Shown in pieces: positions 1-64,000 of a stretch of DNA of 64,000 bases. The notes under the pieces are model-generated. The model was not told the DNA's origin, did no database searches, and saw nothing but the letters and a program-made list of their open reading frames with translations. The position numbers and the translations under genes are program-made. Within the stretch, counting starts at the first letter, position 1, and each line of letters starts with the position of its first letter. Origin of the DNA: Microtetraspora sp. NBRC 13810 (GTDB taxonomy: Bacteria; Actinomycetota; Actinomycetes; Streptosporangiales; Streptosporangiaceae); assembly GCF_030268685.1 (NCBI RefSeq), contig NZ_BSRQ01000024.1:62001-126000 (forward strand), given 5' to 3'.

Positions 1-1016
1 CACAGCGGCGTGTCCACGTAGTCGAAGCCGTGCAGCGGCAGCCAGATGCCCTGCAGCCAGATGATCAGCATGAACTGGAGGCCGCCGCGCGCGATCGAGC
101 CGAGCAGGGTGGCCGCGTTGTTCCCGGCGAAGACGACGTTCCGGAACAGCCGCAGCGGGAACATCGGCTCCGCGATCCTGCTCTCGATCAGGCAGAAGAT
201 CGCGAGCACGGCGACGCCGCCGACCAGACCGGCGAGGACCCAGGGGTTCGTCCAGCCCATGGTGTGCCCGCCGTACGGCTGGATGCCGTACGTGATGCCG
301 GCGAGCAGCGCGGTCAGGCCGACGGCGAAGGTGATGTTGCCCCACCAGTCGATCCTGGACGGGGTGCGGATGCCGGTGTCGTGCAGGGAGCGGTAGGCCC
401 AGATGGTGCCGGCGATGCCGATGGGCACGTTGATCCAGAAGATCGACCGCCAGTTCCACTCGGCGAGCAGGCCGCCGAGCACCAGGCCGATGAAGGAGCC
501 CGCGATGCCGGCCACGATGTTGACGCCGAGCGCCATGCCGCGCTGCCTGGCCGGGAAGGCGTCCGTGATGATCGCCGCCGAGTTGGCCATCAGCATCGAG
601 CCGCCGATCGCCTGGACCACCCGCCACAGGATCAGCCAGAGCGCCCCCGCGCCGCCGCCGAACGGGTCGAGGGAGAGCAGCACGGAGACCACGGTGAAGA
701 TGAGGAACCCGGCGTTGTAGATCCTGGTCCGGCCGTACATGTCGCCGAGGCGGCCGAGGCTCACCACCAGTACGGCGGTGACCAGCATGTATCCCATCAG
801 CATCCACAGCAGGTAGCTGACGTTGCCCGGCTGGAGGGGGTCGAGCCGGATGCCGTTGAAGATCGCGGGCAGCGAGATCAGCACGATCGAGCTGTTGATC
901 GTCGCGATCAGCATGCCCAGCGTCGTGTTCGACAGGGCCACCCACTTGTAGCGGGGGTGGCCGGGGCTGATCCGCGCCCGGCCTCTCCCGCGCCCCGCTG
1001 TGCCTTCGGCCCCCAT
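1..1016 (-). CDS. DHA2-type MFS drug exporter, 5' part only
   Basis: Integral membrane proton-driven exporter of the major facilitator superfamily, probably exporting a hydrophobic compound or antibiotic. The reading frame opens with ATG at 1016 and is still open at base 1, so about 338 residues are present and the C-terminal helices lie off the window. After a short basic N-terminus, hydrophobic helices follow one another closely. The motif-A region [11 protein letters not shown] sits after the second helix and a motif-C-like stretch ([13 protein letters not shown]) further on, typical of the 14-helix DHA2 group. It is transcribed away from the gas-vesicle operon. A near-perfect palindrome at 1036-1057 lies 20 bases before the start and is likely its operator. 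The substrate cannot be read from the sequence. Confidence 0.9.
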
Positions 1017-1035
1017 CTGCCATCCCCCACAGATC

Positions 1036-1057
1036 AGTTACTTGACATCAACTAACT
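1036..1057. promoter_or_regulatory. 22-bp palindromic operator upstream of the MFS exporter
   Basis: Two 10-base arms, AGTTACTTGA and TCAACTAACT, flank a CA centre and match at 9 of 10 positions when inverted. The site lies 20 bases upstream of the exporter start. Size and position suit a TetR- or MarR-type repressor that responds to the exported compound, but no such regulator gene is visible in the window. Confidence 0.6.
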
Positions 1058-1257
1058 ATATGACCGGGATGGCCGACATGGCGGGGCAGAGGAGGTCGAA
1101 CCGCAAACTGTGACCGTTTTTGCATACTTTCTGTTTCTTTGTCCTTCTTGAGGGCACTGGGGGGCTTGATGTACGGGAGCTCAGGGACTCCCTCCACTAC
1201 GGAAGGACTTGCGGACGCTTCGCGGGTCGAGGCGGGCCGGGGTGAGGAGCGATAACG

Positions 1258-1707
1258 ATGAAAGATCGGACCCGGGTGGCGCTGGCGGTCGCCGCCGGAT
1301 ACCTCATCGGGCGCCGACGCAGGTCGCGCGGCGAGGGCGGCCTGTTGTCGGAGAAGCTCAAGGGGCTCGGCGCCACTTCGGAGCTGGGGAATCTCACGGG
1401 CCGCATTCGCGGCGATCTGCTGGAGATCGGCAAGGCCGCCGCCGTGGCGGCGACGAGCAGGCAGATCGACTCGCTCAGCAACAAGCTGCACGACCGGGCC
1501 GAGTCGCTGCGCTCACCGGGCAAGCGGGCCGCTCCCGAGGATGAGGAGTCCTACGAGGAGGAGCCCTACGACGAGGAGGACCTCGAAGAGGAGTACGACG
1601 AGGACTTCGAGGAGGAGCCCGAGGAGCGTCCCCGCCGGGAACGGCCGCGCCGGGAGCCCGCGGCACGGCAGCAGCGGTCCGACAGCCCGGTCCGCAGGCG
1701 CAGATGA
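1258..1707 (+). CDS. gvpY: Gas vesicle accessory protein GvpY-like
   Basis: First gene of the gas-vesicle operon, 149 residues, ATG start. It resembles the small protein often mis-annotated as DNA primase in Streptomyces gvp clusters: a short hydrophobic N-terminus (VALAVAAGYLIGRRRR), then a helical region with the motif RGDLLEIGKAAAVAA and RQIDSLSNKL. From about residue 93 the sequence becomes strongly acidic (Glu/Asp/Tyr), and from about residue 125 strongly basic (Arg/Pro), giving a two-block charged tail. The molecular role is unknown; family context says it is part of vesicle assembly or coating. The start follows a long leader (about 240 bases after the MFS start), where the operon promoter should lie. 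The name is by analogy with the Streptomyces cluster. Confidence 0.75.
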   Translation: MKDRTRVALAVAAGYLIGRRRRSRGEGGLLSEKLKGLGATSELGNLTGRIRGDLLEIGKAAAVAATSRQIDSLSNKLHDRAESLRSPGKRAAPEDEESYEEEPYDEEDLEEEYDEDFEEEPEERPRRERPRREPAARQQRSDSPVRRRR

Positions 1708-1741
1708 ACCCGATGGACATGGATGCCAGGAGGTGAAGGAC

Positions 1742-3130
1742 GTGAAGAACGCCGTACGGGACACCGTGACAGGCGCTGCGACGAAGACCGTGAGAGAGAC
1801 GGTGACGGGCGGCGTGCAGGGCACCGTGAGGAACACCGTGAAAGGCACGGTGAAGGACACGGTGCGGGACACCGTCAAGGACACCATCAAGGACACCGTC
1901 AAGGACACCGTGAAGGACACCGTGAAGGACACCGTCAAAGGCACCGTGAAGGACACCGTGGCCGGTCCTTTGAAGGACCAGATCACCGGCCGGCTCACCC
2001 GGGAGTTGCAGAATTTCGCCGGGGCGCTGGCGGAGCGGGCGCTGTTGTCGATGACGAACAAGCTCGAAGGAGTGTCCGGCCGGTTGGCCGACGTCGCCGA
2101 GGGCGGTGGCGGCGGGTTGCTGGGCGCGCTCGGATCAGGCGGAGGCGGGTCCTGGAAGGGGGCCGCCGTCAAGGGAGCCCTCGGAGGACTCATGAAGAGA
2201 GCCGTCGGCAAACTCACCGGCAAGCAGGGGACGGCCAAGAAGGGCGGCAAGCTCGTCAACATCGTGGAGACGCTCGACATCGGCGCCCCGCTGGAGGTGG
2301 TCTACAACCAGTGGACGCAGTTCGAGGACTTCCCGAGCTTCCTGAAGAAGGTCGAGCACGTCGAGCAGGCGGCCCCCGAGAAGCTGAACTGGAAGGCCCA
2401 GGTCTTCTGGTCGCACCGGGCGTGGGAGTCGGAGATCATCGAGCAGGTGCCCGACGAGCGGATCATCTGGCGTTCCAAGGGGGCCAAGGGGTACGTCGAC
2501 GGCGCCGTGAGCTTCCACGCGCTCACCCCGACGCTCACCCGGGTGGTCCTCATCCTGGAGTACCACCCGCAGGGCATGTTCGAGCGCACCGGCAACATCT
2601 GGCGTGCGCAGGGCCGCCGGGCCCGCCTGGAGCTCAAGCTCTTCGGGCGGCACGTGATGACCCGGACGATGCTCAAGCCCGACGAGATGGCCGAGAACGG
2701 CTGGCGCGGCGAGATCCACGACGGTCAGCTGGTCGCCGAGGGCGAGGAAGAGCGCGAAGAGGGCTACGAAGAGCCCGAGGGCGAAGCGGGCGAAGAAGCC
2801 GAAGAGGCTGAAGAGGCTGAAGAGGGCGAAGAGGGCGAAGAGGCCGAGGAGGAGCCGCAGTACGAGCGGGCCGAGGAGGAGCCGCGGTACGAGCGGGCCG
2901 GGGCCGAGTCCGAAGAGGAAGAGGAAGAGGAAGAGGAGCCCGGCGAGCCGAGGGCACGCCGCCGGTCCGAGGCCGCCCCGCGGCGCTCGGCGCGCGAGCC
3001 CGGCGACCGGCCGGTACGGCGCCGCCGGACCCCGGAGGAGCGCCGTAGCCCGGAGGACCGCCGCACTCCGGAGGACCGTCGTACGCCGGAGGACAGGCCC
3101 CGCCGCAGGGCGGGCATCCGGCGCGGCTGA
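1742..3130 (+). CDS. gvpZ: Gas vesicle protein GvpZ-like, SRPBCC domain with tetrapeptide repeats
   Basis: 462 residues from a GTG at 1742, chosen because AGGAGG at 1728-1733 is spaced 8 bases from it; a GTG at 1733 is inside the Shine-Dalgarno. Three parts are visible. Residues 16-75 are a threonine-valine-charged-charged repeat region. Residues about 170-325 are an SRPBCC/polyketide-cyclase-like domain (VYNQWTQFEDFPSF, then NWKAKVF-like and GNIWRAQGRRARLELK blocks) as in Streptomyces GvpZ. From about residue 330 there is a very acidic tract, then an Arg/Pro tail with PEDRRT repeats. Streptomyces homologues have the SRPBCC core; the repeat block and long polyampholyte tail seem exaggerated here. 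Function within vesicle assembly is not established. Confidence 0.8.
   Translation: MKNAVRDTVTGAATKTVRETVTGGVQGTVRNTVKGTVKDTVRDTVKDTIKDTVKDTVKDTVKDTVKGTVKDTVAGPLKDQITGRLTRELQNFAGALAERALLSMTNKLEGVSGRLADVAEGGGGGLLGALGSGGGGSWKGAAVKGALGGLMKRAVGKLTGKQGTAKKGGKLVNIVETLDIGAPLEVVYNQWTQFEDFPSFLKKVEHVEQAAPEKLNWKAQVFWSHRAWESEIIEQVPDERIIWRSKGAKGYVDGAVSFHALTPTLTRVVLILEYHPQGMFERTGNIWRAQGRRARLELKLFGRHVMTRTMLKPDEMAENGWRGEIHDGQLVAEGEEEREEGYEEPEGEAGEEAEEAEEAEEGEEGEEAEEEPQYERAEEEPRYERAGAESEEEEEEEEEPGEPRARRRSEAAPRRSAREPGDRPVRRRRTPEERRSPEDRRTPEDRRTPEDRPRRRAGIRRG
1823..1966 (+). repeat. 12-bp tandem repeats encoding twelve TV(K/R)(D/G/N) units
   Basis: Residues 28-75 of the GvpZ-like protein are twelve consecutive tetrapeptides of the form T-V/I-K/R/A-D/G/N, encoded by near-identical 12-base units such as GACACCGTCAAG. 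A four-residue period on a helix places Thr/Val on one slowly winding stripe and charges on the other, like a small amphipathic surface-coating helix. Such DNA repeats can expand or shrink by slippage. Confidence 0.85.
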
Positions 3131-3216
3131 GCCGGGCCGGGAACCAGGGTCGGGAACCAGGGCCGGTGAACAGGGGCACTGAGCAGGGCCCGTGAACATG
3201 CGAGGAGGACAGCACG

Positions 3217-3624
3217 GTGCAACCACCAGCAGTGAGCAAGTCGGCATCCCCGATGAGCACCGGGAGCGGCAGCGGCCTGGCGGACGTCATCGACACGATC
3301 CTGGACAAGGGGCTCGTCATCGACGCCTACGTCAGCGTCTCGCTGATCGGCATCGAGATTCTCACCATCAACGCGCGGGTGGTCGTGGCCAGCGTGGACA
3401 CGTACCTGCGCTTCGCCGAGGCCGCCAACCGGCTGGATCTGACCCAGACCCAGGGCCAGGGGCTGCCCGAGATGGTGGAGGACCTGACCCACGGCGCGAT
3501 CACCGACAAGAGCAGGGGTGTCACCCAGGGGGTCCTGGAGGCCGCCGGCGACAAGCTGCGCGAGATGGTCGGCGAACCGCAGGACAGGGTGCGAGGCCAG
3601 CGGCGACGGCGAGAGGGGCGCTGA
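3217..3624 (+). CDS. gvpA: Gas vesicle major structural protein GvpA
   Basis: 135 residues from GTG at 3217, preceded by a GGAGG at about 3202. It carries the GvpA/GvpJ family core: [19 protein letters not shown], then [23 protein letters not shown], the two antiparallel hairpin/helix elements that form the ribbed vesicle wall. Haloarchaeal and cyanobacterial GvpA is about 70 residues; this one has the longer C-terminus usual in actinobacteria, ending in an Arg-rich tail (QRRRREGR). As the best match to the shell protein among three family members in the operon (with GvpJ and GvpS), it should be the most abundant product. Confidence 0.93.
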
Positions 3625-3625
3625 C

Positions 3626-4411
3626 ATGACGGCCGAGACTTCGGAAACGGTCCGGCAGAGCACCGGTTCGTACATCTACGGCATCCTCCCCGAGGACGTC
3701 GAGGTGTCCTCCGACGCCACCGGGGTGGGGGATCCGCCCGCCCGGGTGACGCTGGTCCGGCACGGCGAGATCGCCGCGCTGGTGAGCGACGTCGGCCTGG
3801 ACCGCCCGCTCGGCACGCCCGGCGACCTGGTCGCGCACGAGCGGCTGCTGGACGCCACGGCCGCCGAGGTGCCGGTGCTGCCGATCCGGTTCGGCGCGGT
3901 GATGACGAATGCGGACGCGGTCGTGGCGGAACTGCTCGAACCGTTCCACGACGAGTTCCGCTCCGCGCTGGAGGATCTGGAGGGCCGCGCGCAGTATGTC
4001 GTCAAGGGCCGTTACGTGGAGCAGGTCATCCTGCGCGAGGTGCTGGCGGAGGATCCGGAGGCCGGGCGGCTGAGCCAGACGATCCGCGGCAGGCCGGAGG
4101 ACGCCACCCGCGACGAGCGCATCCGGCTCGGCGAGCTGATCAACCAGGCGATCGGCGACAAGCGCGAGGCCGACACGCAGACGATGGTGGAGGAACTCGC
4201 CGGCGTCTGCGAACTCGTCGTCATCCGGGATCCCTCGCACGAGCGGGACGCGGTGCACGCGGCCGTCCTGATCGAGGTCGATCGGCAGGACGAGCTGGAG
4301 CAGGTGGTGGCGGAGTTCGCCGACGAGTGGTCCGGCCGGGTCGAGTTCAGCCTGCGCGGCCCGATGGCGGCCTACGACTTCGTGATGAACCAGGGGGAGG
4401 TTGAGGACTGA
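3626..4411 (+). CDS. gvpF: Gas vesicle protein GvpF
   Basis: 261 residues, ATG at 3626 one base after the gvpA stop. GvpL/GvpF family: N-terminal YIYGILPEDV strand, the block LLDATAAEVPVLPIRFGAVM, and C-terminal VEFSLRGPMAAYDFV (the family LTGPWPPYSF-type motif). In other systems GvpF binds GvpA monomers and acts in nucleation at the gas-facing side of the wall. Its stop overlaps the gvpG start in a TGATG, so the two are translationally coupled. The second family member, gvpL, lies 1 kb downstream. Confidence 0.92.
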   Translation: MTAETSETVRQSTGSYIYGILPEDVEVSSDATGVGDPPARVTLVRHGEIAALVSDVGLDRPLGTPGDLVAHERLLDATAAEVPVLPIRFGAVMTNADAVVAELLEPFHDEFRSALEDLEGRAQYVVKGRYVEQVILREVLAEDPEAGRLSQTIRGRPEDATRDERIRLGELINQAIGDKREADTQTMVEELAGVCELVVIRDPSHERDAVHAAVLIEVDRQDELEQVVAEFADEWSGRVEFSLRGPMAAYDFVMNQGEVED

Positions 4412-4635
4412 TGGGTTTGATCAGTTCCATTCTCGGCCTGCCGTTCGCCCCGGTCATGGGGGTGATCCGGCTCGGAGAGCTGATCCAGGAGCAGGCCGAG
4501 CACGCGTTGCGCGACCCGGCGGCGGTCCGGCGCCGGTTGGAGGAGATAGACGAGGCGAGGGAAGCCGGTCTCATCTCCGAGGAGGAGCACGCCACCCAGA
4601 TGGAGCAGGTCCTCCAGCGGATGATGTCCCGGTAG
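4411..4635 (+). CDS. gvpG: Gas vesicle protein GvpG
   Basis: 74 residues, ATG overlapping the gvpF TGA by one base. The N-terminus is hydrophobic (GLISSILGLPFAPVMGVIRL), followed by a helical charged region with the family signature RRRLEEIDEAREAGLISEEE. GvpG is an essential minor assembly protein in characterised clusters and usually sits next to GvpF as here. Length is normal for the family (about 75-85 residues). Confidence 0.9.
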   Translation: MGLISSILGLPFAPVMGVIRLGELIQEQAEHALRDPAAVRRRLEEIDEAREAGLISEEEHATQMEQVLQRMMSR

Positions 4636-4661
4636 CGGCGCGGATCAGGAGGTGACCCCGC

Positions 4662-5033
4662 GTGCCTGACAGGAGCAGGGGCCCGGAGGAACGCGGTCCC
4701 AGGCGATCGGGAGGGCTGGTCGACGACTTCCTCCAGGAGAGCGCGAAGAGGACCGGCCGGCCCGCCCGGCGCCCCCGCCCGCTGTCGGCGGCGACGGCGG
4801 GCAGTACGGGGCTGCGTCTGATCCGCGAGCTGACCGGCAGGGACCCCGAGGGGGTGACGCTGGTGAAGCCGGTGGAGGACGGCTGGGTGGTGGACGTCGA
4901 GGTCGTCGAGGACCGTCGCATCCCGTCCTCCGGCGACATATTGGCGCTGTACGAGGCCGAGCTGGACATGGGGGGCGACCTGCTCTCCTACCGGCGGATC
5001 AGCAGATACCGGCGCGGAAGCGGGGCGTCGTGA
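4662..5033 (+). CDS. gvpO: Gas vesicle protein GvpO
   Basis: 123 residues from GTG 4662, preceded by AGGAGGTGA (4648-4656). After a basic disordered leader it has the GvpO core: LRLIRELTGRDPEGVTLVKP, GWVVDVEVVEDRRIPSSGDILALYEAELD and LLSYRRISRYRR. GvpO is an essential vesicle protein of unclear mechanism, with a suggested regulatory role in haloarchaea. In Streptomyces clusters gvpO lies first, before gvpA; here it is internal, between gvpG and gvpJ. One base separates its stop from the gvpJ ATG. Confidence 0.88.
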   Translation: MPDRSRGPEERGPRRSGGLVDDFLQESAKRTGRPARRPRPLSAATAGSTGLRLIRELTGRDPEGVTLVKPVEDGWVVDVEVVEDRRIPSSGDILALYEAELDMGGDLLSYRRISRYRRGSGAS

Positions 5034-5034
5034 C

Positions 5035-5430
5035 ATGAGCGAACCGGTACGAACGGGTGCCATAGTGCGCCAGTCCGCCACTTCGGCACCGTCCCAGGGG
5101 CGGGAGCCGGCGAACCTCGGCGACATCCTGGAACGCGTGCTGGACCGGGGGATCGTGATCGCCGGTGACATCCGGGTGAACCTCCTGGACATCGAGCTGC
5201 TGACGATCAAGCTGCGGCTGCTCATCGCCTCCGTCGACACGGCCCGCGAGCTGGGCATCGACTGGTGGGAGCACGACCCGTGGCTCACCGGGAAGAGCCA
5301 GAACCTGCTGGAGGAGAACCGCAGGCTCCGCGAGCGTCTCGACGCGGTGGAGGAGGGACTCGCCACCCGCCGATCGCTGGAACCCGAGGAGGTCGAAGCG
5401 GTGGAGGTGGACGACGACGATGGCCGCTGA
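5035..5430 (+). CDS. gvpJ: Gas vesicle protein GvpJ (GvpA paralogue)
   Basis: 131 residues. The core LGDILERVLDRGIVIAGDIRVNLLDIELLTIKLRLLIASVDTA is the GvpA fold. It is followed by GIDWWEHDPWL and a coiled-coil/acidic C-terminus (NRRLRERLDAVEEGL; EVEAVEVDDDD), the arrangement of GvpJ, a minor wall or tip protein important for shape. Its 3' end overlaps gvpL by 11 bases. Confidence 0.88.
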   Translation: MSEPVRTGAIVRQSATSAPSQGREPANLGDILERVLDRGIVIAGDIRVNLLDIELLTIKLRLLIASVDTARELGIDWWEHDPWLTGKSQNLLEENRRLRERLDAVEEGLATRRSLEPEEVEAVEVDDDDGR

Positions 5431-6217
5431 CGACGGAACCTACCTGTACGCGGTGACGTGCGATCCCGCCTCCTACTGCCCGAAGGGCCTCGTCGGCGTG
5501 GCCGGGCGGCCGGTGCGCGCGGTCGAGGACGCCGGCCTGGTCGCCTACGTGAGCACCGTGCCGCTGGCGGAGTTCGGCGAGGAGCCGCTGCGCCGGCAGA
5601 TGGAGGACCTCGACTGGCTCGGCGAGACCGCCCGCGCCCACCACCGCGTGGTGGAGGCGGTGGCCGAGGTCGTGCCGGCGGCCCCGGTGCGCCTAGTCAC
5701 CGTCTACACCGACGACGAGCAGGTCAGGGAGCTGCTGCGGGCCCGGCGGGACGACTTCGCCGAGGTGCTGTCCAACGTCGCGGGCCGGGAGGAGTGGGGG
5801 GTGAAGGCGTATGTGGACACCGCCGAGCTGTCGGCCGCCGAGCCGGAGGGCGCGGAGGGGGACGACAGCCCGGGGAAGCGGTATCTCAGGCGGCGGCAGG
5901 CCAGCCTGCGCACCCGCGACGACCTGTGGCGTCAGGCCGCCGCGCACGCGGAGCGCATCCACGACGTGCTCAGCTCGGTCGCGGTCGCCGGCCGGCGGCA
6001 CCGGATGCAGGATCCGCAACTGTCCGGCCGCGCGGAGATGATGGTGCTGAACGGCGCTTACCTGGTCGACCACGACCGGGGCGAGGAGTTCGCCCGGGTC
6101 CTCGACGGGCTGCGGGAGAAGGGGATCGAGGTGGAGCTCACCGGACCGTGGGCGCCCTACTCCTTCACCGCCCTCGCCGAGCCGGCCGAACCGGGGACCA
6201 GCGGTGACCGAGCATGA
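5420..6217 (+). CDS. gvpL: Gas vesicle protein GvpL
   Basis: 265 residues, ATG inside the end of gvpJ. GvpL/GvpF family: TYLYAVTCDP start, GLVAYVSTVPLAEFG, APVRLVTVYTDDEQV, a helical insert rich in Arg/Glu, and the C-terminal ELTGPWAPYSFTAL motif. GvpL is thought to act as a hub binding other accessory Gvps. Compared with GvpF in the same operon it keeps the canonical C-terminal motif and a longer middle region. The last 14 bases overlap gvpS. Confidence 0.9.
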   Translation: MAADDGTYLYAVTCDPASYCPKGLVGVAGRPVRAVEDAGLVAYVSTVPLAEFGEEPLRRQMEDLDWLGETARAHHRVVEAVAEVVPAAPVRLVTVYTDDEQVRELLRARRDDFAEVLSNVAGREEWGVKAYVDTAELSAAEPEGAEGDDSPGKRYLRRRQASLRTRDDLWRQAAAHAERIHDVLSSVAVAGRRHRMQDPQLSGRAEMMVLNGAYLVDHDRGEEFARVLDGLREKGIEVELTGPWAPYSFTALAEPAEPGTSGDRA

Positions 6218-6506
6218 ACGGCGTGGCCCCGAACTCGCCCGGCAGGGCCGCCTGCCCGCCGAACGGGTGGCGCTGGTGGACCTGCTGGACCGGCTGCTGG
6301 CCGGCGGGGTCGTCGTCACCGGGGACCTCGTCCTGTCCATCGCCGACATCGACCTGGTCCGGATCTCCCTGCGCGCCCTGATCACGTCGGTACGCGACTT
6401 CGACAGCGAACCCGGAGGTGAACCCCATGGAGAACGCGCACCCGGTGCCGGAGGCCCGGCCGAACCGGCTGCGCATCGAGACCGACCGCGAGGCGGTGGA
6501 GCGTGA
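6204..6506 (+). CDS. gvpS: Gas vesicle protein GvpS (GvpA paralogue)
   Basis: 100 residues from GTG at 6204. Residues about 20-66 are a GvpA/J-type core (VALVDLLDRLLAGGVVVTGDLVLSIADIDLVRISLRALITSV). The last 27 or so residues (from about HGERAPGAGG) are read out of frame through the start of gvpK, an 80-base overlap, and are compositionally Gly/Pro/Arg-rich with no family resemblance. Role: minor wall-associated protein by homology. Confidence 0.85.
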   Translation: MTEHERRGPELARQGRLPAERVALVDLLDRLLAGGVVVTGDLVLSIADIDLVRISLRALITSVRDFDSEPGGEPHGERAPGAGGPAEPAAHRDRPRGGGA

Positions 6507-6729
6507 CCTGTCCCGGCTCGTGCTCACCCTCGTGGAGCTCGTACGCCAGCTGGTGGAACGCCAGTGCATCCGGCGGATGGAACAGGGCGACCTGACCGAG
6601 GACCAGGTCGAGACCCTGGGCCTCACGCTGATGCGCCTGGAGGAGGCCATGTCCGAACTGTGTGAGAAGTTCGACCTCAGCCCCGAGGACCTCAACCTCG
6701 ACCTGGGTCCGCTCGGCACGCTCATGTGA
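6427..6729 (+). CDS. gvpK: Gas vesicle protein GvpK
   Basis: 100 residues from ATG 6427, chosen because GGAGGTG at 6414-6420 sits 6 bases upstream; an in-frame GTG at 6418 lies in that ribosome site. Family features: LRIETDREAVERDLSRLVLTLVELVRQLVERQCIRRME, then VETLGLTLMRLEEAM and FDLSPEDLNLDLGPLGTLM. GvpK is needed for vesicle growth/shape. It is the last gvp gene; its stop is only 13 bases before the TPP riboswitch. Confidence 0.92.
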   Translation: MENAHPVPEARPNRLRIETDREAVERDLSRLVLTLVELVRQLVERQCIRRMEQGDLTEDQVETLGLTLMRLEEAMSELCEKFDLSPEDLNLDLGPLGTLM

Positions 6730-6742
6730 TGCTACGGTGATC

Positions 6743-6823
6743 GCGACGCGGGGTGCCCGGACGGCCGGGCTGAGATCACACCCGTCGAACCTGATCTAGT
6801 TCGGACTAGCGAAGGGACGTCGC
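6743..6823 (+). promoter_or_regulatory. TPP riboswitch (THI element) controlling tenA
   Basis: Conserved THI-box pieces are in order: GGGGTGCCCGG, GGGCTGAGATCACACCC, GTCGAACCTGATCTAGTTCGGACTAGCGAAGGGA. The closing P1 helix pairs GCGACG (6743-6748) with CGTCGC (6818-6823). The 3' strand runs directly from the AAGGGA that would serve as ribosome site for the TTG at 6825. TPP binding should therefore hide the ribosome site and switch off tenA translation, without needing a separate terminator. Confidence 0.95.
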
Positions 6824-6824
6824 C

Positions 6825-7508
6825 TTGGACGAGGCTTTCTCCGAGCGGGTGTGGGCACGGGCGGGCAAGCTGGTGCGGGCCATCCACGAGCATCCGTTCA
6901 ACACCGAGCTGGGCGCGGGCACGCTGTCCCGGGACCGGTTCGCGTTCTACATGGTGCAGGACGGGCGTTACCTCGTGGCGTTCTCCAAGGCGCTGGCGAC
7001 GGCCTCGGCGCGGGCGGCCGATCCGGGGGACGCGGCGTTCTTCGCGCAGAGCGCGCACACCGCGCTCGTCGCCGAGCGCACCCTGCACGCCGGGTACATC
7101 GAGGAGTACGGCCTGTCCGCCGCCGAGGTCGAGGGCGTCACCACGTCGCCGACCTGCCTGGGCTACTCCTCCTTCCTCCAGGCCACCGCGCTGGCCGCGC
7201 CGTACCCGGTGCTGGTGGCCGCGGTGCTGCCGTGCTTCTGGGTCTACCAGGACGTCGGGGCGGCGCTGCTGGAGCGTACGGCGGGCGTCGAGGACCATCC
7301 CTACCGTGCGTGGATCTCCACCTACGCCGCCCCGGGCTTCGCCGAGTCGGTGGAGCGGGTCAAGGGCATCGCCGACCGCCTAGCCGCCGAGGACGCGGGG
7401 GTGCGCGAGGCGATGACCGCGGCCTTCCTCCGCGCCACCGAGTACGAGTGGATGTTCTGGGACAGCGCCTGGCGGCGGGAGGAATGGCCCACCGCCGAGT
7501 GGCTGTGA
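6825..7508 (+). CDS. tenA: TenA family aminopyrimidine aminohydrolase / thiaminase II
   Basis: 227 residues from a TTG start one base after the riboswitch. TenA salvages thiamine pyrimidine by hydrolysing aminomethyl-aminopyrimidine breakdown products in the cytoplasm. Family residues are present: Asp46 and Tyr49 in FYMVQDGRYL, catalytic Cys137 in LPCFWVYQDVG, and the Glu in ATEYEWMFWDSAW (Glu208). The length matches the family (about 220-235). It has no other thi genes beside it, so it is a stand-alone riboswitch-controlled salvage gene. It converges on the secreted-protein gene, with 4 bases between the two stops. Confidence 0.94.
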   Translation: MDEAFSERVWARAGKLVRAIHEHPFNTELGAGTLSRDRFAFYMVQDGRYLVAFSKALATASARAADPGDAAFFAQSAHTALVAERTLHAGYIEEYGLSAAEVEGVTTSPTCLGYSSFLQATALAAPYPVLVAAVLPCFWVYQDVGAALLERTAGVEDHPYRAWISTYAAPGFAESVERVKGIADRLAAEDAGVREAMTAAFLRATEYEWMFWDSAWRREEWPTAEWL

Positions 7509-7512
7509 CCGG

Positions 7513-7992
7513 TCAGCCGCAGTTGCCCCAGGTTGCGCGGCCACCGGTGGCGGTGGTGGCGTCCTTCCTGGTGTCCCGGATGGTGCCCGAGTACTTGACG
7601 CAGAAGCCCTTGGCGTGCAGCTTCACGGGGCCCGCGTAGTACTTGTAACGGCGGGCGTCGGTCTTGCTCGACGTGCTCACCGGTTCGTCGCGGAGGCGCT
7701 TGGTCTGGGTGGTCAGGGTGGCGTCCGTGTACGTGGCGGTGCCGACGTACGAGGTCTTGATCGTGGTGACGCAGTTGTATCCGGTGCGGCGGTTGTAGAG
7801 CAGGTAGACGTGGCCGAACACGTCACCGGAAGGCGTCTTGACGACGCGCTTGCTGTCGGAGACGCGCGCGAAGCCCTTGCCGCACACGCCTTCGGGGGTG
7901 TACGCGGCTGCCAGCGCCTGCGTGGGGAGGACGAGGACGCCTCCGACGGAGATCGCCGTGGCGAGGATGAGCTTCTTCGTGGGCGTGAGCAC
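7513..7992 (-). CDS. Secreted spore-associated protein A-like
   Basis: 159 residues from GTG at 7992. A signal peptide is clear (MLTPTKK, hydrophobic core LILATAISVGGVLVL, cleavage near ALA-AAY at about residue 29). The mature part resembles SapA-type spore/surface proteins: GVCGKGFARV, a VYLLYNRRTGYNCVTTIKT strand, YYAGPVKLHAKGFCVKYSGTI and a C-terminal WGNCG. Four cysteines suggest two disulfides. SapA of Streptomyces coats spores and aerial hyphae; its role is not known in detail. The start codon has no strong ribosome site, so the exact start is less certain than the gene. Confidence 0.75.
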   Translation of the reverse strand: MLTPTKKLILATAISVGGVLVLPTQALAAAYTPEGVCGKGFARVSDSKRVVKTPSGDVFGHVYLLYNRRTGYNCVTTIKTSYVGTATYTDATLTTQTKRLRDEPVSTSSKTDARRYKYYAGPVKLHAKGFCVKYSGTIRDTRKDATTATGGRATWGNCG

Positions 7993-8200
7993 TCACTCTG
8001 TCCCTTCATCGGCCGCCGTCCGCTGACCGGGCGGCTGCGAACTGATCATCTTGCCACAGGTCAAGGCCCGAGAAAGCCGGATATGGCATCACTTGTGAAG
8101 CCGCGGGGAAGAGGGTGAAAGAGGCGCATGTCCACGTCTTCCCAGCTAGAAGGGGCTAGGTAAAAAATACTTTCATATAGGCCCGTATAGACGGAAAAAA

Positions 8201-8229
8201 TTGACGATGCCGCGGAGCGCCCGTATTGT
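8201..8229 (+). promoter_or_regulatory. Sigma-70-like promoter of the muropeptide operon
   Basis: TTGACG (8201-8206) and TATTGT (8224-8229) are separated by exactly 17 bases and lie 30 bases upstream of the ATG at 8259. The stretch just before it (8158-8200) is unusually A/T-rich for this genome (TAAAAAATACTTTCATATAG), as expected for an upstream promoter element. Confidence 0.65.
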
Positions 8230-8258
8230 CCTGGACAGTCGGGAACCAGGAGCGGCCC

Positions 8259-10064
8259 ATGAAGCGACTCGCGACGATGGCGGCTCTGGCGTCGATCGTC
8301 ACGGCCTCCGCGTGCGGAGGCGCCGGGCAGGTGGACGGCGCCGGGCCTGGAGGCATCTTCACCACCATCGACGGCAGCAAGCAGATCAACGCCAGCGCGC
8401 CGATCAACCCCTTCAATCCGGTGGGGTCGGTCTTCGCCGGGTACAACGGGATGGAGCTGGCCTGGCCGAAGAACGACCCGACCGATCCCAACGTGTTCTA
8501 CCCGGCCATCGCCAGGAGCTGGACGGAGACCCCGGATCAGTCGCAGGTCGTCATCCACCTCCAGCCGAACGCGAGGTGGTCCGACGGCAGGCCGGTGACC
8601 AGCGAGGACGTCAAGGTGTCGATCGGGCTCGCCTACACCCAGGGCGGCACCGCCTACGCCCTCGACCCCGCGGCGGCGGGCGCGGCGGCCGACGTGCGGA
8701 TCGTGGACCCGGCGACCGTCGAGATCACGCAGGGCGCCAACAAGAGCAGCATGTTCCTCAGCAACCTGCTCTCGACCGTCGTCGTGCCCGCGCACGTCTA
8801 CGGGCGGCTGCTGCCGGGGAACTTCTGGCAGACGCTGAAGGTCGCGCAGTACTCCTCCGGCCCCGCCGCCGACCGGGCCAGGGCGTCGATCACCGGCCTC
8901 GCGGACAAGGTCATCGCCTTCGCCCCGAAGCAGGACGTCTCGGCCGGCCCGTTCGTGCTGGAACGGGTCAACCCGGGGGCCGCCCTGCTGAAGCGGAACC
9001 CCTACTTCTACAACAACAAGGTCATCGGGCCGGACAAGGTCAAGGTCCTCAACTACACCGGCAACGAGCAGATCTGGAACTACCTGATCTCCGGCCAGCT
9101 CGACAACGCCCCCTTCACCTCGGTGCCCGCCGCCGTCATGGACCGGATCCGCCAGGTGAGCGGCAGCGGGGTGATCAGCGGTTACTCGCCGGTCGTCACG
9201 TCCCTCGCGTTCAACCAGGCGCACAAGCCGTACGACAACGTGCACGTGCGGCGGGCGCTGGCCTACCTGATCGACCGGCGGCAGGTGACCAGGATCGCCT
9301 CGCCGGAGGGCGGTACGCCGGCGGTGACCACGTCGGGCATCCACGCGAGGGCGGCGAAGGCGTGGCTGGGCGGCGGGTTCGACGCGCTCAACCCCTACCG
9401 GCTCGACCCGGCGAAGGCGGCGGCGGAGCTGAAGGCGGCCGGGATGACCCGGCGCGGCGGCCGGTGGGCGCTGCCCGACGGGAAGCCGTGGAAAGTGGAG
9501 ATCCACGTCCCCGCGTCGTTCTCCGACTGGGTCTCGGCGGCCAAGTCGATCACCAGCCAGCTCGGCGACCACGGGATCGACGCGAGCGTGGTCACCACGG
9601 CCGACTACACCCTCTACCTGAGCGAGCTGGCGCAGGGGAAGTACGACATCGGGTTCTGGCTGATCGGCCTCGGGCCCTCGCCGTACAACATCTACCAGCG
9701 GATCTACGGTCAGGCCAACGGGTGGCAGTTGTTCGGCGGGCGGCTGAAGCACGTGGCGCCGGGCACCGAGGGCAACTGGATGGGCGGGCCGCAGACCGTG
9801 CAGGCCGGCGGCGCCAGAGTCGATCCCGGTCAGCTGACCGGTGACCTGAACTTCGCGTCCCCCGCCAGGCAGAAGCAGATCATCGGCACGCTCGCCGAGG
9901 TGACGAACCAGCAACTGCCCGTCGTCCAGCTCTGGGACTACGTCAACACCCAGTTTGTCAACACGTCCCGCTACACCGGGTTCCCGCCGAACGACAGCGA
10001 GGCGCTGCGGCTGTCGTCGGGCGTGTGGATGCAACTCGGCATGATCAGGAAGAGGCAGGCATGA
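8259..10064 (+). CDS. ABC transporter solute-binding lipoprotein, family 5 (dipeptide/oligopeptide type)
   Basis: 601 residues; ATG 8259 starts a lipoprotein signal (MKRLATMAALASIVTASAC, lipid-modified Cys19). The rest is an extracytoplasmic family-5 binding protein: WTETPDQSQVVIHLQPNARWSDGRPVTSEDV is the family hallmark, with DVRIVDPATVEI, SAGPFVLERV and VRRALAYLIDRR further on. It should capture a peptide-like ligand for the permeases that follow. Its stop overlaps the next start (ATGA). Because the operon also holds a MurNAc-6-phosphate etherase and a serine hydrolase, I infer the ligand is a muropeptide or cell-wall peptide; the sequence alone does not prove this. Confidence 0.92.
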   Translation: MKRLATMAALASIVTASACGGAGQVDGAGPGGIFTTIDGSKQINASAPINPFNPVGSVFAGYNGMELAWPKNDPTDPNVFYPAIARSWTETPDQSQVVIHLQPNARWSDGRPVTSEDVKVSIGLAYTQGGTAYALDPAAAGAAADVRIVDPATVEITQGANKSSMFLSNLLSTVVVPAHVYGRLLPGNFWQTLKVAQYSSGPAADRARASITGLADKVIAFAPKQDVSAGPFVLERVNPGAALLKRNPYFYNNKVIGPDKVKVLNYTGNEQIWNYLISGQLDNAPFTSVPAAVMDRIRQVSGSGVISGYSPVVTSLAFNQAHKPYDNVHVRRALAYLIDRRQVTRIASPEGGTPAVTTSGIHARAAKAWLGGGFDALNPYRLDPAKAAAELKAAGMTRRGGRWALPDGKPWKVEIHVPASFSDWVSAAKSITSQLGDHGIDASVVTTADYTLYLSELAQGKYDIGFWLIGLGPSPYNIYQRIYGQANGWQLFGGRLKHVAPGTEGNWMGGPQTVQAGGARVDPGQLTGDLNFASPARQKQIIGTLAEVTNQQLPVVQLWDYVNTQFVNTSRYTGFPPNDSEALRLSSGVWMQLGMIRKRQA

Positions 10065-11074
10065 CGCGAGGAGCCGCGATCACCCGGCGCGTGGCGGGCC
10101 ACCTGGCCCGGGGCGTGGTCATGATCTGGGTCGTCGCCACGGTCAGCTTCTTCATCATCAGGGAGATCCCCGGCGACCCCGTCCAGGGCATGTACGAGAG
10201 CCTGTTGCAGAAGGGCATGTCGCCGCAGCAGGCCGAGCGGGCCACCGCCGTGCTGTACGGGTTCCTGCCGAAGGGCACCCTGTGGGACCAGTACGTCGGC
10301 TACATGGGCTCGCTGCTGCACGGCGACCTCGGGCAGTCGCTCAGCACGCCCGGCGTCCAGGTGACGCACCTGATCGGCGCGGCGGCGAGCTGGACCGTGC
10401 TGCCCGTGCTGGCCGGCACCCTGCTCAGCTTCCTGCTCGGCGTGACCATGGGCGTCTACGCGGCGATCAGGCGCTCCGGCAAGCTCGGCGACCTGCTCGC
10501 GTTGTCCGGCTCGCTGCTGCACGGCATCCCGGTGTACGTCATCGGGCTGCTGCTCACCGCGATCTTCGCGACGCTGTGGCCCATCCTGCCCTCCGGCGGG
10601 CCGGTGGACGTCGACTACGTGCCCGGCCTCAACCCCGGGTACATCGGCTCGCTGCTCTACCACGCCGTGCTGCCCGTCGTGACGTACACGCTGGCCAGCT
10701 ACGGGGGCTGGATCCTGGCGATGAAGTCGAACGTGGTGGCCGTGCTCGGCGACGACTTCATCCTCGCCGCCGAACTGCGCGGGCTCAAACGCGGCATCGT
10801 GTTCCGCTATCTCGCCCGCAACGCGATCCTGCCGCTGTTCACCATCCTCGCCCTGTCGATCGGCATGCTCTTCGGCGGTTCGATCTTCATCGAGGAGATC
10901 TTCAACTATCCCGGCCTCGGCCTGCTGCTCGTCAACAGCATCAGCTCCCGCGACTACGCGCTGATGGGCGGCACCTTCCTGATCATCACGGTGGGCATCG
11001 TCGTCGCCAACATCGTCGCCGACCTGCTGTACACGGTGATCGACCCGCGGGTCAGGAGCGGAGGTACGGCATGA
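10061..11074 (+). CDS. ABC transporter permease, DppB type
   Basis: 337 residues, ATG overlapping the binding-protein stop. Inner-membrane permease with about six hydrophobic segments. It starts with RRVAGHLARGVVMIWVVATVSFFIIREIPGDP, the DppB/OppB N-terminal signature ending in GDP. The EAA-like loop that docks the ATPases is near AAELRGLKRGIVFRYLARNAILPL. The C-terminal YTVIDPRVR is also typical. Its stop overlaps the second permease (ATGA). Confidence 0.93.
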   Translation: MTRGAAITRRVAGHLARGVVMIWVVATVSFFIIREIPGDPVQGMYESLLQKGMSPQQAERATAVLYGFLPKGTLWDQYVGYMGSLLHGDLGQSLSTPGVQVTHLIGAAASWTVLPVLAGTLLSFLLGVTMGVYAAIRRSGKLGDLLALSGSLLHGIPVYVIGLLLTAIFATLWPILPSGGPVDVDYVPGLNPGYIGSLLYHAVLPVVTYTLASYGGWILAMKSNVVAVLGDDFILAAELRGLKRGIVFRYLARNAILPLFTILALSIGMLFGGSIFIEEIFNYPGLGLLLVNSISSRDYALMGGTFLIITVGIVVANIVADLLYTVIDPRVRSGGTA

Positions 11075-11979
11075 CCGTGACCGTGCTGCCGGAGGTGGCC
11101 GGGACCAGCCGGGCCACGCTGCGGCGCAACTTCTGGCGCGGCGTCTGGCGGGTGCTGCGCCGCAAGCCGAGCCGGATGGCGGGCGTCGGCATCGTCGCGC
11201 TGTTCGCCCTGATGGGCGCCTTCGGCCCGCTGCTCTACCCGGCCAACCTGCCGCGGGACGACAACGCCCTCTACGCGCCGCCCAGCCTGGCACACCCGTT
11301 CGGCACCGACTTCGAAGGCACCGACGTGCTCGCCCTGGTCGTCACCGGGGCGCGGTACGTGCTGCTCACCGGCCTCGCCACCGCCTTCATCACGGTCGCC
11401 CTCGGTACCGCCATCGGGTTGTTCGCCGGGTTCCGGCGCGGCCGGTGGGACACCGCGCTCATGCGGCTCACCGACCTGAACCTCGCCATCCCCGGCCTGC
11501 CGCTGCTGCTCGTGCTGTCCACCGTGTGGAAGTTCACCAGCCCGCTGGAGATGGGCCTGGTGCTCGGCCTACTCGGCTGGGGCGGCGTGGCCCGTGCCGT
11601 ACGGTCCCAGACGCTCTCCCTGCGGGAACGCGGGTTCATCGAGGCGGCGCGCGGGCTCGGCCTGCCGACCAGGCACATCGTCGGGCGGGAGCTGCTGCCC
11701 AGCATGGCCCCCTACATCGCGATGAACATGCTGATCGCGGTGACCGGGGCCGTCTACGCCCAGGTGGGGTTGTTCTTCCTCGGCGTGCTGCCGTTCGAGG
11801 CCAACAACTGGGGCGTGATGCTCAACCTCGCCGTCTTCAGCGGGGGAGCGCTCACCACGCCCGCCGCCCTGCCGTACCTGCTCGCCCCCCTGCTCGCGAT
11901 CCTGCTGCTCACGCTGGGCATCGTGCTCATCGTGGACGCCATGGACGAGATCTTCAATCCCCGGCTGCGGGAGGAGTAG
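11071..11979 (+). CDS. ABC transporter permease, DppC type
   Basis: 302 residues. DppC/OppC family: N-terminal RRKPSRMAGVGIVALFALMGAFGPLLYP, then HPFGTDFEGTDVLALVVTGARYVL (the HPLGTDxxGRD motif in a variant form), an EAA loop at EAARGLGLPTRHIVGRELLPS, and C-terminal DAMDEIFNPRLR. Forms the heterodimeric channel with the preceding permease. Four bases separate it from the first ATPase gene. Confidence 0.93.
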   Translation: MTVTVLPEVAGTSRATLRRNFWRGVWRVLRRKPSRMAGVGIVALFALMGAFGPLLYPANLPRDDNALYAPPSLAHPFGTDFEGTDVLALVVTGARYVLLTGLATAFITVALGTAIGLFAGFRRGRWDTALMRLTDLNLAIPGLPLLLVLSTVWKFTSPLEMGLVLGLLGWGGVARAVRSQTLSLRERGFIEAARGLGLPTRHIVGRELLPSMAPYIAMNMLIAVTGAVYAQVGLFFLGVLPFEANNWGVMLNLAVFSGGALTTPAALPYLLAPLLAILLLTLGIVLIVDAMDEIFNPRLREE

Positions 11980-11983
11980 CCCG

Positions 11984-12988
11984 ATGGAGACCGCGCCAGG
12001 AGTGCGCATCCGCGACCTCACCGTCGTCTACAACACGCCGATGGGGGAACTGCCCGCCGTGTCCGGCGTCGACCTCACCCTCACGCCGGGCACGATCACC
12101 GGCGTCGTCGGCGAGTCCGGCTCGGGCAAGTCCACCCTCGCCCTCTCCCTGCTGAACGCCGTCCAGCCGCCGGGCCGGATCAGCGGCGGAAGCGTCGAGA
12201 TCGACGGCCTCGGAGACGTCGTACGGCTGCGCGGCGAGGAACTGCGCCAGGCGCGCGGACGCAAGGTCGGCTACGTCTTCCAGGCCGCCCAGAACTCCCT
12301 CAACCCGCTGAAGACGATCGGCAAGCAGTTGCTCGACCTCGGCCGCTCGCACGACGTGGCCGACCCGCGGGCGCTGGTGCGCGACGCGAAGGACCTGCTG
12401 GCCAGGATGGGCCTGGACGGCGCCAGGGTGCTCGACTCCCACCAGCACGAGCTGTCCGGCGGCATGCGCCAGCGGGTGGGCATCATGCTCGCGCTGGTGC
12501 TCAACGCCAAGGTGGTCGTCCTCGACGAGCCCACCACCGCCCTCGACATGATCACCCAGGCGACGATCCTGCGCATCATCCGCGAGGTGCACGAGGAACG
12601 GGCGCTCACCACGCTCGTCATCACCCACGACGTCGGCGCGGTCGCCGAGGTCGCCGACGCCCTCGCCGTGATGTACGGCGGGCGGATCGTCGAGCACGGC
12701 CCGATCGCCGACGTGCTGGGCGCGCCCGCACATCCGTACACCCAGGGCCTGATCCGGGCGATCCCCCGGCTGTCCGGGGACATCTCACAGGCCAGGGCGC
12801 TGCCCGGACGGCCGCCGACGCTCGGCACGCTGCCGGCCGCCGGGTGCGTGTTCCGGGAGCGCTGCGCCCTGCGCATGGAGATCTGCGAGACGGTGGAGCC
12901 CGCGCCGGTGACCTGCGGCGGCAGGACGGTCGCCTGCCACGCGGCCGGGCACTCCCTGGCGCCGGTGAAGCGGAAGGAATACGTGTGA
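11984..12988 (+). CDS. ABC transporter ATP-binding protein, DppD type
   Basis: 334 residues. Cytoplasmic ATPase: Walker A GESGSGKST (about residues 45-53), Q-loop VFQAAQNSLNPL, signature LSGGMRQRVGIMLAL, Walker B VVVLDEPTTALD, and switch histidine VITHDVG. The C-terminal oligopeptide-ABC motif has four cysteines (CVFRERCALRMEIC, VTCGG), which in DppD/OppD proteins can bind an Fe-S cluster. GTG of the next gene overlaps its stop. Confidence 0.94.
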   Translation: METAPGVRIRDLTVVYNTPMGELPAVSGVDLTLTPGTITGVVGESGSGKSTLALSLLNAVQPPGRISGGSVEIDGLGDVVRLRGEELRQARGRKVGYVFQAAQNSLNPLKTIGKQLLDLGRSHDVADPRALVRDAKDLLARMGLDGARVLDSHQHELSGGMRQRVGIMLALVLNAKVVVLDEPTTALDMITQATILRIIREVHEERALTTLVITHDVGAVAEVADALAVMYGGRIVEHGPIADVLGAPAHPYTQGLIRAIPRLSGDISQARALPGRPPTLGTLPAAGCVFRERCALRMEICETVEPAPVTCGGRTVACHAAGHSLAPVKRKEYV

Positions 12989-13989
12989 TCACCGGCACCG
13001 CCGTCACCAAGACGTTCAGGCAGCGCGGCAACGTGCTCGGCAGGCGCGAGGTCCCGGCCCTGCGCGGGGTGGACTTCACGATCGGGAAGGGCGGGGCGGT
13101 CTCCTTCATCGGCGAGTCCGGCTGCGGCAAGACCACGCTCGGCCGGATCATCGCCGGGCTGGAGACCTACGACTCCGGGGAGATCGTCATCGACGGCACC
13201 CCGATGTCCGGCCTGAGTCACCGCCGACGGCAGCCGTACTTCCGCCGGATCCAGCTCATCCACCAGGACCCCTACTCGGCGCTCAACCCCACCCGGACGA
13301 TCCACCAGACTCTGGAGGCGCCGCTGCGGCTGCGCGCCCGCCAGGCGGGGCGGCCGAGGTCGTGGGGCGACGTGCGCGCGGAGGAGCTGCTCGCCCTGGT
13401 CGGGCTCGACCCGGGGTACGTCCTGCCGCGCTATCCGCACCAGCTCTCCGGCGGCATGCGGCAGCGGGTGGTGATCGCGCGGGCGCTCACCATGGACCCC
13501 GAGATGCTGGTCGCCGACGAGGCCGTGTCGATGATCGACGTGTCGCTGCGGCTCGGCGTCCTCGCCCTGCTCAAGGACCTGCGCGAACGGCTCGGCGTGA
13601 GCGTGCTGTTCATCACGCACGACATCGCCACCGCCCGGTACATCGGCGACGGGGGCGAGTTGTACGTGATCTACCGGGGCCAGGTGGTCGAGCGGGGGGC
13701 GACCGAGACGATCATCAACGAGCCGGTGCACCCGTACACGCAGTCGCTGCTGTCGGCGACGCCGGTGCTGCACGGGCTGGAGCGGCCCGGTCCCGAGCGG
13801 GTCGTGCCGACCGAGGCGCTCGACGAGGGGAAGGCCGACGCGGGCTGCCTGTTCGCGCGCAGGTGCCCGTTCAGCACGTCGCGCTGCGAGGCCGAGACCC
13901 CCGTACTCGGGCACGACGGCGGCACCGGCCAGTTGCACGCCTGCTTCCACCCGCGGCGCCGGAGCGTGGTCCCGCTGGAGACGGCATGA
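12985..13989 (+). CDS. ABC transporter ATP-binding protein, DppF type
   Basis: 334 residues from GTG 12985, within the previous stop. Walker A GESGCGKTT, Q-loop LIHQDPYSALNPT, signature LSGGMRQRVVIARAL, Walker B-like MLVADEAVSMIDVSL and the H-loop FITHDIA. In Walker B the usual LDEP is ADEA, with Asp and catalytic Glu kept. C-terminal CLFARRCPFSTSRC carries the family cysteines. Pairs with the DppD-type subunit. Confidence 0.93.
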   Translation: MITGTAVTKTFRQRGNVLGRREVPALRGVDFTIGKGGAVSFIGESGCGKTTLGRIIAGLETYDSGEIVIDGTPMSGLSHRRRQPYFRRIQLIHQDPYSALNPTRTIHQTLEAPLRLRARQAGRPRSWGDVRAEELLALVGLDPGYVLPRYPHQLSGGMRQRVVIARALTMDPEMLVADEAVSMIDVSLRLGVLALLKDLRERLGVSVLFITHDIATARYIGDGGELYVIYRGQVVERGATETIINEPVHPYTQSLLSATPVLHGLERPGPERVVPTEALDEGKADAGCLFARRCPFSTSRCEAETPVLGHDGGTGQLHACFHPRRRSVVPLETA

Positions 13990-14005
13990 GCCCGGCGGGC
14001 GCGGC

Positions 14006-14848
14006 ATGAGCGGCATCGGGCCGGTGACGCCGGACGCCCGGGTGGAGGAGGTGGCGGGCGCGGCGCTGTGGGCGGACGCGGCCGAGGCGCCGTTCCTCGT
14101 GCACCGGCTGGCCCGGCCGCCCGAGGGACGCCGGTGGGTCGCCCTGGCCACCGCTGAGCTCGACGGCGTCGTGTTCGCGTCCCTGTCGGAGGCCGGGATC
14201 GGGCACATCGACCTGCTCGCCGTGGACCCGGTGGCGCAGGGCCGGGGACTCGGCCGCGCGCTCGCCGTGGCGGCGGAGGACTGGCTGCGGTCCGGCGGCG
14301 CCACCGAGGCGAGGTTCGCCGGCCACCCGCCCTGCTACGCCTGGCCCGGCATCGACGTGCGTTACACCCCGGCGGCCTGCCTGGCCGAGAGCCTCGGCTA
14401 CGACCGGTACAGCGTCGCCTGGAACATGACGGCGTCCTCCGCGGGCATCGACGGCGCCGACCCGGTCCCGGCCGGGGTGACCCTGCGCACGGCGCCGCCG
14501 GGGGAGCGGGACGAGGTCGCCGCGTTCGTCCGCGCGCACTGGAACGACGCCTGGGCCTGGGAGGCCGAACAGGCGACCGGCTGCCACTACGCCGTGCGCG
14601 AAGGCCGGATCATCGGCTTCGCGGCGTGGGGCTCCCGGCCGTCGTGGTTCGGCCCGATGGGCACCGCCGAGGCCGCCCGCGGGCTCGGCGTCGGCCGGCT
14701 GCTTGTCCGGCGCTGCCTCGCCGAGCAGGCCGCGGCCGGGCTGGCCCGGGTCCAGATCGGCTGGGTGGGCCCGATCCGCTTCTACGCCCGGGTGGCCGCC
14801 GCGAAGGTCGAACGCGTCTTCTGGCTCTACCGCCGCCCGCTCCGCTGA
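14006..14848 (+). CDS. Double-GNAT acetyltransferase
   Basis: 280 residues made of two GNAT folds. The N-terminal one has the acetyl-CoA loop at VDPVAQGRGLGRALAVAAEDWL (Q/RxxGxG/A, about residues 73-80). The C-terminal one (from about residue 155) has EAARGLGVGRLLVRRCL, a less standard loop. Such two-domain GNATs are found for aminoglycoside, mycothiol and spermidine-type acceptors. Lying between the peptide importer and murQ in the same orientation, it may acetylate an imported amino sugar or peptide; that is inference from position only. Confidence 0.8.
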   Translation: MSGIGPVTPDARVEEVAGAALWADAAEAPFLVHRLARPPEGRRWVALATAELDGVVFASLSEAGIGHIDLLAVDPVAQGRGLGRALAVAAEDWLRSGGATEARFAGHPPCYAWPGIDVRYTPAACLAESLGYDRYSVAWNMTASSAGIDGADPVPAGVTLRTAPPGERDEVAAFVRAHWNDAWAWEAEQATGCHYAVREGRIIGFAAWGSRPSWFGPMGTAEAARGLGVGRLLVRRCLAEQAAAGLARVQIGWVGPIRFYARVAAAKVERVFWLYRRPLR

Positions 14849-14893
14849 CCGCATGTCATCTCGATGGAAACCCTCTACACGTGAGGAATCAGG

Positions 14894-15793
14894 ATGAATC
14901 CACTTGCCGCTCTCGCCACCGAACAGAGCGACCCCCGGTACAGCCGGATCGACACGCTCCCGACGGAGGAGATCGCCCGGCTGATGAACGCCGCCGACGC
15001 CGCCGTCCCCGCCGCGGTGGCGACCGCCGTACCGGCGATCTCGGCCGCGGTGGACGGCATCGCCGAGCGGCTGACCGCCGGGGGACGGCTGTTCTACGTG
15101 GGCGCGGGCACGTCCGGGCGGCTGGCGGTGCTGGACGCGTCCGAGTGCCCGCCGACCTTCGGCACCGATCCCGACCTCGTACAGGGTGTCATCGCGGGCG
15201 GTGAGGCGGCGCTCGTCCGGTCGGTCGAGGGCGCCGAGGACGACGCGGAGGCGGGCGCCGAGGTCATCAGGGCCAAGGGGATCGGCCCGCTGGACGCCGT
15301 CGTGGGCATCTCGGCCAGCGGCCGGGCGCCGTACGTCGTCGCGGCGGTCGAGGAGGCGGGCCGGCGCGGCGCCCTGACGGCCGGGCTGGCGTGCAACGCG
15401 CACACGCCGCTGGCGGCGGCGGCGGACCACGCCATCGAGGTGATCGTCGGGCCCGAGGTGGTGACCGGATCGACCCGGCTCAAGGCCGGCACCGCCCAGA
15501 AGCTGGTGCTCAACATGATCTCGACGATCACGATGATCCGATGCGGCCGGACATACGGCAACCACATGATCGAGGTGTCCGCGACCAACGCGAAGCTGCT
15601 CGACCGGGCGTCCAGGATCGTCGCCGACATCACCGGCGCCGAGGTCGCGGCGGCCCGCGAGATCCTGGACGCGGGGCACGACGTCAAGACAGCCGTCATG
15701 ATGATCAGGTTCGGCGTCGACGCGGACCGCGCCCGGTCGCTGCTCGCCGCGCGGGGCGGCCGGCTCGACACCGCGCCGCGGCAGGATGCTTGA
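14894..15793 (+). CDS. murQ: N-acetylmuramic acid 6-phosphate etherase
   Basis: 299 residues. Cleaves the D-lactyl ether of MurNAc-6-phosphate to GlcNAc-6-phosphate and lactate, the key cytoplasmic step of MurNAc recycling. SIS fold with the near-invariant YVGAGTSGRLAVLDASECPPTF block containing catalytic Glu84, and the second catalytic Glu in EGAEDD (about Glu115). Also KAGTAQKLVLNMISTITMIRCGRTYGN, characteristic of the family. MurQ needs phosphorylated MurNAc, normally made by a PTS (MurP) or a kinase (AnmK/MurK); neither is in the window, and an ABC importer sits upstream instead. It overlaps the next gene by 8 bases. Confidence 0.96.
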   Translation: MNPLAALATEQSDPRYSRIDTLPTEEIARLMNAADAAVPAAVATAVPAISAAVDGIAERLTAGGRLFYVGAGTSGRLAVLDASECPPTFGTDPDLVQGVIAGGEAALVRSVEGAEDDAEAGAEVIRAKGIGPLDAVVGISASGRAPYVVAAVEEAGRRGALTAGLACNAHTPLAAAADHAIEVIVGPEVVTGSTRLKAGTAQKLVLNMISTITMIRCGRTYGNHMIEVSATNAKLLDRASRIVADITGAEVAAAREILDAGHDVKTAVMMIRFGVDADRARSLLAARGGRLDTAPRQDA

Positions 15794-16808
15794 CGACCTC
15801 CTGCGCGCCGCCGTGCCGGGGGTCGCCTCCGCGGCGGTCGCGCTGATCGCCGTGGACGGCCGCCAGGTCGCCGGGGCCGCGGTGGGGGAGGCGGTGCGCT
15901 TCGCGGACGCGTCCGGGACGCTGCTCCGGGACCGGCCGCCGGCCGCCCTCGACTCCGTCTTCGACCTGGCGTCGATCACCAAGCTGTTCACCACGGTCGT
16001 CCTGCTGTCCCTCGCCGAGGACGACCGCCTGGATCTCGACGAGCCGGTGGCCATGTGGCTGCCCCGGCACTACGGCGACCGGCCGGAGATCACCGTGCGC
16101 CACCTGCTCACCCACACCTCCGGCCTGCCCGCGTCCCGGCGGACCGCGGACTGGGACGCGATCCTGTCCACCCCGGCGTGGCATCCGGCGGGGACCTACG
16201 TCTACTCCGACGTCGGCCTGATCACCGCCGGGCGGGTCGCCGAGATCGCCGGCGACGAACCCCTGGACGTCCTCGTCCGGGAGCGGATCACCGGCCCGCT
16301 CCGCCTGACCGACACCGTCTACCGCCCCGGCCGGGCCCTGCTGCCGCGGACCGTGGCCACCGAGCATCGGCCGGGCCGCCCGGGGACGGGCTGCGTCAGG
16401 GGAACGGTGCACGACGAGACCGCGTACGGCCTGGGCGGCGTCACCGGGCACGCGGGCCTGTTCGGCACGGCCGCCGACCTGCTGCGCTTCGGCGAGGCGC
16501 TGCGGGCCGGCGCGGACGGCGTCCTGTCCCGGCACACGGCTGCCGAGATGACCCGCGACCAGGGGGTGTCCGGCGCCGGGTTCCGCCAGGGGCTCGGGGT
16601 GCGCATCGGGGATCCGGCTGTCGCCGGTCCGCTGACCCGTGGGTTCGGGCATTCGGGCTTCACCGGGACGTCGTTGCTCGTGGACCCCGGCCACCGGCTC
16701 ACCGTCGTACTGCTCACCAACAACGTGCACCCGGTGCGCGGGCGGCCCGGGATCAGGGAACTGCGCCACGCGGTCGCCGCAGAGGCCCTGCGGCTCGCCG
16801 CCGGCTGA
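15786..16808 (+). CDS. Serine hydrolase of the beta-lactamase/PBP4* family
   Basis: 340 residues. Class C beta-lactamase-like fold: nucleophile motif Ser63-Ile-Thr-Lys66 (DLASITKLFT), second motif YVYSDVG (Tyr-Ser-Asp in place of Tyr-Ser-Asn), LLTHTSGLP, and HSGFTGTS as the third motif. No signal peptide is evident, so it appears cytoplasmic. In Bacillus subtilis the murQ cluster also contains a beta-lactamase-family protein (AmiE/YbbE) annotated as a muramyl-alanine amidase, so a role in trimming peptides from imported muropeptides is plausible. It is the last gene of the 8.5-kb operon. Confidence 0.88.
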   Translation: MLDDLLRAAVPGVASAAVALIAVDGRQVAGAAVGEAVRFADASGTLLRDRPPAALDSVFDLASITKLFTTVVLLSLAEDDRLDLDEPVAMWLPRHYGDRPEITVRHLLTHTSGLPASRRTADWDAILSTPAWHPAGTYVYSDVGLITAGRVAEIAGDEPLDVLVRERITGPLRLTDTVYRPGRALLPRTVATEHRPGRPGTGCVRGTVHDETAYGLGGVTGHAGLFGTAADLLRFGEALRAGADGVLSRHTAAEMTRDQGVSGAGFRQGLGVRIGDPAVAGPLTRGFGHSGFTGTSLLVDPGHRLTVVLLTNNVHPVRGRPGIRELRHAVAAEALRLAAG

Positions 16809-16830
16809 CCGGATTCGTCACCCGCAACCC

Positions 16831-16886
16831 GGCCACCCGCCTCCGGCCACCCGCCTCCGGCCACCCGCCTCCGGCCACCCGCCTCC
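16831..16886 (+). repeat. Four exact 14-bp tandem repeats downstream of the muropeptide operon
   Basis: The unit GGCCACCCGCCTCC occurs four times without a mismatch, just after the serine hydrolase stop, and is followed by GGCCGGCCGG and a GC-rich self-complementary stretch. It is non-coding in the gene's frame. It could be a slippage product in a terminator region. From 16887 to the kinase start at 17071 I see only the leader of the next gene. Confidence 0.85.
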
Positions 16887-17070
16887 GGCCGGCCGGCGCC
16901 GACGGACGGCTCCGGCGGCGCCTCACCTCACGCGCCGCGGCCTGACGCCCATGTCAAGGTAATCTCCCGGCCTGTTCCAGGTCCGTTTATGGCTCGCTCA
17001 TTGCCCGGCCGGCTACCGGGCGATTACCGTCAAAGGAGATCTGACCTGGGCTTTTGTAACGAAAGGGCAG

Positions 17071-18627
17071 TTGATTGTGGGGGGCAGACGGGGGTCGCTT
17101 CTCCTTGGCACGCTTCAGGCGCGCACCACGATGGCCGTGACGGGTCTCGCTCTACTCCTCCTCACCGCCATCGGCGTCAGCATCGACGCCCTCATCATCG
17201 ACAGGGCGCAGGCCGCGGTCTACCGGCACTCGGAGCAGGTCGCCGCCAACTGGCTCGCCACCGTCCAGCCCGGCCTGCGGATACCGGGCCCGCCGGACGA
17301 CCCGCTCGTGGACCTCGTCCAGCTCGTCGACTCCCACGGCCGGGTGGTGGCGGCCAGCGCCGCGGCCCGGGGTAAGCCGCCGCTGTCGGAGACGAAACCG
17401 CCGCCGGGCGAGGCGATCCGGGACGTCACCGAGTGCGACCCGCGCGGCGAGTGCGTCATGCTCACCGCCCTGCGGATCTCCCCGCTGGTCTCCCGCGACC
17501 TCTGGCACGGCGAGCCGCACTTCATCTACGCCGGAGCGGCCCAGCGGCCCATCCTGTCCATGTACCGCCTGGAACTGCTCACCGCCGCCGGCGTCCTGCT
17601 GGGCGCGGGCATCGCCGGCTGGCTGAACTGGCGGGCGGCGAAGCGTTCCCTGCGTCCCGTGGCGGCGATCCGCGAGGCGATGGCCGAGATCACCGTGAGC
17701 GACCTGAGCCTGCGGGTGCCCCAGCCGCCCGGCCGCAGCGAGTACGCGATGCTCGCCTGCACCGCCAACCGGACCCTGGCCCGGCTGGAGGAGGCGGTGA
17801 AACAGCAGCGCCGCTTCGCCTCCACCGCCTCGCACGAGCTGAGAACCCCGCTCACCGCCCTGCGCGCCCGGCTGGAGGAGGCCGCCCTCTATCCCGACGA
17901 CGTCGATCCGCACGAGGTCATCCAGGACGGGCTGTCGATCACCGACCGCCTGGAGGCCATCGTGGACGACCTGCTCGTCCTGGCCCGCCTGCGGGCCGGC
18001 GCCTCCACCACGCACACCTCCATCGACCTCGGCGCACTGGTCTCGGAGGAGACGGCGGCCCGGTCCGGCGGCGTCCCCGTCCACGTGCGCGCCGCCCGCG
18101 ACGTGCACGTGCGGGGCAACCGGATCCAGCTCATCCGGGTCCTGGACAACCTGCTGGCCAACGCCCGGCGGCACACCGCCACCCGGGTCGAGGTCACCGT
18201 CGAGCGTGCCGGGGCGCACGCCGTCGTCACGGTAAGCGACGACGGCGACGGCATCGCCCCCGCGGACCGCGAACGCGTCTTCGAACGCTTCGTCCGCCTC
18301 GACGCCGCCCGCCGCCGCGAACCCGCCGGCAGCGGCCTCGGCCTGCCCATCTCCCGCGACATCGCGCACGCCCACTCCGGCACCCTCCGCGTGGAGGACT
18401 CCCCGCAAGGCGCCCGCTTCGTCCTGCGCCTCCCCCTGACCCTCCCCGACCTCACCCTCGACCCCGTCGTGTCCCCCGCCGACCGTCCGGAATCGACCGC
18501 CGAGCCCCGCCCCGCCGACCGTCCGGAACCGCCCCCCGGGCCCCGCCCCGCCGACCGTCCGGAATCGACCCCCGGGCCCCGCCCCGCCGACCGGCAGGAC
18601 TCCGGCCGCGGCGCCCGTACCCCCTGA
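17071..18627 (+). CDS. Sensor histidine kinase, orphan
   Basis: About 518 residues from TTG 17071 (a GTG two codons in is possible). Two membrane helices: residues about 14-38 (MAVTGLALLLLTAIGVSI) and about 168-190 (LELLTAAGVLLGAGIAGWL), enclosing an extracytoplasmic sensor loop with a pair of cysteines (ECDPRGECV). Then HAMP, HisKA with phospho-accepting His in STASHELRTPLTAL, and HATPase motifs DNLLANARRH, VSDDGDGIAP and GSGLGLPI. From about residue 470 a proline-rich tail carries three 12-residue repeats. No response regulator adjoins it, which is unusual for this type, so its partner must be elsewhere. Confidence 0.9.
   Translation: MIVGGRRGSLLLGTLQARTTMAVTGLALLLLTAIGVSIDALIIDRAQAAVYRHSEQVAANWLATVQPGLRIPGPPDDPLVDLVQLVDSHGRVVAASAAARGKPPLSETKPPPGEAIRDVTECDPRGECVMLTALRISPLVSRDLWHGEPHFIYAGAAQRPILSMYRLELLTAAGVLLGAGIAGWLNWRAAKRSLRPVAAIREAMAEITVSDLSLRVPQPPGRSEYAMLACTANRTLARLEEAVKQQRRFASTASHELRTPLTALRARLEEAALYPDDVDPHEVIQDGLSITDRLEAIVDDLLVLARLRAGASTTHTSIDLGALVSEETAARSGGVPVHVRAARDVHVRGNRIQLIRVLDNLLANARRHTATRVEVTVERAGAHAVVTVSDDGDGIAPADRERVFERFVRLDAARRREPAGSGLGLPISRDIAHAHSGTLRVEDSPQGARFVLRLPLTLPDLTLDPVVSPADRPESTAEPRPADRPEPPPGPRPADRPESTPGPRPADRQDSGRGARTP
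18481..18588 (+). repeat. 36-bp tandem repeats coding a DRPESTxxPRPA tail
   Basis: Three successive 36-base units (18481, 18517, 18553) encode DRPESTAEPRPA, DRPEPPPGPRPA and DRPESTPGPRPA, with a degenerate fourth unit after them. They form the extreme C-terminus of the histidine kinase, after the catalytic domain. Confidence 0.85.
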
Positions 18628-18710
18628 TCGGCAGGACGCGGAGCCCCGCATTCGGAACCTGGTTGTGGAGCGTTGGTTGTCGTGCCTGCGTGCTCAGGCG
18701 GCCGGCGTGA

Positions 18711-20345
18711 TCACGCGCGGCTCTTCATGTCGCGGTAGCGGCGGATGAGGGCGTTGGTGGAGGAGTCGTGCGCGAGGTCCGGGTCGGTGTCGCTCTCCAA
18801 CTGGGGGGCGATCCGGCCGGCGAGGACCTTGCCCAGCTCGACGCCCCACTGGTCGAAGGAGTCGACACCCCAGATCGTGCCCTGGGTGAACACGATGTGC
18901 TCGTACAGCGAGACCAGGACGCCGAGCAGGTGCGGGGTGAGGCGGTCGGCGAGCAGGACGTTGGTGGGGCGGTTGCCCTCCATGACCCGGTGCGGGACGA
19001 CCTCCGGGGCGGTGCCCTCGGCCTGCACCTCCTCCCGGGTCCTGCCGAAGGCGAGCGCCTGCGCCTGCGCGAAGACATTGGCCATCAGCAGGTCGTGGTG
19101 GTCGCGCAGCGGGTTGAGGCTGTGGCCGAATCCGATCAGGTCGACCGGGATCAGCCGGGTGCCCTGGTGGATGAGCTGGTAGAAGCTGTGCTGGCCGTTC
19201 GTGCCGGGCTCGCCCCAGTAGACCGGGCCGGTGTCGTAGTCGATCGGGTCGCCGTCCCGGGTGACGTGCTTGCCGTTCGACTCCATGGTGAGCTGCTGGA
19301 GGTAGGCGGGGAAGCGCTTCAGATACTGCTCGTACGGCATGACGCCGACGCTCTGCACGCCGAAGAAGTTGACGTACCACACCGTGAGCAGCCCCATGAT
19401 CACGGGCAGGTTCTCGGCGAGCGGCGCCGTGCGGAAGTGCTCGTCCATCTCGTGGAAGCCGGCCAGCATCTCGTGGAAGTGCTCGGGGCCGATCGCCAGC
19501 ATCGTGGACAGGCCGATCGCGGAGTCCATCGAGTAACGGCCGCCGACCCAGTCCCAGAAGCCGAACATGTTGGCGGTGTCGATACCGAAGTCCGCGACGC
19601 GCTCGGCGTTGGTGGACACCGCGACGAAGTGCCGCGCGACCGCCTCGTCCGTGCCGAGCTGGCCGATGACCCAGTCGCGCGCCGAGTGGGCGTTGGTCAG
19701 TGTCTCCAGGGTCCCGAAGGTCTTGGAGGAGATGATGAACAGCGTCTCGTCGGCGAACAGGTCGTGCGTCGCCTCGGCGAAGTCGGTGGAGTCCACGTTG
19801 GACACGAAGCGGAAGGTCAGGTCGCGCTTGGTGTAGTGGCGCAGCGCCTCGTACGCCATGACCGGGCCGAGGTCGGAACCGCCGATGCCGATGTTGACGA
19901 TGTTCCTGATCGGCTTGCCGGTGTGGCCCTTCCACTCGCCCGAACGCACCCGCCTGGCGAAGCCGGCCATCCGGTCGAGCACCTCGTGGACCTGTGCGAC
20001 GACGTCGACGCCGTCCACCACGAGCGAGCCGCTCTTCGGCATCCGCAGGGCGACGTGCAGCACCGACCTGCCTTCGGAGGTGTTGATCGGCTCACCCCGG
20101 AACATCATGTCCCTGCGCTGCTCAAGCTCGGACTCACCGGCCAGCTCGGTCAGCAGCCGCAACGTCTCGCCGGTGACGCGGTTCTTGGAGTAGTCGAGGT
20201 ACAACCCAGCCGCCTCGGCGGTCATGCGCTCGCCGCGCCCCGGATCCTCGGCGAACAGGTCGCGCAGATGGCGGCCGCCGATCTCGGCGTGATGCTGTTC
20301 GAGCGCCTTCCACGAGGCGCGGTCACGAAGCGGAATGGTCGGCAT
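18711..20345 (-). CDS. pgi: Glucose-6-phosphate isomerase
   Basis: 544 residues from ATG 20345, preceded by GGAGGAATT. Interconverts glucose-6-phosphate and fructose-6-phosphate in the cytoplasm. Signatures: [18 protein letters not shown], the SIS block [30 protein letters not shown], the PGI signature [10 protein letters not shown]-like region and YFHQL-type [19 protein letters not shown]. Catalytic Glu and His are in [12 protein letters not shown], and the C-terminal Lys region is VELGKVLA. Length is normal for bacterial Pgi (about 550). Full-length and single-copy in the window. Confidence 0.97.
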
Positions 20346-20487
20346 CGGTAATTCCTCCGTTAGCTGTCGGAAGGCCGCCAGGCGGGTCCTGCGAGGTGCA
20401 TTGTGTCCCTCCCCAGGAGAACGCACACATGCACCCCGCCGTCTTCCAACATCGCGTCCGCCGTACGGCTTCCGCCGCGCCGCGAGA

Positions 20488-21102
20488 TCAGCGGGGGTCG
20501 ACGATCCGGCCGTGCCGGTAGCCGTGCCGGACCAGGCCGAGCGAACCCGCCACCGCGGCGGCGCCGAGCCCCACCGCCACCCACCGTGACACCTCGAAGA
20601 GCACGGTCTCGCCGTCGAACAGGCTGTTGGGGAAGATGGCGACCGCCATCGCGCCGGCCAGGGCGCAGGCGGCCAGCACGCCGCACACCCTGCCCCCGGA
20701 AAGGGCGACCGCGGCCCGGAAGGACAGCATCACCGCCGGGACGCTCAGGGCGAGGAAGACGACCGTCGAGATGAGGTACGCCGGAGTGACGGGCACGCCG
20801 GGCCTATCGGCCGACAGGCCGTCGAGGAGCAGGGTGAGACCGACGTAGGTCAGCAGGCCGGTGATGAGCGTCCCCGTGAGCTTCTGCAGCCTCGACGGCT
20901 TGCCGGTCTTCACGTCGAGCTGCGCGGACACCTTCGCCGCGTACTCCTTCGGGCTGCCGAACGCCGCCACGGGATCCTCGCCCGTCTCCGCGACGTGCGC
21001 TTCGACCTCGGCGAGCACCTCGCCGACCCGCGCGCCGGAGATGTCCCGCAGTCGCAGCGCCACCCGGAGGTCGTCGCGGTACTTCCTGTCCAAGACGGTC
21101 AT
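20488..21102 (-). CDS. HAAS-domain membrane protein paired with PadR
   Basis: 204 residues from ATG 21102. N-terminal HAAS/DUF1700-like cytoplasmic domain ([37 protein letters not shown] and [15 protein letters not shown], about residues 8-65), then four hydrophobic segments ([51 protein letters not shown] and [17 protein letters not shown]). Proteins of this type are co-encoded with PadR regulators and are thought to signal membrane or antibiotic stress. Its start overlaps the padR stop (ATGA), so they are co-translated. Confidence 0.85.
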
Positions 21103-21446
21103 GCCTTCACTCCTCGCTCCACCACGGCGACCGCGGTCCGCGCGAACGCCGCCCATTCGGGTCCCTGCACCGCGAGCGCCTCCCGGCCCTCGTCGGTCAA
21201 GCTGAAGAACTTCCGCCCCGGTCCGCCCTCTCCCGCCCGCCACTCGGCGCGCAGCAGTCCGTCGGCGGTCAGCCGGTTGAGCAGCGGATAGAGCGTCCCC
21301 GCCTTCATGTCGGGCAACCCCGCCCGGTCCAGCCGCTGAAGCAGCGCGTATCCGTAGTCCTCGCCACTCTCGGCGAGCAGCGCGAGCACCGCGAGATCAA
21401 GCACTCCCCGCAGCCACTGCGTCCTCTTGGCCGTCATGTCTGCCAT
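21099..21446 (-). CDS. PadR family transcriptional regulator
   Basis: 115 residues from ATG 21446 (ATG 21437 also possible). Winged helix: LRGVLDLAVLALLAESGEDYGYALLQRLDRAGLPDMKAGTLYPLLNRLTADGLLRAEWRAGEGGPGRKFFSLTDEGREAL is a textbook PadR domain. Upstream, the minus strand reads CTACTACTATGCG, with TACTAT a plausible -10 element; the region is A/T-richer than its surroundings. Likely autoregulates the padR-HAAS operon. Confidence 0.93.
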   Translation of the reverse strand: MADMTAKRTQWLRGVLDLAVLALLAESGEDYGYALLQRLDRAGLPDMKAGTLYPLLNRLTADGLLRAEWRAGEGGPGRKFFSLTDEGREALAVQGPEWAAFARTAVAVVERGVKA

Positions 21447-21551
21447 GCCATGACGGTAACACCCACTAGTCGGTCTCGCATAGTAGTAGGCGCCATATAG
21501 TTCGCCACGTGCCGGAAGAGCCCTCACGTACCGCGCGGATGGAACCGTCGG

Positions 21552-22466
21552 CTACTTGCCGATGCGAGGGATGACGATGAACTCCTGGGTGTCAGTCAGT
21601 TTTCTGGCGGAACAGCCCGCCTGTGCGTGAAGCACCACTATGGGGGCGTCCATCGTCCCGCCCACGGCGACGCCTTCCAGAACTTTCCCGGCGCAGGGGT
21701 CCTGGCCACTCCTGGGCGTGACAATATGAACACTGATCGGAGTTTTCACATTCATGAGCTTCGGGGTAAGTGTCTGCAGCCACAGGAGGATCAGAACACT
21801 CGCCACGAACGGTATCCCCAACAGCTTCATGCGTCTCGTCAATCGGTGGTAGCGCTGCTGCGTTTCGAAAGAGGCTGCGGCGTCCACGACACACTGGACA
21901 CGTCTGTCCAGGTCCAGGGCGAGATTGGCCAGCGCTGTATTGTCGAGTGGGTCTCTGGGGTCATAGACATGTGTCCCTATACGTACCATTTCTGTTGTTT
22001 GTGGGAGTGTCGAGGCCTGATGGGCTATTGCGTGGTCTCTGCTGAGTTGCCAGATGGCATCCCGTGACATCCCCAACAGGTTGGTGCGGCGCTCGACCAC
22101 CAGGTGGGATACGAGCGCTGACCTGGGTGCTTCCAGGCGGTGATCGGGGAAGTTGCCGTTGTCCAGCCGGTCTAGTTCGGCGAGCTCACCGATACTCCGA
22201 CGTCGCACGGTCAGGACCGCGGCGGCGCTGTAGAGTGTCCACACGACACTTGCCAAGGCTGTCAGTATCGCCAGCAAGCCAACTGCGACGGCCCATTGCC
22301 CGACGTCGCCGAGATCCGCGAAGTTTCGCAACTGAACGCCGGCGACTAATGCGGCCGCCACCGAAGCGCTGGCCGCTACGAGCCACCGTGCGGCTATGCG
22401 CAGGTCGGAAGCGTGGGACACGTCATTCGCCGCCGGTGTGACCTGGTCGGTGACGGGGGCGGTCAT
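21552..22466 (-). CDS. Unrecognised membrane protein with three helices
   Basis: 304 residues from ATG 22466. I do not recognise a named family. Two helices lie near the N-terminus (about residues 22-45 and 56-84), then a cytoplasmic middle of about 130 residues rich in Arg/Asp, a third helix (LLGIPFVASVLILLWLQ, about residues 223-240), and an outside C-terminal tail of about 65 residues with two cysteines that could form a disulfide. Divergent from the Phd-like antitoxin gene; the 125 bases between them carry repeated operator-like sites. GC content is lower than in the flanking genes, as in the whole 21.5-24.8 kb patch. Possible roles include a stress sensor or an effector of a conflict system; neither is shown. 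Confidence 0.7.
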   Translation of the reverse strand: MTAPVTDQVTPAANDVSHASDLRIAARWLVAASASVAAALVAGVQLRNFADLGDVGQWAVAVGLLAILTALASVVWTLYSAAAVLTVRRRSIGELAELDRLDNGNFPDHRLEAPRSALVSHLVVERRTNLLGMSRDAIWQLSRDHAIAHQASTLPQTTEMVRIGTHVYDPRDPLDNTALANLALDLDRRVQCVVDAAASFETQQRYHRLTRRMKLLGIPFVASVLILLWLQTLTPKLMNVKTPISVHIVTPRSGQDPCAGKVLEGVAVGGTMDAPIVVLHAQAGCSARKLTDTQEFIVIPRIGK

Positions 22467-22515
22467 GGCCGGATCCTTGTTTGTTGGGGCATCGGCTCGC
22501 ATAGGAAGGGGGACA

Positions 22516-22544
22516 TGTAGTACAAATGTAGTACACACATTTGT
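22516..22544. promoter_or_regulatory. Operator-like repeats between the membrane protein and the Phd-like gene
   Basis: TGTAGTACA occurs twice (22516-22524 and 22527-22535), exactly 11 bases apart, one DNA turn. Overlapping it is a perfect inverted repeat, ACAAATG (22522-22528) and CATTTGT (22538-22544). The location between divergent starts suits cooperative binding by the Phd-like protein, since Phd antitoxins repress their own promoters. Confidence 0.6.
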
Positions 22545-22591
22545 GGGGATGGCCTGTGACCGCTGAGAAGTCTCAAGTAAGTCGAGGAGAC

Positions 22592-22873
22592 GTGCATATT
22601 TACAAGATGCGTGACCTCAATCAGAGGACGGCCGAAGTAATTCAGGAGATCAACGATTCCGGCCGGCCCGCGATCATCACTCGCCATGGCCAGTTCGTGG
22701 CCCTCATCTCTCCTTTACTCAACAAAGGGCTGGAAGGGGAGTTGATCGCCCGTTTCCTCGATCAGGAGGCCGCTGAGAGTGGGCGGGATGCCGCGTCGGC
22801 TGATACGGAGATCGAGGGGCAGGGCGAAACAACGGAGGACCTGGCAAGGCGCCTCGGTCTTGATTGGCCGTGA
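22592..22873 (+). CDS. Phd/YefM-type antitoxin
   Basis: 93 residues from GTG 22592 (GTG 22556 is an alternative giving 12 more). N-terminal Phd fold: HIYKMRDLNQRTAEVIQEINDSGRPAIITRHGQFVALISPL, a DNA-binding dimer that represses its operon. The C-terminal half (EGELIARFLDQEAAES and acidic DTEIEGQGETTEDLARRLGLDWP) would be the toxin-binding or flexible part. No recognisable PIN, Doc or RelE toxin follows in the same orientation; the next gene converges on it with no base between the stops. It may be a solitary antitoxin, or its partner may be an unrecognised neighbour. Confidence 0.8.
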   Translation: MHIYKMRDLNQRTAEVIQEINDSGRPAIITRHGQFVALISPLLNKGLEGELIARFLDQEAAESGRDAASADTEIEGQGETTEDLARRLGLDWP

Positions 22874-23386
22874 CTATGTGCTGAGCGACGTGAAGTCCGA
22901 GACATGGAGCACGCGCATGACGCGGAATGCCGCGTGTGTGTTCGCGTCGCGGTACTCCCGGTCGGTGGGCGTGCGATACAGCAGATAGTAGTCGGACGCC
23001 TCATCGTGGACGTCCGCGTCTCCTGAGGCCGAAGCAGCAGGTCGCCGCCACGCCAAAACGCCTTCGCGGCCGGGGACCCACCCCTCGTCAGCACATTCCT
23101 TGCGCGGAGGGAAGCAGAGCTCTTCTTCTGCTCTCTTGAAAAGCCTGCCTATGACGGCACGGTCTCCGATCTCTGTGATATCGGCAGATGCCATCCTGTC
23201 CCACAGGACCCTGGACACTTTCCCTCCCCGAGTGGCAAAACCTGTCCTGTATCTGTTCGGCGCCACGTGGGCGCGTCGCGTCTCCTGCCGCAGCGACCTC
23301 CTGAGTCTCCGACTGCTCGCATGCGACACACAGTTGCCGCATCCGCAGATTGACCACTCCGTTGGAATCCGGCGTGCAGCCGTCAC
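22874..23386 (-). CDS. Unknown protein convergent with the Phd-like antitoxin
   Basis: Up to 170 residues from GTG 23386; the true start may be further in, since the first 50 residues are Arg/Cys-rich and poorly convincing. The remainder (from about GGKVSRVLWDRM) reads like a real globular protein: ITEIGDRAVIGRLFKRAEEELCF, GREGVLAWRRPA, DYYLLYRTPTDREYRDANTHAAFRVMRVLHVSDF. No motif is recognised. Its stop is directly adjacent to the antitoxin stop on the other strand. It could be an atypical toxin partner, but orientation argues against the usual operon layout. Confidence 0.5.
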   Translation of the reverse strand: MTAARRIPTEWSICGCGNCVSHASSRRLRRSLRQETRRAHVAPNRYRTGFATRGGKVSRVLWDRMASADITEIGDRAVIGRLFKRAEEELCFPPRKECADEGWVPGREGVLAWRRPAASASGDADVHDEASDYYLLYRTPTDREYRDANTHAAFRVMRVLHVSDFTSLST

Positions 23387-23411
23387 ACTCCGTCAAGAGG
23401 GGGTGTGCAAC

Positions 23412-23426
23412 GTAGCAAACTGCTAC
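23412..23426. promoter_or_regulatory. 15-bp palindrome upstream of the XRE regulator
   Basis: GTAGCA-AAC-TGCTAC, a perfect 6-base inverted repeat with a 3-base spacer, flanked by TGCA on the left (23406-23409) and again on the right (23429-23432). A third half-site, TAGCA, follows at 23443. It lies between the divergent unknown gene and the XRE gene, so it could serve either. The rest of 23387-23625 shows nothing else. Confidence 0.5.
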
Positions 23427-23625
23427 CTTGCATGGCGTATCCTAGCAGAGCGCAACGAAACGCTGTGCAATGTGCCAAGCCGCAGCCTCTGTGGACATCT
23501 CCGCTGGTCCTCGAAGGCGAGGTCCCGAAGGGACCATCAGGTGCGTGGGGTACCGTGGGCGCCTCGCCACCTTGTGCGATGTCAGGTGGCACGCTCATGG
23601 GCGACTACTGAAGGTGAGGCGAAGT

Positions 23626-24492
23626 GTGGTGGATCAACACGGCCCGGTTGTCCAGGGGGCGCTTCTCCGGAGAAAACTTACGGAGCTCCGCCGGCAACGC
23701 CGTATGACCCAGGACGATGTCGCCCGCAGCCTGGAATGGCACACGTCAAAGCTGATCCGGATAGAGGGTGGACGCACCGGGATATCCAAGGTTGACCTGG
23801 ACGCGTTGGGGCGCCTTTACGAAGTGACCGATCCACCCGTCATGGAAGAACTCCACGTGCTCAATCAGGGGGCCCGCGCCAAGGGGTGGTGGAGTGATTT
23901 CAGGAAAGACGTCAGCGACGCTTACCTGACATATATCGGTTACGAGGCCGGTGCCTCTGTCATCAGACAGTTCCAGCCTTTGGCCGTGCCTGGACTGTTG
24001 CAGACCAAAGAATACGCCGAGACCCTTGCGCACGCTGAAACGGATCCAGTCACCCTGGGCCAGTTGGTCAGGCTGCGACTCATGCGTCAGCAGACCCTGA
24101 GGCGGCGACAGGTTCCGCCGTGTGAAACCTTTATTCTCGACGAGGCGGTCATCCGCCGACACGTTGGGATAAGCCGCGATCCCACTATCATGCCGACCCA
24201 GCTCCGCCACATGGTCAGTGTCGCCGAGGGGAGCGAGCGGATCAGTATCAGGGTCGTACCTTTCAAGGCCGGATCGCATGTCGGCATGCTTCGTGGTGCT
24301 TTCACCCTCCTGGAGTTCGACGGGGGGCTGGGTGAGGTGCTGCACCTGGAAAGCAGTGAACTCCACGAGACGGTCACCGGTGAGGATCCACGTATCGCCG
24401 ATGTGCGTGCCGACTTCGAGGCCATTCTGGAGGAGGCATTAAGTCCGTCCGAATCACTTTCGTTCATCAACGACGTTGCAAGAGATATGTGA
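23626..24492 (+). CDS. XRE-family regulator with DUF5753
   Basis: 288 residues from GTG 23626, with AAGGTGAG 8 bases upstream (GTG 23629 also possible). N-terminal helix-turn-helix: ALLRRKLTELRRQRRMTQDDVARSLEWHTSKLIRIEGGRTGISKVDLDALGRLY. Then the actinobacterial DUF5753 domain: FQPLAVPGLLQTKEYAETL, RLMRQQTL, FILDEAVIRRHVG, ISIRVVPFKAGSHVGMLRGAFTLLEF. Proteins of this type regulate adjacent DUF397 genes and often differentiation. Directly upstream is a GTAGCA palindrome. A DUF397 gene follows, the usual partner. Confidence 0.92.
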   Translation: MVDQHGPVVQGALLRRKLTELRRQRRMTQDDVARSLEWHTSKLIRIEGGRTGISKVDLDALGRLYEVTDPPVMEELHVLNQGARAKGWWSDFRKDVSDAYLTYIGYEAGASVIRQFQPLAVPGLLQTKEYAETLAHAETDPVTLGQLVRLRLMRQQTLRRRQVPPCETFILDEAVIRRHVGISRDPTIMPTQLRHMVSVAEGSERISIRVVPFKAGSHVGMLRGAFTLLEFDGGLGEVLHLESSELHETVTGEDPRIADVRADFEAILEEALSPSESLSFINDVARDM

Positions 24493-24610
24493 TGAAGCCC
24501 CGCCCTCTCGCGTCGGCGTGCCGGCTACACGGCTTGCTGCCAATTTGAGTGCCCTGTACGATCTTGACCTCCCGGGCTATTCTCGATACCGACACTGGGA
24601 GGACGGCTTG

Positions 24611-24820
24611 ATGACTCAGGGGCCTGGCGATCCGCCTGAGCTGATCTGGCGTAAGAGCTCCGCGAGCACGACGGGGGAGTGTGTGGAGGTTGCGTTCGGC
24701 CCTGAATCGGCTTATGTGCGTGACTCTAACTCGCCCGACGAGGCCGTTCTTGAGTTCAGTCGATCAGACTGGGTCGCCTTTGTCGTAGGCGTGCGAAGAG
24801 GGGAATTCGACTGGCCGTGA
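24611..24820 (+). CDS. DUF397 protein, partner of the XRE regulator
   Basis: 69 residues from ATG 24611. Family motif: ELIWRKSSASTTGECVEVAFGPESAYVRDSNSPDEAVLEFSRSDWVAFVVGVRRGEFD. DUF397 proteins (such as BldB/WhiJ-associated ones in Streptomyces) are small partners of DUF5753 XRE proteins, forming a pair resembling a toxin-antitoxin unit. An in-frame extension upstream to 24476 overlaps the XRE gene but has no family resemblance. Confidence 0.9.
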   Translation: MTQGPGDPPELIWRKSSASTTGECVEVAFGPESAYVRDSNSPDEAVLEFSRSDWVAFVVGVRRGEFDWP

Positions 24821-25134
24821 GTCATTCGATCTAACGCAGGGGTGCTATTGGCCCCGGGCATATGCGTGCGGAGACGCCCACAATGCCTGGCAGTTTGTCC
24901 CGTACAAACACACCCCGCGTAGTGTCGAATTCGCGACATGGTCGGCAGGTGTAGCCTCAAACTCCGGGGGCGCCGAGACCGACCACGCGTCGTCATTCGC
25001 TTCGACGATTTCGACTGCCTCGGCTCACCCGCGGGATCCGCCGCATGGTCGCGGACCGCGAATCGCCGCCATCGCGAGTATGCCACCCGGCTGTCGAGGG
25101 GCGGTGATCGGCCGGTGTGCGGAGTCGTCGCGGT
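24821..25134. other. Intergenic region with a small inverted repeat
   Basis: 314 bases between the convergent DUF397 and histidine kinase genes. The only structure I see is TGTCG (24923-24927) and CGACA (24934-24938), a 5-base hairpin with a 6-base loop. No gene or strong terminator is apparent. Confidence 0.4.
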
Positions 25135-26193
25135 TCAGCGGCGCAGGGTGAGGTGGAAGGCGCAGCCGTCGCCGGTGGGGCCGGGGGAGGTGACGGTGAG
25201 GGTGCCGCCGTGGGCCGTCGCGACCTGGGTGGCGATGGGGAGGCCGAGGCCGGTGCCCGGGGTGTCGGGGCGGCCTCGCCAGAAGCGCTGGAAGACGCGC
25301 TCCTGATCGGCCAGGGGGATGCCGGGGCCGTGGTCGGTCACGGTGACGGCCGCTTCGGACGCGGTCTCCGTGACGGCGACCTCGACCGCCGAGCCGGCCG
25401 GCGCGTACCTGATCGCGTTGTCCACCAGGTTGGCGACGGCCCGCCGTACGGTCGGTTCGTCGATCGGGCACGTGGCGGCCGGGGGGGCGGTGAGGGACAG
25501 GGTGATGGCCTTCGCGGTCGCGGGCGGGCGGGCGTCGTCCAGGACGGCGCGCACGATGGCCACCAGGTCGGCCGGGCGGCGGTCGATCGTACGGGCCCGG
25601 CCGCGGGCCTCGACGAGGAGGTCGTCGATCGTCGTCTGGAGGCGCTCGGCCGCCTTCTTCGAGCGGGCCAGCCCCTGGCGGTAGACCTCGACGGTGGGGG
25701 ACGGATGGGCGAGGAGGACGTCGGTGTTCGCCACGAGGACCGACAGCGGGGTGCGCAGTTCGTGGCTGGTCTCCTCGATGAGCCGCCGCTGGGTCTCCGC
25801 GGCGCGTTCCAGACGGTCGAGCATCGCGTCGAAGCTCGCCGCGAGTGCCACCACCTCGGCCGGGCCGTCGCCGAGGCCGGTGCGCAGGCCGAGATCGGTG
25901 CCCTCGACGTCCTCGGCCACCCTGCGCACCCGGTCGATCGGGCGTACGGCCCGGCCGGCCCACCACCAGGCCAGCCCGGCGGCGGCGGGGGCGAGCGCCA
26001 GGATCGTCCAGGTGGCCCAGGGGGACCGCTGTACGGAGGTGCTCCGCACGGCCGGCCGGTCGCCGATCGCGTGCGCGGTCGTCTCGCTGTCGGTGGCCAG
26101 GATGACGCCGAACAGCAGCAAGGCGGGGACGTAGATCGCGAGGAACCCGAGCGCGGCCAGTTGTACGCGCAGCGACCGCCAGACGTCGGTCAC
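25135..26193 (-). CDS. Sensor histidine kinase
   Basis: 352 residues from GTG 26193, overlapping the regulator stop (GTGA). Two membrane helices (about residues 11-32, LAALGFLAIYVPALLLFGVIL, and about 55-75) frame only about 25 outside residues, so it likely senses the membrane or a partner protein. Then HAMP, HisKA (ETSHELRTPLSVL), HATPase (NLVDNAIRYAP, VTDHGPGIPL, GTGLGLPI). It works with the response regulator encoded just before it. A serine-hydrolase lipoprotein is first in the same operon. Confidence 0.92.
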   Translation of the reverse strand: MTDVWRSLRVQLAALGFLAIYVPALLLFGVILATDSETTAHAIGDRPAVRSTSVQRSPWATWTILALAPAAAGLAWWWAGRAVRPIDRVRRVAEDVEGTDLGLRTGLGDGPAEVVALAASFDAMLDRLERAAETQRRLIEETSHELRTPLSVLVANTDVLLAHPSPTVEVYRQGLARSKKAAERLQTTIDDLLVEARGRARTIDRRPADLVAIVRAVLDDARPPATAKAITLSLTAPPAATCPIDEPTVRRAVANLVDNAIRYAPAGSAVEVAVTETASEAAVTVTDHGPGIPLADQERVFQRFWRGRPDTPGTGLGLPIATQVATAHGGTLTVTSPGPTGDGCAFHLTLRR

Positions 26194-26861
26194 GACGGGT
26201 CCGTCAGCCGGTAGCCGGCGTTGGTGACGGTGACGATGAGCGCCGGGTCGCCGATCTTCCTGCGCAGCCTGCTGAGGATGACCCGGACAGACGAGGTGAA
26301 CGGGTTGGCGTGCGCGTCCCACACGTGTTCGAGCAGCTCTTCGGCCGACAGCACCTGCCCGGGGTGATGCATGAAGTACCGCAGCAACGAGAACTCCCTG
26401 GCGGTGAGATCGAGTGGAGTGCCGGACCGGCAGGCTCGGCGGGTGGCGAGGTCGAGCGTCAGTTCGCCGACGCGCAGGGTCGAACCGTGCTCGCCCTCCC
26501 GCCGGGCCAGGGCGCGGAGCCGGGCGACCAGCTCCGCGAAGTGGAACGGTTTGACGAGATAGTCGTCGGCCCCGGCGTCGAGTCCGGCGACCCGGTCGGC
26601 GACGGCGTCACGGGCGGTCAGGACGAGCGACCGCCGGGGCCGGCGCAGACCGGGGTCCGCGGCGAGCCGGCGGACGAGGTCCAGCCCGTCCCCGTCGGGC
26701 AACCCCAGGTCGAAGCAGGCGACGTCGTAGTCGGTGGTCCTGAGCAGTTCCTCGGCGTCGGCGCAGGTGCCGGCGACGTCGACCGCGTAGGACTCGTTGC
26801 GCAGGCCGAGGGCGACGACCTCCGCGAGGTCCGGGTCGTCCTCCAGGAGTAAGACGCGCAC
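26190..26861 (-). CDS. OmpR-family response regulator
   Basis: 223 residues from GTG 26861. Receiver domain: MRVLLLEDDPDLAEV acidic pair, phospho-acceptor Asp in VACFDLGLPDGDG (about Asp51), the conserved Thr in SLVLTARDAV and Lys in YLVKPF. DNA-binding winged helix from about residue 125: DLATRRACRSGTPLDLTAREFSLLRYFMHHPGQVLSAEELLEHVW, VRVILSRLRRKIG. It starts 7 bases after the stop of the split serine hydrolase, so the three genes are one transcript. Confidence 0.94.
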   Translation of the reverse strand: MRVLLLEDDPDLAEVVALGLRNESYAVDVAGTCADAEELLRTTDYDVACFDLGLPDGDGLDLVRRLAADPGLRRPRRSLVLTARDAVADRVAGLDAGADDYLVKPFHFAELVARLRALARREGEHGSTLRVGELTLDLATRRACRSGTPLDLTAREFSLLRYFMHHPGQVLSAEELLEHVWDAHANPFTSSVRVILSRLRRKIGDPALIVTVTNAGYRLTDPS

Positions 26862-26868
26862 GGCGGGG

Positions 26869-27447
26869 TCACCCGGCCGACCGGGCGCTCGTCTCCCCGG
26901 CCGGTCCCGAGACGGTGACCCGGCCTTCGCCGAAGCGCAACGTCACCTCGGGCCCGACGCCGGCCGGGTCGTCCGGCCGGTGGCTCCCGCCGCCCGAGGC
27001 GACGAGCGGCAGCGCCGGGGGGCGGGTCGGTATCTCGGCCGCCTGGACGCCGCCCTGCTCGTTGAGCGAGTACCACGCGAGGATCGACCGTTTCCGGGTG
27101 GTGACGGTGACGTAGGTGCGCGTCTCGCCTGCGCTCGTGGTCCCGCCGAGGGTGACGCCGGTGATCGGGCCGAACCCGGCCTCGATGCCCGCGCGCTCCC
27201 TGTGCCCCTCGTCGGTCTGCCCGCCGAGCAGTGCGAGCACGCGCCGCTCGTGCGCGCGGAGCCCGGCGGCCGGAACGTCCGCGCGCGGCGGGAACAGCGC
27301 CGCGACGGCGTCGGCGCCGCTCGCGGAGATCACGGGCCGGTCGTCGGTCACGGTCACGTCGAACGAGCCTCCCGTGTCCAGTTCGTACCTCCCGACGATA
27401 GCGGCCGCGTCGGCCGGATCGGTGCCGTCGGCCGGGACCTTCGGCAC
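26869..27447 (-). pseudogene. Detached C-terminal domain of the frameshifted serine hydrolase
   Basis: 192 residues if read from the GTG at 27447, which has no ribosome site. The sequence (AAAIVGRYELDTGGSFDVTVTDDRPVISASG) is a lipocalin-like C-terminal domain of the kind fused to beta-lactamase-family serine hydrolases. In its own frame it is open upstream past 27480 and reads AGPAIAAGEPPPVPKVPADG, a normal domain linker that continues the hydrolase if one base is added or lost near 27465-27485. So it is most simply the second half of the gene at 27458-28543. Confidence 0.7.
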
Positions 27448-27457
27448 GGGTGGCGGC

Positions 27458-28543
27458 TCACCGGCGGCGATGGCCGGGCCCGCCTGCCAGGAGGTCGCCG
27501 GCGGACACCTTGGGCCCGTTCGACGCGATCGCGATCACCTGTTCCCGCTCGGGCAGCCAGGCGACGGCGGCGTTGTGGCCGACGTCGCCGCCCCCGCCCG
27601 AGGCGGTGAGGAACGGCATACCGTGGACCGACCTGTCGTACGCCACCCAGCCAGGCGTCTCCGACCGGCCCCCGCCCAGGTCGTGACCGGGGGTGCCGAT
27701 GACCCTGGTCGACGCCGGCGACACGACCCGGCCGGAGAAGAGCGCGTACGTCCAGGCCGCCAGGTCCCGGGTGGTCATGGCGAGGCCGCCGTTGCCGTCG
27801 AGCGCCCAGTGCGGGCCCGCGAACCCGCCCGTCCGTGCTGTTTCACCGTCCGCGAGGTAGCCGACGGCCCGGGGGCCGGGCGCGGCGGGCTCGCCGTTCC
27901 AGAACCCGCCCGCGACGCCACCGCCGGGAAGCCGCAACGTCGCCGACGCCGTGTACTCCCGGTACCCGCTGCCCGACACCTCGTCCACGATGAGCGCCAG
28001 CAGCGTGTACCCGGCATTCGAATACACGTACCCCGTGCCCGGCCGGAAGGCCGGCTTCAGCCCGCCGATGGCCGCCACGGCGGAGTCCCGGTCGAGCGGT
28101 TGGTGGTCGCGGCCGTGTGACCCGTTGAGCCCGCTGGTGTGCAGCAGAAGCTGCCGGATCGTCGCCTCCGCGACCGGGCCCTTCAGATCCGGCAGCAGGC
28201 TGCCCGCCCGATCGTCGATGGACAGCTTCCCCGCGTCGGCCAGCGCGAAGATCGAGGCCGCGGTGAACGCCTTGGTGACCGACCCGATGCCGAACACCGT
28301 CTCGGGTGTCACCGGGACGCCGCCGGCCCGGTCGGCCCAGCCGTAACCGGCCAGGCAGCCGAACTCCCCGCGCGTCGAGACGGCGATCGACCCGCTGAAA
28401 CCGGCCTTCTCCCACTCGCGGAGCGCCTCGTCGATCCCGGCGTCACAGCGGGCACCGGCCGTCCGTCCGTCGGGAACACCGGGCCCGGCCCCGCACGCCG
28501 CCACGAGAGCCAGCACGGCCAGTACCGCGAAAGATCTGTTCAT
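27458..28543 (-). CDS. Serine hydrolase lipoprotein, 3' end altered by a frameshift
   Basis: 361 residues from ATG 28543. Lipoprotein signal MNRSFAVLAVLALVAAC with lipidated Cys17. Beta-lactamase/PBP-like catalytic domain: Ser88-Val-Thr-Lys91 (FGIGSVTKAFT), Tyr174-Ser-Asn176 (YVYSNAGYT), LLLHTSGLNG and GGGDVGHNAA as the third motif region. It ends abruptly in GGPGHRRR, a frame-shifted tail; the missing C-terminal domain follows in another frame. Whether this is a real mutation or an assembly error cannot be told from sequence. The catalytic domain itself is whole. First gene of an operon with the response regulator and histidine kinase. Confidence 0.85.
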   Translation of the reverse strand: MNRSFAVLAVLALVAACGAGPGVPDGRTAGARCDAGIDEALREWEKAGFSGSIAVSTRGEFGCLAGYGWADRAGGVPVTPETVFGIGSVTKAFTAASIFALADAGKLSIDDRAGSLLPDLKGPVAEATIRQLLLHTSGLNGSHGRDHQPLDRDSAVAAIGGLKPAFRPGTGYVYSNAGYTLLALIVDEVSGSGYREYTASATLRLPGGGVAGGFWNGEPAAPGPRAVGYLADGETARTGGFAGPHWALDGNGGLAMTTRDLAAWTYALFSGRVVSPASTRVIGTPGHDLGGGRSETPGWVAYDRSVHGMPFLTASGGGGDVGHNAAVAWLPEREQVIAIASNGPKVSAGDLLAGGPGHRRR

Positions 28544-28760
28544 GCGGCCGAAGGTACGAACCCGGCTGCGAACGTGATGTGAACGAGGCGACGCGCCGGA
28601 CCACGACCCTCGGCCCCCGCTATCCATCCGCAATCGGTCTTCCATTCCCGCCCGGATACTGAGCGGAGATCGTGGCCGCCGAACGCGGCGCGGTGACGCT
28701 TATCCGGGGGGTAAGCCGACGAGACCCATCGCCCGGCTCACGCCGACGGAGAGGAACGAC

Positions 28761-29507
28761 ATGTCCGAGCAGCCACTCACCAGCACATCCGTCTACCGCC
28801 GGCAGGTGCCCGAGACGGACTTCAAGAAGTGGGCCACCGCCGCCCGGCTCGAACTCCAGACCTACATCAGGCAGTTACCCGACGTCCCCTCCAAGCGAGG
28901 CCCCCTGGAGGACATCTCCAAGAAGCTGTCGCTCCTGGAATACGCCATGGTCGGGAGCAAGTCCGAGAGCACGGCACGGGAGGAGTTCGTCTCCTGGCTG
29001 GAGGAGTACGACACCGGCGGCTGGGCGCGCTTCGCGGACGAGAGGGCCCGGCTGGAGACGGCACGCAAGCAGGAGAAGGAGGAGAAGGACCGGCGTTCCA
29101 CGATCGCCGGCGCGCCCGCCGAGGCCATCAAACTGACCAAGAAGTACGGCGCCGGCGCCGGCGTCAAGGTCGGCACCGTGATCGCCGTCCTCGTCCATGC
29201 CAAGACGGGAAAGCTCTGGTCGGGCACCAGCGGCGAATACACCACCAGCGAGAAGCACCCGCTCATGAAGACGATCCTCACCGGCGTGGTCCAGGTCGAG
29301 GACTGGCCGGTGGCCGCATGCGGCGAGGTGGCCGCCATGAACGCCTACCTGCACGACTCCGGCACGACCGACCTGTCCCAGCTCCCCTCGGGCACCCTCT
29401 TCTTCCACGCCCAGACCTGGAACGCCAAGGACGGCAAATGGCAGGCACGCGCCGCCTGCAAGAACTGCGACCAGTGGCTGAAGAAGATCGGCGCCGGCCG
29501 CGTCTGA
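28761..29507 (+). CDS. Deaminase-superfamily-like protein (CxE and CxxC zinc motifs)
   Basis: 248 residues, ATG 28761 with GAGAGGAAC before it. The N-terminal half is helical and charged (LELQTYIRQL, KKLSLLEYAMVG, ARLETARKQEKEEKDRR coil). From about residue 132 it resembles a cytidine-deaminase fold: VIAVLVHAKTGKLWSGTSGEY strand pair, WPVAACGEVAAMNAYLHD giving the C-x-E zinc/catalytic motif (Cys and Glu near residues 192-194), and ARAACKNCDQWL giving CxxC. This CxE/CxxC pattern is that of the YwqJ/SCP1.201-type deaminases found in bacterial toxins. There is no secretion tag or obvious immunity gene, so it could be a toxin-like domain, an intracellular effector or a domesticated enzyme. Assignment is by motif only. 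Confidence 0.65.
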   Translation: MSEQPLTSTSVYRRQVPETDFKKWATAARLELQTYIRQLPDVPSKRGPLEDISKKLSLLEYAMVGSKSESTAREEFVSWLEEYDTGGWARFADERARLETARKQEKEEKDRRSTIAGAPAEAIKLTKKYGAGAGVKVGTVIAVLVHAKTGKLWSGTSGEYTTSEKHPLMKTILTGVVQVEDWPVAACGEVAAMNAYLHDSGTTDLSQLPSGTLFFHAQTWNAKDGKWQARAACKNCDQWLKKIGAGRV

Positions 29508-29579
29508 ACCACCACCCATCAGCCGCGCGACCACGCCGGGTGGACGGCGGGGCTGTGCGCGGCGGTGTTGGGGTGTCGG

Positions 29580-29759
29580 TCAGATGAGTGTGCCCGATCT
29601 AGTGTCGACCCGGCCGCCCTTGAGTACGAGGTTCCTGGGCGGGCGGGTGACAACCGCTTCGGCCGGGGTCTGGGCGTCGAGGGTGACGAGGTCGGCGGGG
29701 GCGCCTTCGGGCAGGCCGTAGGACGGGTGCGCGAGGGCGGTGGCGCCGCCGATCGTCAC
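29580..29759 (-). pseudogene. C-terminal remnant of an amidohydrolase (cytosine-deaminase type)
   Basis: About 59 codons ending with TGA at 29582-29580 read VTIGGATALAHPSYGLPEGAPADLV, TLDAQTPAEAVVTRPPRNLVLKGGRV. This is the last strand-rich segment of metal-dependent amidohydrolases (the GxPADLVxLDA, AVxxRPPRxxVxxxGRVV pattern). No start, metal-binding His residues or upstream barrel remain, so it is a remnant. The rest of 29508-29878 holds nothing else that I recognise apart from the leader of the ABC gene. Confidence 0.75.
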
Positions 29760-29878
29760 CCCTGACTCGCCCGCGCACAGGTCCCACCCGGAGAGTAGGA
29801 CCAGGCTCCCAGAGGCGTCGTCCGAGAACAGTTCCCAGGCATGATGAGGACGGCCGCCCGCGGCGGGACGCTTGGATC

Positions 29879-30769
29879 ATGACAGCGATCCGAGCAAGGA
29901 GACTGAGCAAGCGCTACGGCGGCACGACCGCGGTGGCGGATCTGTCGTTCGACGTCGAACCCGGTCGGGTGACCGGGTTCCTCGGTCCCAACGGGGCGGG
30001 GAAGTCCACGACCATGCGCATGATCCTCGGGCTCGACCGGCCGTCCGGCGGGTCTGTGCTCGTGGACGGGCGGCCGTACCACGAGCTGAGGCACCCCCTG
30101 CGCAAGGTCGGCGCGCTGCTGGACGCCAAGGCCGTGCACGGCGGGCGCAGCGCGCGCAACCACCTGCTGGCCATCGCCCACAGCAACGGCATCCCGGCGA
30201 GCCGGGTGAACGAGGTGCTGGAGACGGTGGGCCTGCGGGAGGTGGCCGGGCGGCGGATCGGCGGGTTCTCGCTGGGCATGTCGCAGCGGCTGGGCATCGC
30301 CGCGGCGCTGCTCGGCGACCCGGAGATCCTGCTCTTCGACGAGCCCGTCAACGGTCTCGACCCCGACGGCATCCTGTGGATCCGCACGTTCATGCGGGAG
30401 CTCGCGGCCGAGGGGCGCACGGTGTTCGTCTCCAGCCACCTCATGAGCGAGATGGCGCAGACCGCCGACCACCTGATCGTGATCGGCAGGGGCAGCCTCA
30501 TCGCCGACACCAGCGTGACCGAGTTCATCGGGCGCAGCTCGCAGGGGTACGTACGGGTGCGCTCGCCGCGGCTGGCCGAGGTCGCCGACCTGATCAAGGT
30601 GGGCGAGCCGCATCCGGGCCACCTGCGGGTGACCGGGATGAGCACGCTCGAGATCGGCACGATCACCGCGCGGGCCGGGATCCCGCTGGAGGAGCTGACG
30701 TACGTGCGGCCCTCGCTCGAAGCGGCCTACATGGAGCTCACCAAGGACAGCCTGGAGTACACCTCATGA
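29879..30769 (+). CDS. ABC transporter ATP-binding protein (exporter type)
   Basis: 296 residues, ATG 29879. Walker A GPNGAGKSTT (about residues 38-47), signature FSLGMSQRLGIAAAL (LGMSQ in place of LSGGQ, as in the BcrA/NatA subgroup), Walker B ILLFDEPVNGLDP and H-loop VFVSSHLMSEM. The C-terminal extension (YVRVRSPRLAEVADLI) is typical of DrrA/BcrA-type export ATPases. Its stop overlaps the permease start (ATGA). Probably exports a peptide, antibiotic or lipid. Confidence 0.93.
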   Translation: MTAIRARRLSKRYGGTTAVADLSFDVEPGRVTGFLGPNGAGKSTTMRMILGLDRPSGGSVLVDGRPYHELRHPLRKVGALLDAKAVHGGRSARNHLLAIAHSNGIPASRVNEVLETVGLREVAGRRIGGFSLGMSQRLGIAAALLGDPEILLFDEPVNGLDPDGILWIRTFMRELAAEGRTVFVSSHLMSEMAQTADHLIVIGRGSLIADTSVTEFIGRSSQGYVRVRSPRLAEVADLIKVGEPHPGHLRVTGMSTLEIGTITARAGIPLEELTYVRPSLEAAYMELTKDSLEYTS

Positions 30770-31506
30770 AGCACATCCTCAGGTCCGAATGGACCAAGAT
30801 CCGCTCGGTCCGCTCCACGGTGTGGACCCTGACCGTCACCGCCGCGCTGATGCTGGGCTTCTCCGCCCTCCTCAACGCCTCGGCCAGGAACACGTCCGGC
30901 GGACCGATCCCGGGCGATCAAACGATCATGCTGAGCCTGACCGGTACGCTGCTCGCCTCGCTGTCCATGGCCACCCTGGGCGTTCTGGTGATCTCCAGCG
31001 AGTACCGCACCGGCGCCATCCGCACCTCGCTCATGGCCGTCCCCAAACGCATGAGCCTGCTGACCGGCAAGATCGTGACGTTCGTCGCGATCTCGCTGGC
31101 CGTCTGCACGGTCGCGGCGGCCGGCGCGATCGGCGTCGGCGCGGCGATCTCCCAGCCGCCGTCGTTCGAGCTGGGCGAGGCGGCACGGTCCGCGCTCGGG
31201 TCCGGTCTCTACCTGACCGCGTGCGGCCTGTTCGGCCTCGGACTGGGCACCCTGGTCAGGCACACGCCGGGCGCGATCGTGTCGGCCATCGCGCTCATCC
31301 TGGTCCTGCCCACGATCGCGAACCAACTCCCCGGCGAATGGGGCAGAACCGTGGCCGAGCACTTCACCACGAACGCCGGCCTGCTGATCGTGTCCGGCCA
31401 GGCCAACGGCTCCCTCGGCCCGTGGAGCGGCTTCGCGGTCTACCTCGCCTGGGTCGCGCTCGCCATCACCGCAGGCGCCGCCCTGATGCGGCACCGCGAC
31501 GCGTAA
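30766..31506 (+). CDS. ABC-2 type transporter permease
   Basis: 246 residues, ATG in the ATPase stop. It begins MKHILRSEWTKIRSVRSTVWTL, the usual cytoplasmic lead-in of the BcrB/YhaP-like ABC-2 permeases, followed by six hydrophobic segments, with the EYRTGAIRTSL loop after the second. Forms an exporter with the preceding ATPase. It reads toward the helicase gene, leaving 48 bases between the two convergent stops. Confidence 0.9.
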   Translation: MKHILRSEWTKIRSVRSTVWTLTVTAALMLGFSALLNASARNTSGGPIPGDQTIMLSLTGTLLASLSMATLGVLVISSEYRTGAIRTSLMAVPKRMSLLTGKIVTFVAISLAVCTVAAAGAIGVGAAISQPPSFELGEAARSALGSGLYLTACGLFGLGLGTLVRHTPGAIVSAIALILVLPTIANQLPGEWGRTVAEHFTTNAGLLIVSGQANGSLGPWSGFAVYLAWVALAITAGAALMRHRDA

Positions 31507-31554
31507 GCAGCCGGCCTCCTGCCACACAAGAGCTCCAGCGGCGCTGTGATCGCC

Positions 31555-34500
31555 TCATCCTGCGGTGATCTTGGCGTAGTGGAACACCTCGGGTGGGAGT
31601 TGGTGGTCCAGGCGCCAGATGAAGCGGATGGGGCGTTCACCCTCGTGGCTGACATACCGCATAGGGCCAGCGTAGGTGTAGGGGGGAGCTCCCAATCCTT
31701 CATCACGCTTGGACTGCCGGATCAGGAGATGAACCGTGGAGTCACCAGATAGGTAGCGGCGAGCGGTGGCGGCGGAGCACCGTAGCGTGCTCTGCGACTC
31801 CCACTGGAACAGGTCCTCACTGATCGCCCGATCATGGTAGAGCGTGGTGGGGGAGTAGGTGTCCTCGGACTTGTCGATGGTGACGAAGAACAGGTCCGCC
31901 TGGTGCTCCTCGATGTACTTAACCCCCTCCCCGCGCATCATATGCGCGGGCTTGTCGACGCCGAAGGCGGCCAGCACCTCGTTCTTGCTGTAGCGGGCAT
32001 GGACGTGCAACGGCACGACCTGGTCCAGGGGCGGTGCTACGTGGCGGATACCTGTGCGAAGCAGGTCCGCCAACTCCCGGAGCTCCGCCGCGCGGGCACC
32101 TGAGAGCTGGGCGAACCGGGCTTCCATGCCGGAGAGGGGCTCGTCGCCGCCCCACAACATTGCGTCGAGCATGGCCATGAGACGGAGCTCGCGCATGGAC
32201 TGCGGCGTCCGACCGGCCAGGACTTCGGTCAAGAAGGCGAGCCGCTCAACATCGTCGATGTGCAGCATTCTGCTGAAAGCCCGTCCGAGCCTCTCGTCGG
32301 GGGCCACGACGTCGAAACCTGCAGCGTGCCGCAGGGCGGCCCAGCCCTGGCGGCGCCGGTAGAGATCTTCCACGTCCAGCCCGGTCTCCTGCAGGAACTC
32401 GGACATACTGACGTCTCCGAGATCGCGAAGCTCATGCGCCAGGTCCCGCCACCTCAAGCTAAGCGCCTGTCGGACGTTGTCCAGGACGAGGCGGCGCACA
32501 TCACGGTCCAGGTCGATTACGCAACCGGCGGGCAGGGTCGGGAAACCTTGCTCAATCTCCCGCGCGATTCCAGTACGGCTGGCGCCGGTGAGCGCCCGAA
32601 AGCGCCGGTCGAAGCGGAACTGCTTGTGTTGATGGCCGACGAAGTCGAGCACGGTCAGGCACGGCTTGTCGTCGGCCAGCCGCAGGCCGCGCCCGAGCTG
32701 TTGCAGGAAGACGGTGGTGCTGTCGGTGGGGCGCAGAAATAGCACGGTGTCGATCTCCGGTACGTCGACGCCCTCATTGAAGAGGTCGACGGTGAACACC
32801 GCGTTGATCCGGCGGTCCCTCAAGTCTCGCAATGCTTGGGAACGCTCGCTCGCCGGACTCTGCGAGGTGACGGCCACCGAGGGCAGGCCGGCTCGGGCGA
32901 ACCGGTCGGCCATGAAGCGGGCGTGGTCGATGCTCACACAGAAGCCGATGGCCCGCATTCGCCCTACATCGCCGATCTTGCGCTGCAGCGTCTCCAGCAC
33001 CACGGCGACGCGACGGTCGTTGCCCGTGTAGATGTTGGAGAGCTGGCCGGTGTCATAGCCCTGACCCCGGCGCCAGCCGACCTGGCGCAGGTCGGTGCCG
33101 TCGTGGACGCCGAAATACTGGAACGGAGCCAGCAGCCCCCGCTCCAGCGCCTCCCACAGGCGCAGCTCGGCGGCGGTTCGGCCGCCGAACCAGTGCTTGA
33201 TGTCCTGGCCGTCGGCGCGTTCGGGTGTCGCGGTCAGCCCGAGGAGTACCTTGGGCTGCACGGCTGACAGCAGACGCCGGTATGTCGAGGCCTCGGCATG
33301 GTGGAACTCGTCCACGATCACCATGTCGAACCTGTCCGGCTCCGGCAACGGGTTGGCGTGCAGCGACTGGATCGAGGCGAACACGTGCCGCCAGCGCTCC
33401 GGGCGCAACCCGTCGACATACAGCTCGCCGAACGTCTCGTCCCGCATCACCTGTCGGAAGGTGAGCAAGCTCTGTCGAAGGATCTCCGCACGATGGGCGA
33501 CGAACAGCAGCGACTCTGCCTGCCCGGCCTTGCGCAGCCGCCGGTAGTCCAGCGCGGCGACCACGGTCTTGCCGGTGCCGGTGGCCATGACGACCAGGTT
33601 CTGCCACCGGTCGTGGATCTGCCGTTCGGCGTCGAGTTCGTCGAGGATCTCGCGTTGGTAGGAGTAGGGGCGGACATCGACGTGTGCGAAGTCGAGGACA
33701 ACCGCGCGGCCCCCGGTCCGCTCGGCGGACAGAGCGCGGTCGAGCCGCTCGGCATCCTTCGCCGGATCGTAGGGCTCGAACGACGGATCGCCCCAGTAGT
33801 CGTCGAACGTGGCGGAGAACGTGTCGATCAGGTGAGGCTGCTCGGCTTGGGCCAGTCGTACGTTCCATTCAAGCCCGTGACTGAGGGCGGTTTGCGACAG
33901 GTTGGAGGAGCCGACGTAGGCGGTGGACAAACCGTTGGCCCGATGGAACAGCCATGCCTTGGCGTGCAACCGGGTCGTTCGGGTGTCGTAGGAAACGCGG
34001 ATCTCGGCGCCCATAGCCGCCAGCCGGTCCAGCGCAAGACGGTCGGTGGCGCCGATATACGTGGTGGTCACCACCCGCAGCCGGCCACCACGCGTCAGGA
34101 ACTCCTCAATCGCCTCCGCGAGAACTCGAACGCCGTTCCATTTCACGAACGCGCACAGCAGGTCCACATGATCAGCGGAGGCCAACTCGCGTTTCAGCTC
34201 ATGGCCGATTTCTGGCTGTGCTCTACCGTTGACCAGCAGTGCGCTAGCGGTGAGAGGGATGACCGGCCGCACGGGAAACCGCACCCGGTCGGCCGCGTCC
34301 CGACCCCTGGCTATGCCCAGCAGTTCCTCCGAGGCTTCCACGAGCTCCTCGGGTGAGGCGGCGTCGGGCACGAGGTCGCCGAGCAGGTCGGTGACCCGGT
34401 TGACGATCTCCACCTGCCTGGCCAGCCGTACAGCTTCGTTCTCACCACGGACGGCACGCAGCGCACGACGGGTGAGCGCGCCCAGGTGCCGGGCCAGTGT

Positions 34501-34692
34501 CTCGTGGGAGTCGGCGATGTCAAGTGACCGCCGGTCGACGAGTTCGCGATTGGATATCGCTCGCAGCCGTGAGTCCACCTCACGAGTAATCAGATGTTGG
34601 TAGATGCCCGGCTGAAGATCGCTCACCTCGGCGACTATAGGACGTGGTCGGCCACGGCGATATACGAACGTCAATGCCTCTGGTTTTGACAC
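31555..34692 (-). CDS. PLD nuclease-SF2 helicase-DUF3427 fusion, probable defence protein
   Basis: 1045 residues from ATG 34692. Domains in order: N-terminal region to about 150; a single phospholipase D-type nuclease domain with [26 protein letters not shown] (catalytic His about 244, Lys two on); SF2 helicase with Walker A ATGTGKT (about 369), DEFHH box (about 460), LTATPER (about 485) and arginine motif QQLGRGLR (about 664); then a DUF3427 C-terminal domain (about 850-1045) ending in [17 protein letters not shown]. Such fusions are widespread in defence islands and are inferred to process foreign DNA or RNA. It stands alone, without a methylase or other partner, between a transporter and a LuxR gene. 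All catalytic motifs are whole. Confidence 0.9.
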   Translation of the reverse strand: [1045 protein letters not shown]

Positions 34693-34747
34693 GACAGCGC
34701 AACATCGCCGGGTCGCTGAGATCCGGCGCTGGACCGCGCGGGCGAGT

Positions 34748-35860
34748 TCAGGAGCGGTAGACGTGTACGAGTTCGGCGTCTGGGGCGTGCATGCGGGGGT
34801 TGTAATGGTCGCCGAAGAGTTTGGCCACGAGTTCGCCGCGGCTGCCGACGTCGACCTTGGTGAAGATCGCTTTGAGGTGGTCGCGGACGGTGTGCGGGGA
34901 CAGATGGAGTCGGGTGGCGATCTCCGACGTGTTGTGCCCGCGCGCCACGCATTCGGTGACCTCGCGCTCGCGTGGCGTCAGCGAGTATGCCTCCACGATG
35001 AGGGGGACGATCTGGCCTGAGGTCGCCGGCTCGATCACCACCGAGACCGGGCCGGGTTGTCTCCGCCGGTCGTACAACACCGAGGCGTGGATGCTGAACC
35101 AGCGTCCGTTGTCGCCGCGGAGCCGTACGACGGCTGGGCCGGACTCCCGTTCGGCGGCGACGGCGCGGGCGCGGGCCACCACCGAGTAGACGGCCGCCGT
35201 CCGCAGCGAGGTCGCGGGGTTGTCCAAAGGGGAGCCGCACAACTCGGTGAACCAGCGCTCCGCGTGCGCGTCGGCGAGGGTGACCCGGTCGTCATCGTCG
35301 AACAGGGCGGTCCCCGGTGGTTCGGCGGCCTCGCCCGGTTTTCCGCGCCCGCTGGTGACGGCCAGGCCCGCCAGGCTCAGCGCGATGCCGGGGGCCAGCG
35401 CGGCGATGTGCCGCAGGTCGCGCTCGTCGAAGGGCGGGCGGTCGGCGAAGCGGAACAGGTCCACCACGCCCCATGCGCTCTCGCCTATGCGGAAGGCGGC
35501 GCGCAGGTTGTCGGCGTAGCCCTGCGGACGCATGAACTCCTGGTAGCGGGCGCTGCGGCCGGGGCTTCCGCCGGTGGCTTGGCGTAGCGTGCCCGCCGCG
35601 CCGGTGGAGCGTGCCACGTCCCGGAACGTCAGCACGTCCTCCATGTGGTACTCGCGGTGCCAGTAGGACTCGCAGTGCACCGGCTCGATGTTCTCCACCC
35701 GCATCGGCGTGGTCGGCAGCACGGTGGCCGGATCGGTACCGAACCACGCCCCCGCGTCGTAGGGCACCGCCCTGCGCAGCTTGCGTGCCGCCGCCGCGAA
35801 CACCTCGACCCCCGTACCCGCGACCTCGAACACCGGCGCCGCCCGGCCCCCCTTCCTCAT
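34748..35860 (-). CDS. LuxR-type regulator with GAF-like sensory region
   Basis: 370 residues from ATG 35860, preceded by GGAAGG; an upstream ATG at 35896 is possible. The N-terminal 300 residues form a GAF/PAS-type sensory region (MRPQGYADNLRAAFRIGESAWGVVDLFRF, RWFSIHASVLYDRR). The C-terminal LuxR helix-turn-helix is YSLTPREREVTECVARGHNTSEIATRLHLSPHTVRDHLKAIFTKVDVGSRGELVAKLF. There is no receiver domain. Divergent from the FAD oxidoreductase gene, with a 153-base gap, so it may regulate that gene. Confidence 0.9.
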   Translation of the reverse strand: MRKGGRAAPVFEVAGTGVEVFAAAARKLRRAVPYDAGAWFGTDPATVLPTTPMRVENIEPVHCESYWHREYHMEDVLTFRDVARSTGAAGTLRQATGGSPGRSARYQEFMRPQGYADNLRAAFRIGESAWGVVDLFRFADRPPFDERDLRHIAALAPGIALSLAGLAVTSGRGKPGEAAEPPGTALFDDDDRVTLADAHAERWFTELCGSPLDNPATSLRTAAVYSVVARARAVAAERESGPAVVRLRGDNGRWFSIHASVLYDRRRQPGPVSVVIEPATSGQIVPLIVEAYSLTPREREVTECVARGHNTSEIATRLHLSPHTVRDHLKAIFTKVDVGSRGELVAKLFGDHYNPRMHAPDAELVHVYRS

Positions 35861-36013
35861 GCCTTCCAGGATCCCATGTGGTCTCACGTGCCGCATCCCT
35901 CATTTGCGGGGGGTGGGAGGACAGAAACACCCTTATGCGTGGGATGGGGGCGAATCGTGTCCCCCGGCACGCTGGATCGGTACGACGAAACCGATCAAAC
36001 GAGGACAATTACG

Positions 36014-37399
36014 GTGCCTGTCACCTATCCCGATAATGTGGTGTACCTGGCGCGGCATCTCGATGGTGCGCTGATCCTGCCCGGCGATCCGGGCTGGGAC
36101 GCCGGGCGGTCAGCCTGGCAACTGGCCGTGGACCAGCGCCCGGCCGCCGTGGTGCTGGCCAGGTCCGCCGCCGATGTGGCCGCCACGCTCGACGTGGCCA
36201 GGAAGTCGGGGCTGCGGGTGGCCCCGCAGGCCAGCGGGCACAACGCCGCCCCGCTCGGCCCGCTGGACGACACGATCCTCCTGCGGACGTCCCGGATGTC
36301 GCAGGTGCACATCGACGCCGGACGCCGGCGGGCGCTCGTGGGCGCCGGCGCGGTGTGGGCGCAGGTCACCGAGGCCGCCGCCAAGTACGGCCTGGCCGGT
36401 CTGAGCGGCTCCGCGGCCGACGTGGGAGTGGTCGGTTACACCCTGGGCGGCGGCCTGTCGTGGTTCGCCCGCTCGCACGGGCTGGCGGCCAACCATGTGA
36501 CGGCCGCCACCGTGGTGACCGCCGACGGCCGCATTCTGCGCGTGGACGCCGAGCACGAGCCGGAGCTGTTCTGGGCTGTCCGCGGCGGTGGCGGCGCTTT
36601 CGGGGTGGTGACCGAGCTGGAGTTCGCCCTGTTCCCCATCACCGAGGTGCACGCGGGGGCGATGTACTGGCCGCTGGAGCGGGCGGAGGCCGTGCTGTCA
36701 CGGTGGCGCGACTGGACGGCGACCGTTCCTGACACGGTCACCTCGCTCGGCCGGCTGCTCCGCTTCCCGCCGCTGGAGGAGATTCCGCAGCCGTTCCGCG
36801 GGCGCTCCCTGGTCGCGGTCGAAGCGGTCGCGCAACTGGACGGGCGCGAGGCCGGCGAACTGCTCGCGCCGCTGCGCGAACTCGGTCCGGAGATCGACAC
36901 CTTCGCGCCCACGCCGGTCACCGAGCTGGCCAAGCTCCACCTCGACCCGCCCGGTCCCACTCCGGCGACGGGTGACGGGTTCCAGGTCACCGGGCTTCCC
37001 GACGAGGCCCTGGCCGCGCTGCTGTCGGCGGCCGGCCCCGGCGTCGACGTGCCGCTGCTGACGATAGAGGCGCGGCACCTCGGCGGCGCGCTCGCCCCGG
37101 GCGCGCGCGAGGGCGGCGCGGTGTCCTCGCTGGACGCCGCCTTCGCCCTGTTCTCCGGCGGGATCACCTTCGACGCCGCTTCCGCCGCCGCCGTGCACGC
37201 CTCCCTCGACGCCCTTTCCGCGGCCATGGCGCCCTGGCGGGCGGCCACCTCGTACCGCAACTTCTCGGAGCGGCGTGCGGAAGGACTCGCCTTCGAGTCC
37301 GCGGACGTGCACCGCAGGTTGCAGGAGGTCAAGAAGACCTACGACCCGCTGGACGTCATCCGGGCCAACCACCCGGTCCGGCCCGCTCCCTCGGTGTGA
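36014..37399 (+). CDS. FAD-linked oxidoreductase (BBE-like, PCMH fold)
   Basis: 461 residues from GTG 36014. FAD-binding PCMH domain: RPAAVVLARSAADVAATLDVARKSGLRVAPQASGHNAAPLGPLD, where the His in ASGHN is the usual covalent flavin ligand. Then LVGAGAVWAQVTEAAAKYGLAGLSGSAADVGVVGYTLGGGLSWFARSHGLAANHV and FWAVRGGGGAFGVVTELEF. The Cys of bicovalent relatives is absent. The C-terminal ATSYRNFSERRAEG and DPLDVIRANHPVRP match the BBE motif (usually YxNYxD). Oxidises a sugar, alcohol or natural product; no biosynthetic cluster surrounds it. Lies opposite a LuxR regulator. Confidence 0.9.
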   Translation: MPVTYPDNVVYLARHLDGALILPGDPGWDAGRSAWQLAVDQRPAAVVLARSAADVAATLDVARKSGLRVAPQASGHNAAPLGPLDDTILLRTSRMSQVHIDAGRRRALVGAGAVWAQVTEAAAKYGLAGLSGSAADVGVVGYTLGGGLSWFARSHGLAANHVTAATVVTADGRILRVDAEHEPELFWAVRGGGGAFGVVTELEFALFPITEVHAGAMYWPLERAEAVLSRWRDWTATVPDTVTSLGRLLRFPPLEEIPQPFRGRSLVAVEAVAQLDGREAGELLAPLRELGPEIDTFAPTPVTELAKLHLDPPGPTPATGDGFQVTGLPDEALAALLSAAGPGVDVPLLTIEARHLGGALAPGAREGGAVSSLDAAFALFSGGITFDAASAAAVHASLDALSAAMAPWRAATSYRNFSERRAEGLAFESADVHRRLQEVKKTYDPLDVIRANHPVRPAPSV

Positions 37400-37485
37400 C
37401 GTCGATCACCGCCCGGCGCACCCCCACGGGTGCCCCCGAACTCACCGCTATGGGCCGCACACCGAGGCAACCGAAAGGGTCAATC

Positions 37486-38385
37486 ATGACGAAGCGCATC
37501 CTCACCGTCTCCGGCCTCGCGCTGGCCACCGCTCTGGTCGCGGCGTCCTTCACGCCCGCCACGGCGCAGGCGAGCAGCGACGTGTACCTGGCCGCCACGC
37601 TCTCGGGCAAGAACGAGGTGCCCGCCGCCGGGGCGAAGGTCGGGGACCGGAACGGCAGCGCGTTCGCCGTCTTCCGCATTCACGGTAAGCAGGTCGACTA
37701 CGCCATCCGCTGGCAGAAGGTGGCCGCGCCCACGGCGTTCCACATCCACCAGGGCAGGGCGGGCCGGAACGGGGATGTCAAGATCCCGTTCTTCGGCGCG
37801 GCGCTGCCCTCCAGTCTCAGCGCCGTCAAGGGCACCGTCACGGTCAAGGACTCCGGGCTGCTCGAAAGGATCAGGAACAGCCCCTCGGGCTGGTACGCCA
37901 ACCTGCACACAGGCGAGTTCCCCGGCGGCGCGGTGCGCGCTCAGCTGCACCGGATCCGGCCCGTGTCGCTCGAATCGGTGCTGGCCACCGGGTCGCACGC
38001 CACGATCACCGCGTCGGCCGACGGTCGTCAGGAGGTGCCGGCGCCGGGCACGAAGGTCGGCGACAGGAACGGACGGGCGGCGTGGCTCGTCTGGGTGGAC
38101 GGCACCCAGGTGCACTTCGCCACCGCCTGGAAGCAGATCGCAGCCCCGACCAACGCCCACATCCACCGTGGCGTCAAGGGCAAGAACGGCCCGGTGGTGG
38201 TGGACTTCTTCGCGGCCGGGAACGGCCTTCCGGCCGGCGTCAACGGCATCGCCGGCACCGGGAGGGCCTCGGCCGACGTCGCCGCCGGCATCAGGAACAA
38301 CCCCAAGGGCTGGTACACCAACCTGCACACCACCGAGTTCCCCGGCGGCGCCGTACGCGGCCAGCTCTACCGGGGCGGCTGGTAG
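37486..38385 (+). CDS. Secreted protein with two CHRD domains
   Basis: 299 residues from ATG 37486. Signal peptide: MTKRILTVSGLALATALVAASFTPATAQA, cleavage near residue 29. Two tandem CHRD domains of about 120 residues each, with repeated motifs LSGKNEVPAAGAKVGDRNG / GRQEVPAPGTKVGDRNG, AFHIHQGRAGRNG / NAHIHRGVKGKNG, and WYANLHTGEFPGGAVRAQL / WYTNLHTTEFPGGAVRGQL. CHRD domains occur in extracellular bacterial proteins and chordin; function in bacteria is unknown. Its TAG stop is the first codon of a 47-bp tandem duplication that follows. Confidence 0.92.
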   Translation: MTKRILTVSGLALATALVAASFTPATAQASSDVYLAATLSGKNEVPAAGAKVGDRNGSAFAVFRIHGKQVDYAIRWQKVAAPTAFHIHQGRAGRNGDVKIPFFGAALPSSLSAVKGTVTVKDSGLLERIRNSPSGWYANLHTGEFPGGAVRAQLHRIRPVSLESVLATGSHATITASADGRQEVPAPGTKVGDRNGRAAWLVWVDGTQVHFATAWKQIAAPTNAHIHRGVKGKNGPVVVDFFAAGNGLPAGVNGIAGTGRASADVAAGIRNNPKGWYTNLHTTEFPGGAVRGQLYRGGW

Positions 38386-38476
38386 ACGCGACCGGATGCC
38401 CATCGCGAGGACCGGGCCACGACGGCCTCTAGACGCGGCCGGATGCCCATCGCGAGGACCGGGCCACGACGGCCTC
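38383..38476 (+). repeat. 47-bp tandem duplication starting at the CHRD stop codon
   Basis: 38383-38429 and 38430-38476 are the same 47 bases with a single A/G difference at position nine. Each copy contains GAGG-A-CCG and CGGCCTC arms that can form a bulged hairpin, so two terminator-like hairpins may be stacked after the gene. From 38477 to 38543 only the leader of the next gene is seen. Confidence 0.9.
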
Positions 38477-38543
38477 GTACAGCGCTTTCAGGCGGGACCC
38501 CCGGGTTCGCTCAGACGCGCGGTGACACTTTATGGAGTGTGGA

Positions 38544-39272
38544 ATGACGCATCATCAGGCGATCCACGGGGAATGGCTCGCCGGGCGCCAGGGCGACTGG
38601 ACGGAGCACAGGTCGAAGGTCACCTATCCGTCGAGGGCGCAGGTCCTGGAACTCGCGGTCGCGCTGGCACGGCCGATCCCCGGCCACATCATCGAGTTCG
38701 GCACCTGGAAGGGGTATTCCACCCGGGTCATCCGGGATGAGCTCTTCCGGTCCCGGCTGTGGGATCCGGCGCAGTGGCGGAAGCGCATTTACGCCTGCGA
38801 CTCGTTCGAGGGCCTGCCGGAGTCCTATGAGCACCTGTCCGCCGGTACCTTCGCCACCCCCGTGCCCCGGCTTCGCGGTGTCCGGATCGTCAAGGGATTC
38901 TTCGAGGACTCCCTCACTCCGGCGCTCGCCACCGAAGTCGGCCAGGTCAGCTTCGCGCACCTCGACGCGGACCTGGAGTCGGCGACCACGTGCGCGCTCG
39001 ACTGGCTCACGCCGCTGCTGGGCGGGGGCAGCCTGCTGCTGTTCGACGAGTTCTTCGGTGAGGATCCGGCCGAGTGCCGGTCCTTCGTCGACTGGACCGA
39101 GCGCACGGGCATCCGCACGGCTCTGGTCGCGGTCTTCGGCCGGGAGCCGAGCGGCAAGGGGGCGATGACCGACCGGCGGGCCCTGTTCCAGGTGATCGGC
39201 GACGAGCGTCACACCAAGGCGCCGCCGCTGCTCCCCGTACGGCTCCGCCGTAAGCTCGCCTCAACCTGGTGA
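38544..39272 (+). CDS. TylF/MycF-like SAM-dependent O-methyltransferase
   Basis: 242 residues from ATG 38544 (preceded by GGAGTGTGGA; ATG 38532 is also possible). Motif I is IIEFGTWKGYSTRVI, which binds S-adenosylmethionine. Then YACDSFEGLPESYEHLSAG and the metal-site and acidic region FAHLDADLESATTCALDWLTPLLGGGSLLLFDEFF. This is the pattern of macrocin-type sugar O-methyltransferases, which need magnesium. No sugar or macrolide genes lie nearby, so the substrate is unknown. Confidence 0.82.
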   Translation: MTHHQAIHGEWLAGRQGDWTEHRSKVTYPSRAQVLELAVALARPIPGHIIEFGTWKGYSTRVIRDELFRSRLWDPAQWRKRIYACDSFEGLPESYEHLSAGTFATPVPRLRGVRIVKGFFEDSLTPALATEVGQVSFAHLDADLESATTCALDWLTPLLGGGSLLLFDEFFGEDPAECRSFVDWTERTGIRTALVAVFGREPSGKGAMTDRRALFQVIGDERHTKAPPLLPVRLRRKLASTW

Positions 39273-39374
39273 GCCGGACCCTTCGGGCGCGGTGAGCCTT
39301 CCGGCAGCGACCGGGACCTGGTCCCGGACCTGCTGGAGGTCGCTCACCGCGCCCACGGCCATGGATCGACCGGC

Positions 39375-40361
39375 TCACACGGTGACGACGACTTTGCCGG
39401 CGGCGTGGCCTTGTTCCTGGTACGCGATGGCCGTGGGGATCTCGTGGAAGGGGTGGCAGCGGTCGATGACCGGGCGGACCCGGCCCTCCTCGATGAGCCC
39501 GGCGAGGGTCAGCAGGTTGCTCCGGGTCTCGGTGCAGCGGATCACGTCCGCCAGGGTGATCCGCTGCGGCACGAAGGGGTTGGTGGCCAGGGTGCGGAAC
39601 ATCCGGCCCGCCGGGCTCACCCAACGCCCACCCGGCCCGCCGACCAGGACGTACGTGCCGCCGCGGGTCAGTACCCGCAGCCCGGCCGAGATGGGGCGGC
39701 TGCCGGCGATGTCCAGGAACAGGTCGAAGCGCCGGCCGCCGCGGGTGAAGTCCTCCTTGGTGTGGTCGATGACCTCGTCCGCGCCCAGCGAGCGGACCAG
39801 ACCGGTGTTGCGCGGCCCGCACACGCCCGTCACCTCCGCGCCGAACGCCTTGGCGAGCTGCACGGCGAACGTGCCCACGCCCCCCGACGCGCCGTTGACC
39901 AGGACCCGCTGCCCGGCCTGGAGCCGGCCTTCGTCGCGCAGCGCCAGCAGGGCGGTGCCGGCGGCCAGCGGCACGGCCGCCGCCTGCTCGAACGACAGGC
40001 CGGCCGGCTTGGGCGCCAGCTCGCCCACGGCGACGCACGCGTACTCGGCGAAGCCCCCCTGCTTCGGCATCGCGTACACCTCGTCGCCGGGCCGCAGCCC
40101 CACCACGCCCGGTCCCACCGCCTCGACCTGCCCGGCCAGGTCGGCGCCCAGGACGGTGATCTTGGGCCGGCGCAGCCCCGGTCCGCCGCCCATCAGCCGG
40201 GCGACGTACGGCTGGCCCCGCATCATGTGCCAGTCGTAGGGCTGGACCGAGGTGGCCCGCACCTTCACCAGCACCTCGCCGTCTCCGGGCGCCGGGATCT
40301 TGACATCCTCCAGGGCGAGCGCCTCGGGCGGGCCGTACGAGCGCAGGACGAACGCTTTCAT
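39375..40361 (-). CDS. Zinc-independent NAD(P)H quinone oxidoreductase-like MDR protein
   Basis: 328 residues from ATG 40361, preceded by AGGAGA. Medium-chain dehydrogenase fold without the structural or catalytic zinc cysteines: MKAFVLRSYGPPEALALEDV, VLVKVRATSVQPYDWHMMRG, the NAD(P) loop VLVNGASGGVGTFAVQLAKAFGAEV and FDLFLDIAG. The family reduces quinones or enones with NADPH in the cytoplasm. Transcribed away from the DUF2306 gene, 163 bases apart. Confidence 0.92.
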   Translation of the reverse strand: MKAFVLRSYGPPEALALEDVKIPAPGDGEVLVKVRATSVQPYDWHMMRGQPYVARLMGGGPGLRRPKITVLGADLAGQVEAVGPGVVGLRPGDEVYAMPKQGGFAEYACVAVGELAPKPAGLSFEQAAAVPLAAGTALLALRDEGRLQAGQRVLVNGASGGVGTFAVQLAKAFGAEVTGVCGPRNTGLVRSLGADEVIDHTKEDFTRGGRRFDLFLDIAGSRPISAGLRVLTRGGTYVLVGGPGGRWVSPAGRMFRTLATNPFVPQRITLADVIRCTETRSNLLTLAGLIEEGRVRPVIDRCHPFHEIPTAIAYQEQGHAAGKVVVTV

Positions 40362-40524
40362 CGCAGTCTCCTCTTCCGCTGTGCCGTCGGGAGTGCCAGT
40401 GTCGCCACGGCCGGCGAGGCGGCGGAACGGCCGAAAGTACGACGGCCGGGCCCGCCGATCGGCGGATCCCGGTCCGGCCGCGGCGCCGATGAACCGGCCC
40501 CTCCCCGCCGTCACCATCGGGGTC

Positions 40525-41151
40525 ATGACTCATGTGACGACGCCGCGCCACCGCCTGACGGGCCGGCTCGTGCCCACCGGACTGATCCTGCTCGGCGCCG
40601 CGCCGTTGGCCGCCGGAGCGGCGACCCTCACCGTCTCGGCCGTGGACGGGGGACCGGCGCCTCCGCTGCCGGTGCTGCTGCACGCCCTCGCGGCCGCGCC
40701 GTACACGCTGCTGGGAGGGCTGCAGTTCGCGCCGGGGCTGCGCGCGAGAAGGCCCGGCCGGCACCGTGCGGCGGGGCGGCTGCTCGTGGCGTGCGGGCTG
40801 GTCGTGGCGCTCACCGGGCTCTGGCTGGCTGTCTCGTCCGCGCGGGACGACGGGCCGCTGCTCACCGGGTTCCGGCTCGCGGCCGGCTCGCTGATGGCCG
40901 GCTCGATCGTGCTGGGGTACGTGGCGATCCGGCGCCGGGACTTCGTCCGGCATCGCGCCTGGATGGCCCGCGGGTACGCGCTCGGCCTCGGCGCCGGCAC
41001 CCAGCTCGTCCTGCTCGCGCTGGCGAGCGTGGTCGTCGGCGCACCCGGCCAGGTCGCCACGGAGCTGCTGACGGGAGCCGGCTGGGCGGTCAACCTGGCC
41101 GTGGCCGAATGGGGGGTGCGGGCTCAGCGCCTGACGCGGTCGGTCTCGTAG
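40525..41151 (+). CDS. DUF2306-like membrane protein
   Basis: 208 residues from ATG 40525 (ATG 40489 would add 12). Five or six hydrophobic segments, with PVLLHALAAAPYTLLGGLQFAPGLRARRPGRHRAAGRLLVACGLVVALTG and RDFVRHRAWMARGYALGLGAGTQL, the DUF2306 pattern of conserved His and Arg residues near membrane boundaries. Function unknown. Its 3' end overlaps the convergent response regulator gene by 28 bases. An adjacent NarL-type two-component system may control it. Confidence 0.82.
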   Translation: MTHVTTPRHRLTGRLVPTGLILLGAAPLAAGAATLTVSAVDGGPAPPLPVLLHALAAAPYTLLGGLQFAPGLRARRPGRHRAAGRLLVACGLVVALTGLWLAVSSARDDGPLLTGFRLAAGSLMAGSIVLGYVAIRRRDFVRHRAWMARGYALGLGAGTQLVLLALASVVVGAPGQVATELLTGAGWAVNLAVAEWGVRAQRLTRSVS

Positions 41152-41780
41152 GCCCACATGGCGATCTCCACCCGGTTCCGCACGCCCAGCTTGGCCATCA
41201 GGCTCGCGATGTGGCTCTTCACCGTGCTGAGCGAGATGTGCAGTTCCTCGGCGATCTCGGTGTTGGTCCGGCCGCGCGCCACGGTGGCGAGCACCTCCTC
41301 CTCGCGCTCGGTGAGCGGGTCGATCGGCTGCGCCGGGGGTGCGGCGCGTCCGCTGCCGGCGAAGGCGCGCAGCAGCCGGGCGGTGACGTTCGGCGCGATG
41401 AGCGCGTCACCCCCGGCGGCGGCGCGGACGGCCTGGGCGAGCATGCCGGGGCCGGCGTCCTTGAGCAGGAACCCCCGGGCTCCGGCCCGCAGGGCGGCGT
41501 AGACGTACTCGTCGAGGTCGAACGTGGTGATGACGACCACGGCAACGGGGTCGGCGACGCCGGGTCCGGCGAGGATGCGGGTGGCCTCGATGCCGTCGAG
41601 GCGCGGCATGCGGATGTCGAACAGGCACACCTCGGGACGCAGCCTGCGGGCCAGCTCGACGGCCCGCCGCCCGTCGGCCGCCTCGCCGACCACCTCGATG
41701 CCGGGCTGCGCGTCCAGGATCATCCGTAGCCCGGTCCGGGCGATCTCCTGGTCGTCGGCGACGACCACCCGGATGCTCAT
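41124..41780 (-). CDS. NarL/FixJ-family response regulator
   Basis: 218 residues. Receiver: MSIRVVVADDQEIARTGLRMIL, phospho-acceptor Asp in CLFDIRMPRLDG (about Asp54), VVVITTFDLDEYV and LLKDAGPG. C-terminal LuxR helix-turn-helix: DPLTEREEEVLATVARGRTNTEIAEELHISLSTVKSHIASLMAKLGVRNRVEIAMWAYE. Its ATG overlaps the kinase stop by 4 bases (ATGA), so the two are coupled. Confidence 0.95.
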   Translation of the reverse strand: MSIRVVVADDQEIARTGLRMILDAQPGIEVVGEAADGRRAVELARRLRPEVCLFDIRMPRLDGIEATRILAGPGVADPVAVVVITTFDLDEYVYAALRAGARGFLLKDAGPGMLAQAVRAAAGGDALIAPNVTARLLRAFAGSGRAAPPAQPIDPLTEREEEVLATVARGRTNTEIAEELHISLSTVKSHIASLMAKLGVRNRVEIAMWAYETDRVRR

Positions 41781-42922
41781 GACGCCGCCCGGGGCAGCAC
41801 GGCGGTGACGGTCCAGCCGCCGCCGGGGTCCGGACCGGCCTGGCAGGTACCGCCCAGCAGGCCGGCCCGCTCGGCCATGCCGACGATGCCGTACCCGGAG
41901 GACGGGGTACGGGGGACGGGCTCGCCGTCGTCGCTCACCCGCAGCCGGACCGCCGCGGCGTCCGCCTCGGCCCGTACCTCGATGCGGGTGGCGTTGCGCG
42001 CGTGCCGCCGGGCGTTGGTGACCGACTCCTGCGCGATGCGGAAGATCGCGGCCTCCACCGCCGCGGGCAGGCCGTCGAGGTCGCCGACGACCTCCACCTC
42101 GACCGCCAGGCCGGAGTAGCCGTGGCTCGCCAGTTCCCGCAGGTCGGTGAGGTGCCTGCCGGGCGTCAGCTCGGCCGCCCCGTCGCGGCGCAGCAGGTGC
42201 ACCATGGCGCGCATCTCGGCAAGCGCGCGGGACGCCTCGGCCTCGATCACCCGCAGCGCGTCGGTGGCGGCCCCGGGCGTCTGCGACGTGGCCAGCCCCG
42301 CCTGCGCCCGGATCGCCATGGCCGAGACGTGGTGGGCCACCGTGTCGTGCAGGTCCCGGGCCAGTTGCTCGCGTTCGAGCAGCTTGATCTGGTCGAGCTC
42401 ACGCAGCCGCGCCCGGGCCCGGTAGCGGAGCGCCACGCCCAGCGCGACCGCCGCGGACATCACGACGAACGCGCCCGCCACGTCGGCCGGCGCGAGCCGG
42501 CCGAGCCAGAGCGAGAGCAGGACCGAGCCGGTCATGACACCCAGCCCGATCACCGCCTCGCGCCCGGACCCCCAGCGGAACACCGCGTACACGACGATGA
42601 GCAGGAACCCCATCGTCCACGTCTCGACCGGCTCCCCATCCGTGAACCAGGGAACGACGGTCGTGACCGCGAACGGCGCCGTCACCGCGACCAGCGGCCG
42701 GGTCCGGCGCCACAGCAGCGTGGGCACCAGCGCGATCGTGACCGCCACCGAGACAGCCGGCCAGGTCAGGTCAGCACGAAGCAGACCTTCGAGCAGCGCG
42801 GCCGGCACGAGCACGGCCACAAGCGCCCAGTCGCGCCACACCCGCTTAGGCGGGCCGGGGGGAGCGGGCTCGTACCACACGGAGCGGACAAGGCCGTGCA
42901 CGCGTTCATCGTACGTCCGCAC
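41777..42922 (-). CDS. NarL-type sensor histidine kinase (HisKA_3)
   Basis: 381 residues from GTG 42922. An N-terminal membrane region of about five helices (residues about 30-165) with very short loops points to an in-membrane signal. Then HisKA_3 with LARDLHDTVAHHVSAMAIRAQAGL, the His in DLHD being phosphorylated. HATPase: FRIAQESVTNARRHA, VSDDGEPV, SGYGIVGMAERAGLLGG. This is the DesK/LiaS-like layout. The 42923-43161 gap shows no gene. Confidence 0.93.
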   Translation of the reverse strand: MRTYDERVHGLVRSVWYEPAPPGPPKRVWRDWALVAVLVPAALLEGLLRADLTWPAVSVAVTIALVPTLLWRRTRPLVAVTAPFAVTTVVPWFTDGEPVETWTMGFLLIVVYAVFRWGSGREAVIGLGVMTGSVLLSLWLGRLAPADVAGAFVVMSAAVALGVALRYRARARLRELDQIKLLEREQLARDLHDTVAHHVSAMAIRAQAGLATSQTPGAATDALRVIEAEASRALAEMRAMVHLLRRDGAAELTPGRHLTDLRELASHGYSGLAVEVEVVGDLDGLPAAVEAAIFRIAQESVTNARRHARNATRIEVRAEADAAAVRLRVSDDGEPVPRTPSSGYGIVGMAERAGLLGGTCQAGPDPGGGWTVTAVLPRAAS

Positions 42923-43161
42923 ACCCCCGGCGGGCGATCAGGATGGCGAGCGCAGCCCGTCCATTTCCGTACGACATATCCCGGTTCAAGAGCAGTGCCT
43001 CGTCGATGTCCACGACGAACGGCTCTGTCCGCCACGGTTCCAGTTGGCCGGGGAGACGGCACAACGGTCACGTCGGCCTCATCCGGCAGAGTGTCGACGG
43101 CGCCCCGGCGTCTGAGTCGCGCACGGTCCGCCGCCCAGTCGGACGGCGGACCGTGGCGGTG

Positions 43162-44409
43162 TCAGACCTGCTCGGTCGCGTAGTCGACGCAGTCCTGGAG
43201 GCTCCAGCCCGCGGGACGCCCGGGCAGGCCGTCCATCTGGGAGAACGCGGCATTGATCCGGTCGAGGTCGGTGAGCTTGAGACCGACGAGGTCCGGACGC
43301 TCGGCGACCATCGCGGTGAGCGCGCGATCGAGCCGCCCGAGCGCGTCGTCGACGACCTCGCCGCGGAAGCTGGCGGACGGATACTGCTGGTCGGACGGTT
43401 CGAGGATGAGCCGCTCAGCCAAGGCCTGCTCCAGCAGCACCTCCTGCACCTCCGGCGCGCAGACGAACTGGAACGCGGCGCCGGTCCCGGCCAGCTCGAT
43501 CGGTAGATCGCGGGCCCGCAGCAGCTCCGCGGCACGGTCGACGAAGCGCCCACCGTCGATCCGCAACTGGGCCTGTGCGTCCAATTCCGCCAGTCGGTCC
43601 AGAGTGGCCACCGCAGCCGCGTACCCGGGCGCCTCGAAGGTCAGCGTCGACACGAACTCGGCCAGCGGCTCCATGATCCGTTCGTCGCCCGCGACGCAGG
43701 ACACCGGCCAGCCGTTGCTGATCCCCTTCGCGTACGTGTACACATCGGCCTGGGCGCCCGCACCGTTGATCGACGCACCCTGCCGCATCCGATAACCGTG
43801 CTTCACCTCGTCGGCGATCGTCACCACTCCGGCCCGCCTGCAGCGGGCGAACAGGTCGGCGATGTACTCCGGCGAGACGTGGATGTAGTCCGGCGAAATG
43901 ATCACCGCGGCGACTTCGTCCGCGTGCTCGGCGAGCGCCTGGTCCAGGAGTTCGGGCAGGTGGTAGACGTGCAGGACGCCTTCCTCGTTGGGCCGGCCCG
44001 GCGGGGTGAACTCCCACATCGGGTCGTAGCCGTGATAGCCGCAGCTGACGATCAGCCGGCGGCCGGTGGCCCGGCGGGCGGCCGCCGCGGCCGCCATGGT
44101 GGCCGCGGTTCCGGTCTTGAAGAACGCCACCTTCAGGTCACCACCGAGGTCGGCGGTGATCCGCTCGGCGAGCCGGTGCTGCAGCCCCAGCGAGGCGCCG
44201 GCGGGAACGCCGGACCGCACCGTGGCGAGCACCGCCGACACGACCGCGGGATCGTTGTGGCCGAGCATGATGCTACCGAACGCGTTCGACAGATCCAGGT
44301 AGGAACGATCGTCGGCGTCGTAGACGTACGCCCCTTCGGCGCGGACGACGTCGACGGAGGACCGGGACACCTCGTAGGGTGCGCACCCGTCCGCGTTGGC
44401 AATGATCAT
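43162..44409 (-). CDS. Class III PLP-dependent aminotransferase (glutamate semialdehyde aminomutase-like)
   Basis: 415 residues from ATG 44409. PLP fold-type I: substrate and cofactor features SIMLGHNDPAV, FKTGTAATMAAAAAARRATGRRLIVSCGYHGYDP, VTIADEVKHGYRM (the Asp that contacts the PLP ring) and TYAKGISNGWPVSCV with the Schiff-base Lys. It resembles HemL-type aminomutases but lacks neighbours of heme synthesis, and the sequence after DEV differs (KHGYR). Likely an aminotransferase of an amino sugar, amino acid or natural product. A plausible promoter is at 44464-44491. Confidence 0.88.
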   Translation of the reverse strand: MIIANADGCAPYEVSRSSVDVVRAEGAYVYDADDRSYLDLSNAFGSIMLGHNDPAVVSAVLATVRSGVPAGASLGLQHRLAERITADLGGDLKVAFFKTGTAATMAAAAAARRATGRRLIVSCGYHGYDPMWEFTPPGRPNEEGVLHVYHLPELLDQALAEHADEVAAVIISPDYIHVSPEYIADLFARCRRAGVVTIADEVKHGYRMRQGASINGAGAQADVYTYAKGISNGWPVSCVAGDERIMEPLAEFVSTLTFEAPGYAAAVATLDRLAELDAQAQLRIDGGRFVDRAAELLRARDLPIELAGTGAAFQFVCAPEVQEVLLEQALAERLILEPSDQQYPSASFRGEVVDDALGRLDRALTAMVAERPDLVGLKLTDLDRINAAFSQMDGLPGRPAGWSLQDCVDYATEQV

Positions 44410-44760
44410 CGAGACCCCTTCGCCAGTCGGCCAGATGCCGGCCGACCGTGGACGACTCCGAAAATCATAGGGGCCCTTGTCACACTATCAGCAGATATTG
44501 GCCGATTTGGGCCAGTCGATGGATCGAGCCGCGGGCGATCGGCATTGTCCGCATGGACGGTGAACCCATTCACGGGGTGCGCTGAACGATTATCGTCGGC
44601 CGGCGAAATGCCATTGCTCACGGCCGCGTGACTCCCGAGGAGACAAGGAGAAATCACACTCGTGACGAGCGGCGGCGAGATGACTCCTTGCTCCGTGTCG
44701 AAACGACTTATCGCAGTTCATCGAAAGCGAGGGCGCGGCTCCAGCGGCGAATCGTACCGG
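44410..44760. other. Intergenic region upstream of the aminotransferase
   Basis: 351 bases. Apart from the promoter-like elements near 44464-44491, there is a ribosome-site-like GAGGAGACAAGGAG at 44637-44650 before GTG 44662. That GTG opens a frame (MTSGGEMTPCSVSKRL and on) running into the antisense of the kinase gene; it has no recognisable product and may be the front end of a lost gene. Confidence 0.35.
44464..44491 (-). promoter_or_regulatory. Candidate promoter of the aminotransferase gene
   Basis: On the minus strand CTGATA (44491-44486) and TATGAT (44469-44464) are 16 bases apart, 55 bases upstream of the ATG. The -10 is good, the -35 weak. Confidence 0.4.
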
Positions 44761-46989
44761 TCAAATACCTGTACCCCTGGCCGACAGAGCGACAACGCCG
44801 TCCACGGTGGCGACGTAAAGCCGGCCGAATCCCGCGGCCACTTCGAAGGTGTCCGGGGGGACGTACTTCCAGCGCGACTTCCCGTTGGTCGCGTCCACCG
44901 CCCAGACGAAGGGGTGGAGGACGTCGTCGGTCCCGTCGCGGTAGGAGTCCTCGTCGTACTCCAGGGTTGTGGTCTTACCGACGAGGACGTACACCGTGGA
45001 GTCGTCGACCAGGAGATCGACCGAGCCGAACTCCTCTTCGGGGCCGATCTCGACGGCCACGGAAGAGTGCCATCTCTCCTTGCCGGAGCGAGGTTCGAGA
45101 GCCTGCAGAGTCAGCGTGATGACCTTCTTGCCCGATTCGTTGGTGTCCGCGGTCCGGGAGGTGATGTAGACCAGCGAGCCGTCCGCACTGGCCGCCGGAG
45201 TGCCGAACCCGTCGTAGCTGCCGGCGGGCTGCTCCTTGGTCCACAGGCGCTCACCGGACGCGGGGTCGAGGCAGATGAGGTCGTCGGACGCATAGATGAG
45301 GGTGTTGCCCGCCACGCACAGATTGGGCTGGTCGCTGACGTTGCCCAGCGCCTCGGGCAGCGAGGCCTTCCAGCCCGCGATGTGGCTGTGCGCGGCGTCG
45401 AACGTCTGGAGCTGGGCGTCCTGGCCAGCACCGTGCGTGGAGGCCAGGTGGAACACCCGATCCCCGGAGGGCGGCACGATCAAGGTGCTGGACCCGGCGG
45501 CCTTGTCGTTCTCCTTCTCGTAGTTGGTCTCGTACGACCAGACGCGCCGGCGCGAGGTGATGTCCACCGCCCAGAGCACGGGCCGCGGACCCCACTCAGT
45601 CGTGGTGCTCGTGGCGTAGAGGCGCCCGTTCTTGATGCCGGAGATCGAGTCGATATAGCGCGTCGGGTCGTCGAGCTTCACCGACCAGGCCTGGGTGCCG
45701 CGCGCGAGGTTCACGGCGACGATCTGGGTGGGTACCTCCTTCAGGCCGCCGCCGTACGGTCTCCCTGAGCCGCCGAAGTAGAAGGTGCCTTGGTGAACCA
45801 CGCCCGCGCCGGCCCCCTTCGACCGGATGACGGCGAGGTCCGGTAGCGGTAGCTTCCAGGCGGTGCTTCCTTTGCTGTCCAAGTTCCAGAGGGCATTGCG
45901 CGCCCTGCCGGAGACGGACTCGTAGCCCAGGCAGAGCACACCGTCGGGGTGTGCGATGAGCGTGGCGACAATCGGGACGTTTCCGCGTTGCCAGAGGGGT
46001 TGGGCTGTTGCCAAGTCGGCGAGCGGGGTCGAGGTCTTTCCGTTGCCCTGGCCCTTGCTGCCCAGTTGGGTCGTGGCGATCAGACCGCCGCCGACGAGCG
46101 CGAGGGCCCCGCCGGCCAGGCCAAGCACCTTGCGACGGCTCGGGCCCCGCCGGACGCCGACACCGCTGACCTCCGCGGTACCCGGGGTGTCCGGCGCCGC
46201 GTTGATACCGACGAGGCAGAGCAGGACATGTCGCGCACTGGGTCTGCGGTGAGGATCCTTGGCCATGCAACTCGCGACAAGTCCGCGAAGCGGCTCCTCC
46301 AGGACACTGACGTCGGGCTCGGCATGCAGGATCCGGTACAACACCGCCGCACCAGTGCCGAACGGGGGAGTGCCGGTCGCAGCGAACAGAATCGTCGCCC
46401 CCCAGGCGAACATGTCGGTCCACGTACCCAGCTCTCCTGCGGCGATCTGTTCTGGAGCCATGAAGGGAGGCGTTCCCGCCTGGCCTGTGGTGGTCGACAC
46501 ACCGTCCAGGGCCTTGGCGATGCCGAAGTCGATGACCCGGGGGCCCTCGCCGCTCATCAACACGTTGGACGGTTTGAAGTCGCGATGCACCACCCTGGCC
46601 TGGTGGATCGCGGCCAGAGCTGTGGCGGTCCCGATGGCCAGCCGATGCAGCACTGCACCGGCACGAGGTCCTTCCACGCGGACGAGTTCGTGCAGAGACG
46701 GTCCGTCCACCAACTCGCTGACGATATACGGCCTGTCTCCCTGGACTTCCGCCGCAAGAACCCGGGCGGTACAGAAGTCGGCGACCTTCTCCGCGATCGC
46801 CAACTCTCGCACGAACCGTTCCCGCGCCCTGGCGTCCCCCGCAAAGTGGGCATTCAGCAGCTTCACCGCAACCTGCCCACCTGGGCCGCGCCCTGCGTAC
46901 ACCACCCCCTGGCCACCCTGACCAAGCAGCCCTACCAGCTCATACGAGCCCACCCGCCGGGGATCCTCAGGCCGCAGGGGAAGGAGCAT
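44761..46989 (-). CDS. Serine/threonine protein kinase with C-terminal PQQ-type propeller
   Basis: 742 residues from ATG 46989. Hanks-type kinase, residues about 16-270: glycine loop LLGQGGQGVVYAG, ATP-anchoring Lys43 (VAVKLL), catalytic loop VVHRDFKPSNVLM, DFGIAKAL and MAPEQIAAGE. A membrane helix follows (KVLGLAGGALALVGGGLIATT, about residues 290-310). The outside part is a beta-propeller of PQQ-like repeats (ALWNLDSKGSTAWKLPL, YASDDLICLDPASGERLWTKEQPAG, FVWAVDATNGKSRWKYVPPDTF). In actinobacteria such kinases sense extracytoplasmic signals and phosphorylate cytoplasmic proteins. The HRD Asp and DFG Asp are intact, so it should be active. Confidence 0.93.
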   Translation of the reverse strand: MLLPLRPEDPRRVGSYELVGLLGQGGQGVVYAGRGPGGQVAVKLLNAHFAGDARARERFVRELAIAEKVADFCTARVLAAEVQGDRPYIVSELVDGPSLHELVRVEGPRAGAVLHRLAIGTATALAAIHQARVVHRDFKPSNVLMSGEGPRVIDFGIAKALDGVSTTTGQAGTPPFMAPEQIAAGELGTWTDMFAWGATILFAATGTPPFGTGAAVLYRILHAEPDVSVLEEPLRGLVASCMAKDPHRRPSARHVLLCLVGINAAPDTPGTAEVSGVGVRRGPSRRKVLGLAGGALALVGGGLIATTQLGSKGQGNGKTSTPLADLATAQPLWQRGNVPIVATLIAHPDGVLCLGYESVSGRARNALWNLDSKGSTAWKLPLPDLAVIRSKGAGAGVVHQGTFYFGGSGRPYGGGLKEVPTQIVAVNLARGTQAWSVKLDDPTRYIDSISGIKNGRLYATSTTTEWGPRPVLWAVDITSRRRVWSYETNYEKENDKAAGSSTLIVPPSGDRVFHLASTHGAGQDAQLQTFDAAHSHIAGWKASLPEALGNVSDQPNLCVAGNTLIYASDDLICLDPASGERLWTKEQPAGSYDGFGTPAASADGSLVYITSRTADTNESGKKVITLTLQALEPRSGKERWHSSVAVEIGPEEEFGSVDLLVDDSTVYVLVGKTTTLEYDEDSYRDGTDDVLHPFVWAVDATNGKSRWKYVPPDTFEVAAGFGRLYVATVDGVVALSARGTGI

Positions 46990-47141
46990 AGCCCCTCATT
47001 GGATCAGAGAGCCTGCACCGCCGTCCAGGACTCCGCTCTCTGTGCTGCCATGGGAGTAGCCGATGCGTGTAGTACGGGAGAAGTTGGCCCCTGTGCCGTA
47101 GTGGCCGAGCTCGTGAGCCTGCTGAGCGTGTGGGTAAGGCG

Positions 47142-48296
47142 TCAGCGTATCTCTCGGTGGTACGCCAGGTACCGGGGATCGATGTCGTGACCGGGAATCG
47201 TGCGCAGGAGCCCTCTTGACTCGCCGGTGAGCTGATTGATCACTGTGAGGTCGTCCTGGATGGTGATCGCGCCTTGGTCGAAGAGTACGTGGTCGTTGGG
47301 GCACAGGCACAGGATGTTGCCTGCCACGTCGGGACCGTCGTGCGGGTTGCCGAGCGGGCGGATGTGCGCGCCCTCGGCGTACGGGCGGTGGGGGAGCAGC
47401 AGCCGGGTCCCGCAGATCTGGCAGGTGTGGTCGTGCAGGGTTTTGATCAGCTGTGAGAGTGCGTCGTCCCGGATGATTTTCCTGATCGTGGCCTTCCGGC
47501 GGCCCGGGGTGCGAACGCCGTCGGACTGTGCGAGCGGCTCGTCGTCGACGTCGCCCAAGCCGACCCGCGTGAGCAGCTTGTTGTGGTCCACGTCGGGAAA
47601 GTAGGTGCTCAAGAGGTACGCGCTCGCCTGAGACCGTACCGCCTCGTCCTCCGTGATCAAGTCGTACACCCAGTCGCGGAGGCCGGAGATCGGCTGGTTC
47701 TGGCGCATCCAGCCCAGGGGTGCGCTGCCGCTGGAGCGGGGCGGCTCAGGGGCGTCCGGTAGCGCCCATAGTCCGAAGTGGGTGAGCTTCAGGACCGGGT
47801 ACTCGGGGTTGGGACGGTCGCCGTTCAAGCCGAACTCCGTGATGAGCGCGCTGATCTCTGCCCGGGTGACATCCCAGGGGACGAGGCGTTCCGCTTGCTG
47901 CGCGGCTCGGCCGAAGGCCCACAGCAGGGTGAGCGGCTGATGCCGTTTGGGCCGGCCGTTCGAGACGGCGGTGTCGAGACTCATGATCTTGCCGAGGAAC
48001 GCCTTTGCAGGTGATACGTCCTGCTGCGGGATGACGAGAAATCCGAGGTGGGTAAGGACCTTGCCGACCGTGGCGGCCCCGCCGGAGAACTCCGAAGCGC
48101 GAAGCGGACGCCCGCCGACCTCACGGTGTGCCACGCCGGCGATGGCTTTGGAGTCGTAGCGACGCCCGTCGTGGATGACGAAGTAGTCGCGCGCCTCGCG
48201 GTAGCCGTACCGCTCCAGAAAGGCGTCACGGCCGAGTCGGTCGTACTCATCGATGGCCGCCAGGACCATCATGCGATCGAGGTCAGATAAAGCCAC
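47142..48296 (-). CDS. Type IV restriction endonuclease, ScoMcrA-like (sulfur-binding and HNH domains)
   Basis: 384 residues from GTG 48296; no clear ribosome site, and an ATG at 48272 is possible. Three domains: an N-terminal head (about residues 1-90, FVIHDGRRYDSKAIAGVAHREVGGRPLRASEFSGG) as in ScoMcrA; a sulfur-binding-type domain (about 112-182) with KRHQPLTLLWAFGRAAQ and RPNPEYPVLKLTHFGLW, the residues that form the pocket for phosphorothioate DNA in this family; and a C-terminal HNH nuclease (CQICG 292-296, EGAHIRPLGNPHDG, NILCLCPNDHVLFDQGAI). Unlike ScoMcrA there is no SRA domain. It should cut DNA carrying Dnd-type phosphorothioation and would be harmful in a host with dnd genes. A truncated copy lies at 50319-50490. 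Confidence 0.82.
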   Translation of the reverse strand: MALSDLDRMMVLAAIDEYDRLGRDAFLERYGYREARDYFVIHDGRRYDSKAIAGVAHREVGGRPLRASEFSGGAATVGKVLTHLGFLVIPQQDVSPAKAFLGKIMSLDTAVSNGRPKRHQPLTLLWAFGRAAQQAERLVPWDVTRAEISALITEFGLNGDRPNPEYPVLKLTHFGLWALPDAPEPPRSSGSAPLGWMRQNQPISGLRDWVYDLITEDEAVRSQASAYLLSTYFPDVDHNKLLTRVGLGDVDDEPLAQSDGVRTPGRRKATIRKIIRDDALSQLIKTLHDHTCQICGTRLLLPHRPYAEGAHIRPLGNPHDGPDVAGNILCLCPNDHVLFDQGAITIQDDLTVINQLTGESRGLLRTIPGHDIDPRYLAYHREIR

Positions 48297-48680
48297 ATGA
48301 TCACGATATGTCCGGAGACTGGCTGTCGCGTGGATGTCGGCCAGCTGTATCGATGGCGGAGTCCCCGAGTACCGTGATGAGCGACTGGGCCCGCGCGGGC
48401 GATGGCTGGCGGCTGCGGCGGTTGCCCGGCCAGGCAGGAGAGTAGGTACGGCGGCTAGGGCACGGACTAATGCCTGACCTGCGGGTACACCACCAAGATC
48501 ATGCCGTATCCATTCCTTGATCATGGCCCCATGGCTGCACACGTGCGCTCGCCGAGCAGCTTCACATCCTCTGACCATCACCAGGAGCAGGCTGTGAGCC
48601 CGATTCCGGCGTAGGGCGTAGACGCGACAGCCGGCGGCCGCCGGAGCCTGGTCGTCTTAGAGCTTCGCGTACCGCACGAC
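48297..48680. other. Gap between the restriction gene and the IS3 element
   Basis: 384 bases without a convincing gene. A minus-strand frame in phase with the restriction gene stays open to 48581 but its translation looks like random high-GC sequence. No strong promoter or repeat is seen. Confidence 0.4.
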
Positions 48681-48727
48681 TGGCTTTCCCCTCGTACCGT
48701 GGAGACCTGACCTAAGAAGGGTTGGGC

Positions 48728-49054
48728 GTGGGAGAGACGAGACGACGGTTCGATCCAGAGTTTCGGGCGGGTGCCGTGCGCATCGTCCGGGAGACCGGTA
48801 AGTCGATCGCTCAGGTCGCCAGGGACCTGGGGATCAACGCGGGAACTTTGGCCAACTGGGTCCAGATGGACCGCCTGGCCCGTGAGCAGGACGCCGGTTC
48901 CGGCGGGGAGCTGGCCGAGTCCGAGCGTGAGGAACTGGCCCGGCTGCGCAGGCAGAAAGCCGAGTGGGCCAAGGAACGCGCGGAGCTGGAGATGGAGCGC
49001 GATGTCCTCAAGCGCTCCGTGGTCCTCTGGGTCAAGGAGGCGACGGGCCGGTGA
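48728..49054 (+). CDS. IS3-family transposase OrfA
   Basis: 108 residues from GTG 48728, seven bases after AAGAAGGG. Helix-turn-helix: RRFDPEFRAGAVRIVRETGKSIAQVARDLGINAGTLANWVQMDR. Then the leucine-zipper coil EREELARLRRQKAEWAKERAELEMERDVLKRSVVLWVKEATG. OrfA binds the IS ends and is normally fused to OrfB by programmed frameshift. The OrfB GTG at 49051 overlaps its stop. Confidence 0.88.
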   Translation: MGETRRRFDPEFRAGAVRIVRETGKSIAQVARDLGINAGTLANWVQMDRLAREQDAGSGGELAESEREELARLRRQKAEWAKERAELEMERDVLKRSVVLWVKEATGR

Positions 49055-49961
49055 GCGTGGCGGCCTTCATCGCTTCCCAGAAGACCGAGTACGACGTCCC
49101 CCACGCGCTGTCCTGCAAGGCGTTGGGCGTCTCTCACTGTTCTACAAGTGGCGCGGCCGGCTGGCGACCGCACGTGAGCAGCGCCGGGACCGGCTGGATG
49201 AGGCGATCACGGCGTCCTTCGCCGCTTCGGCGGGGACTTACGGCTCTCCGCGTATCTGGCGGGACCTGCACCATGACGGCTGGCAGGTGTCGGTCAACAC
49301 TGTGGCGGCGCGGATGGCCGAGCTCGGCCTGATCGCCCGCCAGCGCGGGAAACCCCGGTCGCTGACCAGGGCCGGCAAACGGCCGGTGGCGCCTGACCTG
49401 GTCCGACGCCAGTTCACCGCGGTCGCACCGGATGTGCTGTGGTGCGGGGACGTCACCGAGATCCCCACCGAGGAGGGGAAACTGTATCTCGCCACGGTCG
49501 AGGATCTGTTCTCCCGCCGGCTGCTCGGCTACGCGATGTCGGCCCATCACGATGCCGCCCTGACCGTCGCGGCGTTGCAGATGGCCGCGGTCACCCGGGG
49601 CGGCACCGTGGACGGAGTGATCTTTCACACCGACAGGGGCAGCGAATACACCGCCGCCCGCTTCCAGGCCGCCTGCCGGCACTGGGGCGTGGTGCAATCC
49701 ATGGGCCGCGTCGGCTGCGCCCTGGACAACGCCGCCGCGGAGTCGTTCAACTCCACCCTCAAGGTCGAATTCACCCGCCGGCACCACTTCACCACCCGCG
49801 ACCAGGCCCGCGTGCGGATCGCCACTTGGATCGCGGACTTCTACAACACCCGGCGCAGGCATGCCACCGCCGACGGGCTACCCCCGATCGAGTACGAACA
49901 GCGCATCATGACCGCCCGAGCGGCCATCAGGACGAGAGTCAACGAGGCCATCGCGGCATAA
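49051..49961 (+). pseudogene. IS3-family transposase OrfB, broken by a small deletion
   Basis: The first 28 codons (VSVAAFIASQKTEYDVPHALSCKALGVS) are in one frame; from 49139 the protein continues in the next frame as FYKWRGRLATAREQ to the end. Intact relatives read GVSQSWFYKWRG, so about 4 bases (two codons' worth, minus two) are lost at 49133-49138. The rest is whole: DDE residues in WCGDVTEIPT, FHTDRGSEYTA and AAAESFNSTLKVE, then HHFTTRDQARVRIATWIADFYNTRRRH. It is therefore a recent lesion. Confidence 0.8.
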
Positions 49962-50011
49962 CGACGTCTCCACGCTTTCAGGGGATTGCCACGTTCCCCC
50001 ATGAATACGGA

Positions 50012-50318
50012 CACTTTGGAGACTGGATCTCCAACCACCTGCCCGAGTTCAAGGCCGACGTGGTGGCACTGGTGTTGTTAAGGCAGGGTCGGACGATCAC
50101 GTTGATCGGGAGGGATTTAGGAGTCAGTCGCGAGACGCTGCGGGTGCTGGTGCGGGAGCGCAGGCTCAGGGTGAGGGCGGGCAAGGCGCGGCCGATGGTG
50201 CCGCTGCTGGCCAGGGTGCGTTGGCCGGGCACGTACGCTCGGGCGAAGTGCTGGAAGAGGAGAACAAGCAGCTCAAGTACCGGATCCGGGAGCTGGAGCA
50301 AAAGCGGGACATCCGCCC
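50012..50318 (+). pseudogene. Remnant of another IS3-type OrfA
   Basis: One frame reads HLPEFKADVVALVLLRQGRTITLIGRDLGVSRETLRVLVRERRLR, an OrfA helix-turn-helix. From about 50248 a different frame reads VLEEENKQLKYRIRELEQKRDI, the OrfA coiled coil. So the gene has a frameshift and no OrfB. It ends exactly where the restriction-enzyme remnant begins. Confidence 0.65.
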
Positions 50319-50490
50319 GCGAGCCGGTCGATCACCGTGAGGTCGTCCTTGATGGTGATCGCGCCCTGGTCGAAGAGCACGTGGTCGTTGGGCAGAGGCA
50401 CAGGAGGTTGCCTGCCTCGTCGTGAGCATCGTGCGGGCTGCCGAGCGGGCGGATGTGGGCGCCCTCGGCGTACGGGCCGTTGGGGAGCCT
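50319..50490 (-). pseudogene. Truncated copy of the HNH domain of the type IV restriction enzyme
   Basis: The minus strand reads LPNGPYAEGAHIRPLGSPHDAHDEAGNLLCLCP, then, after loss of one C in a C-run near 50391, NDHVLFDQGAITIKDDLTVIDRL. This matches residues about 301-356 of the intact enzyme at 47142-48296 closely. The N-terminal domains and the last 28 residues are missing; the C-terminal end is replaced by the IS3 remnant. From 50491 to 50691 I see no gene. Confidence 0.85.
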
Positions 50491-50691
50491 TTCCGCGGGT
50501 TTCCATGATCTTCAGGTGGCGAGCGGCACGCTGTTTGGGGCCAGCGGCACGGGTGCCACGAGGCAACAACGTGATCCAAGGCTCAAATGAGCTGAGGAAA
50601 CGTCTTCAAGATCGTCCCCCGCATGTCCCCTGATCAAGCTCCTACGGCTGCATATGGGTGCCCTCGGCGACCTGTCGGGCGCCTGACAAGC

Positions 50692-50721
50692 AAAAGACCT
50701 GCGGCTAAGAACCCGCAGGTC
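50692..50721 (-). terminator. Intrinsic terminator after the tRNA-Arg fragment
   Basis: Perfect 9-bp stem (GACCTGCGG at 50696-50704 with CCGCAGGTC at 50713-50721) with an 8-base loop, followed on the minus strand by TTTT. It lies 29 bases downstream of the tRNA 3' end, as expected for the native tRNA terminator on the chromosomal side. Confidence 0.75.
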
Positions 50722-50749
50722 AGAGGGCAAACTGCCTGGTAGAGAAGTG

Positions 50750-50796
50750 TGCCCCCGGCAGGATTCGAACCTGCGGCACCCGCTTTAGGAGAGCGC
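50750..50796 (-). tRNA. 3' half of tRNA-Arg(CCT), probable attachment site
   Basis: Read on the minus strand: anticodon loop CTCCTAA (anticodon CCT), anticodon 3' arm AGCGG, variable loop, T arm GCAGG-TTCGAAT-CCTGC, acceptor strand CGGGGGC and discriminator A at 50750. The 5' half is absent: no GCCCCCG acceptor strand or D arm is found in the 80 bases upstream. Integrative elements that use tRNA genes leave such 3' duplicates at one end. The missing 5' side points to the right, so the inserted element starts at about 50800. Confidence 0.65.
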
Positions 50797-50989
50797 GGGC
50801 CGACTCGACCACATGGATAGGTTGACCTGCTAAAACACGGGAGCGGGCTCATACGGCTGGCTTGATCATCCCGTGCATGTCCCGCGTCGCCCGCTGCCCA
50901 CGGTCACCACGTCATTCGGTGGCAAGCCGACCCGGAGCGCAGGGCCGCCAGGCCCGAGCAGCGGAAGCGGCGCGGCAGCTCTATTTTCG

Positions 50990-52120
50990 TCATTCAGCGG
51001 GACGGTCGGATGCAGGACTCAAATATTGAATTCTCTGCGTAGACACCAAAAGATCTTGAAGGATAAATATCTCCGGAGTTGACATCAGTCCCGATAATCC
51101 TCCGATTATGTGCATCACAGTCAACCAACAGGAGTTAACGAATTTCTTGCGAACCTCTAAGTCGTCAACAAAGATACCGAGATTCTTTCCCGCTAGCTCA
51201 TCTCGGGCAATTTCTGCAATTACCTTTACTCCTGGCGGGGCGTCCACGTCATTCAAAAGAAACATCTCAATGAAGTAGTCTTCAGAAATTCCCAGTCTTC
51301 GGGCGCCGATCTGTATACAACTCATGACAAACACGAGAGACGTCAGAGACGCTTCCATTGGCTCGGCTTCGCATCGCTCCATCAAGAACTCAACATAACT
51401 GCCGAACACTTCTCTATCGTCGAGCCACCAGGTTGTTAATGCTCGTGCCATGGCAGATGCGCACAGCGGATCCAAAATTGCGTCATGTTGATAGTTGTCA
51501 CACAATTGCGCTAACGACCGCAAGGTGGCCCTCAAGACAGCCGGATCTACTGTGTCGTGATTACGGACAGCATAGGAATCCCACTGATCATTTCCTTGAA
51601 GGAACGTTATGCCGGGAACACCCAGGAGTTCGGAGCGATCTCCCTCGGGAAGAGATCTCAATATTCGCCATAACTCTTGCGGGTCCCAGTCGGAAAGGAT
51701 CTCGACTCCTTGCGATATCGGATCCGATCGCAACAATTCGAGTTCACGGGTTATTTCGGCAGACATCCCAAAGAAGTCGTTATGAACGAGTCGCCATCTT
51801 TGCATCTCGGGCCATTTGGTTCGAGCGCCGCGAAAATCACTCAAAATCTTCGCACGAATATCGGATCTACGCTTTTTAGAGAAGGGTGCATAGACGGAAT
51901 ACAGAGTCTTGGTTGTCGAGTCCCATCCATCACACTTGGCGTCGCCATACGTGCCGCCCGGTCTCGCTAAATGAAATGAAGTACCATTAGCCAATCTCAT
52001 AATTTTAGAAAATAGGTCTTCAAACTCATCGGCTCTGGCGTGCAGAATCATGAGCTTAAACTTCTGCTCCTGCCATAGAAGCATTACTGAGCTCTCCATA
52101 TATCTCATGAATGCTCCCAC
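50990..52120 (-). CDS. PDDEXK-like nuclease-domain protein resembling ABC-3C system proteins
   Basis: 376 residues from ATG 52120. N-terminal domain (about residues 30-135): DEFEDLFSKIMRLANGTSFHLARPGGTYGDAKCDGWDSTTKTLYSVYAPF, then RAKILSDFRGARTKWPEMQRWRLVHNDFFGMS. This closely recalls the start of proteins annotated as ABC-three-component (ABC-3C) system proteins, where the E...GDxKCDG...YAP residues form a restriction-endonuclease-like core. The C-terminal 240 residues are helical and not recognised. GC content is visibly much lower than elsewhere in the window, pointing to recent acquisition. It stands alone at the left end of the element with no ATPase partner. A defence role is inference. 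Confidence 0.65.
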   Translation of the reverse strand: MGAFMRYMESSVMLLWQEQKFKLMILHARADEFEDLFSKIMRLANGTSFHLARPGGTYGDAKCDGWDSTTKTLYSVYAPFSKKRRSDIRAKILSDFRGARTKWPEMQRWRLVHNDFFGMSAEITRELELLRSDPISQGVEILSDWDPQELWRILRSLPEGDRSELLGVPGITFLQGNDQWDSYAVRNHDTVDPAVLRATLRSLAQLCDNYQHDAILDPLCASAMARALTTWWLDDREVFGSYVEFLMERCEAEPMEASLTSLVFVMSCIQIGARRLGISEDYFIEMFLLNDVDAPPGVKVIAEIARDELAGKNLGIFVDDLEVRKKFVNSCWLTVMHIIGGLSGLMSTPEIFILQDLLVSTQRIQYLSPASDRPAE

Positions 52121-52423
52121 AGTCGGTGATCGGCGTCTCTGCTACTATAAACACCTCCGCCCGCAGTTCTGGCGGCTCGAACATTCGACTTCTCGGCATT
52201 GATCCGTCAGACACGGGGCGGTTGCAGTAATCGCAATTTCATCGGTGTCCGCTTCGGCGACTGAGACGCGTGGGCGGCGCGGGCCGCGACCGGCCGAAGA
52301 GCCGCAGCGCGGCCAGCGACCGCCCGACGCGTGGCAGGCCGCCGCAGGTGGACTGCCCTTGAAGACGTACAGAAAGTTCTCATCCGGAGTGAGTAGACTC
52401 CGATGATCTTGAGGCCGTAGTGG
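52121..52423. other. Gap with a GC-rich structured block, possible cis-acting site
   Basis: 303 bases without a gene. At 52265-52345 is a sharply GC-rich block inside otherwise ordinary sequence: ACGCGTGG occurs twice (52266 and 52327), and between them GGCCGCG, CGGCC, CGCGGCC and GCGACCG segments can pair in several ways. This could be a transfer (clt) or replication cis-site, or simply terminator structure. Confidence 0.35.
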
Positions 52424-52690
52424 CTACTCGGATGTCTCGTCGGATTCCGTGGTGCGTTCCTCAGCGCTGGTGACGAAGCTGCCCATGCCGCGTTCGGTGC
52501 GGATCCATCGGTCCTTGCGCAGAGCGTTCATGACCTTTTGTGCGGTCTGGGTGGCGATGCCGAACTCTTGGGTGAGGTCAACGACCGAGGGGATTCGCTG
52601 ACCTGGCCTGTACTGGCCGGCTTCGATGCGCTGGACGATGATGTCTCGCACCTGGCGCCACCTGGGCAGATCGTCCCGCAATTCGGTCAT
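52424..52690 (-). CDS. Small GntR-family regulator
   Basis: 88 residues. Winged helix only: WRQVRDIIVQRIEAGQYRPGQRIPSVVDLTQEFGIATQTAQKVMNALRKDRWIRTERGMGSFVTS, then an acidic tail. It lacks an effector-binding domain, like many AICE-borne GntR repressors. GAACA (52731-52735) and TGTTC (52744-52748) upstream form a possible operator. Confidence 0.88.
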   Translation of the reverse strand: MTELRDDLPRWRQVRDIIVQRIEAGQYRPGQRIPSVVDLTQEFGIATQTAQKVMNALRKDRWIRTERGMGSFVTSAEERTTESDETSE

Positions 52691-52730
52691 GAGTACACGG
52701 TAGGAACCCGCAGTGGAGGGTACCTCAGCG

Positions 52731-52748
52731 GAACATACTGCTGTGTTC
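52731..52748. promoter_or_regulatory. Inverted repeat upstream of the small GntR gene
   Basis: GAACA and TGTTC separated by 8 bases, 40 bases upstream of the GntR start. The motif GGTGTACCAC follows at 52752 and resembles the operator sequence before the second GntR gene (GGTGCACCAC at 56104-56113), so both may be read by related repressors. Confidence 0.4.
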
Positions 52749-52950
52749 TATGGTGTACCACGGTATTGCCTGCCTATGATGCAGCCGTGGGCATCGGTGA
52801 GTGGTGGGCCTACAAGCTCGGGACCGGCTTCCCCGTATCGGTCCGTTCCTCGGTGTTGGAGGGCGCCGAGGGACACGGTTCCGGGTTCTGCTCACCGATG
52901 CCCACCAAAGCAAGGACCTTCGCCGGACGACACGGAGAAGAAAGCGGGGT

Positions 52951-53250
52951 GTGAGCACCTTGGGCCACCTGGCGGCGTACTACCACGGCATCCACGTAGC
53001 TCCGCTGCGCGACGGTCACGAGGTGCTGCACTGGCGTCCCCGGGTGCCGCGCTTCGATCGGGTCCGGGTCCGTGAGCACACCTGCGAGTGCGAGCCACTC
53101 ACCTATGAGTTCTGCACGGCGGGCGGGGTGGCGTTCATCCGCCGACGTCGGGGCGAGGGCAAGAAGATCACCCTGCGGGAGACCGAGTGGCTGTTAACCG
53201 CCGAAGCGGAGCGCCTGTGGACGGCGATCCTCACCGGATGGGCCTGCTGA
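52951..53250 (+). CDS. Hypothetical protein
   Basis: 99 residues from GTG 52951. Sequence: GHLAAYYHGIHVAPLRDGHEVLHWRPRVPRF, then CECEPLTYEFCTAGGVAFIRRR and a C-terminal helix LRETEWLLTAEAERLWTAILTGWA. Two Cys in CEC and one in EFC might bind metal. No family recognised. Its TGA overlaps an ATG of the next frame, so the two genes form one transcript. Confidence 0.6.
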   Translation: MSTLGHLAAYYHGIHVAPLRDGHEVLHWRPRVPRFDRVRVREHTCECEPLTYEFCTAGGVAFIRRRRGEGKKITLRETEWLLTAEAERLWTAILTGWAC

Positions 53251-53276
53251 TGGTGTCGGAGACAGGAAGGGAACCC

Positions 53277-53822
53277 ATGTCCGATCGGCTGCTCTCGGCG
53301 CACACGTCGACTCCGGTGACCTACGGCCCGTTGCTCGATGGGTGGTACGCGGAAACCGGTGCATCGGGCGTCCTCTACGCGCGCCGCACTCTCGAACGGC
53401 CGTTGGAGCGTCATGAGGTGCTTGCCGGGCTCACCCGCTACCTCGTGGCGCACAGCCTGAACGAGCTGATCCGTCTCATCGCTGGGCAACGGCGCATCGA
53501 GGAATACCTACAGGCAGGATCTCCACCGCCAGCGTGCCCGTACTGCGGGCGCGGTCCGGGGGAGGCTCCGATCATCGTGACCGTGGATGAGTCGTCTGTC
53601 ACGGCGGAGAGCTGCGCGCGGAGCTACGGGATCGGCGCCGAGTGCGGGCACACTCGGGTCGAGTGGACCTATGAGCTTCCGCTTCCCGACGGGGCGCGCT
53701 GCCGTGACTGCGGCATTTGGTGGCGGCTCGACCTGATCCCCGACGAGGTGGCGGCCCGGCTCAATGACGGCACTCCGCCTGGGGGCATCCAGCGTCCCGC
53801 AAACGATCATAGGCACTCATGA
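53277..53822 (+). CDS. Hypothetical protein with a zinc ribbon-like motif
   Basis: 181 residues from ATG 53277, preceded by AGGAAGG; an upstream ATG at 53250 overlaps the previous stop. The N-terminal half is helical (LERPLERHEVLAGLTRYLVAHSLNELIRLIAGQRRIEEYL). The C-terminal half has CPYCGRG and, 65 residues later, CRDCG, forming a likely zinc site. Function unknown. The last 62 bases overlap the convergent kinase-like gene. Confidence 0.65.
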   Translation: MSDRLLSAHTSTPVTYGPLLDGWYAETGASGVLYARRTLERPLERHEVLAGLTRYLVAHSLNELIRLIAGQRRIEEYLQAGSPPPACPYCGRGPGEAPIIVTVDESSVTAESCARSYGIGAECGHTRVEWTYELPLPDGARCRDCGIWWRLDLIPDEVAARLNDGTPPGGIQRPANDHRHS

Positions 53823-54351
53823 TCTCGCGTGCTGCGGCGTCGGCTCCGAGACGGTCGGTGTGGATGCGCAGATGAAAGAACCCGGCATCGGTGTTGGTCT
53901 CCAAGTCGGCGAGCGTTTCGTCCCATGCGGCAAGGCGCTTGGTGGTGTCGACGTCCCTGCGGGCCTGGGATCGCTGCTCGGTGACCTCGCGCGGGATCCA
54001 CAGCAGCACACGGAACCACCCGTCGGGGACCTTGCCGACGAGTTGCCGCAGATCACTGACATTGCCCATGTGTACGACGGGGACGTAGCCGGCGGCGTGG
54101 CGGTCTTCGATCGTCTGGCGGTCGATGGCGTAGACGTTGCCGTAGCGGTGGGTCTCGGCGACCAGGCGGCCGGCGTCGCGGAGCTCGTCCAGATGCTCGG
54201 CGCTGACGAACTCGTAGCCATCGGCCCGACCGGTGCCGACCTTGAGCTTGGGCAACAGAACGAACCGAGCGTCCAGGCGAGTGAGGGCGGCGGTGACTGT
54301 GTCCTTGCCACTGGCGGGCGGGCCGTACAGGACGATTCCCTGCGGGCTCAC
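53761..54351 (-). CDS. Guanylate kinase-like P-loop protein
   Basis: 196 residues from GTG 54351. Walker A is GPPASGKDTV (about residues 10-19). The rest resembles a guanylate kinase: GYEFVSAEHLDELRDAGRLVAETHRYGNVYAIDRQTIEDRHAAGYVPVVHMGNVSDLRQL, where the GMP-binding Tyr/Glu region and the lid would be, followed by LWIPREVTEQRSQARR. The GTGA at 54351-54348 overlaps the stop of the upstream kinase gene, so they are translationally coupled. As a mobile-element gene it is unlikely to be the housekeeping Gmk. It may phosphorylate a nucleotide or nucleotide-like compound. Confidence 0.75.
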   Translation of the reverse strand: MSPQGIVLYGPPASGKDTVTAALTRLDARFVLLPKLKVGTGRADGYEFVSAEHLDELRDAGRLVAETHRYGNVYAIDRQTIEDRHAAGYVPVVHMGNVSDLRQLVGKVPDGWFRVLLWIPREVTEQRSQARRDVDTTKRLAAWDETLADLETNTDAGFFHLRIHTDRLGADAAAREIMSAYDRLRDAGCPQAECRH

Positions 54352-55385
54352 GCCAGGATCCGCTTAAGGGCTTCGCGGGTCTGGTCGGCAAGGCTGATGG
54401 CAGCGCCAAGCCGGTTGTCGATGGTGACGTGTGCGGTGGGCGGGCTGGACTCGACGTCCAAGCTCGCGGCGTACTGCTCCCAGTTGCTCAGCTTCCAGGC
54501 GTCACGGGCAGCACCGCGGAACTCGATGTATTCGCGCATCGACTCGGGGTCGCAGCGGACCCAGATCGCCGCCACGTCGATCCCCTTGGCGGCGCACCGG
54601 TTCTCCAGGCGGGTGAACCACGCCTCGTCCTTGAGTTCAGCGATGAACGGAGCTGCCAGGATGGCCGAGGTTCCGACGTTGAGGTTGTCCCATGCGGTCT
54701 CCATCAGGCACCGGTACTCCAGCGGCCGGACCTCCTTGAGGTACAGGTCGGTGTGGCGGTCGTTGGGGTCGCCGCCAAGGGAGACGAGCAGCCGTTCGAC
54801 GATGGATCGAGTCAGGGAGTCCTTGTCCAGGAACGCCCATCCGGTGATGTCGGACAGGAAGCGGGAGAACTCGGTCTTGCCGGATCCTGCGTACCCGCCG
54901 ACTAGGGCGAGGATGGGACGGGGGTTGCCTCCGCCGTGGCGCCTGCGCCAGGCGTCGACCACCCGGCTGCGAAGGAGCGCCGGCGGGGAGTCGCCTGCCG
55001 TGATCTCGTCGATGGAGACCTTGGTGAACGCGCTCTCGATGACCTGCGCGGCGGCGTCGTCGGTGGCGGGATCAGAGGGCGCAGGCAAATCGGAAATCAC
55101 GATTTCCGCTTTCTGTGATTCACCGGGCAATGGAGGACGAAAGCCTAGTTCGGGCTCGGTGGCCTTGTAGAGCAGGCAGTAAGCACGCCGATAATGCGGG
55201 CCGGGAAACACGGTGCCTTGCTCGTGACCCCAGATGGTCTGGAAGTTGGCCGCGGGCACGGTCAGGCCGTGGCGGGCGGCTGCCTGGCGGAGCCGTTCGC
55301 CGGTGGCCTCCAGGGTGAGGCCGTGGGCTTCGCGGTGTTCCCGCAGGCGGGAGGGGATCCAGCCCTGTCGCTGGGTCGTCTTCAT
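54348..55385 (-). CDS. HTH-P-loop kinase fusion
   Basis: 345 residues from ATG 55385. N-terminal XRE-like helix-turn-helix (about residues 10-70: LREHREAHGLTLEATGERLRQAAARHGLTVPAANFQTIWGHEQGTVFPGPHYRRAYCLLY). Then a linker to about 135 and a P-loop kinase of the AAA_33/zeta-like type: Walker A GGYAGSGKTEFS (about residue 170), WAFLDKDSLTRSIVERLL, IAAIWVRCDPESMREYIEFRGAARDAWKL with the arginine finger and lid. Putting a DNA-binding domain and a small-molecule or nucleotide kinase in one chain suggests a regulator that reads a substrate. It is followed directly by the guanylate-kinase-like gene. Confidence 0.75.
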   Translation of the reverse strand: MKTTQRQGWIPSRLREHREAHGLTLEATGERLRQAAARHGLTVPAANFQTIWGHEQGTVFPGPHYRRAYCLLYKATEPELGFRPPLPGESQKAEIVISDLPAPSDPATDDAAAQVIESAFTKVSIDEITAGDSPPALLRSRVVDAWRRRHGGGNPRPILALVGGYAGSGKTEFSRFLSDITGWAFLDKDSLTRSIVERLLVSLGGDPNDRHTDLYLKEVRPLEYRCLMETAWDNLNVGTSAILAAPFIAELKDEAWFTRLENRCAAKGIDVAAIWVRCDPESMREYIEFRGAARDAWKLSNWEQYAASLDVESSPPTAHVTIDNRLGAAISLADQTREALKRILA

Positions 55386-55582
55386 TGCATACCTTCGCCT
55401 TCACGCTTCGGGGGTGGTGCGCGGTGTGCGGTCGTGCATGTGAAAACGCATGTGTAAATCGTCGGTAGGGCAACCTGATGAAGCTTAACTAGATCAGCGT
55501 GATACCGAAACTCCGCAGCTCACGGTGAACTTAGGTCATCCCGAAAGGCGAAAGGCGCCGGGGATGAGCAGGAGAGACGAGC

Positions 55583-55729
55583 ATGAATGCGGACGAGCGA
55601 CGAATCATTTCCGAACTGGCCGAAATGCGGGCTCAGTTGGACGAGTTGGCCTGCCGGGTCGAACAGATCACTTCTGCTCTGGGAAGACGGCCGATTCCAG
55701 AGCGGCAAGCCGATCCCTCAGCTCCTTGA
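55583..55729 (+). CDS. Small coiled-coil protein of 48 residues
   Basis: ATG 55583 with AGGAGAG about 10 bases upstream. Sequence: NADERRIISELAEMRAQLDELACRVEQITSALGRR then a proline-rich end; heptad-like leucines and isoleucines give a short coil. The 3' end overlaps the convergent GntR gene by 62 bases. Codon use fits a gene, but the overlap and shortness leave doubt. Confidence 0.5.
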   Translation: MNADERRIISELAEMRAQLDELACRVEQITSALGRRPIPERQADPSAP

Positions 55730-56036
55730 GCGACTGACGCATCTGGGCAAGCTGGTCCAGGATCTCGCCGGTCGCACCGGACGCGCTGACTGCCTCGGGA
55801 ACTTCGGCGGGGACTTCGCGGACGAACACGCCCTTGCCCTGCTGGCCGATCACGGCTCCCTCGGTGCGAAGAACGCTGATGGCGGCCTTGACCACGCTGG
55901 CGGAGACGTCGAAGCGCTCACCCAACTGGGCGATGGACGGCAGCGCGGTGCCGGCGGGAAGTGCTCCGCTGCGGATCTGGCCACGTAGCTCGTCGACGAT
56001 CTGCAAGTAGGCCGGTTGGCCGGTCTTCTCCACCAT
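55668..56036 (-). CDS. GntR-family regulator with coiled-coil tail (KorSA-like)
   Basis: 122 residues from ATG 56036. Winged helix: QPAYLQIVDELRGQIRSGALPAGTALPSIAQLGERFDVSASVVKAAISVLRTEGAVIGQQGKGVFVRE. Then a short C-terminal coil (LDQLAQMRQSLKELRDRLAALES). In pSAM2 a GntR protein (KorSA) represses the transfer and replication operon. Here the gene is divergent from that operon and separated by a region full of repeated GCACC half-sites. Confidence 0.9.
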   Translation of the reverse strand: MVEKTGQPAYLQIVDELRGQIRSGALPAGTALPSIAQLGERFDVSASVVKAAISVLRTEGAVIGQQGKGVFVREVPAEVPEAVSASGATGEILDQLAQMRQSLKELRDRLAALESAVFPEQK

Positions 56037-56072
56037 CTACGTCTCGTCTCGTCGCATCTGCTGCACCGTCTT

Positions 56073-56115
56073 GCACCACGGCGCACCGTGTCGTGCGCAT
56101 CACGGTGCACCACGG
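56073..56115. promoter_or_regulatory. Operator region of the AICE transfer operon
   Basis: GCACCGTG (56083-56090) and CACGGTGC (56101-56108) are a perfect 8-base inverted repeat with a 10-base spacer. GCACCACGG occurs at 56073-56081 and 56107-56115. The cluster lies between the divergent GntR and SCO3933 genes, the expected place for GntR autoregulation and operon repression. Confidence 0.65.
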
Positions 56116-56232
56116 CTCCAGTTCAGCACACCTCCGTAACGAATCCAACCAAGTCGCCGAAGAACTCATTGACAACTTAGAATTCCAAGTGTTCCATGTG
56201 GTCTAAGAGTCCCAGCTAACAAAGGAACGACC

Positions 56233-56580
56233 ATGCGCACCATCCCCATCCCCGTCGACACCACCAAGCTCCAGATCACCTGCGTCAAGCCCGCCAAGCC
56301 CCGCCTCGTCAACAAGGACACCGGCGAGATCAAGCGCGACAAGGACGGCAACATCATGTACGAACTCACCTTCCTGTTCGAAGACGAGTTCAACCGGATG
56401 GAACTCGTCAAGATCAGCACCACCCCCGAACCGCAGATCATCGCCGGTGAGGAAGTCATCCCCGTCGGCCTGGTCGGCTACGTCTGGGAACAGGGCGGAC
56501 GCTGGGGCATCTCCTACCGAGCCACCTCCTTCCGCCCCGCCGGCTCCGCCCTCCCGGCTAGAACGGGGGCGGACCTGTGA
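56233..56580 (+). CDS. SCO3933-family regulatory protein
   Basis: 115 residues, ATG 56233 after AAAGGAACG. Family features: PVDTTKLQITCVKPAKPRLVNKDTGEIKRDKDGNIMYELTFLFEDE, then VGLVGYVWEQGGRWGISYRATSFRPA. Such proteins are found only in AICE transfer operons just before the FtsK-like gene. Fold and role are unknown, although the family is named regulatory. Its TGA overlaps the tra start (GTGA). Confidence 0.88.
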   Translation: MRTIPIPVDTTKLQITCVKPAKPRLVNKDTGEIKRDKDGNIMYELTFLFEDEFNRMELVKISTTPEPQIIAGEEVIPVGLVGYVWEQGGRWGISYRATSFRPAGSALPARTGADL

Positions 56581-57953
56581 TCGACCTCGACCACCCCCTG
56601 TTCAAGATCCTCGCCATCCTGCTCCTGCTCGCCGCCTGGCGGCGCTGGGCCCCGACTTCCTACTGGTACGTCCTCGTCTTTCCCCGTAAAGCCATCTGGC
56701 TGCGCTGGTCCTGGCGCCACGTCGCCTCCGGCTGCGGACTGACCAAGAAGCGCTACCGCTGGTGGTTCACCACCGTTCCCGGATTGGTCGCCTCTACCGG
56801 CGTCGTACGCGTCAAGCGCCGCTTCCAACGCGTCGCGGTCGACACCAAGCCCTGGATGGGCCTGCCCTGGCCCACCCGCGGCGGCTTCCGCATCACCTTC
56901 CACCTGCTCGACGGACAGGTGCCCGACGACTACGCGAAAGTCTGCGAGCGCCTCGCACACGCCTGGCGGATCGAAGCGGTTCGGGTCGTCGGCTCCCGGC
57001 CCGGCCGCGTCACCCTCCAAGGCATCAACCACGACCCCCTCGCCCACGTCGCACCCGCCGTACCCCCGACCGAACCACGCGACGGCTGGCGGGCCGACGA
57101 CCTGCTACGGCCGATCGTCGGGGTCCTGGAGACCGGCGCGGCCTGGCGGATGGACCTGCGGCTCATCCCGCACTGGATGAACGCCGGCGCCACCCAGTCA
57201 GGCAAGTCCAACCTGATCAACGCCCTCATCGTCGGCCTGTCCCCGCAACCGGTCGCCCTGGTCGGCTTCGACCTCAAGGGCGGGGTGGAGCTGTCGGCCT
57301 ACGCGGCTCGACTGACCGCGCTTGCCACTACCCGCGCCGAGTGCCTCGACCTGCTCAGCGACCTCATCGCCGTCATGGGCGCCCGGATGCTGGCCTGTCG
57401 CCGCTACGGGGTGCGCGACATCTGGCAACTCCCCGATGCCTCCCGACCGATCCCGGTCGTGGTCCTGGTCGACGAGGTCGCAGAGCTGTTCCTGACCGCC
57501 GACAAGGCTGAGAAGGATCAAGTCACCCGTACGGCTACCGCACTGCTGCGCATCGCCCAGCTCGGTCGCGCCTTCGGTATCCACCTGATCCTGTCCGGCC
57601 AGCGCATCGGCTCCGACCTCGGCCCCGGCGTGACCGCGCTGCGTGCCCAGATCGGCGGACGGGTCTGCCACCGAGTCAACGACCCCGAAACCGCGGTGAT
57701 GACCCTCGGCGACCTCGACCCCGACGCCCTCGTAGCCGCCCGCTCCATCGCCCCCGAACTCCCCGGCGTAGCTGTGATCACCGGATCCGACGGCCGGTGG
57801 TACCGCGCCCGGTCCGGCTACGTCTCCACCACCGCCGCCGAGCAAGCCGCCCACACCTACGCACAGATGACCCCCTCCTGGGCGCAGGTCGCCGCCTCCG
57901 GCCTCGGCCACGAACTCCCCGGCGTCGACAACATCCCCGAGATCGCCGCCTAA
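56577..57953 (+). CDS. FtsK/SpoIIIE-type DNA translocase (TraSA/TraB-like)
   Basis: 458 residues from GTG 56577. A short N-terminal membrane helix (LFKILAILLLLAAWRRW), then a region of about 180 residues and the FtsK motor: Walker A GATQSGKSNLINALI (about residues 203-217), Walker B PVVVLVDEVAELF, HLILSGQRIGSD and GRVCHRVNDPETAVMTLGD. Pumps double-stranded DNA between hyphae during transfer of AICEs, at the cell membrane, as a hexamer. Full length, with intact nucleotide sites. Confidence 0.93.
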   Translation: MIDLDHPLFKILAILLLLAAWRRWAPTSYWYVLVFPRKAIWLRWSWRHVASGCGLTKKRYRWWFTTVPGLVASTGVVRVKRRFQRVAVDTKPWMGLPWPTRGGFRITFHLLDGQVPDDYAKVCERLAHAWRIEAVRVVGSRPGRVTLQGINHDPLAHVAPAVPPTEPRDGWRADDLLRPIVGVLETGAAWRMDLRLIPHWMNAGATQSGKSNLINALIVGLSPQPVALVGFDLKGGVELSAYAARLTALATTRAECLDLLSDLIAVMGARMLACRRYGVRDIWQLPDASRPIPVVVLVDEVAELFLTADKAEKDQVTRTATALLRIAQLGRAFGIHLILSGQRIGSDLGPGVTALRAQIGGRVCHRVNDPETAVMTLGDLDPDALVAARSIAPELPGVAVITGSDGRWYRARSGYVSTTAAEQAAHTYAQMTPSWAQVAASGLGHELPGVDNIPEIAA

Positions 57954-57974
57954 TCCTGGAAGGAGAACACCACC

Positions 57975-58706
57975 GTGACCACGACCGCGCCTCGCCTGGC
58001 CCTACGGCTGGCCGACTCCGCCCCCGTCCTCATCCTCGCCCTGATCGCCGGGGCCGGCAGCTTCACCCACATCCGCGACACCGCCACCGAACACGGACAG
58101 GACGGCTGGATGGCCTGGGCCGTGGCCATCTGCGTCGACCTCACGTGCGTCATGGCCGCGCGGGAACGGCAACGCGACAAGAAGAACGGGCGGGAACGAG
58201 ACGGCTGGATCTCATGGCCCACCCTCGTCCTCGTCGGCGGGATCGTCCTGTCCCTAGCCGCCAACCTCGCCCAAGCCGAACCCTCGACCTGGGGATGGAT
58301 CACCGCCGCGACCCCGGCCGGGGCGTTCCTGATCGCGGTCTCCATGCTGGAGCGCCGCGCCTCAGAACCCCGTCCCGAACCGTCCCCGGCACTCGTCCCC
58401 GCTGCGGACGCCGTACCGGAAACCCTCCCCGCGAGCATCCCCGAACCCTCGGCGCCTGCCCTGCTGTCCGGCCTCACTGTCCCCGGCGAGAACGGCCAGA
58501 ACGAACAGAACGGCACCGAGAACGGCCAGAACGAAGCCGGTACGACCGGTGCGCTTCTCGACTACGCCCGCCGCGTCGCCGACGAACACCACGCCCGACA
58601 CGGCAGACCCATCACCCGCGACACCCTGCGCGCCCGCCTCGGCGTCTCCAGCCAACTCGCCTCCGACCTCCTGCGCTCCCTACGCGACAGCCCCGAACCC
58701 GCCTGA
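57975..58706 (+). CDS. DUF2637 spread protein (SpdB-like)
   Basis: 243 residues. Four hydrophobic segments in the first 120 residues (APVLILALIAGAGSFTHI, WMAWAVAICVDLTCVMAAR, WPTLVLVGGIVLSLAANL, WGWITAATPAGAFLIAVSML), the DUF2637 pattern. Then a proline-rich linker with an NGQNEQNGTENGQNE stretch and a C-terminal winged-helix-like domain (YARRVADEHHARHGRPITRDTLRARLGVSSQLASDLLRSL). Proteins of this type spread the element along the mycelium after entry. Directly downstream of tra. Confidence 0.87.
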   Translation: MTTTAPRLALRLADSAPVLILALIAGAGSFTHIRDTATEHGQDGWMAWAVAICVDLTCVMAARERQRDKKNGRERDGWISWPTLVLVGGIVLSLAANLAQAEPSTWGWITAATPAGAFLIAVSMLERRASEPRPEPSPALVPAADAVPETLPASIPEPSAPALLSGLTVPGENGQNEQNGTENGQNEAGTTGALLDYARRVADEHHARHGRPITRDTLRARLGVSSQLASDLLRSLRDSPEPA

Positions 58707-58723
58707 CAACGAAGGACACCCCC

Positions 58724-59089
58724 ATGAACACCACCGACCACCGCACCGCGGTCATCACCGGACTCCTCGACCTCGCCGCCTTCCTGGAAGCCAACCCCGA
58801 CGTCCCCGTCCCGACCCTCCCCAAGCTCCTCCACTTCGCCACCGGAACCGACCCCGACATGTGCGCCGAGATCGACGCCATCGCCCACCTCCTCGGCACC
58901 GCCATCGACCCCGGCGACATCGGCTACGGCCACTACCGAACCAGCCGCACCTTCGGGCCGGTCGAGTACACGGCCGTGGGCATCCTCGCCCACGCCAAAG
59001 CCCGCTACGACGCCGAAAGCTCCTACTTCGGCTGCGTCGAACCCGACCCCATCACTCCCGCCGCCGGCCTCCCGGCTCACGCCGCCTGA
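58724..59089 (+). CDS. Hypothetical AICE protein
   Basis: 121 residues from ATG 58724 (GAAGGACAC before it). AVITGLLDLAAFLEANPDVPVPTLPKLLHFATGTDPDMCAEIDAIAHLLGTAIDPGDIGYGHYRTSRTFGPVEYTAVGILAHAKARYDAESSYFG. A compact protein with a helical start; families of such proteins occur only in AICEs and have no known function. 17 bases after the spread gene and 16 before the next. Confidence 0.75.
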   Translation: MNTTDHRTAVITGLLDLAAFLEANPDVPVPTLPKLLHFATGTDPDMCAEIDAIAHLLGTAIDPGDIGYGHYRTSRTFGPVEYTAVGILAHAKARYDAESSYFGCVEPDPITPAAGLPAHAA

Positions 59090-59105
59090 TCAAGGAGAAC
59101 CCCTC

Positions 59106-59282
59106 ATGCGCATCCGCATCGACGGCACCTACGCCGAACTCGCCTACGCCACCAACAAGATCCGCACGATCCTCCCGGTCGGTTCGGTCTCGCCGATCTT
59201 CCCGCTCCACGAACGGCCCTACACCTGGCGCGTGTTCATCAACACCGCCCCCAAGCGCAACGAGGGGAGGTGGATCACGTGA
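59106..59282 (+). CDS. Small hypothetical AICE protein
   Basis: 58 residues from ATG 59106, with AAGGAGA upstream. Begins RIRIDGTYAELAYATNKIRTI and ends NEGRWIT. Mixed alpha/beta with no recognisable motif. Its stop overlaps the next start (GTGA), which supports translation. Confidence 0.65.
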   Translation: MRIRIDGTYAELAYATNKIRTILPVGSVSPIFPLHERPYTWRVFINTAPKRNEGRWIT

Positions 59283-59425
59283 CCGACACCCCCGATGACC
59301 CCGACGACCGCGCCCCGTTCATCGCCCCCGCTCCGAAGCGCTGGCTGTGCTGCCACTGCGGAGGAACCGGCGTCGACAGCCACAGCCAGACCTGCGAGCA
59401 CTGCGAGGGCCTCGGCTTCAGCTGA
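59279..59425 (+). CDS. Small zinc-finger protein (DnaJ-type CxxCxGxG)
   Basis: 48 residues from GTG 59279. A proline/acidic lead-in, then CHCGGTG and CEHCEGLG, two CxxCxGxG motifs making one DnaJ-type zinc centre. Common as a stand-alone small gene before repSA in AICEs. Likely binds protein or nucleic acid; role unknown. Confidence 0.7.
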   Translation: MTDTPDDPDDRAPFIAPAPKRWLCCHCGGTGVDSHSQTCEHCEGLGFS

Positions 59426-59529
59426 GAGTCCTCAGCGCCCCCGGCGTGACCACACATCCGCCAAGACGTCCGCCACGTCGGGGGCCATCCCACACCGAAC
59501 ATCCACAGCCCGGAAGGGACACCCCCATC

Positions 59530-60906
59530 ATGCCAAGCACCTACGCGGTAGCCGGGATGATCACCCGGCTCCACGACCCCCAATACGCCCGCTGGGCCTC
59601 CCAGATCCGCCGGACCGGCGGCTGCCGACAGCCCATCCACCTGCGTGGCCACGTCCACCACGTCGACCCCACCACCGGCAAGCGCCTGCACAGCTACAGC
59701 ACCGCAGGCGAACCCGACGGCATTCTGCGACTGCCCTGCAAGACCCGTCGCGCGACTCGCTGTCCCTCCTGCGCCGAGACCTACCGCTCCGACACCTATC
59801 AACTCGTCCGCGCCGGCCTCGTCGGCGGCAAGGGCGTCCCCGCCTCGGTCACCGCCCACCCCTGCCTTTTCGTCACCCTCACCGCCCCCTCCTTCGGCAC
59901 CGTCCACACCCGCCGAGAGAAGAACGGCACCGTCCAGCCCTGCCACGCCCGACGAGACGCGACCACCTGCCCGCACGGACGCGTCATGTCCTGCACCGCC
60001 CGGCACGGAGCCGACGAATCGTGCCTCGGAGAACCGCTGTGCCCGGAGTGCTACGACTACGCGGGCAGCGTGCTGTTCAACGCCATGTCCCCGGAACTGT
60101 GGCGCCGCTTCACCGAAGCCCTGCGCCGGCGCATCGCCAAGAACGCCGGACTGACGCAACGGGAGCTGCGCGAGCAGGCCGTCATCTCCTTCGCCAAAGT
60201 CGCCGAGTACCAGCGGCGCGGGGTTGTCCACTTCCACGCCGTGATCCGGGTCGACGGTCCCGAGGGGCCGATCACCACTCCGCCGGCCTGGGCGACGGCC
60301 GACCTGATGACCGACGCCGTACAACACGCCGCCTCCGCCGTTGCGGTCACCGTCCCCGCAGTACCCGGTGAACCCACCCGGGCCTTCAGCTGGGGAACCC
60401 AACTCGACGTACGCCAAATCACCCTGAACGGTGACCTCACTGACCAGGCCGTAGCCGCTTACATCGCCAAGTACGCCACCAAAGCCGCCGAATGCGTCGG
60501 CACCCTGGACCGGCGCATCAACCCCCTCGACGACCTGAGCGCGCTCCCGATCCGCGACCATGCCCGACGCCTTATCGCCGAGTGCATGCGCCTGGGCGCC
60601 CTCGACGAGCTGACCGAGTTCCGGCTCATCAAATGGGCGAACATGCTGGGCTTCCGCGGCCACTTCGCAACGAAGAGCCGTCGCTACTCCACCACCATGG
60701 GCAAGCTCCGTGAAGCACGCGCCGAACACGTACGCCGTGAGCAGGTCACCGCAGGATGGCTCCCTCTCTTCGACGAGGACACCGTTCTAGTGATCTCCCA
60801 TTGGGAGTACGTCGGAAAGGGCCTGTCGGTCGGTGACGCGCTTCTCGCCGCCGCGTTGACCGGAAGACCTCTGCTCCCGCCCTCGGTGCCCGGGGGAGGT
60901 GTCTGA
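59530..60906 (+). CDS. repSA: Replication initiator RepSA
   Basis: 458 residues from ATG 59530. Rolling-circle-type initiator of AICEs: an N-terminal cysteine-rich region (TRRATRCPSCAETYRSDTY, CPECYDYAG), the metal-binding HUH motif in VVHFHAVIRVDG (about residue 234), and the catalytic tyrosine region AAYIAKYATKAAE (about residues 309-316). The C-terminus holds ITHWEYVGKG-like VISHWEYVGKG. It nicks the element's double-strand origin in excised circles. Its stop overlaps xis. Confidence 0.92.
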   Translation: MPSTYAVAGMITRLHDPQYARWASQIRRTGGCRQPIHLRGHVHHVDPTTGKRLHSYSTAGEPDGILRLPCKTRRATRCPSCAETYRSDTYQLVRAGLVGGKGVPASVTAHPCLFVTLTAPSFGTVHTRREKNGTVQPCHARRDATTCPHGRVMSCTARHGADESCLGEPLCPECYDYAGSVLFNAMSPELWRRFTEALRRRIAKNAGLTQRELREQAVISFAKVAEYQRRGVVHFHAVIRVDGPEGPITTPPAWATADLMTDAVQHAASAVAVTVPAVPGEPTRAFSWGTQLDVRQITLNGDLTDQAVAAYIAKYATKAAECVGTLDRRINPLDDLSALPIRDHARRLIAECMRLGALDELTEFRLIKWANMLGFRGHFATKSRRYSTTMGKLREARAEHVRREQVTAGWLPLFDEDTVLVISHWEYVGKGLSVGDALLAAALTGRPLLPPSVPGGGV

Positions 60907-61100
60907 TGCCTCGGCACGATGACAAGCTCCTCACCCTGCCCGAAGTGCTGGAGGAGTTGAACGGCATCTCGCGCCGCACCTTCTACCGGTGGCGTGAACT
61001 CGGCAAGGCGCCCGCCTGCATCCAGTACCCCAATGACGAGCTGCGTGTCCGGCGGAGCGACCTCGAAGCATGGCTCGACTCGCTGCGGGAGGCGTCATGA
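60906..61100 (+). CDS. xis: Excisionase (Xis), MerR-type helix-turn-helix
   Basis: 64 residues; ATG overlaps the repSA TGA. KLLTLPEVLEELNGISRRTFYRWRELGKAPACIQYPNDELRVRRSDLEAWLDSL is a winged-helix recombination directionality factor. It bends attachment-site DNA so that Int excises the element. ATGA overlap with int makes the three genes one coupled unit. Confidence 0.93.
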   Translation: MPRHDDKLLTLPEVLEELNGISRRTFYRWRELGKAPACIQYPNDELRVRRSDLEAWLDSLREAS

Positions 61101-61795
61101 TCACCAGCTATGACGTGCGCTTCTGGGAAGTCCGCCGGAACCGGTCGAGCAAGACGCCGTCATTCGAGGCGCGTTGGAAGGTCGGGAGTAAGCCGAAGTC
61201 CAAGACCTTCCGGACCAAGGCACTGGCTGAGAACTTCCTGTCCGACCTTCGCCAGGCGGCCAAGAAGGGAGAGGCGTTCGACCTCGCCACCGGACTGCCG
61301 GTCTCGATGTTGTCCGCGGAGCTTGAGCCCTCCGGGCCGTCCTTCCTGGAGTTCGCGCAGTCGTACGCGGTCGGCCGATGGCGGCGGACGGCTCCTCGAA
61401 CGCGGGAGACCGAGGCTTACGCTCTGTTGTCGCTCGTCCCGGCATTGGTTGCGGACGTTCCGGATCGACCGGAGGTCGACGAACTACGACACGTGTTGCG
61501 GAATCACGTGTTGCTCCCCGAGAACCGGAGAGGGGAACTGAACCGTAGGCAGGCAACGGTGCTGCGGTGGCTTGAGAAGGCATCCCTTCCATTGGTCGAC
61601 CTCCAAGAGGCTCACGTCGTCAGGGGCGCGCTCGATGCCGTCTCGTCCACCTTCGACGGCAAGGAAGCGGCGGCCAATACGGTGCGGCGTAAGCGGGCGA
61701 TCTTTCACCACCTTCTGGAGCTGGCGGTAGAGCAGAAGGTGTTCACGGCCAACCCCCTGCACGAGATCAAATGGAAGCCACCCAAGGCCGTCACT

Positions 61796-62710
61796 GAGCC
61801 TTTTTCATCCTGGCGGTAGAGGTGCTGATCACGACATGATCGCAGGTCGGGGGTTCGCCTGAAGACGTAGTAGAGCCCCTGGTAGACGGGTTGATCACCA
61901 CAATCTGTCCGTCACCACCAGGAGCTCTGGGTGCTGTTCTACCGTGCCTCGGTCGATTTGTCGCGTTCAACGCTGAACTACGTGGCCGGGCTGATCCGCC
62001 GGCACCGCAAGGCGATCGGATCGACCTGGCGGCTGCTCAACCCCGGACAGCAAGCGCTGCCGGTACTGGTCCACCTGCGCAAGGGCGAGACCTTCGACGA
62101 GCTCGGAGCCGGTTTCGGCCTGTCAACGGCGACGGCGTGGCGGTACGTACAGGAGACGGTGATGCTGCTGTCGGCCCGCTCGCCCAAGCTCGGGCAGGCC
62201 CTGCGCAAGGCCGGCAAGGACGGGCTTCACTACCTGGTGCTGGACGGCACGCTCATCCGTACCGATCGGATCAAGGCCGACCGCCCCTACTTCTCCGGCA
62301 AGCATCGCGTGCACGGGATGAACGTCCAGGTCATCGCCTCGCCTAGCGGGACGATCGTGTGGACCTCGGGTGCGCTGCCGGGAAAGACGCATGATCTGAG
62401 TGCGGCCCGGATCTGGGGCATCCTGCGTGCGTTGGAACATGCTGGGATCGTCGTCCTGGCGGACAAGGGCTACCAAGGAGCCGAACGCCCGGTCATCACT
62501 CCGTACAAGGGCAGGAACAAGCCCGAGCCGCAGAAACAGGCCAATCGGTCACACGCTCGCCTTCGCGGCCCGGGTGAGCGTGCGAACGCCCAGCTCAAGA
62601 GCTGGCGGATCCTCCGCAAGCTCCGATGTAGCCCCGGCAAAGCCGGACACCTATGCAAGGCCATCGCTGTCCTTCAGAACCACCGGCTTGCCCACGGATG
62701 AAAAAGGCTC
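61796..62710 (+). mobile_element. IS5-family (ISL2 group) insertion sequence, 915 bp
   Basis: Perfect 15-base inverted repeats: GAGCCTTTTTCATCC at 61796-61810 and its complement at 62696-62710. Three-base direct repeats ACT flank it (61793-61795 and 62711-62713), the ANT type known for the ISL2 group. One transposase gene inside. It lies within the AICE integrase. The short length, exact repeats and duplicated target indicate a recent, intact insertion. Confidence 0.93.
61931..62701 (+). CDS. IS5-family transposase (DDE_Tnp_4)
   Basis: 256 residues from GTG 61931, preceded by CCAGGAGC. N-terminal helix-turn-helix: RKGETFDELGAGFGLSTATAWRYVQETV. DDE residues: YLVLDGTLIRTDRI, VVLADKGYQGAE and GPGERANAQLKSWRILRKLRC. 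Its stop codon lies inside the right inverted repeat (the TGA of GGATGA). Intact and probably active. Confidence 0.92.
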   Translation: MLFYRASVDLSRSTLNYVAGLIRRHRKAIGSTWRLLNPGQQALPVLVHLRKGETFDELGAGFGLSTATAWRYVQETVMLLSARSPKLGQALRKAGKDGLHYLVLDGTLIRTDRIKADRPYFSGKHRVHGMNVQVIASPSGTIVWTSGALPGKTHDLSAARIWGILRALEHAGIVVLADKGYQGAERPVITPYKGRNKPEPQKQANRSHARLRGPGERANAQLKSWRILRKLRCSPGKAGHLCKAIAVLQNHRLAHG

Positions 62711-63405
62711 ACTGTCGTCGACCCTCGTACGGTGGTCAACCCAGCTCAGGCGAAGGAACTCCTGGCCGCGGTGCCCAAGGTCGGTCGTACCAGGGGCGTA
62801 CGACTCAGGGCCATGTTCGCGTGTATCTACTATGCGGGACTGCGGCCGGAGGAGGCCGCGGACCTTCGCCTGAAGAACTGCACCCTGCCCGAATCGGGAT
62901 GGGGTCAGATCATCCTTGAGAAAGCCCGACCGCAGGCGAACAAGCGGTGGACCAACTCGGGGCAGACCCACGAATCTCGCAGCCTCAAGCATCGGGCGAA
63001 GAAGGAGACCAGAGAGATTCCCATCCCGCCTGTTCTGGTCGCCATCCTTCGCGAGCACATCAACGCCTACGGCACCGAGGACGACGGCCGGCTGTTCCGC
63101 ACGACCAAGGGCGGTTCCTACTCCAGTTCGGCATGCTCCTACGTATGGCAGGAGGCTCGGGCCCTCGCCTTCACTGATGAGCAAGTAAAGTCACCGCTTG
63201 CCGCCCGGCTCTATGACCTGCGGCACGCTGCCCTGTCTCTCTGGCTCAACGCAGGCGTACCGGCTACCGAGGTGGCCAAACGAGCCGGCCACAGCGTGGA
63301 GGTTCTCCACCGGGTATACGCCAAGTGCATGGAGGGCCAGCAGGAACGGACGAACGGAAAGATCAGCAGCGCTCTCGACGAGTGATCGCTATAGATGCTT
63401 CCCCC

Positions 63406-63429
63406 AGGCCCCGGCATAGGTCGGGGCCT
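63406..63429. terminator. Bidirectional terminator between int and the NUDIX gene
   Basis: Perfect 8-bp stem AGGCCCCG (63406-63413) and CGGGGCCT (63422-63429) with an 8-base loop, 20 bases after the integrase stop. It overlaps the NUDIX stop codon, so it serves both convergent genes. There is no long T-run. Confidence 0.65.
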
Positions 63430-63905
63430 CAGCCTATGTGTGGCTTACCTGTTCCTTCGAGGAAGTGACTGATCCGTAGGCGCATTGACCCATCCATTGG
63501 TAATGAGTAGATCTCATCCCGCGGCACCCAGCGCACCTCTCGGGATTCGTCGCTCGGCGTCGGCTCTCCGCCGACGGCTCGACCGGTGAGCACGATGGAA
63601 AACTCCTGGCGGGCTTCGCCGTTGCTGGTGTAGAGAATCACATGCTTGGGGTCGGTGTACGTCCCGACAAGGCCGGTGATCTCGCACCTGATCCCGGTTT
63701 CCTCCAACGTCTCCCGGATCGCTGCCTCGGGCAAGGACTCACCCAGGTCGATCGCGCCACCGGGGACAGCCCAGTTGCCATTGTCGCTGCGGCGGATCAT
63801 CAAGATCTTACCTGTCTTGTTGATGACCACGACGTTTACTGACGGGACCAGGCTGTTGGACTCAGGCGCAGCGGGGTCGTCATAGAAGTCGATTCGGGCG
63901 CTCAC
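63429..63905 (-). CDS. NUDIX hydrolase
   Basis: 158 residues from GTG 63905. Nudix box GGAIDLGESLPEAAIRETLEETGI (GX5EX7REUXEEXGU, complete) with the preceding KILMIRRSDNGNWAVPGG strand. Hydrolyses a nucleoside diphosphate linked to another group, in the cytoplasm. In pSAM2 the pif gene for a NUDIX protein inhibits redundant transfer between cells carrying the element; position at the end of an AICE makes that the leading idea here. It reads leftward and converges on int. Confidence 0.9.
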   Translation of the reverse strand: MSARIDFYDDPAAPESNSLVPSVNVVVINKTGKILMIRRSDNGNWAVPGGAIDLGESLPEAAIRETLEETGIRCEITGLVGTYTDPKHVILYTSNGEARQEFSIVLTGRAVGGEPTPSDESREVRWVPRDEIYSLPMDGSMRLRISHFLEGTGKPHIG

Positions 63906-63982
63906 GCTCGGGACTCTACTGTCATTGTGTTGGTGCGGGACCGTCTTCTAAAAGGATTCGGAAGCGTTTGATTGGAGCTTCG

Positions 63983-64000
63983 ATGACCGATTCTCGCTCA
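63983..64000 (+). CDS. Possible start of a further gene, cut by the window end
   Basis: ATG 63983 with GGAGC about 5 bases upstream opens MTDSRS and is still open at the last base. The 78 bases between the NUDIX start and this ATG are A/T-richer and could carry divergent promoters. Nothing can be said of the product. Confidence 0.35.

Follow-up and report, generated by a model that had tools for sequence, protein, structure and literature searches.

A Phd-family antitoxin gene with a convergent, probable RelE/ParE-fold toxin gene and a divergent membrane-protein gene in a putative mobile island of Microtetraspora sp. NBRC 13810 and its relatives

Introduction

The locus described here raises a simple question: what is the partner of an antitoxin gene that appears to stand without a toxin? 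The gene lies in what we call the window, the whole 64,000-nucleotide stretch of Microtetraspora sp. NBRC 13810 that was analysed (contig NZ_BSRQ01000024.1, positions 62,001 to 126,000 of the forward strand; coordinates below count from its first letter). A preliminary description of this DNA had placed there a Phd-like antitoxin without a recognised toxin, next to a divergent membrane protein and an unknown convergent gene, and had suggested that one of these two neighbours may be a new toxin type. We favor, with a probability of roughly 0.72, a mobile toxin-antitoxin (TA) island that consists of Phd, a convergent RelE/ParE-fold toxin transcribed separately from it, and a membrane gene under Phd control. 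The features on which this reading draws are as follows.

21552..22466, minus strand: membrane protein, 304 aa, conserved divergent from Phd, without a Pfam or NCBIfam match
22516..22535, no strand: candidate operator of two TGTAGTACA palindromes with a spacing of 11 bp, in the gap from which the membrane gene and Phd diverge
22556..22873, plus strand: Phd/YefM-family antitoxin (Pfam PF02604), conserved core from 22592
22874..23218, minus strand: probable RelE/ParE-fold toxin, 114 aa (AlphaFold model, PDB fold matches, adjacency to Phd)
23406..23449, no strand: conserved element with the palindrome GTAGCA-AAC-TGCTAC, between the divergent toxin and XRE genes
23626..24492, plus strand: XRE-family HTH regulator with DUF5753 (Pfam)
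24611..24820, plus strand: DUF397 small protein (Pfam PF04149)

Results

The identification of the antitoxin was confirmed by Pfam, the window protein matching PF02604 with E=1.7e-7 and 31.3 bits, above the curated cut-off of 29.8. Its relatives in Microbispora rosea (33.2) and in genome G665, from another family of the class (31.9), likewise score above this cut-off, while those in G181 (29.0) and G076 (24.2) fall under it; a PDB sequence search with the Phd profile returned no match at E up to 0.1. The best start of the gene is GTG 22556, which lies 36 nt upstream of a common GTG/ATG/GTC position at 22592. A start codon matching GTG 22556 is present in 7 of 8 related loci, and the eighth, that of Acrocarpospora, has an ATG nearby.

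The distribution of the three genes was measured in 341 genomes of the window's family. The convergent protein gave 8 strong matches among 10, Phd gave 8 strong matches and one weak one (G076), and of 16 membrane-protein matches, 7 were strong, with E values no higher than 4.5e-101. Strong toxin and strong Phd matches fall in identical genomes (G000, G026, G116, G179, G181, G205, G234 and G235), and at this level the two never occur apart. Seven of these 8 also have a strong membrane-gene match; the contig of G181 stops ~90 nt past the Phd core start and does not reach the membrane gene. All 8 share the same order, namely the membrane gene on the minus strand where visible, Phd on the plus strand and the convergent gene on the minus strand, with 0, 0, 0, 0, 3, 4, 17 and 147 nt between the stop codons of Phd and the toxin, and Phd identity is 63-80% across the 7 other genomes. 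Named loci in the group are those of Microbispora rosea, Nonomuraea montanisoli, Acrocarpospora corrugata, Planobispora siamensis and P. takensis. The co-occurrence check proposed in the preliminary description thus returned a positive answer for both neighbours, the toxin being conserved beside Phd in 8 of 8 genomes and the membrane gene in 7 of 7 in which it would be visible. PADLOC reported nothing convincing.

The convergent gene had been read as 22874-23386, with a stop touching that of Phd. The stops are indeed adjacent, but the extent was wrong: the conserved start is not 23386 but GTG 23218, preceded by a GGGAGGGAA-like ribosome site that is also conserved, which leaves a gene for 114 aa (22874-23218). 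An AlphaFold model of its product, built from 6 sequences and of moderate confidence (pLDDT 68.6), runs strand-helix-helix-strands. When this model was compared with the PDB using Foldseek, the best 15 matches were all RelE/ParE/YafQ/YoeB/HigB-group toxins or RelE/YoeB-like proteins (E 1.9e-3 to 8.7e-2), the best structures being those of RelE, HP0894, YafQ, ParE1, YoeB and HigB2; the top match was 2khe (RelE; E=1.9e-3, probability 1.00), and none reached E < 0.001. VIA-align ranked PrpT first (Z 8.3, rmsd 2.8, 83 aligned), with Tth RelE (Z 7.7) and Mtb ParE1 (Z 7.4) among the further rows and RelE and ParE proteins throughout the list, Z values of 7-8 being, according to the tool's own warning, typical of models without a clear match. 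By sequence, the window protein matched 0 Pfam families and stayed under the cut-off of the ParE_toxin profile, one of 7 members of the convergent group gave a weak ParE_toxin match (E=0.012), and a PDB sequence search with the convergent protein returned no toxin. A search of viral contigs with the convergent toxin also gave no match. Two weak toxin matches, L031 and L032, were set aside as unrelated, since in the translations they overlap with other reading frames and genes.

Taken together, the model and its structural neighbours make a good but not certain case for a RelE/ParE toxin fold, and the convergent gene is most likely the missing toxin of Phd. The preliminary description was right in so far as this Phd is not an orphan. 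The suggestion of a new toxin type survives in part: one neighbour is probably a toxin, but AlphaFold, Foldseek and VIA-align point to a divergent RelE/ParE fold and not to a new one. The membrane protein was not preferred as the toxin partner because it is the convergent protein that has the predicted toxin fold and that is encoded co-directionally with Phd in distant relatives.

These relatives came from the family search and from class-wide searches, each of a sample of 394 genomes. In G076 (L043), a distant membrane protein and a distant Phd accompany a toxin homologue co-directional with Phd; in G665 (L054), the membrane gene is on the minus strand, and Phd and the toxin are on the plus strand. 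Scored against a profile built from the convergent group only, each of these two toxins beat all 300 shuffles. A Streptomyces canus plasmid carries a membrane gene, Phd and a 145-aa gene in a similar arrangement, and 27 of 300 shuffles scored as high as this third gene with the convergent-group profile. Profile-profile comparison of the convergent group with the proteins of these three (G076, G665 and S. canus) gave 86% over 77 columns for the toxin and a probability of 99.5% over 50 columns for Phd, and the membrane gene is retained beside the distant Phd genes at about 25-31% identity. From a reading of its translations, the L043 contig also encodes ParA-like and TrwC-like proteins; plasmid searches with the G076 and G665 toxins found no match. 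Because G076 and G665 both keep the divergent membrane gene with the toxin gene following Phd in the usual orientation, the toxin gene has probably been inverted: with these two systems as the only outgroups, the co-directional order would be the older one, and a single inversion would have occurred on the branch leading to the window's group.

Other peculiarities were seen in these distant loci. An extra, partly hydrophobic ORF (L043:8124-8921, minus strand) lies between the divergent membrane gene and Phd in G076 and was not seen in the other systems. The Phd gene of the S. canus plasmid (NZ_CP108710.1, L056:3215-3880) encodes two nearly identical tandem Phd domains, the product of an in-frame duplication. 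At a short contig end in G046 (L055:2771-3327), a toxin-like reading frame belonging to this family is broken into two frames and apparently decayed, and this match was left out of the system count.

We also considered whether Phd could be a transcription factor for the membrane gene only, the convergent protein being a decayed or repurposed RelE-fold protein without toxicity. Being convergent, the two genes are not transcribed together, the toxin is the fastest diverging of the five block proteins (45-55% identity to the window copy in the five loci compared, versus 56-91% for the others, DUF397 being the slowest at 71-91%), and what we take to be the typical RelE catalytic residues are not evidently kept. 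However, the reading frame is intact in all 8 genomes, 22 residues, including FPPR and WxR, are invariant in seven aligned proteins, Phd and the toxin are never separated at the strong-match level, and the pairs in G076 and G665 are co-directional. We consider a non-toxic convergent protein distinctly improbable, and return to the convergent gene as the likely toxin of Phd.

The intergenic region between Phd and the membrane gene contains the direct repeats, 11 bases apart, that had been noted previously. They are copies of ATGTAGTACA at 22515-22524 and 22526-22535 (11 bp start to start), and each includes a TGTAGTACA copy (22516-22524 and 22527-22535) that is palindromic around its central base. 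The TGTAGTACA pair is kept in all 8 related loci. Across the 8.97-Mb genome it has a single site even when 3 mismatches are tolerated, and 0 of 500 single-base shuffles of the intergenic region, which preserve base composition but not dinucleotides, reached the observed score. Relative to the TGTAGTACA reference, 16-18 of 18 bases are kept by the best spacing-11 pair in all 8 convergent loci, and 16 of 18 by that of G076, with 0 of 500 shuffles reaching these scores. In G665, 14 of 18 bases are kept at spacing 11 (0 of 500 shuffles), tied with spacings 12 and 13; spacing 11 scores best in 10 of 11 loci, G665 being this tie. The S. canus operator is weak, with 12 of 18 bases and 6 of 500 shuffles reaching that score. 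Its uniqueness in the genome, the shuffles and its conservation in 8 of 8 related loci argue that the paired TGTAGTACA is not a product of chance. Phd may bind the palindromes at 22516-22535. The overlapping inverted repeat ACAAATGT/ACATTTGT that had been described alongside them is present, but the relatives do not keep it; it is therefore probably fortuitous, and was dropped as part of the operator. The association of the membrane gene with the operator, in contrast, is upheld by the conservation of both beside Phd (operator 8 of 8, membrane gene 7 of 7 visible).

Similarity between the window and Nonomuraea montanisoli extends from 21545 to 24820 by blastn, and that between the window and G179 from 21568 to 24818. 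The block is wider than the preliminary description had it, and includes the XRE-DUF5753/DUF397 pair. DNA flanking the block (within window 15001-32000) matched none of the ten other loci by blastn. The GC content of the block is 60.7%, compared with 68.7% for the window, and the block, carried by 8 of 341 family genomes, has the look of a transferable unit. So sparse a distribution might also be expected if the genes were fortuitous neighbours on a variable genomic patch, without any functional link. The same order, orientation and operator recur in 8 loci of several genera, however, and similarity to two relatives ends at the block edges, which makes such an accident scarcely credible next to a mobile island. 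Elsewhere in the window, the C-terminal half of an ORF at 28761-29507 (plus strand; CGEVAAMNAYL...ACKNCDQWL) resembles what we take to be a cytidine-deaminase-type zinc motif, possibly of a YwqJ-like deaminase.

The pair at the far end of the block matches DUF5753 (E=4.9e-43) and HTH_31 (E=4.2e-11) in 23626-24492 and PF04149 (E=2e-17) in 24611-24820, and thus has the composition by which XRE-DUF397 pairs are recognised in Pfam terms, an XRE HTH and DUF5753 gene followed by a DUF397 gene. Six of the 8 loci carry it, in divergent orientation to the toxin, and the two of Planobispora lack it. The element at 23406-23449 is kept in the 6 loci with the XRE gene and was not seen in the 2 Planobispora loci that lack it; its palindrome core varies among the six, and its TTGCATGnnnTATCCTAGCAGA part is unique in its own genome within 2 mismatches. 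Judging from this arrangement, the toxin and XRE genes may share a promoter region controlled by the XRE protein. Since 2 of the 8 islands are without the pair, such control of the toxin cannot be essential. A promoter and terminator scan found no consensus promoter and no terminator.

We turn finally to the membrane gene, which was described as divergent from Phd and is found so (21552-22466, minus strand) in 7 of 7 loci where the contig extends that far. No Pfam or NCBIfam family matches its product. The predicted helices fit three membrane spans, a cytoplasmic helical middle and a C-terminal beta-rich part, a topology that we propose from sequence. The model of the protein is of low confidence (pLDDT 60), and a fold search with it gave low-confidence long-helix matches only, which were not used. 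Searches of genome contigs and of plasmids with the window membrane protein found no match, and neither did a phage search with its S. canus counterpart. Weak homologues make up 9 of the 16 family matches. That in G076 belongs to a genuine system, and profiles show neither Phd nor toxin close to the remaining 8, marginal scores apart. One distant relative (L013:3-1316) adjoins a CHAT-domain gene, another (L016:2228-3055) is near a gene for a McrC-like protein, a component of McrBC, and one distant member gave a sub-threshold match to the TRADD-N-associated two-TM domain (E=0.007).

The CHAT-domain and McrC-like neighbours are a faint hint at a conflict role, in which the membrane protein would be a second, membrane-acting effector silenced by Phd. 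One antitoxin would then govern two effectors, holding a cytoplasmic RelE-like toxin by binding and the membrane effector by repression. The TRADD-N-associated match, the Phd operator shared by the gene in all convergent loci that show it, and the retention of the gene at the low identities given above are consistent with such an effector. On the other hand, further distant members lie near ordinary genes, the protein model is too poor for fold inference, and the C-terminal part, which is probably outside the membrane and whose two cysteines (C258 and C285) are invariant in all 9 aligned sequences including three distant relatives, fits a sensor equally well. On balance, we regard a second effector as rather unlikely.

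The same cysteine pair, together with a conserved cytoplasmic ERRxDLLGxSRDAI stretch, strict co-conservation with Phd and the common operator, would instead suit an envelope sensor, or an anchor or immunity partner, that modulates toxin or antitoxin activity as a third, regulatory component. No known sensor domain was found in the protein with Pfam or NCBIfam, and we view such a role as a tentative possibility, at less than even odds.

Discussion

We propose that the Phd/YefM-type antitoxin neutralises the convergently encoded RelE/ParE-fold protein. Phd, alone or together with the toxin, would bind 22516-22535 and repress its own transcription along with that of the divergent membrane gene. 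The toxin gene would have lost its operon coupling to the antitoxin and would be expressed from its own promoter, which in 6 of 8 islands stands back to back with the XRE-DUF5753/DUF397 pair and is probably controlled by it. Degradation of Phd would free the toxin, and the membrane protein and new antitoxin would be derepressed together. Any overlap between the 3' transcript ends of the tail-to-tail genes may also play a role.

The island is built of parts of known kinds. Like YefM-YoeB and Axe-Txe, it combines a Phd/YefM antitoxin with a RelE-superfamily toxin fold, predicted in our case, and a paired palindromic operator before the antitoxin gene. In those systems, according to PMC7730913 and PMC4803016, antitoxin and toxin share one operon, and the palindromes, with a TGTACA core, are 12 bp apart centre to centre. 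The window differs in its convergent toxin, its dedicated divergent membrane protein and its odd-centred TGTAGTACA-like palindromes, found at 11 bp in place of two TGTACA-core palindromes at 12 bp. The predicted toxin fold is shared with RelBE and ParDE, whereas the antitoxin is of the Phd type, the toxin sequence is beneath recognition by Pfam ParE_toxin, and the convergent group is marked by a PTDxEYR stretch and by an acidic insertion that lies between two core strands. A co-directional two-gene operon is usual in type II TA systems, without being strictly required; the genes are convergent in 8 of 8 loci here, and co-directional in G076 and G665.

Three-component TA loci, such as PasABC and PaaR2-PaaA2-ParE2, resemble the island in that a third gene is added to a toxin-antitoxin pair. 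PaaR2-PaaA2-ParE2 is a TA pair with such an added gene, and the third genes of both loci encode soluble proteins within the same operon, in contrast to the divergent membrane protein and common operator of the window. PasABC is presented as a TA pair with an added third gene in PMC4803016.

The window's HTH_31 plus DUF5753 and DUF397 pair resembles those of the Scr1/Scr2 type, from which it differs in being divergently linked to a RelE-fold toxin gene. XRE-DUF397 pairs have been proposed as TA systems in their own right, as PMC2701414 has it. According to PMC10364602, overexpressing 14 DUF397 proteins caused no toxicity in S. coelicolor, and a regulatory role of the window pair therefore fits better. 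We recognised no described type II system that is convergent, tail-to-tail, opposite-strand or membrane-linked in the literature searched, which lay mostly outside the subscription journals; PMC1626106, met in that search, concerns the sdp operons. The arrangement was thus not found described in that literature.

A bolder version of the proposal would make the island a conflict module with two arms, in which Phd neutralises a RelE-fold toxin whose gene left its operon by inversion and came under an XRE/DUF397 switch, a membrane effector is kept silent through the Phd operator, and further, antisense control arises from the tail-to-tail genes. If so, loss of Phd would release the cytoplasmic and membrane effectors together. 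We think this combination improbable, and keep to the island with a Phd-controlled membrane gene and a separately transcribed toxin.

At least one large type II survey was, by PMC2701414, built on co-directed neighbouring genes, so that it would not see a toxin read opposite to its antitoxin. Toxin partners so oriented may likewise exist for other "orphan" Phd genes. If confirmed, the separate transcription of toxin and antitoxin would test the need for operon coupling in a stable module, the divergent membrane protein would represent a new kind of third component, and XRE-DUF397 pairs, whose standing as TA systems is disputed, would gain a concrete candidate target.
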